Below, one piece after another: positions 1-35,078 of a stretch of 35,078 nucleotides of DNA. Source of the DNA: a virus. The notes beneath the pieces are model-generated. The model was given only the letters and a program-made list of their open reading frames with translations, was not told where the DNA came from and did no database searches. Made by a program: the position numbers and the translations under genes. The DNA lies in IMG/VR virus record IMGVR_UViG_3300025121_000677, positions 1-35,078 of that record. One strand, 5' to 3'. Position 1 is the stretch's first letter. Every line of letters starts with the position of its first letter.

Positions 1-953
1 TAAAACTATCTCCTAGCCAACCACTTCAACAACAATGCTTAGATCTAGATAAAGCACTAAAAAATTGCTTCAAATCAGAATTTGGATTTCCTAAGTTTAA
101 AAAGAAAAGAAAATCTAAAGAAAGTTTTAGGGTTAATCAAAACATTAAAATATCTAAATCTAAAAAATCAATTAAGATTCCTAAAATTGGATTTATTAGA
201 ATCAAACCTAGAATTAATATTAATCTTAAAGATATTAAAAATGTAACCATTAAAAAGCAAGGGAACAATTGGTGTCTTTATATCTGTCATCAATTCAGTA
301 TATTTAGAACTCCAATGTCAGGTAGAAAAGTCGGGTTAGATTTAGGAACAGTAAGATTAGCAACTCTTTCTAATGGAAAAGTGATTGATAAATTTGAAGA
401 TGAAGAGTTACTGAAAAAGATTAAATCAACACAGAGAAAACTAGAAAGGAGGACTAGAAAAAATAAAAAACATAAAATGAAAAAGATTCAATCTATTAGT
501 CGTGCAAAAACCAAGCAATCACTATCTAGATTGAATAAGAAACTTAGAGACAAGAGAAAAGATTACTTAGATAAAGTTTCTAAGAAGTTAGTAAAGAAGT
601 ATGATATGATCTACATTGAAGACTTAAAGATCAAGAATATGACTAGACAAGTAAATAAAACTGATGATGGATCTCATAGAAGTGGTGTCAGTGCTAAATC
701 AGGGCTCAATAGGGAAATACTGAATCAGTCTTGGGGACAACTGATTTCAATATTAGAGTATAAGAGTTCTTGGTTTAACAAAAAGGTGATTAGGGTAAAT
801 CCTGAGAATACTTCTAGGAAATGTAGTAAATGCGGTTTCATTCATAAGAGAAATAGGAGATCTCAAAGTGAGTTCAGATGTTTGAAGTGTGGATATGAAT
901 TAAATGCAGATCATAATGCTGCTATAAATATCAAAAAGAAGGGAATCAGATAA
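1..953 (+). CDS. tnpB: TnpB RNA-guided nuclease (IS605 OrfB family), 5' end outside window
   Basis: Reading frame 3 is open from the window edge, so the gene starts upstream; an internal ATG at 315 is not the real start. The visible part is about 316 residues and aligns from residue 69 onward with the second TnpB of this window (14814-16106). The RuvC-like catalytic parts are all present: Asp in GLDLGTVRLATL, Glu in IYIEDLKIKNM, and Asp in NADHNAAINI, with a zinc ribbon CSKCG ... CLKCGY between the last two. Known TnpB proteins cut DNA under the direction of a transposon-end RNA (omega RNA). No TnpA transposase is visible nearby, so the unit is either mobilised in trans or acts as a homing-type gene. 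It ends in TAA, while the second copy has CAA at the same place and reads on. The nuclease looks active by its residues; activity itself is inferred. Confidence 0.93.
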   Translation, partial: KLSPSQPLQQQCLDLDKALKNCFKSEFGFPKFKKKRKSKESFRVNQNIKISKSKKSIKIPKIGFIRIKPRININLKDIKNVTIKKQGNNWCLYICHQFSIFRTPMSGRKVGLDLGTVRLATLSNGKVIDKFEDEELLKKIKSTQRKLERRTRKNKKHKMKKIQSISRAKTKQSLSRLNKKLRDKRKDYLDKVSKKLVKKYDMIYIEDLKIKNMTRQVNKTDDGSHRSGVSAKSGLNREILNQSWGQLISILEYKSSWFNKKVIRVNPENTSRKCSKCGFIHKRNRRSQSEFRCLKCGYELNADHNAAINIKKKGIR

Positions 954-1082
954 TGGAAAAAAGCAGCTTAGGTGAAAAAAGGTTGGGGCGCAACCATGTG
1001 GAGGACTCATTGAGTCCGTTGAAACTAGAAAGTTCTACCTTAAATGGTAGATGCTCTAACTCCAAAGAATTAGAGAAACGTC
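1..1082 (+). mobile_element. TnpB element 1 (IS605-like, right end at 1082)
   Basis: The right boundary is set by comparison with element 2: both share the tnpB 3' end and a structured right end that stops at the common octamer gaaacgtc (1075-1082). Beyond it the two sequences are unrelated and match different phage genes. The left end lies outside the window. The element is inserted at or very near the start of the HD nucleotidase gene. Confidence 0.75.
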
Positions 1083-1756
1083 ATATATCAGATTTTGTGT
1101 TCAGGGCACGCAGATTATGCAGCATAGACAGATGTTCAAATACTCCGCATATTGGAAAATATCCAGTTTCTGAACATTCATTCTATACTGCCCTCTATGC
1201 AATGTTGTTTGCTGATCTTGAAAATAGTAAATTAAAAAGATATGATACATCAGAAGTTATTAAAAGAGCCCTTATCCATGATATAGAAGAAAGTGTAACT
1301 GGCGACATTTTGTTTCCAGTTAAACATGGATCTGATCAGGTATCAGCATTATTCAAAACAATTGCTATTAAATGCGTAGAGCAAGAAGTGTTTGAAGGGC
1401 TTCCAGAGAATATCAAGCAATACTATATAAATCTATGGAAGTCTTCAAAAGATGGCAGTGAAGAAGGATTACTTGTTTCTGGTGTTGACAAGTTTGAAAT
1501 ATTGATTTACGCATTAACAGAAGTAAAACTTGGAAACACACAGTTTGGTCAGATAATAGACACTGCCTACAATATTATTGTGACTCAATTTTCTAATATA
1601 GAATCTCTAGTTGAAGTTACAAATCAGCTAGTGAATGACTATAGAAAGGAGGCGAACCTTGACATAAATTTTGAAGTTCTATATAAGATGTTTGTTGAAA
1701 GATTGAATAAAGATTGGGCTACAGATAATCCATTTAGAAAATCCATTAACATTTAA
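953..1756 (+). CDS. HD-domain nucleotidase (YfbR-like) with an N-terminus read from the TnpB right end
   Basis: The core from residue 44 on resembles YfbR-type 5'-deoxynucleotidases, about 200-residue HD phosphohydrolases that dephosphorylate dNMPs. Visible metal-site features are SEHS (H75), the HD pair H109-D110 followed by an EE..TGD stretch, and a later Asp in SGVDKFE. Phages use such enzymes to adjust nucleotide pools. The first 43 residues are not part of the family: they are a translation of the TnpB element's right end (conserved there as GRNHVEDS). The ATG overlaps the tnpB stop as TAATG, so translation could be coupled. The family part begins just where YfbR proteins normally start, so only the native start region was displaced. 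A GTG near 1097 is a possible but shorter start. Whether the product is functional is unknown. Confidence 0.8.
   Translation: MEKSSLGEKRLGRNHVEDSLSPLKLESSTLNGRCSNSKELEKRHISDFVFRARRLCSIDRCSNTPHIGKYPVSEHSFYTALYAMLFADLENSKLKRYDTSEVIKRALIHDIEESVTGDILFPVKHGSDQVSALFKTIAIKCVEQEVFEGLPENIKQYYINLWKSSKDGSEEGLLVSGVDKFEILIYALTEVKLGNTQFGQIIDTAYNIIVTQFSNIESLVEVTNQLVNDYRKEANLDINFEVLYKMFVERLNKDWATDNPFRKSINI
970..1102 (+). ncRNA. Putative omega RNA (TnpB guide RNA) of element 1
   Basis: The segment after the tnpB stop holds four successive hairpins: GGTTG/CAACC (981-995), GGACTC/GAGTCC (1003-1017), TCTACC/GGTAGA (1034-1051) and CTCTAA/TTAGAG (1054-1075), then the shared end gaaacgtc (1075-1082). In characterised TnpB systems the guide is the roughly 20 nt immediately beyond the right end, here from 1083 (atatatcagattttg...), which lies in the HD nucleotidase gene. 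The last hairpin differs from that of element 2 by paired changes, supporting a conserved RNA fold. The 5' limit of the RNA is not visible and is probably inside tnpB. Confidence 0.7.
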
Positions 1757-1769
1757 ACAAGGAGAATTT

Positions 1770-2117
1770 ATGAACGTTCAAGAAATAGCAAAGTATATGA
1801 AAGAAGAAAAAGGATACGAAGAAATTCCAATGCCTGACCTTATTGATGTTGTAAGGACTGGATTTGAAAGTCTTACAGAACTTGCAATTAAGAATCCAAA
1901 AGATTTCCATTTGGTAATTCCAAAGGTAGGAGCATTCAGAATTCTTCTTAAGCCAGCAAGAGTTGCAAGAAATCCTAAGACAGGAGGAACTATTAATGTT
2001 CCTACCCACTACGTTCTAAAATTCAAGACTTCTTCGTTGGTTCAAAAATCTCTACTCGAAATTAAAACTCCTGCTGAAACAAAAACCAAAAAAGCTTCAA
2101 AGAAAGCAAAGAAATAG
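1770..2117 (+). CDS. HU/IHF-like nucleoid DNA-binding protein
   Basis: The middle of this 115-residue protein matches the bacterial DNA-binding (HU/IHF) fold: a helical N-terminal half with DLIDVVRTGFESLTELA, then PKVGAFRILLKPARVARNP followed by KTGG, the equivalent of the DNA-intercalating arm of HU (GTF ... RNPRTG). The C-terminal 20 residues are Lys/Ala-rich (KTKKASKKAKK), an HU-style basic tail. HU proteins dimerise and bend DNA in compaction and replication. The start has a good ribosome site, AAGGAGA, 6 nt upstream. It is 13 nt downstream of the HD gene and is followed by a strong hairpin, so it may be expressed at a different level from the recombination genes. Confidence 0.85.
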   Translation: MNVQEIAKYMKEEKGYEEIPMPDLIDVVRTGFESLTELAIKNPKDFHLVIPKVGAFRILLKPARVARNPKTGGTINVPTHYVLKFKTSSLVQKSLLEIKTPAETKTKKASKKAKK

Positions 2118-2125
2118 TTCGCAAT

Positions 2126-2156
2126 GGTAGTGTAGGGTTTCTTTTCCTACACTACC
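2126..2156 (+). terminator. Intrinsic terminator or attenuator hairpin after the HU gene
   Basis: A perfect 11-bp inverted repeat GGTAGTGTAGG / CCTACACTACC (2126-2136 and 2146-2156) encloses a 9-nt T-rich loop and is followed by a pyrimidine-rich run. It sits 9 nt after the HU stop and before the next gene on the same strand, so it probably ends or attenuates the upstream transcript, or protects its 3' end. Confidence 0.65.
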
Positions 2157-2183
2157 TTCATCTTCACTTCTTAGGTAATTCTC

Positions 2184-2693
2184 ATGACAACTGATAAAAA
2201 GCTGCTCAAAAAAGTTCTTACACTAGAGCTGGATATTGATGGGGCAACAGAAGAACTTTTCTTATACGAAGATTTAATTGTTGGTGAAGATATTGATGAA
2301 GATTTAGATAAATCACATATAATGTTTACCTTCTATTCTGTATTAGGGCAAGAGTTTATAGATAAAGCAGAAATATTATCAATACAACTTGAAAAATGGG
2401 AAGGAGATAAATGGCGTAAACTTAAATCATCTAAAAAGAAAAAGTATACTGACAATGATGCTAGAAGAAAAATAGAATCAAGCGCACATAGAATGAGAAC
2501 TAAAATTCAAATATCAAAATATAAAAAACTTGGTAATCAATTAATTTATGGGGCTGGTAAGGGAATCTGGATGAAAGGACTTAATCTCAATGCAAGAATA
2601 AAGAATAGGGATAGACAACTTAGTGATTTCAATGTAAGGGATAGTGAAGAAGTTAGAAATAGCTTTAAGTCAAAATTGAAGAATAGGAGATGA
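2184..2693 (+). CDS. Unknown 169-residue protein, possible UvsY-like recombination mediator
   Basis: I do not recognise the sequence with certainty. It is highly charged, with an acidic N-terminal third (ELDIDGATEELFLYEDLIVGE region) and a Lys/Arg-rich helical C-terminal half ending KSKLKNRR. It directly precedes the gp32-like gene with a 4-base ATGA contact and is one gene away from the RecA/UvsX gene. In T4-type phages the mediator UvsY (about 137 residues, helical, basic) loads UvsX onto gp32-coated DNA, so position, size and charge suggest the same role. That is inference from context; no catalytic motif is visible. Ribosome site AGGT lies upstream of the ATG. Confidence 0.4.
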   Translation: MTTDKKLLKKVLTLELDIDGATEELFLYEDLIVGEDIDEDLDKSHIMFTFYSVLGQEFIDKAEILSIQLEKWEGDKWRKLKSSKKKKYTDNDARRKIESSAHRMRTKIQISKYKKLGNQLIYGAGKGIWMKGLNLNARIKNRDRQLSDFNVRDSEEVRNSFKSKLKNRR

Positions 2694-2695
2694 GT

Positions 2696-4066
2696 ATGGC
2701 AGCAAAGATGGGAAAAATGAATGTTGAGAAAGTTAAAACAGAAACTTTCTCAAATCAAAGAGGAAATTTTGCAAAATATTTTAAATATCAAAAAGGCAAT
2801 AATTTCGTTAGAATGCTTCCTCCTGTAGAGGGCCAAGATTTTCCATGGATGCCTTCTAAGAAACATTTCAGTTTAACTGATTCTATGAAAGGAGTGGGAG
2901 GATGTACCTTTAACCCTAAAACATGCTTCGTATGTAAGCAAGTTAGTAAGGATCTTAACTCACCTAAAAAGAAAATAAGAGAAATAGCTGATAAGCGAAA
3001 AGTATCTTCTGGCTATGCCTTCCAAATGATTGATGTAACTCCTCTTTACACTAAGAAGAAAAAAGATGAATTTGTTGCAGATAATCCTCCACCTGATTGT
3101 TGGGGTGAGGTTAAAATAGATGAAGAAGGAGACTTTGTAGGTAAATGCCTCAAATGTTCATGGAATCAATCTTGTTCTAGAGGAGTTCAGATAGGAAATC
3201 TTAGTGGTCAAAGAATTGATGACGTAGCTACTTGTGCCGCTGGTGGTATAGATATTAGTGATCTTAAAGAAGGCAGAAATATTAGAATAAAAAGAAAAGG
3301 TGAAGGGTTTGGAACTTCATATACAATATATTGTGATGAAGATCTGGCATGGACTGTACCAAAGAAAATGAGAAAGTTCATTAGCGAAAATTTCATTGAC
3401 TTGTGTGAAGTTGTAAGGCCAGCCACTCCCCAGGAAACTGAAGAGTCCTGGTATGGCAAAAGCGAAGATGTAGATATGCCTTCTTGCTACGGTGAATATG
3501 GTGAAGAAAATAAAAAGAAATGCAAGAAGTGTGAATATGCTGATATCTGTAAAGAAGAAAAAGCTATAGAAAAAGAATCAAACGATAATGACAATGATGA
3601 TGATAACAATGATGATAGTAAAAAGAGTAAAAAGAAAAAGGATAAGAAGAAATCAAAGAATAAAAAGAAAGATAATGACAATGATAACGACAATAATGAT
3701 AATGACGATGACAATGACGATGATGAAGATGCACTTGCTTCTATGAGCAAAAAAGAATTAAAGCAATTCATTAAAGAAAATGAGTTAGATATTAAAGTAA
3801 CAAAGAAAATGGATGATGACGATATTAGAAAAGCCATTGAAGAAGAACTAAAAAGTAAAAATGATAATAATGATAACGACAATGATAATGATGATAATAA
3901 TGACAATGATAACGATAATGACGACAATAATGATGATAACGATAATAATGATGATAATAATGATGATAACAATAATGACAATGATGATGACAAGAAAAAG
4001 AAAACCAATAAGAAGAAGGGTGAAGATCTAAAAAAGAAACTTAGAGGCAAAGCAAGAAAGAAGTAA
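2696..4066 (+). CDS. gp32-like single-stranded DNA-binding protein with long acidic tail
   Basis: The N-terminal 240 residues fit the T4 gp32 family: a basic start, GNNFVRMLPP (residues 35-43), and a zinc site H57, C70, C77, C80, where H57 and C70 are separated by 12 residues exactly as in the T4 H-x12-C spacing. Gp32 coats single-stranded DNA and organises recombination and replication proteins. Further cysteine groups (C151, C154, C160; C274, C276, C279, C285) are not typical of T4 gp32 and could bind more metal. From about residue 296 the protein becomes Asp/Asn repeats broken by Lys blocks, with a SAP/HeH-like helical segment at about 345-387 (ASMSKKELKQFIKENEL). The acidic tail is far longer than that of T4 gp32. 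I chose ATG 2696, 7 nt after AGGAG, over ATG 2690, which is too close to it. Confidence 0.85.
   Translation: MAAKMGKMNVEKVKTETFSNQRGNFAKYFKYQKGNNFVRMLPPVEGQDFPWMPSKKHFSLTDSMKGVGGCTFNPKTCFVCKQVSKDLNSPKKKIREIADKRKVSSGYAFQMIDVTPLYTKKKKDEFVADNPPPDCWGEVKIDEEGDFVGKCLKCSWNQSCSRGVQIGNLSGQRIDDVATCAAGGIDISDLKEGRNIRIKRKGEGFGTSYTIYCDEDLAWTVPKKMRKFISENFIDLCEVVRPATPQETEESWYGKSEDVDMPSCYGEYGEENKKKCKKCEYADICKEEKAIEKESNDNDNDDDNNDDSKKSKKKKDKKKSKNKKKDNDNDNDNNDNDDDNDDDEDALASMSKKELKQFIKENELDIKVTKKMDDDDIRKAIEEELKSKNDNNDNDNDNDDNNDNDNDNDDNNDDNDNNDDNNDDNNNDNDDDKKKKTNKKKGEDLKKKLRGKARKK
3577..3999 (+). repeat. Low-complexity GAT/AAT (Asp/Asn) codon repeats
   Basis: Two tracts of GAT, GAC, AAT and AAC codons (about 3577-3730 and 3861-3999) encode the acidic tail of the gp32-like protein. 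They are irregular, with no fixed unit, and separate two Lys-rich stretches and a SAP-like segment. Confidence 0.85.
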
Positions 4067-4075
4067 AACTATATT

Positions 4076-4145
4076 GCCGGAGTAGCTCAGTCTGGCAGGA
4101 GCACCGCTCGAGAGGAGGTCGCTGGTTCGAATCCCGCCTCCGGCA
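4076..4145 (+). tRNA. tRNA-like gene (Thr-type body) with a shortened anticodon arm; possibly a pseudo-tRNA
   Basis: The acceptor stem GCCGGAG / CTCCGGC (4076-4082, 4138-4144) is perfect, the D stem GCTC/GAGC is intact, and the T loop TTCGAAT closes a 5-bp stem with one mismatch. The body resembles common bacterial tRNAs that begin GCCGGAGTAGCTCAG. The anticodon arm plus variable region is only 17 nt (CCGCTCGAGAGGAGGTC) instead of about 22, and no standard 5-bp stem with a 7-nt loop can be made with a normal variable loop. I therefore cannot assign an anticodon with confidence. CCA is not encoded. It lies between the gp32-like and RecA genes. Confidence 0.6.
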
Positions 4146-4160
4146 ATTGGGCTCAAGCAC

Positions 4161-4188
4161 TCGTGAGGAATAGATCGTGAGGAATAGA
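4161..4188 (+). repeat. 14-bp tandem duplication of a ribosome-binding segment before the RecA gene
   Basis: The unit tcgtgaggaataga occurs twice head to tail, the second copy running into the RecA ATG at 4188. A third close copy, tcgtgaggaata, precedes the ATG at 9880, and tcgtgagg also precedes the gene at 9093. This looks like a favoured translation-initiation element of this phage. Confidence 0.75.
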
Positions 4189-5336
4189 TGAAAAAATCGC
4201 TAGTTAGGGAAAAACTAATTGATAGTATTATGAAGAGCAGTACCAAGAAATTTGGTGCTGATTCTGCAGTATTGCTATCATCTTCTAATGTTACGTCAAC
4301 TGTTAGGAAAACCATTCCTACTGGATCATTAGATTTAGATAGAATACTTGCAAAAGATATTAATGGCAAATTTGGTCTTCCGGTTGGTAGAATAATAGGT
4401 ATCTCTGGTAAAGAAGCTTCTGGGAAAACAACTCTCGCTATCTCATTCATGAAAAGTGTACAAGAAATGGGAGGAATGGCAACCATCATTGAAACCGAAA
4501 ATGCTTTTGATCCTGTATATGCTGAGCAACTTGGCCTCAATTTAGATGAACTTATTATATCGCAGCCAGATTATCTTGAACAGGCACTTGACATCATATC
4601 AAATAATATTGAGATGTTTAAACTTGTAAAAGAAGAATATAAAGCAGAAACAGGCAAAGAATTTGATGTTCCAATGATTCAAGTACTTGATTCAATAGCC
4701 GGTGTCCCTCCTAAAGTAGAATGGGAAGCATCCAGTAACGAGGATGAGCAAGCACAAGGATTACATGCCAGAAGACTATCTAGATTCTTCAGGGGAATAA
4801 GTAAACGTATAGCTAGAGAACAAGTTATTCTAGTTTGTACTAATCAAACTAAGACTGATACAAGAGTAAGATATGGTAATGCAAATACCGAAATAGGTGG
4901 AGCTGCATTAAAGTTTCATGCATCTCTAAGGCTTGATATTTGGCGTGATAGTTTTATTAAGCCAACTAAAGATGGTGATCCTATAGGGATCGAAACAAAT
5001 GTAAAGACTATCAAAAATAAAGTCATGGTGCCTTATAAAACAGTTAAGGTGCCAATTATATTCGGAATAGGGATAGACCCTGCAAGATCAATTTTTAACT
5101 TCCTAAAGAATCATAAACTAGTCAAGCATCAAGGCAACACATATTCTTTGTCTTTTAAAAAATATCAAGTAACAGGAGTGGGCGAAACCAACTTTATTAA
5201 GAAGCTTGATGAACATCTCAAAAGTGAAAAATTCAATAAACGATTAGATAGATATATTGAAAGAAGGATGGCTAGGGAGGAAGAAGATGGAAGTGATAAG
5301 GATAAGAGAAAAAAAGCTAGGAAATCTGAAAGTTAA
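4188..5336 (+). CDS. RecA/UvsX-type strand-exchange recombinase
   Basis: This 382-residue protein is a RecA-fold ATPase: Walker A GKEASGKT (residues 74-81; RecA has GPESSGKT), the catalytic-glutamate region ETENAFDPVYAEQLG (E104), Walker B IQVLDS (D168), the switch glutamine region VCTNQ, and a DNA-binding loop region with GNANTEIGGAALKFHASLRL (residues 230-249). It forms filaments on single-stranded DNA and drives strand invasion, which in T4-like phages also starts replication. The C-terminus is Lys/Arg/Glu-rich. It sits between gp32-like and gp47-like genes, and its end overlaps the next gene by 50 bp. The start is set by GAGGAATAG just upstream. Confidence 0.93.
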   Translation: MKKSLVREKLIDSIMKSSTKKFGADSAVLLSSSNVTSTVRKTIPTGSLDLDRILAKDINGKFGLPVGRIIGISGKEASGKTTLAISFMKSVQEMGGMATIIETENAFDPVYAEQLGLNLDELIISQPDYLEQALDIISNNIEMFKLVKEEYKAETGKEFDVPMIQVLDSIAGVPPKVEWEASSNEDEQAQGLHARRLSRFFRGISKRIAREQVILVCTNQTKTDTRVRYGNANTEIGGAALKFHASLRLDIWRDSFIKPTKDGDPIGIETNVKTIKNKVMVPYKTVKVPIIFGIGIDPARSIFNFLKNHKLVKHQGNTYSLSFKKYQVTGVGETNFIKKLDEHLKSEKFNKRLDRYIERRMAREEEDGSDKDKRKKARKSES

Positions 5337-6414
5337 ATCAGGTTTCATAGCTATTGGTGATGTTCATCTCTTCAACGATTATCCATACAATTCATCAGCA
5401 AGTATAATTTCAGATAGACTAATAGATATCGCAACAGTTTTAGATCTTGCATTAGGAGCTGGTGCTGAATTCAAATTACCAGTATTTATTAATGGAGATT
5501 TATTACTACAGAAGACTCTTGATTATGCAGTGCTATCAACATTGGCTATTACTTTTGAATTATATAAAGATGTACGTGTAGTAATAAATTTAGGAAACCA
5601 CGATCTCGAAGGCAAATCTTCAGTGTTATCACCTCTTTTTAGATTTGCTGGCAACGAAAACCATAAGATTATATCAGCCCCAAGTATAATTGACATGAAT
5701 GATTTCAATGCAGTTGTTATTCCTTATGACAATGAAACCCAAAATAGAATTCAAATACTTAATCTCAAAAAAGATCTAAAAAATCAGAACAAAAAGAATA
5801 TCTTATTTGTTCACAATATCTTTAGAAATTCTAAATTTGGAAAAAGAAAAGCTAAATCTGGATTAAGTCAAAAATTATTTACCAAAGGTAAAATGAAAGA
5901 TATATTTAGTTTGATTGTGGCAAGCGATATCCATAAATACCAAGAAATCTGTAATGGTCTAGGATTTTATACCTCATCACCAATACCACTTAATTTTGGG
6001 GAAAGGAGTATAGATCATGGATTTCACATAATAGATTTGAATAAAGATAAAAGATACTTTGTAATTCCTAAGGCACCTAAGTTCATCTACATGGATTTTG
6101 ATAATATAAATGAAGATAAGGTTCCTGGAAATATTGTTAAAATCACATTCACAGATAAAAGCCAAAAAACAAATGAACGGGAAACACATAAAAAATTAAT
6201 GGAACTAGGGGCAAGGCATGTATCTTTTAAAAATGAAACATTTAATACGATCACAGATGATGAAGAAGATATGATTATTAATGAAGAAGATGTTACAACA
6301 GAAGCCATAGTATCAAACTTTAGTAGAATCTTGGCAAGGGAAAAAGAACTTAAAAGGAAAAAGGTTGAAAGAGTAGGCATGAAAATTTTAACTGATGCTA
6401 AGAGTATGAAATGA
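5287..6414 (+). CDS. gp47/SbcD/Mre11-like nuclease subunit
   Basis: A 375-residue calcineurin-like phosphoesterase with the Mre11-type motif order: GDVH (D25, H27), INGD (D71), NLGNHD (N104-H105-D106), FVHN, and SDIH at about residue 218. With the gp46-like partner encoded a little downstream it should form the complex that resects DNA ends to provide 3' strands for the recombinase. I chose ATG 5287, preceded by GGGAGGAAG, over an earlier in-frame ATG at 5257 inside the RecA gene. Even so it overlaps the RecA gene by 50 bp. The C-terminal third is charged and ends in a Lys-rich helix, probably the partner-binding region. The last base triplet overlaps the next ATG. Confidence 0.88.
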   Translation: MEVIRIREKKLGNLKVKSGFIAIGDVHLFNDYPYNSSASIISDRLIDIATVLDLALGAGAEFKLPVFINGDLLLQKTLDYAVLSTLAITFELYKDVRVVINLGNHDLEGKSSVLSPLFRFAGNENHKIISAPSIIDMNDFNAVVIPYDNETQNRIQILNLKKDLKNQNKKNILFVHNIFRNSKFGKRKAKSGLSQKLFTKGKMKDIFSLIVASDIHKYQEICNGLGFYTSSPIPLNFGERSIDHGFHIIDLNKDKRYFVIPKAPKFIYMDFDNINEDKVPGNIVKITFTDKSQKTNERETHKKLMELGARHVSFKNETFNTITDDEEDMIINEEDVTTEAIVSNFSRILAREKELKRKKVERVGMKILTDAKSMK

Positions 6415-6614
6415 ATAAGTATACATTCAATAAATTATATAAACCTGGAACTAAAATCAAGATAATTGAAGATGGCATGTATGGCAATGTACATCTTGGA
6501 CATATATTAACCATTAAAGAAATTGTTATAGGAGAAGCCTTTGGGCCTAAAATAATTACTCAAGAATATCAATCGCGATTTTGGTTACGATTTGAAGTTA
6601 AAATAATAAAATGA
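6411..6614 (+). CDS. Small unknown protein, 67 residues
   Basis: Not recognised. The start overlaps the gp47-like stop as ATGA, which implies translational coupling in the gp47-gp46 operon. The sequence is beta-rich with Gly turns (KPGTKIKIIEDGMYGNVHLG), suggestive of a small SH3-like barrel, but this is only an impression. Confidence 0.6.
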   Translation: MNKYTFNKLYKPGTKIKIIEDGMYGNVHLGHILTIKEIVIGEAFGPKIITQEYQSRFWLRFEVKIIK

Positions 6615-6769
6615 ACATAAAATTAATTTCAGATATGATTCTATTCATGTCTATAAACACACTATTAATGTCAATTTTATCTTTTACTCATAACACGACT
6701 CCGACTCAACTAATTAAATGCATTTTTCTATTGTTGATAATGATATTTATAGCTGGCACAATCGCATGA
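6611..6769 (+). CDS. Small membrane protein, 52 residues
   Basis: An open frame from ATG 6611, overlapping the previous stop as ATGA, to TGA 6767. The product has two hydrophobic segments, around residues 9-25 and 36-52 (KCIFLLLIMIFIAGTIA), so a two-helix inner-membrane protein is likely. No family recognised. It fills what would otherwise be a gap between tightly packed genes, which supports it. Confidence 0.5.
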   Translation: MNIKLISDMILFMSINTLLMSILSFTHNTTPTQLIKCIFLLLIMIFIAGTIA

Positions 6770-6779
6770 GGGAGGGACA

Positions 6780-6989
6780 ATGGACTTTGACTGTAAAACA
6801 ACTATTTGTTACGATAGCGAAGGATCTATTTCACTTGTATTTGAAAATAGAAAACAGATAACCAAACTAATATGGAGGTTAATAGAAAAATACTTTGAAA
6901 AATTTGGAAGAGTGGGTGTTTCTCTTAGAATAAGACCATCATATTGTAGAATGTTTCCTAAAGAAAAAGCTAGGTGTTTGTCATGTTGA
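6780..6989 (+). CDS. Small unknown protein, 69 residues
   Basis: The ATG has a strong ribosome site, GAGGGAGGG, 4 nt upstream. The product is mixed alpha/beta with a Lys/Arg-rich middle (QITKLIWRLIEKYFEKFGR) and a C-terminal CLSC pair. No family recognised. Its end overlaps the start of the gp46-like gene by 7 bp. Confidence 0.6.
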   Translation: MDFDCKTTICYDSEGSISLVFENRKQITKLIWRLIEKYFEKFGRVGVSLRIRPSYCRMFPKEKARCLSC

Positions 6990-8914
6990 CTCTCAAAAAG
7001 TTGAGAATGGTTAATTATATATCTTACAAAGATACCACAATAGATTTTGACAAGGCATTTTCAAAATCTAACATATTATTGATGTATGGAAAGAACTACG
7101 ATGATCAAGCATTTGCATCTGACAACGGAGCTGGTAAGAGTATTATTTATGACGCAGTAGTTTACACACTATTTGATAAGACCACTAAGAATTCTAATAA
7201 AGATCAACTAATTGGTAAGTTTGGCGAATCAATGATGACGGAAATTGAACTCACTAACGGGGTTCATGATTACACAATTACTAGACATAGAAAACATCCT
7301 GAGCACGGAAATGCGGTTCTCTTTGCAAAGAATGGCAAACTTAAGAACATAAAATCAACACAAACTGATATGACAACTTGGATATTATCAAAGTTAGGAT
7401 TATCATATAAAAGAGTTTTGAATACATCTATTTTTGAGAGTAATGACGTCAGAAGCAAATTTATTTACTTAGGTGATAAAGATAGAAAAGAACTATTATC
7501 ACAACTTAAAGGATTAGATATATTTTCAAAATGTGTTGATATTGCAAAATCAAAAGTAGAAGAAGGAAAGCAAGGCATTAATGAACTTAATCATGAATTA
7601 GAAAAGCATTTAATTCTAACTTCTAGGATGAAATCTGAGATTAAAGAACAAAAAAGGCAAAGTAAAATATTTGCAAAAGATAAATTAGAAACAATTGCCA
7701 AACTTATCAAAGAATTAAAAGAAATAAAGGAGAAAATAAAATCACTAGAATCTGATAGAAAAGAATCAATAAAATCCCAGAAGAATTTAATTAAAAATCT
7801 AAGATCTAAAATTAAACCTGTTAAGAAATTGAACAAATTAAAAGATGAATGTGATAAAATAAACAGTCAATTAATGATATGTAAAGCAAATACAATTCAT
7901 CTACAAAATAATATAAATTCATTACAAGACAGAATTAATAACCTACAAAGAAATAGAAAAAATACTGGAGAAACATGCGATGAGTGTGGATCGTTAATAT
8001 CTAATGATAACATAAATAAACTAATTTCTAAACTTAAAACTGAAACAATATCATTAACAAATGATTTAAAGAAAAGAAATGAAGATTATAGACAACTTTG
8101 TGATGATAAAAACATAATAATTCAAAAATTAAAAGATATAGAGGTAATTGTTGCCGAAAATAAAAGAATAGAAAATCAAATATCATCCATAGAGTACGGT
8201 ATTGAAAAACTAAAATCGTTAGCGGATACTAAAGCACTCATGTATAAACAAGATTTTAGTAAACTTCAAAAAAGGATTGATGAAATAAAAAATGCAAAAA
8301 ATGTTCATATAGAAAGAAGTAACACAGTTAGAAAAGAAAAAAAAGAAATTGAAAAAACTATTGATGAACTAAAAGAAGAAGTTAAATCGTTACAAAAGAA
8401 ACTCAGATACAATTTAGCATGGCATGAAGGATATGGCAAAGAAGCAATCCAAGCATTCGCTTTAAAATCGACTGTTGCTGAACTCAATAAGCATATGAGA
8501 GATGTTTCTAATGTTCTAACTGATGGAATCATTGATGTTAAATTACTAACTGAAAAAACCCAAGGCAATCAGAAGATAAGAAATATATTTGAACTTGACA
8601 TATCTGATGCTCACAAAGAAAATCTGCCATTTAAAGAATGGTCAAAGGGCCAAAAGAAAAGAATTGAAATAATATCATCATTTGCGCTAATGAATTTAGA
8701 ATCAAACTTAATAAGTGAAATATTCTTAGATGAATTATTTGATGGCATTGATAAAGTCGGAATCATTAAAATACGAGATTTGCTTGATGAAGAATCAAAC
8801 AACAATAAAAGATTCATAGTAATCTCACATTCTGAACACATCAAAGATCTGTTTCCAAACAGAGCTATGATTAAACTAAAAGACGGCATTAGTACATTCC
8901 ATTTAGAGGGATAA
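6983..8914 (+). CDS. gp46/SbcC/Rad50-like ATPase subunit
   Basis: A 643-residue SMC-type ATPase. The N-terminus has a split Walker A, GKNYDD then DNGAGKS (residues 36-52), as in phage gp46 proteins where extra residues separate the two halves. A long coiled coil runs from about 170 to 480 with the zinc-hook CDEC (C332, C335) at its apex. The C-terminal ATPase lobe has the signature WSKGQKKRIEI, Walker B EIFLDELFDGID and the switch histidine VISHSEH. It pairs with the gp47-like nuclease for end resection. I prefer ATG 6983, with AGGTG upstream, over GTG 6974. Only two small genes separate it from gp47. Confidence 0.92.
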   Translation: MLTLKKLRMVNYISYKDTTIDFDKAFSKSNILLMYGKNYDDQAFASDNGAGKSIIYDAVVYTLFDKTTKNSNKDQLIGKFGESMMTEIELTNGVHDYTITRHRKHPEHGNAVLFAKNGKLKNIKSTQTDMTTWILSKLGLSYKRVLNTSIFESNDVRSKFIYLGDKDRKELLSQLKGLDIFSKCVDIAKSKVEEGKQGINELNHELEKHLILTSRMKSEIKEQKRQSKIFAKDKLETIAKLIKELKEIKEKIKSLESDRKESIKSQKNLIKNLRSKIKPVKKLNKLKDECDKINSQLMICKANTIHLQNNINSLQDRINNLQRNRKNTGETCDECGSLISNDNINKLISKLKTETISLTNDLKKRNEDYRQLCDDKNIIIQKLKDIEVIVAENKRIENQISSIEYGIEKLKSLADTKALMYKQDFSKLQKRIDEIKNAKNVHIERSNTVRKEKKEIEKTIDELKEEVKSLQKKLRYNLAWHEGYGKEAIQAFALKSTVAELNKHMRDVSNVLTDGIIDVKLLTEKTQGNQKIRNIFELDISDAHKENLPFKEWSKGQKKRIEIISSFALMNLESNLISEIFLDELFDGIDKVGIIKIRDLLDEESNNNKRFIVISHSEHIKDLFPNRAMIKLKDGISTFHLEG

Positions 8915-8920
8915 TTATTT

Positions 8921-9124
8921 ATGATGGATCTAATTAATCAGGGAAAAGGATCAGTTACTAAGATTTGGCAAACATCAAATTTCAGATTACTTCAAAGTAT
9001 TTATTACTCATGCAAACATGATGACATTGATTTTTATAATCCTCCTGAAGAATATAGAAACCAGTTAATTGATAAGATCGTGAGGTGTGTCAATGGGAAT
9101 AGTATTAGTCAAAGAACTAAGTGA
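8921..9124 (+). CDS. Small unknown protein, 67 residues
   Basis: Starts 7 nt after the gp46-like stop with GAGGGA upstream. No family or motif recognised; the product is polar and mainly helical. It overlaps the next gene by 32 bp, so one of the two boundaries may be wrong. Confidence 0.5.
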   Translation: MMDLINQGKGSVTKIWQTSNFRLLQSIYYSCKHDDIDFYNPPEEYRNQLIDKIVRCVNGNSISQRTK

Positions 9125-9722
9125 AAAATTAGTTAGAATTGAAAAATTAAAAGAATTAGGATTCAATACTCCACTAATGTTTCCAATACCCGTTAATCCA
9201 AACCAAGAACAAATTATTGAATTGATGAAATGGGCTACTAAAACAGCAACCAATATTGAACGAAAAAACTTTAAAAATAAGATATTCAATATTAGAACAT
9301 ATAGATATTTTAATGATGGTTCTGAAACATTTAGTCAACCACATATTTGCGATATAAAATTAGATAATCTTGAGAATGAAGTTAGAAAATATTCTAGAAA
9401 TTATATATGCCTTGTAGATGCTGAAGTTCCTGATAATGGGCGATTAGCTGGGAATATTTTCATTGAAAGAAATCCAATAGGGCGTGCAATAAGTTTCACA
9501 ATCGAATATTGTGAAAAACCTATACGGGCAATGGTTAGAGATGCTAATATTTCTATAACTAATAGTGTTACAAAAGCGATAGATATGAAGCCTGAATTAT
9601 TTGAAGTATTTGTAAGAGCTCTGATGTTTAAAGAAAAAGCTATCCTTGAATGGACATGGTTTAAAGATCTTACCGGAGTAAAAAATCATAATATTGTATG
9701 GTGGGAGTATCGTTCAATATGA
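9093..9722 (+). CDS. Unknown protein, 209 residues
   Basis: Not recognised. I chose ATG 9093, which has GTGAGGTG 3-10 nt upstream, over GTG 9087. The product looks like a soluble alpha/beta protein: an N-terminal KELSEKLVRIEKLKELGF helix, a central strand segment with YICLVDAEVP, and a C-terminal part with ILEWTWFKD and NIVWWEYRS. No nucleotide-binding or metal motif is clear. Its last base pairs overlap the next ATG. It belongs to the recombination operon by position only. Confidence 0.6.
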   Translation: MGIVLVKELSEKLVRIEKLKELGFNTPLMFPIPVNPNQEQIIELMKWATKTATNIERKNFKNKIFNIRTYRYFNDGSETFSQPHICDIKLDNLENEVRKYSRNYICLVDAEVPDNGRLAGNIFIERNPIGRAISFTIEYCEKPIRAMVRDANISITNSVTKAIDMKPELFEVFVRALMFKEKAILEWTWFKDLTGVKNHNIVWWEYRSI

Positions 9723-9877
9723 CAGTAGACCAGATCATAGAAGAAATATGGAAACTTTCATGGTATGACGTTTTAAAATTAGCAATTGCAGACGATTTCA
9801 TACTTCTATTTAAAATATGGCCTGTAATTTTAGGAATATCTATTATATTAATAATTAGAATAATTCGTGAGGAATAA
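9719..9877 (+). CDS. Small single-span membrane protein, 52 residues
   Basis: Open frame from ATG 9719 (overlapping the previous stop as ATGA) to TAA 9875. The C-terminal half (FKIWPVILGISIILIIRIIR) is one strong hydrophobic helix with positive charges after it, so it is probably a membrane-anchored peptide. No family recognised. Its stop lies 2 nt before the next ATG, consistent with the dense packing around it. Confidence 0.5.
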   Translation: MTVDQIIEEIWKLSWYDVLKLAIADDFILLFKIWPVILGISIILIIRIIREE

Positions 9878-9879
9878 AG

Positions 9880-10074
9880 ATGGCAGATGTGAAAAATCAA
9901 TTAGAGTTATTTGAAGATGTTGAAGAAAATGAAATAATTGAAGAAAGTAATATTTCAAACTTTGGTAGACAAAATTTAACTTTTGATAAATGTCCTGGAT
10001 GTAAAGTTTACAAAGGTCAATATCATCACCCTGGCTGTAAATTTAAAGATAATGAACAAATACAACGAACTTAA
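9880..10074 (+). CDS. Small zinc-ribbon-like protein, 64 residues
   Basis: An acidic N-terminal half (LELFEDVEENEIIEES) is followed by a possible metal site CPGC ... HHPGC (C38, C41 and a His/Cys group near 49-53). The ribosome site is a copy of the TCGTGAGGAATA element also found before the RecA gene. Function unknown. It overlaps the next gene by 23 bp. Confidence 0.6.
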   Translation: MADVKNQLELFEDVEENEIIEESNISNFGRQNLTFDKCPGCKVYKGQYHHPGCKFKDNEQIQRT

Positions 10075-10504
10075 AAGCTATCGTGACTATCATAATTTAA
10101 TTGATGGTCTTATAGAATTAAACCTTAATAGAAGGGAGTTATTTAATAAACAACCATATACTAACATGGGTCTTATAGAAATTGCAATGTCTTTTTGTAC
10201 CATAGAATGTAATATTGGAAGACAATCTGGTAAAACAACATATATTAAATCAAAAATAAACAATGATACATTGATCATTGTTCCTAATCATAATTACAAA
10301 AAACATTATCTTAGTTGTGGAATGAATAATAATATTAAGACAATTCATAGTTTTATTTCTAAAAGTGCATGGCCTAATAGATTTTATAAAACTATCTTCT
10401 TCGAAGATTTGTCTTTTACGAAGCATAATGCAAATTTTTATGAAGTATATGAAGCCCTCGTTTACCATTATCCTTTTCAGCAAACTTTTATATTTCTAGG
10501 ATAA
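10052..10504 (+). CDS. Short P-loop NTPase-like protein, 150 residues
   Basis: A Walker A motif GRQSGKTT (residues 56-63) is followed by a strand TLIIVPNHNY and, about 40 residues later, a Walker B-like TIFFEDLSF (116-120 hydrophobic then acidic). This layout resembles the N-terminal ATPase lobe of helicases or terminases (RQ.GKT in the latter), but the protein stops after about 150 residues with no second lobe. It may be a minimal nucleotide-binding protein or a remnant of a larger ATPase. I chose ATG 10052 over an earlier in-frame ATG at 9983 that lies inside the preceding zinc-ribbon gene. Ribosome site is weak. Confidence 0.6.
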   Translation: MNKYNELKSYRDYHNLIDGLIELNLNRRELFNKQPYTNMGLIEIAMSFCTIECNIGRQSGKTTYIKSKINNDTLIIVPNHNYKKHYLSCGMNNNIKTIHSFISKSAWPNRFYKTIFFEDLSFTKHNANFYEVYEALVYHYPFQQTFIFLG

Positions 10505-10507
10505 ACC

Positions 10508-10801
10508 ATGTCAATAAAAATTGATTGGTACAAATTAGCATGGAAGTATGGATTCAGAGAACCAAGTCAGTTATTTACTGACATGCGACAAAAAGGAATG
10601 TCTTACGAAGACATGGCTTATGAACTTAATTGTGCAAGATTTATGGTTAGATATAAATGTTATGAACTACTAGCACTTGGAAAATTAAAACCAGAAGACA
10701 TTAAAATGAAACCTGAAATGGCTGATCATATAATAAGAAATATGAATAAATCATATCCATACTTAGCTAGAAAACTTAGACATCTTGGAAGGAAACTATA
10801 A
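10508..10801 (+). CDS. Small helical protein with helix-turn-helix-like segment, 97 residues
   Basis: The segment MSYEDMAYELNCARFMVRYK (about residues 31-50) reads like a helix-turn-helix, in which a cell would expect DNA recognition by the second helix. The remainder is basic. It sits 2 nt before the RuvC-like gene, so a role as a regulator or accessory DNA-binding factor is possible. No specific family recognised. Confidence 0.55.
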   Translation: MSIKIDWYKLAWKYGFREPSQLFTDMRQKGMSYEDMAYELNCARFMVRYKCYELLALGKLKPEDIKMKPEMADHIIRNMNKSYPYLARKLRHLGRKL

Positions 10802-10803
10802 TA

Positions 10804-11412
10804 ATGAAACGATTAACTAAAACAGAAAAAGAAGATACATTTAATAGAAATAGAAAGAAATTACTTAAACTTAGAAAAGATCATAGAATATCAATAGGTA
10901 TAGATCTCGGAACTTTTAATACTGGTTATTCAGTTAGAGAAGATAATTTTTCAATAAATGATAAATCAAAACAGATCATTGAAAGAATTCATAAAATAAC
11001 AATTGAGGCAAAACAATATATTAGATTAAATAATTCTAATGCAATAGCTCTTATAGAGGACTATGCATTTGCAGGAAAAACAGTTATACAAGAGGCTGAA
11101 TTAGGAGGTAATATTAAACGGCTCTTGTGGCGTCATAAAATACCCTATATGGTTATTGCACCCACAACATTAAAGAAATTTGTATTAGGACAAGGAAAGG
11201 GGGTAGGATCATCTAAAAAAGAACTAATGCTGCTTGAGTGTTATAAGAAATGGGGAAAATCATTTGAAGACAACAATATTTGTGATGCTTTTTGTTTGAA
11301 AATGTTTTTAGATACCTTATTCATATATCTGAAAGGAGAAAATAAATTTGCTAAGTGGGAACAAGATATGTTTAGAGATTTTGTAATAAACAGAGGTAAT
11401 CCTGTGATGTAG
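10804..11412 (+). CDS. RuvC-like Holliday junction resolvase
   Basis: A 202-residue RNase H-fold nuclease. It has GIDLGTFNTGY (D34), ALIEDYAF (E85), a basic segment with KKFVLGQGKG then SSKKE (about 124-140), and NICDAF (D161), matching the acidic catalytic set of RuvC. The enzyme would cut four-way junctions made by the recombinase and trim branched replicated DNA before packaging. It is preceded by AAGGAA and follows the recombination genes on the same strand. Phage resolvases of this type are diverse; the exact subfamily is not clear. Confidence 0.85.
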   Translation: MKRLTKTEKEDTFNRNRKKLLKLRKDHRISIGIDLGTFNTGYSVREDNFSINDKSKQIIERIHKITIEAKQYIRLNNSNAIALIEDYAFAGKTVIQEAELGGNIKRLLWRHKIPYMVIAPTTLKKFVLGQGKGVGSSKKELMLLECYKKWGKSFEDNNICDAFCLKMFLDTLFIYLKGENKFAKWEQDMFRDFVINRGNPVM

Positions 11413-11420
11413 AGGTTGTA

Positions 11421-12146
11421 ATGAAAAATATAAGTCCTCCTGCATGTAAGATTTTCGTGGATGGCAAACCACTTGAGGATTATCTAGAAGAAAAGGAGAA
11501 GAATCAAGCAACCATAGAATATGAAAAAGAGATAAGAGACATTGGATTAAAAGTAAAAAAATCTATTTTTCACCACATAAAGCCAAAGTATGATATAAAT
11601 AAAAAGAAATTAATAAGTTCAAAAAAACTTACTGACGAAGAAATACGAAAGGAGTATGGCATAATGTCTAAATCAATTGGTACAATGGCTAATGATATTG
11701 CATGGATTGTTAAAAAGAATTCAGGAAAAGAAATTTCTTTTGATACTATTAAAAAAGAACTTCAACCAAAAAATGAAAATTCTGCAAGAACAACTTTCCT
11801 ATCTATCATGAATGCTTTTAATTTTTCATGGCGTATTGTTGTTGACGATAACAATCCAAAAAGAAGAAATAGATTCTATAAAATAGAAATTCCTGATAAC
11901 TATGACGCCGAAATGATTAATCAAAAAGTTATAGAAAGCAGATGGAAATATAAGAAAGAAATAATAACGGAAAAAAAGCAAACACCTTATGAAGCTAAAA
12001 ATATAATTGAACAGATTAAAAAATCAATGGTCCCTGGAGGTTATTCAGATTTTATTTCGGAAGAATTAACTAAAGCTCTTGGGAAGAAGGCAAGTAAGCT
12101 AAAAATCGAAGTTGAAGTAAGATTTGGTTTTATTAAAGAAACTTGA
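11421..12146 (+). CDS. Unknown protein, 241 residues, last gene of the plus-strand operon
   Basis: Not recognised. The protein is Lys-rich (many KK pairs) and helical, with a central region (SKSIGTMANDIAWIVKKN, then ARTTFLSIMNAFNFSWRIVV) that could form a winged-helix DNA-binding fold; this is only a guess from pattern. The ribosome site is AGAGG. It ends 10 nt before the GC-rich hairpin that closes the plus-strand unit. Confidence 0.6.
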   Translation: MKNISPPACKIFVDGKPLEDYLEEKEKNQATIEYEKEIRDIGLKVKKSIFHHIKPKYDINKKKLISSKKLTDEEIRKEYGIMSKSIGTMANDIAWIVKKNSGKEISFDTIKKELQPKNENSARTTFLSIMNAFNFSWRIVVDDNNPKRRNRFYKIEIPDNYDAEMINQKVIESRWKYKKEIITEKKQTPYEAKNIIEQIKKSMVPGGYSDFISEELTKALGKKASKLKIEVEVRFGFIKET

Positions 12147-12155
12147 ATATATAGA

Positions 12156-12188
12156 ACTCCCGGGGAGGGAGGGCTTCTCCCCGGGAGT
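12156..12188. terminator. Strong hairpin between convergent operons (terminator-like)
   Basis: A perfect 11-bp stem ACTCCCGGGGA / TCCCCGGGAGT with an 11-nt loop lies 10 nt after the last plus-strand stop. No T run follows on the plus strand, so it is not a classical intrinsic terminator, but a symmetric stem can serve both converging transcripts or protect RNA ends. Confidence 0.6.
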
Positions 12189-12214
12189 GTTGTCGCAGGG
12201 TTTCCCCCGCTAGA

Positions 12215-12259
12215 CTGTCAGTTCAGGTCGGCAGCAGACCTGCGGAGGCTCACTGACAG
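12215..12259. other. Second structured element, stacked hairpin
   Basis: Outer arms CTGTCAGT / ACTGACAG (12215-12222, 12252-12259) enclose an inner stem CAGGTC / GACCTG (12224-12229, 12237-12242). Together with the preceding hairpin this forms a GC-rich island in AT-rich DNA. The rest of the 259-bp intergenic gap (to 12405) shows nothing else I can support. Confidence 0.55.
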
Positions 12260-12405
12260 CCATGCTTTTGCGAGATACTATAAAATACCTCGCAATTTTT
12301 GCACCTATAACTTTAGCCATAACCATACCTAAAAACACGCCACGAGCAATTTAAAACAGCAAAACGAGCCACGTAATTTACCTTGCAATATACCTGCCGA
12401 GCCAC

Positions 12406-13512
12406 CTACCCCATGATAATCAACTTCGCAGTAACACTTACCGCAGAAGGTGCTTCGCTACTGGTTGAGGAACTTGAAGATTGAGAACTAGAAGAAGTAC
12501 TAGACTCACTCGACTGGGAACTCGAAGAACTAGATGTACTAGAACTAGAAATGCTTGAACTAGATTCACTAGAAGCACTAGAGCTAGAAGATTCAGAACT
12601 AGATGACCAACTAGATCCAGAACTGCTTGAACTAGATTGACTGGAACTAGAGCTTGATTCCTCGGAACTAGACGATTGTGAACTAGAGCTTGATTCTTCA
12701 GAGCTAGAGCTGCTTGACGTCGAACTTGAAGAACTGCTTTCACTAGATAACGATTCACTAGAACTTGATATCGATGATGTAGAGCTACTTGAACTAGATT
12801 CACTAGAATGTGAAGAGCTCAAGGATGAAGTTGAAGAACTAGAACTACTAGATTTAAAATAAGCTTCAGAACTGCTAGATTCACTAGAACTACTAGATTC
12901 TTGAGAACTACTAGATTGCGAGGAACTGGAACTAGATTCACTGCTAGAAGAACTAGAAGTGCTAGAACTTGAACTCTCTTGAGAACTAGAGCTAGATTCA
13001 CTACTAGAAGAGCTAGAAGTAGAAGAACTACTAGCACTTGAACCACTACTAGCTGAAGAACTGCTAGATTCACTAGAACTACTAGCACTAGAACCACTGC
13101 TAACAGAAGAACTGCTAGATTGTGAAGAACTACTAGAACTAGATTCACTACTAGCTGAAGAACTGCTTGATTGTGAACTGCTTGATTGCGAACTAGAACT
13201 AGAAAGAACCCCACTTATTTCAGTAAATCTGAATTTAATAAATTCACTAACAGGATCAATCGCTACAGTATGCCTTTTATGTCCTGCTGACTGAGACGCA
13301 GTAACTACTCCCCATGAAGAATCAGTGAAAAATGTACCATCAGAAGAATCAGCAATATATCTATCAATCTTAATATGACCAATTCCTGTAATAACTACAT
13401 CCAATGCCATATTCCCACCAGGGGCGAAATATGACAATTGTACAGGATCTGATTCAGCATATTCATTCAACCAGATCTCTTGATTTTCAAGTAAAGTTAT
13501 GGTGCTTATCAT
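12406..13512 (-). CDS. Poly-serine virion protein A (globular N-terminus, Ser-rich tail)
   Basis: About 100 N-terminal residues form a globular domain (MISTITLLENQEIW ... SWGVVTASQSAGHKRH ... EFIKFRFTEISGVL) of the kind seen in small phage structural proteins. The next 240 residues are almost only serine in blocks of two to five, broken by single Glu, Gln, Thr or Ala. A short end, APSAVSVTAKLIIMG, closes it. Such stretches are extended, flexible linkers and good O-glycosylation targets. The start is ATG 13512 with AGGAGG 5 nt upstream. It follows a probable tail/fibre adaptor gene and is at the end of the minus-strand operon next to the glycosyltransferase island. Structural location is inferred. 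Confidence 0.7.
   Translation of the reverse strand: MISTITLLENQEIWLNEYAESDPVQLSYFAPGGNMALDVVITGIGHIKIDRYIADSSDGTFFTDSSWGVVTASQSAGHKRHTVAIDPVSEFIKFRFTEISGVLSSSSSQSSSSQSSSSSASSESSSSSSSQSSSSSVSSGSSASSSSESSSSSASSGSSASSSSTSSSSSSESSSSSQESSSSSTSSSSSSESSSSSSQSSSSQESSSSSESSSSEAYFKSSSSSSSTSSLSSSHSSESSSSSSTSSISSSSESLSSESSSSSSTSSSSSSEESSSSSQSSSSEESSSSSSQSSSSSSGSSWSSSSESSSSSASSESSSSISSSSTSSSSSSQSSESSTSSSSQSSSSSTSSEAPSAVSVTAKLIIMG
12480..13200. repeat. Degenerate serine-codon repeat tract of protein A
   Basis: Irregular short repeats built on ctagattcactagaa-like words on the plus strand encode the poly-serine blocks of the minus-strand gene. Serine is spelled with both TCN and AGY codons, so the tract is not a simple trinucleotide expansion. 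Confidence 0.8.
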
Positions 13513-13530
13513 CACAGCCTCCTCGGTTAA

Positions 13531-13866
13531 TTAAGTTTCAACAATTCTCATGTTAATATCGGATTCAAACTTCTGATAACTATCATCAGGTAATTGTTTG
13601 TCTGTTGTGATTTTAGTTGTTATCTTGTAAGTGCTTCCAGTAACCCCGCCTTTCACTCCTATTAATATATATCCAGCATATTCATCCGTTCCAATTTCTG
13701 ATCCAGCTATTACTGTACTAGTAGCATCAGCACTGGATAGTGTAGCAGTAACAGTTTTTGCAGTTATTGTTTCATCAGAATCTAATCTCTTTTTAAAAGA
13801 TATACCTATGACAAATTCTTCATATGGTTGTTTGGTAAATGATGATGGTGAAGTTGGCATGACCAT
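13531..13866 (-). CDS. Probable virion protein, fibre/tail adaptor-like, 111 residues
   Basis: An immunoglobulin-like beta protein: KQPYEEFVIGISFKKRL, then DETITAKTVTATLSSADATS, then GVKGGVTGSTYKITTKITT. This arrangement (a small beta domain ending in a Y.I...ITT strand) is common in short phage structural proteins annotated as fibre-tail adaptors or head-tail accessory proteins. The start overlaps the upstream stop as TAATG; a second ATG at 13860 is also possible. It lies between a glycosyltransferase gene and poly-serine protein A. The exact role is inferred. Confidence 0.6.
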   Translation of the reverse strand: MVMPTSPSSFTKQPYEEFVIGISFKKRLDSDETITAKTVTATLSSADATSTVIAGSEIGTDEYAGYILIGVKGGVTGSTYKITTKITTDKQLPDDSYQKFESDINMRIVET

Positions 13867-14567
13867 TACCCCGTAATAAATTTACTATAATACTTCCTAA
13901 GTAATCTTTCTAATCTTATTGAACCAGCTATTGAATTATCTACAATTGGAGTCATGAAAGCCCTCCAAGCTCTTCGCTTGTAAGGGTGAAAATGGCAAAC
14001 CTTGATAGGCTTTTCGCTTCTTTGAAATCTTGGAATAAACCCACTGCATCCCACATTATATGTATTGTTAAGAACAGTAACTCTATCTTTATACTTTGAT
14101 TTCAATAATCTATTAAGGGTTGGTTCTTCTTTTCTCTGTTCACCACTAAGGATATTATTTACAATATCACTAACAATATCTTTCGCACTACTTTTCCAAA
14201 AGACACTTCCCCCATTGAACTTAGGTCTACTGTAACAACATACCCCGACATCTTTAAATTCAGGTTCTTTAAAAGGCCAATTCTGCCAAGCATCTAAATC
14301 ATGCGCCCATATTGTGTCTATAGAAACATTATCATAGAACCATTTGACTGCAAACATTTTACTACCAGTCAAACAAGTTTTATTAAGTTCAGTATTATGA
14401 GCCTTAACGCCCATGAATTCATGATCAAAATTAGCAATAAGAATTATATCTTCTGGTAGCCATCCAAGTTCAAGAGAATTTTCAATTTGAGCATTAATTA
14501 ATAGTGAAATATGTTCTGGACAATATCTCCAAGTATTACTCATATTTGCGACTATAAGGTTCTTCAT
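13866..14567 (-). CDS. Probable glycosyltransferase (GT-A fold, DxD), 233 residues
   Basis: The order KNLIVANMSNTWRYC, EDIILIANFDHEF, then IWAHDLDAWQ with a DLD metal motif (D90, D92), and GGSVFWKSS fits a nucleotide-sugar-binding GT-A enzyme. The start is ATG 14567, overlapping the stop of the GT remnant as ATGA; an earlier in-frame ATG lies inside that remnant. It is part of the glycan island. Donor and acceptor are unknown. Confidence 0.6.
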   Translation of the reverse strand: MKNLIVANMSNTWRYCPEHISLLINAQIENSLELGWLPEDIILIANFDHEFMGVKAHNTELNKTCLTGSKMFAVKWFYDNVSIDTIWAHDLDAWQNWPFKEPEFKDVGVCCYSRPKFNGGSVFWKSSAKDIVSDIVNNILSGEQRKEEPTLNRLLKSKYKDRVTVLNNTYNVGCSGFIPRFQRSEKPIKVCHFHPYKRRAWRAFMTPIVDNSIAGSIRLERLLRKYYSKFITG

Positions 14568-14860
14568 ACAGAAACATCCTTGAATGATATAAGGGGTGCC
14601 TCTCCCCATTCTCTATTTTCATTAGCTCTATAGATTCCATACAAAAGATTAAAGAAAGAAATGACTTTATTCAATTTTTCAGTATAACGCCAATTCTTGT
14701 TTATCATATTTATAGTTTTACTTTGTTTTTCAGTAACCACATTTATGTATTTCTTACCAAAACACATAGCCGTAAATCCAAGTCCAAATGCCCTATTAAG
14801 AATGTCTCTATCATCAGCTCCATGACGTTTCCTTAGAATTACTTCTAAGGCATCTACCAT
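14564..14860 (-). pseudogene. C-terminal remnant of a GT2-like glycosyltransferase
   Basis: From about 14823 down, the frame reads HGADDRDILNRAFGLGFTAM and on to WGEAPLISFKDVSV. It is clearly similar to the last 90 residues of the intact GT2 protein at 16106-16975 (GVDDRDIMCRAFGLGFTAMC). The rest of the gene, including the nucleotide-sugar and DxD region, is missing and replaced by TnpB element 2. The open frame's apparent start, ATG 14858-14860, lies within the element's right end. It is probably non-functional, though it might still be translated and couples by ATGA to the next gene. Confidence 0.8.
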
Positions 14861-14945
14861 CTAAGATAGAACTTTCTAGCTTCATTAGACTCTGTGAGTC
14901 CTCCACATGGTTACGTCCAAACCTTTTTAATTCTACGCTGCCTTT
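14804..14945 (-). ncRNA. Putative omega RNA of TnpB element 2
   Basis: Read on the minus strand, the tnpB 3' part forms the same four hairpins as in element 1: a GGTT/AACC stem (14909-14923), a GGACTC stem with one G-T pair (14887-14901), TCTATC/GGTAGA (14853-14870), and CCTTAGAA/TTCTAAGG (14831-14850). The last stem has a different sequence from element 1 but still pairs perfectly. The guide begins after gaaacgtc at 14823 (atggagctgatgatag...), inside the GT remnant. The 5' limit is not defined. Confidence 0.7.
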
Positions 14946-16106
14946 TTTCCATTGCCTAATACCTAATCTTTTGATATTCTTTGCAGCATTGTGATCTGCA
15001 TTTAGCTCATAACCACACTTTAAGCACTTAAATTCTGATTGTGATCTCCTATTTCTCTTGTGAGTGAATCCACATTCACTACATCTTTGTGATGTGTGAT
15101 GGGGATCTACTTTAATCATACTCTTATTGAACCACTTAGATTTATAATCTAACATGTTTATCAGTTGACCCCAAGATTGATTGAGTATTTCTCTATTCAA
15201 TCCTGATTTGGCACTAACACTTTTTCTTGGAGATCCATCTTCATTTTCTCTTACTTGTCTAGTCATATTGGATATTTTCAAGTCTTCAATACAGATCACG
15301 TCATATCGTTTCACTAACTTCTTAGAAACTTTATCTAAGTAATCTTTTCTCTTGTCTCTAAGTTTCTTATTCAATCTAGATAGTGATTGCTTGGTTTTTG
15401 CACGACTAATAGATTGAATTTTTTTCATTCTATACTTACGATTTCTTCTAGTTCTCCTTTCTAGTTTTCTTTGAGTTGATTTAAATTTTTTTACTAATTC
15501 TTTGTCTTCAAACTTATCAATCACTTTACCATTACTGAGAGTTGCTAACCTAACAGTTCCTAAATCTAATCCAACTCTTTTCCCAGTCATTGGGGTTCTA
15601 AAGATATTGAATTGATGACATATAGAAAGATACCAATGATTATTGATCTTTTTGATGGTTACATTCTTGATATCTTTTAAATTAATATTGATTTTAGGCT
15701 TAATTCTAATGAATCCAATTTTAGGTATTCTTATGGATTTTCTTGATTTAGAAAACCAAAATCTTTGAACTATTTTAAAACTTTCTTTAGATTTACCTTT
15801 CTTTTTAAACTTAGGAAATCCAAATTCAGATTTATAACAATTCTTGATAGCTTTATCAAGATTCAAACATTGCTGTTGGAGCGATTGTGCTGGTGATAAT
15901 TTTAACCATTCATATTCTTCTTTTAATTTAGTTAACTCCTTACACATATCATATCCAAAGATAAACTTACCACTAACAAAATGATGTTTAATATTTCTCA
16001 TCAAGAAGTGATTCCAAACAAATCTATTATTACCACAGAATTGATTAAACATCTGTTCTTGAGATTTAGTAGGATAGATTCTATATGTTATAGATTTAAA
16101 AAACAT
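14814..16106 (-). CDS. tnpB: TnpB RNA-guided nuclease (IS605 OrfB family), complete
   Basis: A complete 430-residue protein starting MFFKSITYRIYPTKSQEQMF, the usual TnpB opening, followed by the helical region and RuvC fold. Catalytic Asp181 (GLDLG), Glu274 (ICIEDL) and Asp371 (NADHNAA) are present, as is the zinc ribbon C342, C345, C361, C364. The ATG overlaps the stop of the upstream GT2 gene as TAATG, leaving no room for a separate left end. Where TnpB copy 1 has TAA this copy has CAA, so it runs through the right-end RNA region (GRNHVEDSQS) and stops in flanking DNA. In known systems TnpB uses the transposon-end RNA to cut a matching target next to a short motif. Identity to copy 1 is high but clearly diverged. 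Confidence 0.93.
   Translation of the reverse strand: MFFKSITYRIYPTKSQEQMFNQFCGNNRFVWNHFLMRNIKHHFVSGKFIFGYDMCKELTKLKEEYEWLKLSPAQSLQQQCLNLDKAIKNCYKSEFGFPKFKKKGKSKESFKIVQRFWFSKSRKSIRIPKIGFIRIKPKININLKDIKNVTIKKINNHWYLSICHQFNIFRTPMTGKRVGLDLGTVRLATLSNGKVIDKFEDKELVKKFKSTQRKLERRTRRNRKYRMKKIQSISRAKTKQSLSRLNKKLRDKRKDYLDKVSKKLVKRYDVICIEDLKISNMTRQVRENEDGSPRKSVSAKSGLNREILNQSWGQLINMLDYKSKWFNKSMIKVDPHHTSQRCSECGFTHKRNRRSQSEFKCLKCGYELNADHNAAKNIKRLGIRQWKKGSVELKRFGRNHVEDSQSLMKLESSILDGRCLRSNSKETSWS
14824..16106 (-). mobile_element. TnpB element 2 (IS605-like, tnpA absent)
   Basis: The right end, defined by comparison with element 1, stops at gaaacgtc (plus-strand 14824-14831). The left boundary is at or near the tnpB ATG, because the intact GT2 gene ends there with a C-terminus like that of its paralog. 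No TnpA gene or obvious subterminal left-end hairpin is seen, so the element is non-autonomous or spread by recombination. Confidence 0.7.
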
Positions 16107-16975
16107 TATAATTCCAATTCCCAAAATGATTTAAGATCATTAACAACTCCCCATTTTCTATTTATGTTAGCTTTATAAAGACCATAAGCTAAATTAAAAA
16201 ATGAAATAATTTTGTTCAATTTTTCTGTATACTTCCAATTTTGATTAATCATATTTATAGTCTTATTTTCTTTAATTATTTGCTCTACTATTCCAAAATA
16301 TTTACCTCCAAAACACATGGCTGTAAATCCTAACCCAAAAGCTCTGCACATGATATCTCTATCATCTACACCATAACCAATGAAGTCTTCGTTGTACCCC
16401 CCAAGTAATTCTATAAATTCTTTTTTATAGAATCCAAGTCTGCCTCTTAACATTCTTTTACCTTTTGCAAAAATGGCCATTTCTGGTTTAGCATTTGCCA
16501 ATTGATTTATTTTTGACGCAAATCCTTTATTAGTTAAGTTATCAGCATCTACATTCACTACGATATCACCCTTGGCCTGCTTAAAAGCAATATTCCGCGA
16601 ATGAGACATACTATAATGACTAGGTTCTTCAGTCCTATAAAATATTAATCTACCTTCGTTTATTAATTCTAAATATAATGGTTGTGATAAAAAATTAATT
16701 AGCTTAATTAATTCATTACTAGAGCTATTATAATCTAATATCAAAAACTCTAGGTTAGGATAATCCTTATTATCCTCTATGTTTTGTGGCAATGACCTAA
16801 TTAAATCATCACTTCGGTTCATAACAGTTGTACATAGTGAAATTTTATTATTCACAAGAATGGACTCGCCATCGTCACATGTTTTATATTTTTCATCAAC
16901 AAAAATAGTCCATGCCCCATGTTCGAAAATATTACTAAATAATTCTTTAATAACTATTTTATTAAATTCTATCAT
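16106..16975 (-). CDS. Family 2-type glycosyltransferase, intact copy
   Basis: A 289-residue GT-A enzyme: ISLCTTVMNRSDDLIRSL (residues 45-62), the donor-site strand FLILDYNSSSN, the helix SHSRNIAFKQAKGDI, and the metal motif NVDADN (D143, D145). The C-terminal part, GYGVDDRDIMCRAFGLGF, is like the galactosyltransferase/N-acetylgalactosaminyltransferase C-terminal region in which the acidic residues bind acceptor or metal. It would add a sugar to a growing glycan or a protein. The C-terminus is repeated as a remnant at 14564-14823 on the far side of TnpB element 2. The ribosome site before ATG 16975 is weak. Confidence 0.8.
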   Translation of the reverse strand: MIEFNKIVIKELFSNIFEHGAWTIFVDEKYKTCDDGESILVNNKISLCTTVMNRSDDLIRSLPQNIEDNKDYPNLEFLILDYNSSSNELIKLINFLSQPLYLELINEGRLIFYRTEEPSHYSMSHSRNIAFKQAKGDIVVNVDADNLTNKGFASKINQLANAKPEMAIFAKGKRMLRGRLGFYKKEFIELLGGYNEDFIGYGVDDRDIMCRAFGLGFTAMCFGGKYFGIVEQIIKENKTINMINQNWKYTEKLNKIISFFNLAYGLYKANINRKWGVVNDLKSFWELEL

Positions 16976-17014
16976 AAGATCCCATTTTTATTAAGAATTA
17001 CATCAAAGACTTGC

Positions 17015-17578
17015 TCAGCTAGCTTTCTCATACGCCCTCGTATTTTTTTTTAGCCAAGGTAAATCTGCTGCCACTTGAAGCCTTATAGTCAATTCTTCGT
17101 GAAGTTCAAAACCATATTTGAGCATTTTTTGCATCACATATTTATAATCTCTGCAATTAACATGCCCAGAACCTTTTTGGCCTGGAGGAGCCCAACTTAG
17201 TATCAAATATCTAGAGCAATAGCGAACTAGATTTTCAATAAATATTGTTTCAAATTTTTCTGGAATATGTTCACCTACTTCTAAGCACATCACTAAATCA
17301 TAATCAATACCAACATACCTTTCTTTAGTAAGATCAACTGTCATAATATCTTTATAAATTCCTAATTTTGAAACACCAAATGTCCCATCATACCCGTGAA
17401 CAATAGGCCATCCTGCCTCTTTGAATTTAGAACAATACCATCCATCACCACAACCTACGTCAGCAAATTTTTTAGGATGAAAAAATTTTAATATTTCACT
17501 AGCAAGACCTTCATCATGCTTGTGATTTTTTCTAGCAAGCCTAGCTGACCAAATTCCCGTTTCTGGATCTAATCTCAT
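17015..17578 (-). CDS. Class I SAM-dependent methyltransferase
   Basis: A 187-residue protein with the SAM-binding motif FADVGCGDGWY (residues 38-48), a following GYDGTFGV segment and a VMCLEVGEHIPE motif IV, the usual order of small-molecule or sugar methyltransferases (Methyltransf_23-like). The ATG lies 2 nt after the stop of the FkbM gene. In this neighbourhood it probably methylates a sugar or glycan; a protein or other substrate cannot be excluded. Confidence 0.8.
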   Translation of the reverse strand: MRLDPETGIWSARLARKNHKHDEGLASEILKFFHPKKFADVGCGDGWYCSKFKEAGWPIVHGYDGTFGVSKLGIYKDIMTVDLTKERYVGIDYDLVMCLEVGEHIPEKFETIFIENLVRYCSRYLILSWAPPGQKGSGHVNCRDYKYVMQKMLKYGFELHEELTIRLQVAADLPWLKKNTRAYEKAS

Positions 17579-17580
17579 AA

Positions 17581-18270
17581 TTAATGATTTCTATTTAGAA
17601 GAATCAATTGAGAGCATCCTTTTCTAGGAAATTCATTAATTAGAAGATAATAGCTTTTATTATCTCTAATTTCCCAACCATAAAGAACATGCGTTTCATT
17701 AAATGATTTAAACCAATCTTCCCATAATTGATAACTTCCAACATATCCTAAATGAAGTTCCATCGTTACCATTAAGGCATTCTCAATTATTTTTCTAGAT
17801 TCATCATCTCCCAATAAACATTTTTCTCCACCCTCACAATCAATCTTAATAACATTCTTACTACTTCTATTATAAGGAATATTATATTTATTGAAAAGAT
17901 TGATTAAAGACATACTTTTCAAAGAATAAGTTCTTTCACTTGTATTATATTTATCTTCTGATTTATCAAGAATATCTTTATCAACAAATCTATGTAAACC
18001 ACTAAATTTCCCAGGTTTAAACCAAACATCTTCACCAGCTCCAAGAGCTTCTCTATAACAGTTAATTCCCCAAGGAGCAGCTTGAGCATTTAGAATATCA
18101 AATGTTTCATCATGGGGTTCAAATGCAATTAATTTTGCAAAAGGATATATAACTCTTGCCATTATAGATGTTGTACCTTTATTGGCTCCAATATCAATAA
18201 AACAGTTCACTTCTTTATCTTGAAGAATTCTTAACATATAAGGGTCATATTTAAAAATCTTGCCACTCAT
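17581..18270 (-). CDS. FkbM-family methyltransferase
   Basis: A 229-residue protein with the FkbM pattern: CFIDIGANKGTTS (SAM loop, residues 24-36), AFEPHDETFDIL (50-60), and KIDCEGGEKCLL, the FkbM signature. FkbM enzymes O-methylate sugars and natural products, and several act on surface glycans. The ribosome site is GGAGG, 9 nt before ATG 18270. It is located inside a row of glycan genes, so methyl capping of a sugar is the likely role. Confidence 0.85.
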   Translation of the reverse strand: MSGKIFKYDPYMLRILQDKEVNCFIDIGANKGTTSIMARVIYPFAKLIAFEPHDETFDILNAQAAPWGINCYREALGAGEDVWFKPGKFSGLHRFVDKDILDKSEDKYNTSERTYSLKSMSLINLFNKYNIPYNRSSKNVIKIDCEGGEKCLLGDDESRKIIENALMVTMELHLGYVGSYQLWEDWFKSFNETHVLYGWEIRDNKSYYLLINEFPRKGCSQLILLNRNH

Positions 18271-18272
18271 GC

Positions 18273-18863
18273 CTAGACCTCCACCAACCAGACACCTTGT
18301 TTTTTATAGACCACTATCCTATCTGCTTCAAACATTTCATCAACAGCTTTCTGAACTCCCCCATACCTGCATATTTCATCTGGAAATCCATAATCATGGC
18401 CACCTATTAAGCCACCTTTCTTTACAATGGGAAGCCACAATTGTATATCATTTTTAACCATGTCGTAAGTATGGTCTGCATCAATGTAGACAAAATCAAA
18501 ATAGCCATCAGGAAAAAATCTTTTTGGAAATAATTGAGCAGCTTCTTCGCTACTCATTCTCATGATTTTAAACTGTGGATAAAATGGCGTAAATCTACAT
18601 GATCTAATATACATTTCATGCCATCTGTGTTCATCTAATTTCGGATGAGTATAGGTTACTCCATTCCATCTTGTGTCATACTTATCAATACCCCAATATT
18701 CATCAATGATATTGTGGCATTTATATAGAATATATTTTGCACTATGGGCTCTAAATACTCCTATTTCAGCAAACTTCTTTACATTTCTCTTAGTTATGAT
18801 ATCAGCTAAAACAGTTGAGTGCCCACCTACATCCCACTGGCTATCAACAACGGCCTTTGCCAT
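18273..18863 (-). CDS. SAM methyltransferase (Methyltransf_24-like), 196 residues
   Basis: The motif FAEIGVFRAHSAKY (residues 31-44), then FVYIDADHTYDMVKNDIQLW and KGGLIGGHDY, are the SAM site, catalytic-strand Asp and post-motif typical of the family that includes cephalosporin hydroxylase-like and CmcI-like methyltransferases. I chose ATG 18863, which has GAAAGGA upstream, over TTG 18878. It overlaps the end of the epimerase gene by 20 bp. Substrate unknown. Confidence 0.75.
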   Translation of the reverse strand: MAKAVVDSQWDVGGHSTVLADIITKRNVKKFAEIGVFRAHSAKYILYKCHNIIDEYWGIDKYDTRWNGVTYTHPKLDEHRWHEMYIRSCRFTPFYPQFKIMRMSSEEAAQLFPKRFFPDGYFDFVYIDADHTYDMVKNDIQLWLPIVKKGGLIGGHDYGFPDEICRYGGVQKAVDEMFEADRIVVYKKQGVWLVEV

Positions 18864-19818
18864 GACTAATCCTTTCAATGATCTCTAGAATCGCATCTCT
18901 AATTGTATCATTAAAACTATACTTTGGATTCCATCCATTAGAATATAATTTTTTAGCATAGGGAATCTTATCTGTGACTTCTTCAAACAAATCACCATGC
19001 AAAATCTTTGGATCTATATTAATAATATTTGAAGAAGTTTTAATACCCATCTCATTTAAAGTTTCAATTACTTTTAATGCAATACCGCCTATTGTCATTT
19101 CATTAACAGAATTTCCAACATTCCATATATTATTATAATTTTCGTTAATTGATAAATAATAAATTGCGTCAACCATATCCCTCACATCGGTAAATGCTCT
19201 TTTCTGTAGTCCAGTTCCATATACAGTAATATCATTATTATTAAGCGCCTGATAAATAAATCTAGGAAGGACAAATCCTCCAGTAGGCGACTGCCTTGGC
19301 CCTGCCACATTAAATGGCCTGATTATTTGATATCTTAAATCAGATACTCTTGCTTTATTCACCAAAGATATCTCAGCAAGCATCTTAGCCGCACCATATT
19401 CTGATCTTACCGTATAACAATTAGGAAAGACCTTTTGTGAATCTTCGTCAAGTTGGTCACAATGCCCATATATTTCTGAACTTGAAATGTAAATAAAAGG
19501 TTTTCCTTTAGCCAAACATACATCTCTTATTTTATTAGAATCATTTAATATCATTTCAGCAAGTTGGCCAGAATACTTAAGAACTCCAACAGGGCCTACT
19601 GGTGAAGCCAAATGATATATAATATCAAATTGCATATGATTAAAATTAATATCCATTATTGATTTTTCAAAAACTTCAAATCTGCAAGAAGCAATTTCAG
19701 GATCAATCACATTTGACTGTAAATTATCAACTATAATTACTTCATGGCCTTTTGATTCTAACAATTCAGCTAAATGGTATCCTAGAAAGCCTAATCCTCC
19801 AGTAATCAATGTCTTCAT
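18844..19818 (-). CDS. NAD-dependent sugar-nucleotide epimerase/dehydratase
   Basis: A 324-residue extended short-chain dehydrogenase: Rossmann motif TGGLGFLG (residues 6-13), acidic VDN at the end of strand 2, active-site ISSSE (111-115) and Y141xxxK145 (EYGAAK). This is the architecture of UDP-glucose 4-epimerase and dTDP-glucose 4,6-dehydratase relatives. It would make or interconvert the activated sugar used by the neighbouring glycosyltransferases. Ribosome site TAGGAGA, 6 nt before ATG. The exact sugar is not visible from sequence. Confidence 0.87.
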   Translation of the reverse strand: MKTLITGGLGFLGYHLAELLESKGHEVIIVDNLQSNVIDPEIASCRFEVFEKSIMDINFNHMQFDIIYHLASPVGPVGVLKYSGQLAEMILNDSNKIRDVCLAKGKPFIYISSSEIYGHCDQLDEDSQKVFPNCYTVRSEYGAAKMLAEISLVNKARVSDLRYQIIRPFNVAGPRQSPTGGFVLPRFIYQALNNNDITVYGTGLQKRAFTDVRDMVDAIYYLSINENYNNIWNVGNSVNEMTIGGIALKVIETLNEMGIKTSSNIINIDPKILHGDLFEEVTDKIPYAKKLYSNGWNPKYSFNDTIRDAILEIIERISHGKGRC

Positions 19819-19827
19819 TGTTATCTC

Positions 19828-20664
19828 CTACGCTCGTGATATTCCACCACCAAGTCCGCCATATTCGATTTCAGACTCAATTTTCATTTGCTTTTGTTTG
19901 ATTTTCTTAAACAAAAAGATTTTGGTCCCAGTCAATAATCTTTTCCATGGAGGATATTTGTCATAAACTTTTGTATTTATAATCTTAGCATCGTTTTCTA
20001 TGGATTGGCTATGCCCATGCATAATTTTCACTTTATCAAATAAGTAGATTGGATGAGTATAAAGACAATTATACTCAAATGGAAGAACATAGAACTTAAC
20101 ATCGCTATTATATAGAGCCGCCCTAACCCAAGGCTCATCACATCCACTTTTTCTTTTCTTCAATAACTCTGTAGTATTATTTAGAAACTCTTGAGTAGCA
20201 TTATTTTTTCTCCACCAGAACACCCCAAAAGCTAACTCGGGAAAGCAATTAGGAACGCCAGATATCTTTCTGGTATTCCAACTAACAGACATTGTCGAAG
20301 CTAGATCATATTTATTAAGCGATTCAAACACTTCATCAAGCCTATCACATACAAATGTATCAGCATCCATATGTAGCGTATGATCATATGGAGAGATTAA
20401 AAGACATTCAAATTTAGTAACCCAAATATCACCTATTGGTTCAGGAATATTAATAAAATTATCAAATGGAACATCTTTAAGAGGTTCACAATTGAGATTT
20501 GTGAATAGTGTTATAGGAATCTCTGGCATATGTCTCTTAAGACTACTTGCTGATTTTATAGCCAATTTAAGATAATAGTTATCTCTGATTACCATGTCGT
20601 CAAAATAATCACCTGGATCAGATGCTTTAAAATCAATTACGATATAAACTGCCCCTTTCGTCAT
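19828..20664 (-). CDS. GT8-like glycosyltransferase
   Basis: A 278-residue protein. VYIVIDFKASD opens a GT-A fold, ITLFTNL follows, and the metal motif is HMDADTF (D100, D102). Then FGVFWWRKNN and a late MHGHSQ, a His-containing segment that in GT8 enzymes completes the manganese site. It should transfer a hexose from a nucleotide sugar. The ribosome site is TAGGAGGGGG. It lies between a methyltransferase-fold gene and the epimerase. Confidence 0.75.
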   Translation of the reverse strand: MTKGAVYIVIDFKASDPGDYFDDMVIRDNYYLKLAIKSASSLKRHMPEIPITLFTNLNCEPLKDVPFDNFINIPEPIGDIWVTKFECLLISPYDHTLHMDADTFVCDRLDEVFESLNKYDLASTMSVSWNTRKISGVPNCFPELAFGVFWWRKNNATQEFLNNTTELLKKRKSGCDEPWVRAALYNSDVKFYVLPFEYNCLYTHPIYLFDKVKIMHGHSQSIENDAKIINTKVYDKYPPWKRLLTGTKIFLFKKIKQKQMKIESEIEYGGLGGGISRA

Positions 20665-20673
20665 AACCCCCTC

Positions 20674-21240
20674 CTAGATTCTATAGAATGGCTGTTTCAT
20701 ATCTTTTTTTAGAATCATAGTCAATCCACAATTTCCTGCAGTATACGGCCAAGTAAAAACTTCTGCAGATTTAAACTTCTCAATAGTCTTCCTAATGGTA
20801 TATGTGTCAATAATTCTACCTTGTCTTATTTTTTTGTCATAAGTAGTTTCCCACGGGCATGTATCGTGAAGAAACATTACACCACCAACAAGCATCTTTT
20901 CAAAAAAGAAAGCTGTTTCAATGCCTAAAACTTCTGCATGATGATCACCATCAATAAACACAATAGCTGGTGAATCATTAAATTTTTCCATGAAATCAAA
21001 AGAAGAACAATGAGTCAAAACCATATTCTTGTGATCTATATTATCATTGAAAGTCACCCATTCACAAACCTTACCTCTTTTATCACAAGCATAATGCTTA
21101 ACATTCATTTCAGCAGCCTGTCTTGCAAGAACTTCAGTAGATTCGCCTAATCCTATTTCTACAATGCATCCTTTAACATTACTTAAGATTACATCAACTA
21201 ATCTGTCTAGTATGATCCAAGGATGATTTAATAAAACCAT
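20674..21240 (-). CDS. SAM methyltransferase-fold protein, 188 residues
   Basis: The segment CIVEIGLGESTEVLAR (residues 25-40) is a SAM-type glycine loop, and AIVFIDGDHHAEVLG with GGVMFLHDTC matches the Asp and post-motif segments of Methyltransf_24-type proteins, here similar in layout to the gene at 18273-18863. Start ATG 21240 with AGGAAGGAA upstream. It is 31 nt from the GT9-GT4 fusion gene. Sugar methylation is likely from context only. Confidence 0.7.
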   Translation of the reverse strand: MVLLNHPWIILDRLVDVILSNVKGCIVEIGLGESTEVLARQAAEMNVKHYACDKRGKVCEWVTFNDNIDHKNMVLTHCSSFDFMEKFNDSPAIVFIDGDHHAEVLGIETAFFFEKMLVGGVMFLHDTCPWETTYDKKIRQGRIIDTYTIRKTIEKFKSAEVFTWPYTAGNCGLTMILKKDMKQPFYRI

Positions 21241-21271
21241 AATATCATTCCTTCCTATTGATATTATACAA

Positions 21272-23893
21272 TTAATTCGCTAAAACTACATCCAAAATTT
21301 CTCCCCATTTGCAGGGATCAAGATTTTTCCTCGACCATTCTTTAGCATTGAGCCCAATGGCTTTCCTATAACCTTCTTTTCTTTGCAGTAATTTTAAATA
21401 CAGTAAAAAACTATCATAATCAACACAATAAAATCCTGTATCTCCGTGAACTATCCTATCCTTAGTTCCATCTCTCGGTTCAGATAAGATAGGTAATCCA
21501 GAGGCCAATGCTTCAGCAACTACTCTTGGATATTGATCCCGCCACATATTAGATGTTCTATAAAGATAAATGTGTCCTCTACTAAGAAACTCTTCTACTG
21601 GCATAGAATTCCACTTATGAAAAACCATGCGCTTTTCATTTCTAAAATGTTTTTCAATTTCAGAATGAACAGGCATAAATTCAAATCTAATATTCTTTGT
21701 ATCCTTCAACAATCTTTCATAAAACTTAGTATCAAGCTCTTTTATGATATGCTTTTGCCAAATATGAATTTTATCACCATTGCCAACTGATTCTTGAGTT
21801 ACAAATTTTCGCCAATCAGAAGTAGAATGACGAAGCACAACTAGTTCACCTTTTGAATCTTTTCTATCGGCTGTACATACTTGGTAGAATTTATCTAGAT
21901 CAATAGCTCCAAACAGAACTATTCTTTTAGTATTTTCAAAACCTAAAACATCTCTATCAAACTCATCTTTCTTTTCTTCATTTTGAAATATAACAGCTTT
22001 TAATTTACCAGTTTGATCTAGCCATCTACATTTAGGAAGGATTCCATTCGCAAAATTAACACCTATTATAACTGAACTTGATTTATTAACCAACTCTTGC
22101 CCTTCTTTGCAAAAGTCCCAAATACAGTCGTTAGCATAAAATAGAAGTGGCAAACCTTCTTTCATTTGTTGAACCATTGCGCCACTTTTAAAAGAAGCAT
22201 CAATAATATTATTTCCATTATTCAAATAATTAGCATGAATTACACCCCACGGATAAAGGTTAATTTTCCAACCTGATTTTTCTAAAATCTTAGATATCAT
22301 TAGGAAACTTTGTTCACCACCACCAGCAGAATTTAGATTACCAACTAAATTAATTTCTTTTTGATTTTTACTATCTTCTATAACATAATTAGATACAGTA
22401 ACTTCATTTAGAATATTGGTGTCTATTTCAGAAGTAACAATTTCCTTCTTAATAAATTTTGCTAGACTATCAGCATCTATTGTTTTTATTGTGTGAACAT
22501 TCTTTTTTTCATATTCACAAACACCACCGTCATAATACATTTCAATTGCTCTAATAACATCTTGAGCAGAAATCATATCCATGCATTTAGCAACTGTTCT
22601 TCCATTATCAGTAATAGTTTTATGGCAGAGTCTTTTATTGTGATCAGGATCCTTGGCAATGGGAATAACCCTAGCTTGCCAGCAACCACCATTATCACAA
22701 CACTCGAGCGCACCATTAGTATGCAGATGCCTATGATTTGTGTAAGCTGTCCATCCTGAAGGCTCTCTACCGCCAGCCAATACGACACACGGTTTACGTG
22801 CCTTGCCCTTCTTAGGAGGGATCGCAGCCGCCATATGCATGAGAAAACTTAGCCCACTAACACAACCCTCTGAGTGGTAAACAAGAGGTATAAGTCCTCT
22901 AACTTCTTCATTGAATTTGTCTGTAAGATCAATAACATTATTTAACTTCTCAACAAGATGATCACTTCTGCCAATTACAACAAATTTAATTAGGCCATCG
23001 AAATAATCTATGACAGTTTGAAATCTTCTCCAATCCCAAATCTTTGTTGTGCAATCCCTTTTTCCTCCAGGAGCTACAACCCAATATTTTTCAATTCCGT
23101 AAACATCTTTGATCATATTGTAAGTTTTTTCTTTTTCAGATAAATAAACATCGCCTCTTTGCCGCATGAAATTCTTACAGAAATCAGAATATTTATTTCT
23201 TAGAGATATGAATGGTTCTTTAGCATCGGGATTTTTAACAGTATCTCCCATACTAGGATCACCTACTGACCCATTGGCAAAAGCAGCACAAAACTCACCT
23301 ATCCTAAGAGGAAGGGCTTCATGCAAATCAGCAGCAGCTATCATATCGAAAAGAAACATACTAGTGAAATGCATATTTGAATTATTTACATTACCAACCA
23401 TTGGATATCCAACTTTATAGAATTCAACCCAGGATCCTTCTTTTTTAATAGACGTATCTATATATGGATTATTTTCCCACAAAGATGGTTGATTGCTTTC
23501 AACATTAACTTTTATATCTGGAAAAAGTAAGTGAAAATCCCTTAGACCTGCGGTCATCATCAATCCATCACCAAGAGCCCTTGAATGTTTGAAGACTATT
23601 TTTCTATCTTTTTTATATTCATCTGGTTTTGATTCTGTTAGAATCTCTTTCTTAATAATGGTTGGTTCTTTTAATCCAAATAAACCTAAAAGTCCTTTCT
23701 TATCCAATTCATTTTTAAGAACAGAAAGAATCTGCCTAGTGACTTCAAAATTTCCTGGATAGTTCACATGAACATGCCCATCTCCAAATTGAATTGCTGC
23801 CAAAACATTATCTACTTTACCATGCCCTACTTGATTATCATTTAATTCTGATAATAAATTTTTAACTGCCTTAGTTAATCCCTCCGACGACAT
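21272..23893 (-). CDS. Two-domain glycosyltransferase, GT9-like fused to GT4-like
   Basis: An 873-residue protein in two GT-B halves. Residues about 95-410 look like a heptosyltransferase-type GT9: RALGDGLMMTAGLRDFHLLF (105-124) and YWVVAPGGKRDCTTKIWDW. A Cys-rich segment with NGALECCDNGGCW and a distal CHKTITDNGRTVAKC follows. From about residue 510, LVGNLNSAGGGEQSFLMI and a C-terminal RVVAEALASGLPILSEPRDG with HGDTGFY are GT4 donor-site motifs. A single polypeptide with two transferases could add two sugars in turn. The start is ATG 23893 with GGAGGG upstream. It directly precedes the island's other genes and follows the poly-serine gene at 23913. Confidence 0.78.
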   Translation of the reverse strand: MSSEGLTKAVKNLLSELNDNQVGHGKVDNVLAAIQFGDGHVHVNYPGNFEVTRQILSVLKNELDKKGLLGLFGLKEPTIIKKEILTESKPDEYKKDRKIVFKHSRALGDGLMMTAGLRDFHLLFPDIKVNVESNQPSLWENNPYIDTSIKKEGSWVEFYKVGYPMVGNVNNSNMHFTSMFLFDMIAAADLHEALPLRIGEFCAAFANGSVGDPSMGDTVKNPDAKEPFISLRNKYSDFCKNFMRQRGDVYLSEKEKTYNMIKDVYGIEKYWVVAPGGKRDCTTKIWDWRRFQTVIDYFDGLIKFVVIGRSDHLVEKLNNVIDLTDKFNEEVRGLIPLVYHSEGCVSGLSFLMHMAAAIPPKKGKARKPCVVLAGGREPSGWTAYTNHRHLHTNGALECCDNGGCWQARVIPIAKDPDHNKRLCHKTITDNGRTVAKCMDMISAQDVIRAIEMYYDGGVCEYEKKNVHTIKTIDADSLAKFIKKEIVTSEIDTNILNEVTVSNYVIEDSKNQKEINLVGNLNSAGGGEQSFLMISKILEKSGWKINLYPWGVIHANYLNNGNNIIDASFKSGAMVQQMKEGLPLLFYANDCIWDFCKEGQELVNKSSSVIIGVNFANGILPKCRWLDQTGKLKAVIFQNEEKKDEFDRDVLGFENTKRIVLFGAIDLDKFYQVCTADRKDSKGELVVLRHSTSDWRKFVTQESVGNGDKIHIWQKHIIKELDTKFYERLLKDTKNIRFEFMPVHSEIEKHFRNEKRMVFHKWNSMPVEEFLSRGHIYLYRTSNMWRDQYPRVVAEALASGLPILSEPRDGTKDRIVHGDTGFYCVDYDSFLLYLKLLQRKEGYRKAIGLNAKEWSRKNLDPCKWGEILDVVLAN

Positions 23894-23912
23894 GATACCC
23901 TCCGATTAAGAA

Positions 23913-25364
23913 TTAAGAAACTTTAAAGTTTGTTATTAATTTATCAACTTTGAAATTTGTTATTAATTTATCAACTTTGAAATTTGTTATTAATTTATCA
24001 ACTTTGAAAACAATAGATGGATCTGATAGATCTGTAAAAACTGTAGAACTGCTTGACTGTGAAGAGCTACTTTGGATAGAAGAACTTGATTGAGAACTAC
24101 TTGAACTTGATAGTGGATGAAATGATTCGCTTGAACTACTTGATTGTGAAGAACTTGAAGTGCTAGATGAACTACTTTCACTAGAACTAGATGATTGTGA
24201 ACTACTACTTTCACTAGAACTAGATGATTGTGAAGAACTCGATTCGCTAGAAGAACTAGATTGTGATGAACTTGATTCACTAGAACTAGATGATTGTGAA
24301 CTACTAGAAATCGAACTGCTACTCGATTGTGAGCTACTCGATTCGCTAGAAGAACTAGATTGTGATGAACTAGAAGTACTAGAACTTGATTGTGATGAAC
24401 TAGATTCACTAGATGAACTCGATTGTGAAGAACTAGATTCACTAGAACTAGATGATTGTGATGAACTAGAAGTAGAAGAACTACTTGATTGCGAAGAACT
24501 AGATTTACTAGAACTACTACTTTCACTAGAACTACTAGACTGTGATGAACTTGACGTACTAGAACTGCTTGATTTGCTTGAAGAGCTTAACGATTCACTT
24601 GATGAAGACGAACTGAGATGTAATAAACTACTCTCACTAGAAGAACTAGATTGTGATGAACTAGATTCACTAGATGAACTTGACTCACTACTACTAGATT
24701 CACTAGATGAACTTGACTCACTACTACTAGATTCACTAGATGAACTTGACTCACTACTACTAGATTCACTAGATGAACTTGACTCACTACTACTAGATTC
24801 ACTAGATGAACTAGACTCACTAGAAGAACTAGATTGTGATGAACTACTCTCACTAGATGAACTAGATTGTGATGAACTACTCTCACTAGAACTAGATGAT
24901 TGTGAACTACTACTTTCACTAGAACTAGATGATTGTGAACTACTACTCTCACTAGATGAACTAGATTGTGATGAACTACTCTCACTAGAACTAGATGATT
25001 GTGAACTACTACTTTCACTAGAACTAGATGATTGTGAACTACTACTTTCACTAGATGAACTAGATGATTGTGATGAACTAGATTCACTAGAGCTACTAGA
25101 TTGAGAAGAACTTGACTTACTACTACTAGATTCACTAGAAGAACTAGATTGTGAGCTACTAGAACTACTAGATTGAGAAGAACTAGATGTACTAGACGAG
25201 CTAGATTCGGATAAACTAGATTCACTAGAACTACTTGATTCCCCGCCCGCCTCCGTATCCCCCGGCACCAGCCCCGCCGCAATGTAATAGGCGTTACTGG
25301 TCGCCCCCGTGGAGTTGTCAATCGGGACTAGGCCGGCTGAAATCTGATATTCGTTCGATGCCAT
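23913..25364 (-). CDS. Poly-serine virion protein B
   Basis: The 483-residue protein starts with two copies of a short motif, EYQISAGLVPIDN and AYYIAAGLVPGDT, about 20 residues apart, followed by over 380 residues of serine blocks broken by E, Q, T or K. Near its end are three copies of FKVDKLITN. No enzyme motif is present. It resembles protein A only in the serine region. The N-terminal 40 residues are GC-rich, the serine part AT-rich. Probably an extended fibre or decoration protein; it borders the glycosyltransferase island, suggesting its serines are acceptors. Confidence 0.65.
   Translation of the reverse strand: MASNEYQISAGLVPIDNSTGATSNAYYIAAGLVPGDTEAGGESSSSSESSLSESSSSSTSSSSQSSSSSSSQSSSSSESSSSKSSSSQSSSSSESSSSQSSSSSSESSSSQSSSSSESSSSQSSSSSESSSSQSSSSSESSSSQSSSSSESSSSQSSSSSESSSSQSSSSSESSSSQSSSSSESSSSSESSSSESSSSSESSSSESSSSSESSSSESSSSSESSSSESSSSSESSSSQSSSSSESSLLHLSSSSSSESLSSSSKSSSSSTSSSSQSSSSSESSSSSKSSSSQSSSSSTSSSSQSSSSSESSSSQSSSSSESSSSQSSSSTSSSSQSSSSSESSSSQSSSSSISSSSQSSSSSESSSSQSSSSSESSSSQSSSSSESSSSQSSSSSESSSSSTSSSSQSSSSSESFHPLSSSSSSQSSSSIQSSSSQSSSSTVFTDLSDPSIVFKVDKLITNFKVDKLITNFKVDKLITNFKVS
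23921..24007. repeat. 27-bp direct repeat, about three copies
   Basis: The unit ttgttattaatttatcaact plus 7 more bases repeats with near-perfect identity and encodes FKVDKLITN three times at the C-terminus of poly-serine protein B. The final copy runs straight into the stop. Confidence 0.85.
24664..24795. repeat. 33-bp tandem repeat, four perfect copies, in poly-serine gene B
   Basis: The unit begins gattcactagatgaacttg and continues for 13 more bases; copies start at 24664, 24697, 24730 and 24763, and a fifth diverges after 17 bases at 24796. Each encodes 11 residues of serine with two Glu. Perfect copies imply recent expansion by slippage or recombination. Longer imperfect repeats flank it from 24,830 to 25,080. 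Confidence 0.9.
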
Positions 25365-25372
25365 CTAAACCC

Positions 25373-26398
25373 CTAGCTCCACGGGATGGTGATTGCCGTC
25401 CGGCGTAATGTGGCGTCGGAGCGGAGGTTGAAGTCTTCAGAGCCGCCTGTCGTGCTGGTATAGCCCTCGGTTGTGTCGGCCTGGTCCTCTTCGTTGGAGG
25501 TGGTTGAACCACCCTCTATTGGTATGAACTGGTGGAGCGTGGCGTTCTGGATGTTGTCGCCGTCGTTGTCCTCGAAGTAGCAATAACCGGACACTGTGAC
25601 CTCGGTGTTGGCGTTCAGGCCGATATCACCGGCCCCTGAGTGGTTGGTAATGCGACAACCGATGAGGGACCAGAAGGCGCCTTCCGAAGTAGAGGCTAGG
25701 CTAACCACTCCGTCATCGATGTTACCATCTATTACACAATTAAAAAGACACCCATTTACTGAAAGACCTATTCCGTCTTCACCGTTTCCGTGAGCGATGC
25801 AAGCGATAAGCATACAATTTGCGGAGGAGTTCCATCCAGAGCCAACTCCATTATCCCTGGCGGCGCAAAAAATAAACTTTATCATTCCTTGAACACTAAA
25901 CCCATAAACCGTATTTGAGTAAGCAACGGACCTAAAAACAAGCGAATTAGCACCACCTTGAAACCCATAATAATTTCCATCGGAGCAACAATTTATAAAC
26001 ACACATCCATATCCTGCATTCCAAGCAGTGGCTTGAAAACCAAACCCGCTACTCCCCCCGTCGCAATTCGTCACCCTGATGTTCTCGAACCAAAGGGTGC
26101 TTATCCCCGGTACAATGTAAATCCCCGCATAATTCCCGCCGTCCCCGTCCAGCACAAACCGCGTCCCGTCAACATTCCCCTCAGCATTACACCCGACAAA
26201 TTTGATGAACCCCCCGGCGTTGGTGCCGGTTTGGGTGTCAAAGTCCACCCTGGCCGCAAGCGTCTCAGTCCCACGGCAATAAACGACATCCCCGGCGACG
26301 GCGTTGTCAGCCGCCTGCTGAAGAGTTTCGTAAGCGTTCGTCCAGCTCGTGCCGTCGTTATCCCCACTTGCAGCCGGATCAACATATCGCGTTGTCAT
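25373..26398 (-). CDS. Right-handed beta-helix protein (pectate-lyase-like), virion or tailspike type
   Basis: A 341-residue protein opening with MTTRYVDPAASGDNDGTSWT then YETLQQAADNAVAGDVVYC, the standard N-terminal cap of parallel beta-helix repeat proteins. Repeating short strands with aligned small residues follow (VFINCCSDGNYYGFQ, FIFCAARDNGVGSG, MLIACIAHGNGEDG, LFNCVIDGNIDDGV). It ends with EDFNLRSDATLRRT, a cap also seen in the two other beta-helix proteins here. Phage tailspikes use this fold to bind or cleave polysaccharide, but no catalytic residues can be identified. The start overlaps the preceding stop as TAATG. No signal peptide is visible. Confidence 0.75.
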   Translation of the reverse strand: MTTRYVDPAASGDNDGTSWTNAYETLQQAADNAVAGDVVYCRGTETLAARVDFDTQTGTNAGGFIKFVGCNAEGNVDGTRFVLDGDGGNYAGIYIVPGISTLWFENIRVTNCDGGSSGFGFQATAWNAGYGCVFINCCSDGNYYGFQGGANSLVFRSVAYSNTVYGFSVQGMIKFIFCAARDNGVGSGWNSSANCMLIACIAHGNGEDGIGLSVNGCLFNCVIDGNIDDGVVSLASTSEGAFWSLIGCRITNHSGAGDIGLNANTEVTVSGYCYFEDNDGDNIQNATLHQFIPIEGGSTTSNEEDQADTTEGYTSTTGGSEDFNLRSDATLRRTAITIPWS

Positions 26399-26751
26399 TA
26401 TTCCACCGCCTTTACGTCATAGTGATAAACGGTATCGACCACCACGCCATCAATGGTAATGGTGTCGGTATCGACCACATGCTCACAGTTGACGGCGCAC
26501 TCCGGCAACCCACGTTTAACAAGGTTCGGGTGGACATGGGAGCAAAAGCCGAGTTGGACGGGCCTGCACATGACACACACAGAGTCGGCAGGGATGTCAC
26601 AATTAGTGAGATTACAGCTCACGAACGTCAACCCCGCCTTCCCATCGAATATCTTGGTATGGGGCAGAAGTTGCAGGAAGTTGTCCCCCGTGAACGTGTG
26701 GCCGTTTTCAACGTCCGGCAGGGGCTTAATGCCTAGTGAGTAGTTACCCAT
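26398..26751 (-). CDS. Cys-rich unknown protein, 117 residues
   Basis: Starts MGNYSLGIKPLPDVENGHTF at ATG 26751, overlapping the preceding stop as TGATG. It contains several Cys residues in a TFVSCNLTNCDIP and VCVMCRPVQLGFCSHVH pattern, which could bind metal or form disulphides, and a C-terminal beta segment (TDTITIDGVVVDTVYHYDV). Reads like one rung set of a beta-helix plus a small beta domain. No family recognised. An upstream in-frame ATG at 26844 lies inside the previous gene. Confidence 0.55.
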   Translation of the reverse strand: MGNYSLGIKPLPDVENGHTFTGDNFLQLLPHTKIFDGKAGLTFVSCNLTNCDIPADSVCVMCRPVQLGFCSHVHPNLVKRGLPECAVNCEHVVDTDTITIDGVVVDTVYHYDVKAVE

Positions 26752-26975
26752 CACTCCACCCCCTGAGCAAAGAAGTTGTCCCGCAGGTATTTGTAGACGT
26801 TCCAAGCCAACGTCATGATCGGGTCTTTGCCGCTTGTGACCCACTTCTTTTTCTTCTCGTCCGAGAGTTTGTTCCAGACTGCCAGCCGCAGGTCCATCGC
26901 CGTCTTGAGTTGATTGATCCTGGTCTGGATCTGGCCTGCTGATGTGGATTGGCCGGTTAGGTTAAGGTCTGTCAT
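26751..26975 (-). CDS. Small helical unknown protein, 74 residues
   Basis: ATG 26975 has a near-perfect AGGAGGT ribosome site 7 nt upstream. The protein is helical and charged (TRINQLKTAMDLRLAVWNKL, then DEKKKKWVTSGKDPIM). No family recognised. Coupled to the next gene by TGATG. The DNA from 26976 to 27140 shows no gene I can support. Confidence 0.6.
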   Translation of the reverse strand: MTDLNLTGQSTSAGQIQTRINQLKTAMDLRLAVWNKLSDEKKKKWVTSGKDPIMTLAWNVYKYLRDNFFAQGVE

Positions 26976-27140
26976 GATGCTACCTCCTGGTAACAATGAA
27001 CCACAGTCTTTGCCAAAATTTGCAATGACAAGGGACTGGCCCATCTAAAATATCTACGTCAACTTGCTTTGAAAATATTCTATGTTTACACCAATGAGGC
27101 ATGATGCCCCCTTATTTGCATTTCCATTTCACTTCCTCAA

Positions 27141-27461
27141 TTACGGCACGATCCGTAGACTTGGTGATCCGGGCAGTCCGGGTACAGCGAATGCCAAAGG
27201 GGGTTCCGAGCACCCCCGGACATTACACGCTTGGATATCGGTTATCTGGTGAGCGCCGTTGTCGAGCGGCCCAAGGTCCAGCACGATTGCCGACCCGTCC
27301 GTGTGAAGGGCATAGGGGACTTGAACAGGCACCCCATTGTCCTTCATCTGAAAGTGGGTAACGGCCACTTCTGCCTGGTAGGGGTCGCAGACCAGAAAAG
27401 GTCCAGCCCATGCCGTCGAAGTGAAAAGAATGATTGCCAAGGTGATGATTGCCTTTTTCAT
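27141..27461 (-). CDS. Exported unknown protein with signal peptide, 106 residues
   Basis: Starts MKKAIITLAIILFTSTAWAG: a Lys-positive end, a hydrophobic core and an A-W-A cleavage site typical of Sec signal peptides. The mature part has a beta-sandwich look (QAEVAVTHFQMKDNGVPVQV, ALHTDGSAIVLDLGPLDNGAH, then ITDIQACNVRGCSEPP, with two Cys), like a fibronectin-type domain. The start is set by TAACGGAGGACAT just upstream. An exported product in a phage structural region is unusual and could be a surface or periplasmic factor. No family recognised. Confidence 0.65.
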   Translation of the reverse strand: MKKAIITLAIILFTSTAWAGPFLVCDPYQAEVAVTHFQMKDNGVPVQVPYALHTDGSAIVLDLGPLDNGAHQITDIQACNVRGCSEPPLAFAVPGLPGSPSLRIVP

Positions 27462-27485
27462 TATGTCCTCCGTTATGATTATTAA

Positions 27486-27506
27486 AATATTATTCTTAAT
27501 AATATT
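27486..27506. other. AT-only inverted repeat upstream of the exported-protein gene
   Basis: AATATTATT, 3-nt spacer, AATAATATT. It is 25 nt before ATG 27461 on the minus strand and could be an RNA hairpin or a weak operator or terminator. Nothing further supports a role. Confidence 0.3.
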
Positions 27507-27540
27507 ATACCACAAATCATGATATTTTACTTTAACTATT

Positions 27541-29427
27541 TTACTTCACCTCTACCAATTCTATGTCTAAGTTATATATCCCATCTATAACTATGCTTCT
27601 TCCTATTTCATCTGAAGCAAATCTCATTGTGATTTCTTCTGATTCATATAGCGTAGGTAAAAAATCATGTGGGTCAAATATAAAACTATCTGCAATACCA
27701 TTATGCCCAATAGCAAACCACCACAACCCGTCAGTAACATCTTCATACAGATATCTTAATTTAAATCTTCTTCTAGGATTACTCCATTTTTTATCTCTCT
27801 GTTCTGAACCATTCACAGCTTCAAGAATATTTGTTTTAAATTCATAACTTTCTTCCCATGTGGCTACAGGAATTGGTGTTGATGGATATCTATCCATATC
27901 CATCGCTTCAGAGCTTGATGAAGCAGATGAACTAGATTGTTGCGAAGATGATGATTGTGAACTACTTGATTCAGAAGATTGCGAAGAACTAGATTGTGAA
28001 CTACTAGAGCTTGAACTACTAGAAGTAGAAGAAGATGATTGTGAAGAACTAGAAGTAGAACTAGAACTACTTGAAGTTGATGATGATGATTGGGAGCTAG
28101 AAGATTGTGAACTAGAACTACTAGATTGTGAAGAACTTGATTGGGAAGAACTAGAAGTTGAACTAGAGGAACTTTCACTAGATGAACTAGATTCTTGAGA
28201 TGATGAAGAACTACTTCTAGAACTACTAGATTGAGAAGAACTTGAAATAGAACTACTTGAAGATATAGAGCTTGATTGGGAACTAGAACTTGATATACTT
28301 GAACTAGAAGATTGAATTCCTATATCTTCAATTTCAATATAAGAAGCTAATGAACTACTAGAAGAAATACTTGAACTTGATTTACTACTACTAGATTCAC
28401 TAGAACTACTAGATTCACTAGAACTTATAGAACTACTACTACTTGAAATTGAAGAACTAGAAGACTGAGAGCTAGAGCTACTAGATTGTGATGAACTTGA
28501 TTCACTAGAAGAACTAGAACTAGGTTCAATATATTCATCAAATCCTATATCCCAAGTACCACTACGTGTTTCACCATCAATATCATCATCAAAAGCAAAA
28601 GCCCCATCTCCACTTAAATCTGTTCCTTGATCTTTTGCTATAGTATCTTCCGATGATAAATGAAAATCATCATTATCGGAATCTACATAGGTGGGATTAC
28701 TAGTTAAACATGTAGTTTGCGTAACATTAGCATGAATTGCAGCATTGACTATGATACAGTTTTTAGCTAATGTACCAGCTTCAGAAGCATATATGCCCCA
28801 TCCAGCACTTGATGGTTGTACACCTGTACAATTATAAATAACACCTGTATTTTTTGCTAAACTGAATAAAGTAATACTGGTTCCGCCACTTACTCTAGCA
28901 ACAAGACTATTTGCAATAACACAATAAGCCCCTCGCAAATCAATACCAACCAAAACCCCAGATGCATCAGCATTAGAAGCTCCTGATATTAGATCTCCAA
29001 CAGTTTTCGAATATGCCCCTGCTGCGGGAGCATATACATGTCGTGTAGTTCCAGCGTAACTTCTATTGAATTGCAAACATAAATCATAAATACCAATATA
29101 ATTTTCGCCAAGATAAAATAATTGTGCAGTGCTGGCTGAAGATACAAAGGCAACTACAGACCCATCATATTTTGGAATACCGACATGACCTTCTCCGCTT
29201 GCCGGTCTAATAACACGAAAATATGAAGAACTAACAGTGGCTCCATCGATAGTGACATAATCATCATGTGCCCCCGCATAGCAATTTAAAATTTCACCTG
29301 CTTCAGCGGTAACTAAATCGATATCAGTAGCACCCTCCCATACCGATAGTACAGAATAGTCTTTACCACCAGCACTATCATAAGTGCTTTCGTTATATGC
29401 TAATGGTAATCGTCTACTACTTGCCAT
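27541..29427 (-). CDS. Beta-helix + poly-serine linker + minor-tail domain protein (poly-serine protein C)
   Basis: 628 residues in three parts. Residues about 1-300 form a beta-helix (GVLVGIDLRGAYCVIANSLV, TGVIYNCTGVQPSSAGWGIY, GTLAKNCIIVNAAIH) closed by DDFHLSSEDTIAKDQ and DIGFDEY. Residues about 304-510 are poly-serine blocks broken by Q, E, T, I. The C-terminal 120 residues (PVATWEESYEFKTNILEAVN, SNPRRRFKLRYLYEDVTDGL, FIFDPHDFLPTLYESEEITM) resemble a phage minor tail domain of the DUF2460 type. That tail domain would attach the fibre, the serine linker extends it and the beta-helix is the tip. The gene order within the protein is unusual, with the tip N-terminal. Confidence 0.7.
   Translation of the reverse strand: MASSRRLPLAYNESTYDSAGGKDYSVLSVWEGATDIDLVTAEAGEILNCYAGAHDDYVTIDGATVSSSYFRVIRPASGEGHVGIPKYDGSVVAFVSSASTAQLFYLGENYIGIYDLCLQFNRSYAGTTRHVYAPAAGAYSKTVGDLISGASNADASGVLVGIDLRGAYCVIANSLVARVSGGTSITLFSLAKNTGVIYNCTGVQPSSAGWGIYASEAGTLAKNCIIVNAAIHANVTQTTCLTSNPTYVDSDNDDFHLSSEDTIAKDQGTDLSGDGAFAFDDDIDGETRSGTWDIGFDEYIEPSSSSSSESSSSQSSSSSSQSSSSSISSSSSSISSSESSSSSESSSSKSSSSISSSSSLASYIEIEDIGIQSSSSSISSSSSQSSSISSSSSISSSSQSSSSRSSSSSSQESSSSSESSSSSTSSSSQSSSSQSSSSSSQSSSSQSSSSTSSSSSSTSSSSQSSSSTSSSSSSSSSQSSSSQSSESSSSQSSSSQQSSSSASSSSEAMDMDRYPSTPIPVATWEESYEFKTNILEAVNGSEQRDKKWSNPRRRFKLRYLYEDVTDGLWWFAIGHNGIADSFIFDPHDFLPTLYESEEITMRFASDEIGRSIVIDGIYNLDIELVEVK
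27925..28530. repeat. Degenerate serine-codon repeat tract of protein C
   Basis: Irregular words such as actagattgtgaact and gaagaactagattca on the plus strand encode poly-serine. It is interrupted once near 28313-28350, where a non-repetitive stretch encodes LASYIEIEDIGIQ, a remnant of another segment or an insertion. Confidence 0.8.
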
Positions 29428-29431
29428 TTAT

Positions 29432-30307
29432 CTAATCCACATCTAAGGCAGGAGGAGGATTTTCTTCAGGATCAACATCAGAATCATTCCATTTATCTTT
29501 AGGAATTGGATTCGTAGTTCTAATCCAATCAAATTCAATAATTTCTTCTGAATCTATTGTTCCTGGAATAGAACAATCAACTTCATTAATTGATAATGAA
29601 TGATTACTATTTCTACCATCAAATTTTTGAATTAATTGACTTGCAGATTTAAAAGGTTGATAAATATAATTTGAATCTTGTATTTTATCAATATCAATTT
29701 CAGGAATACGATTAAGTAATCTTGCTACTGGTAATCTAAATTTACGTTTAGCCAAAACAGCAGGTCTATTACGCCAAATCTTCCCATCAACTAATGAAGC
29801 CTCATTCATATCTAAATTAGTACAAATCACAGGATCTTGATAAATAGATTTCATCAATGAAAGATTAGGATCTCCAGGATCAATATCTAATATTTCACTA
29901 TTATGAATTCCTTTATCATAAAGCCTAGATTGGATAAAACTATCTAGCTTATCTTGCTCATGGGCTTTCCATGCTTGAATTATTAAAGACTTTGCATTTG
30001 CTAATGGCATAGAGTTAAACCTAGCCAAAACATCATCAACAGTTTCCCTTGGTGTAATCTTAAGTCTAAACCAAATCTTTGTTTTGATTAAAAATCTTGC
30101 TATTTGGATTTTAGTCAATGATTGGAAATCAGGCATTGGATTTAATGACCATGGAACATTTACAATTAAAATCAAACCATATTTAATCTCTTTCAATCCC
30201 CAATTCCAAGGATATGGTCGAACAGCAACTATGTCTCCGAGCCTTAACCTCTTATGTTTTTCATTATCAGGCATATCATGACCTTGAATATAAAATTCAA
30301 ACTTCAT
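29432..30307 (-). CDS. Unknown protein, 291 residues, probably virion-associated
   Basis: Not recognised. It is soluble with no signal peptide. The N-terminal half (RLRLGDIVAVRPYPWNWGLK, FLIKTKIWFRLKIT) is beta-rich and the C-terminal end is acidic and Pro-rich (DPEENPPPALDV). Start ATG 30307 lies 2 nt after the previous stop, so translation is coupled to the large exported beta-helix gene. The position between two tail-type genes suggests a tail or baseplate component; no domain supports this directly. Confidence 0.55.
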   Translation of the reverse strand: MKFEFYIQGHDMPDNEKHKRLRLGDIVAVRPYPWNWGLKEIKYGLILIVNVPWSLNPMPDFQSLTKIQIARFLIKTKIWFRLKITPRETVDDVLARFNSMPLANAKSLIIQAWKAHEQDKLDSFIQSRLYDKGIHNSEILDIDPGDPNLSLMKSIYQDPVICTNLDMNEASLVDGKIWRNRPAVLAKRKFRLPVARLLNRIPEIDIDKIQDSNYIYQPFKSASQLIQKFDGRNSNHSLSINEVDCSIPGTIDSEEIIEFDWIRTTNPIPKDKWNDSDVDPEENPPPALDVD

Positions 30308-30308
30308 A

Positions 30309-33300
30309 TTAATACTCCACTCTGAGCTTAACCCATCCTAAGCAATTAAAACTAGAACCATTATAAACATTCCATTCATCTGATTCACAATCTTCAGATG
30401 TGGCTCCAGTCTTATATTTAATTGTAAATCCTGATGAAGCTGAACTGTATTTATTATTAAATATTGTCATATATCCTGAAGCATTTATATTCCAACAATA
30501 ATTCATTTCCATATATTGATTAGGATAGAGTCTAAGTTTCTCAGAATCACCAGATCCAATAACAGTTCCTGTTCCTGACCAATTATCTGTAAAAGATCTT
30601 GATATATCTTCAATAATATCAGTCTCAGCACCCCAAACAACCGTTCCTACAGCAAATTCATAAGGACCTATATCATTAGTTCCTTCTTGGGGTAGAGTGG
30701 TTCCTATTATATCATAATCAATTCCAGTAATCGCAACTCCAGCATTTCTAAGAACACTAGTCGGTATTAATCTAAAGTCTTCATTATCTTCATCGATGAA
30801 ACCCATATCGGCAACTTCAAATCGACAATCAGAACAAGTTACTGTTCCACCACTCGCTTCAATAGTTGCTTCAGATTGAGAAAAAGAACATTTTTCTCCA
30901 GTAAACGTCTTACCATTTGCTAATGTAACAGATCCTGGAACTGCTATTCCTTTAAAGGTTGCCGATTCATTAACAATCAAAGTTCCTTTAATTAGATCTC
31001 TATATATATTACATCCAGTAGCTCCAGATGGAATAGTAAGTGTAGACCCTTCAGGTATGATCGATAATTGATGAGTATTATTAGAACCTAGCACAATATC
31101 AGAAGCATGTTTAATTTTAGATATTACCCACCAATCGCCAAAAGTAATATCTCCAGTCCATGTTTCCCCAATACCTGTAATAATACAGGGATCGGCCTCT
31201 GTACAGTCATCGTTACCAAGATTCAGAGCTCCTGGTTCAGTAACAATACCAAGACCATATTGATCACCGTCAACCTTAGTAATGGATGCTCTAAGAGTTG
31301 TAAAATTTGGATATTCACCTTGATATTCATCTCCATCATAATCTACGAATGTTCCTACACTCCATTCTCCTTTACCACCTATTGTAATAGTGCCTGTCGT
31401 AAATATTCCAGCAGTTCCTGCCCTGTCTAGTTCATTGCCAGACCCATCTTTAATCTCTCCACCAACCATCTCAGCCAGCACAGGATTTGAACATCGAGAT
31501 TTTGCAGACACTGTAGCTCTAGCTGTTAAATACTTAATACCTCCAATATCTTTTTTCTCAAAATAGTCTAAATAAATTGTTACTGTTCCACAAGTAAAAG
31601 CCCACGTCGGGCTCTCGGTTACGATTGAATCCTCTGACAGCTCTCCGCAAACCCTGAAACTATCACCTAATACGTAAGAAGTCGTAAGATCCTCCGTGCA
31701 GGCCGTACAGGAGGCGTCAGAACACACGCCACGAGCGTCCATGGTGGGGGCGGTGACATCGGCGGGAGTCCAGTCGGGCTCTGCCGCGTTGTAGGAATCA
31801 ATGATGCTCCATTCATCGCCGTGCCATGGGTTGGTGAGCCCAACCGTTGTCTGGTCAGATTCCCCAAGATAGAAGTATCGTGTACCGGCCGCAAAAGCGG
31901 TGACGGCCACAGCATTGGCGTCGTTCTCCCAATCGTTCGCGCCAACTTTTATTGAGAGGCACCCGGTGGCATCTTCATTGCAATGGGTGGTTGACGATAT
32001 CCTGAAACCGAGAGTTACCTCAGTTCCCGCAGAAATCGTATGCGTAGAGTTCATAGAAACGACATTGCCCTGCCCTTCATATCGCAGGGTTATGACGCCT
32101 GTTGACCTGTAATAGGCATAGATCTGATTTGATCCGTCTTGCCACAAATGCCAAATTGTTGAATTGCCTGAATTGAGGGATTCAGGCGTTATTTTTCCCC
32201 AAACGGTCAATTCGTCTGGCGTAACGCTGATCGTCCATTTGATAAATTCGTTCGCAACGCTGAACCGCACCCCATTCCCGGCAGTCCCGTAGGCCCCGGC
32301 TATTTCCACGCCGGCCGCAACCGTGCCAGACGTGTGGGTAGCTCCATCTGCGGTCCACGCCTCGTCGGTGTCATCGGTATAATCCGCATTATAGGCGAAG
32401 GCGTAGGTCCCCACTGGAACGTCGGCTCCCCCTACAGGTGGAGGTGGTTCATCTTCCGGGAATTCCCCGGCACCCCTATCCGCCCCACCGTTATCAGCTC
32501 TACCTATTTTCACAACCGAGACAGCTCCATAGGTCCAGACCGATGTGTTGCGGAGACCTTGTACGGCAAAGGTAGGCGCTTTACCAGAGTTGACCACCGC
32601 TGATCCCACCTCGGTCGCATACCCGCTTGAATCAATGCCGGGATCTCCGAATATTTCGTTGTCCGCGATACTCTCTCCGTTCCACCCGGCCTGTGCCGCT
32701 TCGTCTCTGGTCGTGTGCCCTGCCCAGACCACAACGTTCTGATCACCTGCATACTCATTTCTCCAGATGTTATACTCAAATGTGGGTGCGGAATTGGCAT
32801 CCAGGTTCATCATTTCACTATCGGCATCGTTCATCCTGAAGATACTATTTCGGAACGTACCGTCGAACCAAGTTAGGTAAAGTCCTACTCCCATCGCGTC
32901 ATCGGAGTAGAACGTCTCATTTTCAAATGTTATTTCACCCCTGTACCCCAATGAATAGACAAAGTTTCCGGTTGACCCTATGTAGCGGTTGTTGTATGAG
33001 GCATTGCCCACGCCGCTCCCGGTCGAAGCCTCAGACGAACAGCAGAAGTAGACGCCTGTTTTCGCGTCTATGATCTCATTATTTCGGACTGTATTATTGG
33101 AAACATTATCTTTGTAGGCAAAAGCGCTTGTGTCAGTCGGACCGATCAGATTCTCTTCTACGAGGTTGTTCTGAGCAAAGTCCGGGGCTTTGTACAGAAA
33201 CTGAACAACACCATTATTACGCGGGTTACTCGCTATGGGGTAGCCGCCCATACCAACAAAGGCTGGATCACGATACATCCAGTTTGCGTAAATATGATTG

Positions 33301-34172
33301 TTCTGACCCCCTTTAAGATCGATAGCATTTTCACCAAAGTTCTTAAAAATGTTGTTCGTGATGGTTACTGGAACGGTCACATTTTCTTCAACTACAGAGT
33401 CACCATTTACGTTGTAAACAATGTTTCCAGAAATAGTAACTGAAGCACCCGCCGTCTTAATTCCAACAAGAGCAATACCACTGGCATCTATACTCTCGTA
33501 GTCTGTCGCCCCTGCTGGAATCTCAGGAGTAGCCCATAAACACGGCGGCCCCCAATATTGTATGAAGTTGCCTGTAATGGAACCCGGAGCAGTTGCATAA
33601 GCAACTATCAATGCCCCGTTGTAGTAATGTGTTTCGCTATCAATAGTAGTCCCGAGCATCCCGTCAAAAATACAGTCGATAATTGCGTAGTTGACAACTC
33701 GGTTCAACCGCACTGCAAAAACTTTAGAATTAGGAAACCAATCCTGGCTGATAAATTGACCATTTTGAATGGTGATATTTACGGCTATCCCGACTACGAT
33801 ATGAGATCCGTAGGCCGTACCTGAGCCTGAGGGGGTTGACCCTTCCCCACCAGATATTGTCCATTTCCCGTCAACCGCAAGTGATTTGCCACCAAAATCA
33901 GCTTCGCGAATCGTAATGATAGACCCAACCGTCCAATTATCACTATCCAGGTATCCTGTGAAAGTATCGCCTGGCCGCAGATAGATGTTGTGCGTCCCGG
34001 CGCCAGGGCTGATGCTCCGCATCTTGGTGAGCGTGGCATAGGGGTTGCCGCTCGACCCGTCGCCTGTCGTGTCGTTTCCGGCGTTGGATAGATAATAGTC
34101 GGTGGCGAAAGCCAACGAGGGCAGGGAGAGGAGGGCAAGGGCAAATATGAATTTTAGAGCGAGTCTAGCCAT
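30309..34172 (-). CDS. Large exported right-handed beta-helix protein, 1287 residues
   Basis: Starts MARLALKFIFALALLSLPSL then AFATDYYLS, a clear signal peptide with an AFA cleavage site; an earlier ATG at 34232 would bury it. The mature N-terminal region has the beta-helix cap YYLSNAGNDTTGDGSSGNPY and long parallel-strand repeats (VAVNITIQNGQFIS-type) to about residue 600. A concanavalin/LamG-like jelly-roll segment follows (AWTADGATHTSGTVAAGVEI, FIKWTISVTPDELTVWGKI, about residues 600-790), then a Cys-rich region and a second helix-like part with GTNDIGPYEF. It likely binds or degrades a polysaccharide. The N-terminal two thirds are GC-rich and the C-terminal third AT-rich (shift near 31,620). 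Ribosome site GGGAGA. Confidence 0.75.
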   Translation of the reverse strand: MARLALKFIFALALLSLPSLAFATDYYLSNAGNDTTGDGSSGNPYATLTKMRSISPGAGTHNIYLRPGDTFTGYLDSDNWTVGSIITIREADFGGKSLAVDGKWTISGGEGSTPSGSGTAYGSHIVVGIAVNITIQNGQFISQDWFPNSKVFAVRLNRVVNYAIIDCIFDGMLGTTIDSETHYYNGALIVAYATAPGSITGNFIQYWGPPCLWATPEIPAGATDYESIDASGIALVGIKTAGASVTISGNIVYNVNGDSVVEENVTVPVTITNNIFKNFGENAIDLKGGQNNHIYANWMYRDPAFVGMGGYPIASNPRNNGVVQFLYKAPDFAQNNLVEENLIGPTDTSAFAYKDNVSNNTVRNNEIIDAKTGVYFCCSSEASTGSGVGNASYNNRYIGSTGNFVYSLGYRGEITFENETFYSDDAMGVGLYLTWFDGTFRNSIFRMNDADSEMMNLDANSAPTFEYNIWRNEYAGDQNVVVWAGHTTRDEAAQAGWNGESIADNEIFGDPGIDSSGYATEVGSAVVNSGKAPTFAVQGLRNTSVWTYGAVSVVKIGRADNGGADRGAGEFPEDEPPPPVGGADVPVGTYAFAYNADYTDDTDEAWTADGATHTSGTVAAGVEIAGAYGTAGNGVRFSVANEFIKWTISVTPDELTVWGKITPESLNSGNSTIWHLWQDGSNQIYAYYRSTGVITLRYEGQGNVVSMNSTHTISAGTEVTLGFRISSTTHCNEDATGCLSIKVGANDWENDANAVAVTAFAAGTRYFYLGESDQTTVGLTNPWHGDEWSIIDSYNAAEPDWTPADVTAPTMDARGVCSDASCTACTEDLTTSYVLGDSFRVCGELSEDSIVTESPTWAFTCGTVTIYLDYFEKKDIGGIKYLTARATVSAKSRCSNPVLAEMVGGEIKDGSGNELDRAGTAGIFTTGTITIGGKGEWSVGTFVDYDGDEYQGEYPNFTTLRASITKVDGDQYGLGIVTEPGALNLGNDDCTEADPCIITGIGETWTGDITFGDWWVISKIKHASDIVLGSNNTHQLSIIPEGSTLTIPSGATGCNIYRDLIKGTLIVNESATFKGIAVPGSVTLANGKTFTGEKCSFSQSEATIEASGGTVTCSDCRFEVADMGFIDEDNEDFRLIPTSVLRNAGVAITGIDYDIIGTTLPQEGTNDIGPYEFAVGTVVWGAETDIIEDISRSFTDNWSGTGTVIGSGDSEKLRLYPNQYMEMNYCWNINASGYMTIFNNKYSSASSGFTIKYKTGATSEDCESDEWNVYNGSSFNCLGWVKLRVEY

Positions 34173-34270
34173 GTCAAAAGTCTCCCGTATCCAATTCCGA
34201 GAAGCGCCGCCATGAGAAGCAGGGTGAACCACACGACGATGCCGAGAAGGCCCAGGTCGAGCTTACGCAT
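34154..34270 (-). CDS. Small single-span membrane protein, 38 residues
   Basis: Open frame from ATG 34270 to TAA 34154: MRKLDLGLLGIVVWFTLLLM then AALLGIGYGRLLTWLDSL, a single hydrophobic helix with a positive N-terminus. Its start overlaps the stop of the Cys-rich gene (AATGCGTAA), and its end overlaps the start of the large beta-helix gene. No family recognised; a membrane role such as lysis accessory is possible but unsupported. Confidence 0.45.
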   Translation of the reverse strand: MRKLDLGLLGIVVWFTLLLMAALLGIGYGRLLTWLDSL

Positions 34271-34454
34271 TCCCGCACCTAAATGGGCGCTGACCACCGC
34301 TTGACATAAATTTACCTAGCCAATCCTCATATTTCACGAACCGTGCACCTTCCCCTTCCAGGGCTTTACGACACTCATCGCAGTTGGCGTGCTCAAGAGT
34401 ATCGGTGTCGCGCCGGAAGTTAGGATCATGGCAGTTGCATTTACATTTACGCAT
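34263..34454 (-). CDS. Small Cys-rich protein, 63 residues
   Basis: Starts MRKCKCNCHDPNFRRDTDTL, continues HANCDECRKALEGEG, with four to five Cys plus His in a zinc-binding style. Start ATG 34454 overlaps the preceding stop. The gene ends RCGNA, the same end as its upstream neighbour, because a near-identical 17-bp segment closes both. Function unknown. Confidence 0.6.
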   Translation of the reverse strand: MRKCKCNCHDPNFRRDTDTLEHANCDECRKALEGEGARFVKYEDWLGKFMSSGGQRPFRCGNA

Positions 34455-34650
34455 TTCCGCACCGCTCAATGGGGATCTGCTCAATCTCCGCCCGCTGGCG
34501 CTGGTCCTGAGTCCTGTAGAAAAACATGGACTCGTGAGACATAACCAACCCTTCAGCCATTGCCCGCCTGATCGATACGCCATATTTGCTCATGCAAAAG
34601 TTCTGCTTCTCCGGATTCCAATCGTAAGCCTTGTGCCAATCGTCTTTCAT
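34447..34650 (-). CDS. Small unknown protein, 67 residues
   Basis: Starts MKDDWHKAYDWNPEKQNFCM at ATG 34650, just after the previous stop. Mixed polar sequence with SIRRAMAEGLVMSHESMFFY and QRQRAEIEQIPIERCGNA. No family recognised. It overlaps the next gene by 8 bp. Confidence 0.55.
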   Translation of the reverse strand: MKDDWHKAYDWNPEKQNFCMSKYGVSIRRAMAEGLVMSHESMFFYRTQDQRQRAEIEQIPIERCGNA

Positions 34651-34654
34651 TTCG

Positions 34655-34885
34655 TCACCCGTCGTTAAAGGTGCAATACTTTCTGAACAGGTCATCGTCC
34701 TTCACTTCTTTCTCTTTCCTGAATTTTGCAATATGCGGGTCAACCTTTTCGGCCGGGAAGTTCTCAGACAGGACCGCGAAGGCTGCCGATACCATCCCGG
34801 TAAGGGCTTCAACGGTCAAGGACAGGAGCGCGACTTCAGCGTGAAGGCGCCCGATCTTCTTCCCGATTTCTTCTTCGAGGGTCAT
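34655..34885 (-). CDS. Small helical unknown protein, 76 residues
   Basis: Starts MTLEEEIGKKIGRLHAEVAL at ATG 34885, with GAAAGGTG upstream; a GTG at 34894 is a longer alternative. A likely amphipathic or weakly hydrophobic helix lies at about 21-43 (LSLTVEALTGMVSAAFAVLS). Small phage proteins of this shape are often holin-like or chaperones, but nothing confirms that. It starts 6 nt after the end of the 34891-35073 gene. Confidence 0.55.
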   Translation of the reverse strand: MTLEEEIGKKIGRLHAEVALLSLTVEALTGMVSAAFAVLSENFPAEKVDPHIAKFRKEKEVKDDDLFRKYCTFNDG

Positions 34886-34890
34886 TTTCG

Positions 34891-35073
34891 TCACCTTTCA
34901 ATCTTGAATACCGCACGCCCGGCATTGCGCGGTATCTTGTAAATCAGCTTGGTCCCGGGCCGGTGGAAATTGATGACGCCCTTTTTCAGGTCCGGATCAT
35001 GCTCCGGGTACAGGTGCATTATGACTTTGAGCTCCGGGTCTTCCGTTTCAGTAGCGAGCGGCGGGTTACCCAT
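34891..35073 (-). CDS. Small unknown protein, 60 residues, first gene at the right edge
   Basis: Begins at ATG 35073 near the window edge (MGNPPLATETEDPELKVIMH) and ends IPRNAGRAVFKIER. Only 5 bases remain upstream, so the ribosome site and any longer start cannot be checked. No family recognised. Confidence 0.5.
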   Translation of the reverse strand: MGNPPLATETEDPELKVIMHLYPEHDPDLKKGVINFHRPGTKLIYKIPRNAGRAVFKIER

Positions 35074-35078
35074 GAAAT

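What the first reader, a model, noticed from the sequence alone, without database searches (positions are those of the whole stretch)
14804..16975. TnpB element 2 sits between an intact glycosyltransferase gene and the C-terminal remnant of its paralog
The remnant (14564-14823) matches the last 90 residues of the intact GT2 gene upstream of tnpB, and the junction falls exactly at the end of the tnpB right end. The tnpB ATG overlaps the intact gene's stop with no space for a left end. One reading: the element came in together with a replacement C-terminus that restores the gene and carries mismatches to the guide (differences at guide positions 5, 7, 8 and 20), leaving the old C-terminus behind. 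This would protect the carrier from its own nuclease. Alternative: a tandem GT duplication later cut by insertion and deletion.
Basis: partly seen in the sequence, partly recalled or inferred. Interest (0 to 1): 0.75.

Follow-up and report, generated by a model that had tools for sequence, protein, structure and literature searches.

The report
TnpB element restoring its target gene
In an uncultured phage, a small RNA-guided DNA-cutting gene (tnpB) sits between a complete sugar-transferase gene and the cut-off tail of a related one, so the phage seems to carry both the cutter and a repaired, poorly matching version of the gene it is aimed at, as some selfish fungal mitochondrial genes do; this is inferred from sequence and no cutting has been tested.

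Summary
On the minus strand, a complete GT2 glycosyltransferase (16106-16975) ends in TTAT|AATG, where tnpB starts. The shared 3' end of the element, ...GAAACGTCAT (three other copies in the same phage), meets codon 203 of a second GT allele (remnant 14564-14821, 85 aa, 65% identical). The remnant keeps the ancestral slot: it overlaps the next gene by ATGA, as in relatives. In most of about 21 relative contigs one GT stands at this locus; two have tandem GTs, but those paralogs are unrelated, while intact and remnant C-termini are sisters (100/99). The guide covers the conserved Y-G-x-D-D-x-D codons; the carrier's own GT has the same TAM-like TTAT but mismatches at guide positions 3, 5, 6 and 18.

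Both junctions look like canonical TTAT insertions, one at the GT/next-gene boundary and one inside GT. I infer that recombination or donor-templated repair joined two insertion alleles. Simple insertion plus deletion is less likely but not excluded. One more phage TnpB among 93 surveyed loci shows the layout (L139: 12-codon tail duplicated, differences silent). Fungal mitochondrial mORFs with foreign C-termini are the closest precedent; I found no description for TnpB in open literature. Cleavage, homing and self-protection are untested.

The parts
16106..16975 (-). complete GT2-family glycosyltransferase (289 aa)
   Evidence: Pfam PF10111/PF00535; AlphaFold model resembles GT-A enzymes, best 6yv7
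16106..16372 (-). alternative C-terminal part of the intact GT, from codon 202 (the first codon equivalent to the remnant)
   Evidence: alignment with remnant, 65% aa identity, sister in tree 100/99
16108..16111 (-). TTAT directly before the element; also the last codon of GT plus the first base of its stop
   Evidence: relatives have [A/T]TAT|GAA at the GT/next-gene junction, L035 TTAT|GAAGAA
14822..16107 (-). TnpB element C: AATG ... GAAACGTCAT, no left end
   Evidence: boundaries from copies A, B, D
14814..16106 (-). tnpB, 430 aa, RuvC residues D181, E274, D371 and four zinc-binding Cys present
14822..14946 (-). omegaRNA/right-end scaffold with four hairpins
   Evidence: 98.9% of cells paired, 5 pairs with changes on both sides across four copies
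14800..14821 (-). predicted guide GGAGCTGATGATAGAGACATTC
   Evidence: sequence directly after the right end
14564..14821 (-). GT C-terminal remnant (85 aa + stop) in the ancestral slot
   Evidence: ATGA overlap with next gene
16351..16376 (-). guide-equivalent site in the intact GT: TTAT|GGTGTAGATGATAGAGATATCA
   Evidence: mismatches 3, 5, 6, 18, 21, 22; best near-match (4 of 20) in the phage sequence held
13866..14567 (-). gene next to GT in relatives (234 aa, no Pfam match)
   Evidence: 53-58% identical homologs adjacent to GT in relatives
17015..17578 (-). methyltransferase upstream of GT, syntenic in relatives
1..1084 (+). TnpB element B (5' part lies in contig 000817)

Best explanation
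Element C is a TnpA-less TnpB homing element that carries a working, guide-mismatched 3' end for the gene it is aimed at. Structure (shown): a complete GT with its own C-terminus, then tnpB and omegaRNA, then the C-terminus of a second GT allele as the guide flank, in the ancestral slot before the next gene. Origin (inferred): one insertion allele at the GT/next-gene junction (TTAT|GA) and one inside GT at its Tyr-Gly-x-Asp-Asp codons (TTAT|GG) were joined by recombination inside tnpB between co-infecting phages, or by equivalent donor-templated repair. Working (inferred): TnpB with its omegaRNA cuts GT alleles like the remnant in co-infecting phages lacking the element; repair from the carrier, with homology in the GT N-terminus on one side and in the remnant and next gene on the other, installs alternative C-terminus + tnpB and leaves the old C-terminus as a new remnant. 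GT stays functional and the carrier's own copy is spared by seed mismatches.
For: Exact junctions and four element copies; TnpB catalytic residues intact; omegaRNA helices supported by compensatory changes; no TnpA in about 149 kb held. About 21 distinct contigs keep GT near the same next gene, mostly as a single GT; intact and remnant C-termini are sisters (100/99) and unrelated to the tandem paralogs. Remnant keeps ATGA overlap with next gene. Ka 0.26 and saturated Ks between the two C-termini: both evolved as working ends for nearly all of their divergence. Guide covers codons conserved in all orthologs, mostly preceded by TAT. tnpB copies recombine: A and B are identical over about 640-750 nt in the middle but 62-82% identical at third positions at the ends. 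A second TnpB case, L139, has a duplicated gene end with silent differences. The fungal mORF precedent has the same anatomy (PMC3630166, PMC4019555).
Against: No element-free close relative; neither C-terminus is closer to distant relatives. N- and C-terminal trees are too weak to show that the intact GT is a chimera. TTAT at the left flank could be chance (1.0% of positions). TTAT as TAM is read from few junctions; copies B and D do not show it at their left flank. Mosaicism of tnpB C itself is only suggestive (p = 0.017). Only 2 of 93 surveyed TnpB loci show the layout. TnpB can tolerate single mismatches next to a strong TAM (PMC11043419), so protection is not assured.
Confidence: 0.5

Rival explanations
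1. Tandem GT duplication: two neighbouring GT genes stood in one genome, the TnpB element inserted into the second at TTAT|GG, and a deletion later removed the N-terminal part of the second GT and the element's left end.
For: Tandem GTs occur near this locus in two relatives (L016/L024 and L028). The saturated Ks with low Ka fits two long-lived functional paralogs. The right junction is a normal TnpB insertion.
Against: The tandem partners there are 34-35% paralogs outside the intact/remnant clade; other contigs have one GT. The deletion would have to end exactly at the GT1 stop and the first base of the element, leaving TTAT|AATG with no stray base. The layout recurs in an unrelated phage (L139).
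Confidence: 0.27
2. Composite debris: recombination between two tnpB insertions, or between diverged phages, made the structure, but it has no homing role now; tnpB is an ordinary accessory gene or a decaying IS fragment.
For: No TnpA; no left end; copy D in the same phage is a solo omegaRNA whose tnpB is gone; yfbR next to copy B is rearranged.
Against: TnpB C has intact active site and omegaRNA under structural constraint; three of four copies keep full-length tnpB; the guide faces a conserved motif that the carrier's own GT mismatches.
Confidence: 0.18
3. Assembly artefact: two phage strains were joined inside the tnpB repeat, so that the intact GT and the remnant belong to different genomes.
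For: The A/B repeat did break the assembly at window position 1, and tnpB copies share long identical stretches.
Against: C is only 76-92% identical to A and B in 150-nt windows, too diverged for the assembler to confuse over most of its length; remnant and intact GT both fit the same operon order; L139 shows the layout independently.
Confidence: 0.05

Closest known systems
Fungal mitochondrial mORFs with foreign C-termini (Allomyces atp6; Glomus atp6, atp9, cox2, nad3; PMC3630166)
   Same: Endonuclease ORF directly behind a host gene whose 3' end it replaced; native 3' end left downstream; the two ends diverged (64-81% nt there, 68% here) with the protein constrained.
   Different: Those use protein-guided LAGLIDADG/GIY-YIG nucleases in mitochondria; here the nuclease is RNA-guided TnpB in a phage and the leftover 3' end is itself the guide template.
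TnpB of IS200/IS605 (ISDra2; PMC8612924)
   Same: RuvC nuclease, omegaRNA from the right end, guide from the flank, proposed homing by cutting the empty site.
   Different: No TnpA, no left end; target gene is kept whole by an alternative 3' end instead of being interrupted.
Free-standing homing endonucleases of T4-like phages (seg, mob; PMC2988022)
   Same: Mobile nuclease genes between or inside phage genes, inherited by cutting co-infecting phages.
   Different: Protein-guided; gene insertions there split genes, and the review holds no word on duplicated gene ends.
Synthetic recoded-rescue gene drives (e.g. PMC7609566)
   Same: Nuclease plus guide linked to a mismatched, functional version of the target gene.
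   Different: Engineered, Cas9 in insects; a formal analogy only.

Membership tests
IS200/IS605 TnpB | OrfB and Cas12f1-like TNB domains, RuvC D-E-D | tested here: met
   Pfam PF01385, PF07282, PF12323; D181, E274, D371 invariant
IS200/IS605 TnpB | omegaRNA at the 3' end with flank-derived guide | tested here: met
   four helices with compensatory changes, element end exact in four copies
IS200/IS605 TnpB | linked or nearby TnpA (optional in the family) | tested here: not met
   PF01797 absent from G000, G001, G002 and the L139 record, controls positive
IS200/IS605 TnpB | subterminal left-end palindrome | tested here: not met
   tnpB ATG overlaps the GT stop; homology of copies starts at AATG
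IS200/IS605 TnpB | TAM at the left flank | tested here: inconclusive
   TTAT in C, ATAT in A, not in B or D
mORF-type C-terminus-replacing homing element | complete host gene with diverged alternative 3' end before the nuclease gene | tested here: met
mORF-type C-terminus-replacing homing element | native 3' end left behind the nuclease gene | tested here: met
   remnant in ancestral slot
mORF-type C-terminus-replacing homing element | native end matches element-free relatives better than the inserted end | tested here: inconclusive
   only distant relatives; 33.4% vs 34.2% mean identity
mORF-type C-terminus-replacing homing element | nuclease cuts the element-free allele | not testable with these tools
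   needs a biochemical assay
Free-standing phage homing endonuclease | LAGLIDADG, GIY-YIG, HNH, EDxHD or PD-(D/E)xK nuclease | tested here: not met
   only TnpB domains

The most novel reading that the evidence does not exclude
A natural, RNA-guided home-and-rescue drive: TnpB elements in phages that spread by cutting a conserved motif of a surface-sugar gene in co-infecting phages while supplying a guide-resistant 3' end, with the displaced old 3' end becoming the template for the next guide. L139 would be a second, independent member with silent recoding.
Probability: 0.4. Interest if true: 0.85.

Novelty: new variant of a known kind. Interest (0 to 1): 0.62.

Why it matters
TnpB spread is usually explained by TnpA transposition followed by TnpB restoring lost copies. 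This anatomy suggests a route that needs no TnpA and costs the carrier little: sit at a conserved coding motif but bring a working, mismatched 3' end. It would tie RNA-guided nucleases to the homing-endonuclease way of life in phages, show a natural counterpart of recoded-rescue gene drives, and help explain how tnpB persists in large phages. It is directly testable with a purified RNP and two short DNA targets.

Tried and rejected
Close GT relatives: none in viral contigs with the GT alone or with the intact/remnant pair, nor by DNA in INPHARED; distant ones came through the neighbouring gene and a five-GT profile. Element A was first read as a second case (radical-SAM C-terminus 'KLVKRRGG' vs 'KPVKRPWE'); rejected: its alignment score of 22 is near the null mean, and A reads as a plain insertion at a start codon (GAGGCATAT|GAAATTAG) whose ATG the right end restores. 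Radical-SAM relatives: none but itself. TnpB relatives in bacterial genomes: none found in two scans, so the family's ends and TAM could not be fixed from cellular copies. L156 also beat the null, but it is a duplicated right-end-like repeat, not a gene end. L094 beat the protein null only through a repeat array. GC and GC3 do not separate the intact GT N-part, its C-part and the remnant.

Full report
WHERE IT IS. The window is a 35,078-base IMG/VR record. Its first 126 bases are identical to the end of IMGVR_UViG_3300025073_000817 (114,591 b), inside a tnpB, so window and contig are very probably neighbouring parts of one phage of about 150 kb (inference). That phage holds four copies of one element family: A (L003, about 6000-7266), B (end of L004 plus window 1-1084), C (the finding) and D (L008/L015, a solo right end without tnpB, also in IMGVR_UViG_3300009285_010022).

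THE OBSERVATION. On the minus strand the GT (16106-16975, 289 aa) ends GAATTGGAATTATAATG: the GT stop TAA shares a base with the tnpB ATG. The four copies agree up to GAAACGTCAT and differ from there on, which fixes the right end. In C the next base starts the codon equivalent to GT codon 202/203 in a second GT allele, and homology continues to its stop (14564-14821, 85 aa; 65% aa, 68% nt identity). The remnant stop overlaps the next gene by ATGA.

THE PARTS WORK ON PAPER. TnpB C has the Pfam TnpB domains and the D-E-D triad. The right end folds into four hairpins kept by compensatory changes across the four copies: 98.9% of cells paired, five pairs with changes on both sides, slid controls near zero. 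No TnpA was found in the records held. The GT model matches GT-A enzymes; the insertion point precedes the Y-G-x-D-D-x-D motif, so a plain insertion would probably have killed the gene (inference).

RELATIVES. Scans with the neighbouring gene and a GT profile gave 26 loci (about 21 distinct contigs) with GT near that same gene; many have methyltransferase-GT-neighbour order, and several have a GT directly overlapping the neighbour. Two contigs have tandem GTs, but those partners are 34-35% paralogs. In a tree of C-terminal parts intact and remnant are sisters with 100/99 support. But the confirming case, an element-free close relative, was not seen either. Ka is 0.26 with saturated Ks: the two C-termini diverged as working ends, and the remnant became one late.

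TWO JUNCTIONS. In relatives the GT/neighbour junction often reads [A/T]TATGAA-, in L035 TTATGAAGAA. The intact GT end, TTAT|AATG, is what insertion at that junction gives; the right junction is what insertion at TAT|GG inside GT gives, since nearly all ortholog sites have TAT at that place. Copy A shows the plain case: GAGGCATAT|AATG... ...GTCAT|GAAATTAG, where the element takes over the ribosome site of a start codon and its last bases rebuild the ATG. C therefore looks like the left half of one insertion and the right half of another. Recombination among tnpB copies is documented by A and B, which are identical in the middle but not at the ends. This composite reading is an inference. Its main rival, tandem duplication plus deletion, needs a deletion that stops at exactly the right base (TTAT occurs at 1.0% of positions).

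SELF-SPARING. The intact GT site is the nearest match to guide C in the phage sequence held (4 mismatches in 20, three within the first six) and keeps TTAT. For Ymu1 TnpB, mismatches in the first 1-4 nt abolished unwinding (PMC12803034), but another TnpB tolerated single mismatches beside its best TAM (PMC11043419). Protection is likely, not shown.

IS IT GENERAL? Among 93 TnpB loci, mostly phage, comparing the upstream gene end with the sequence behind tnpB gave three loci above 8556 mismatched pairs. L156 is a repeat array. The other two are C and L139 (IMGVR_UViG_3300000553_000009): there the upstream gene ends DIKTFVEETLE, and DIKTFVEETLE* stands again right behind the right end, 32 of 36 bases identical and the protein unchanged, overlapping a downstream epimerase gene. 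So the layout is rare but recurs in another phage with a different TnpB.

WHAT IS KNOWN. Homing by TnpB was proposed with its discovery (PMC8612924). Fungal mitochondrial mORFs have the same anatomy with protein-guided nucleases (PMC3630166; PMC4019555). Searches for TnpB with phage homing in open PMC text found no description of gene-end duplication; subscription papers are not covered. Hence 'new variant of a known kind'.

VERDICT. Structure: confirmed. Replacement C-terminus with the old end left behind: favoured, about 0.7 against duplication plus deletion and other routes. A working homing element with self-sparing: about 0.5. All functional steps are inference.

Noticed in passing
L156 (Lactobacillus phage Lpa804, MG557979) 1341-3293 and L094 (IMGVR_UViG_2513237302_000002) 2629-2934 and 4439-4737: tnpB flanked on both sides by arrays of about 36-42-nt hairpin repeats at a mostly 66-nt period with unique stretches between them: CRISPR-like arrays of right-end-like units.
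   Followed up: partly
L003 8541-9713: An IscB-like gene (RRXRR + HNH) lies about 1.3 kb from TnpB copy A in the same phage; an HNH/NUMOD4 gene follows at 12293-13165.
   Followed up: no
window 1-1084 vs L003 6001-7266: tnpB copies A and B are identical over about 640-750 nt in the middle but 10-20% diverged at both ends: recent gene conversion within one phage.
   Followed up: yes
window 953-1756 (+): yfbR-like gene without its own start is fused in frame to a reading frame running through the omegaRNA of copy B; its ATG overlaps the tnpB stop (TAATG).
   Followed up: no
L008 about 1288-1430; also L009: Copy D: omegaRNA and right end kept, tnpB lost, between a Mu-like protease gene and the next gene; nearly identical in two metagenomes.
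   Followed up: partly
L017 9138-10019: In a relative, an extra 293-aa gene (CapR domain by Pfam; possible nuclease by eye) sits in the same GT/neighbour junction, overlapping both genes; a GIY-YIG/NUMOD3 gene lies at 6771-7634.
   Followed up: partly
window 12406-13515, 23913-25364, 27541-29427 (-): Several proteins with long serine-rich SSSSQSSSSE repeats next to glycosyltransferase and methyltransferase genes, possibly a glycosylated virion decoration (guess).
   Followed up: no
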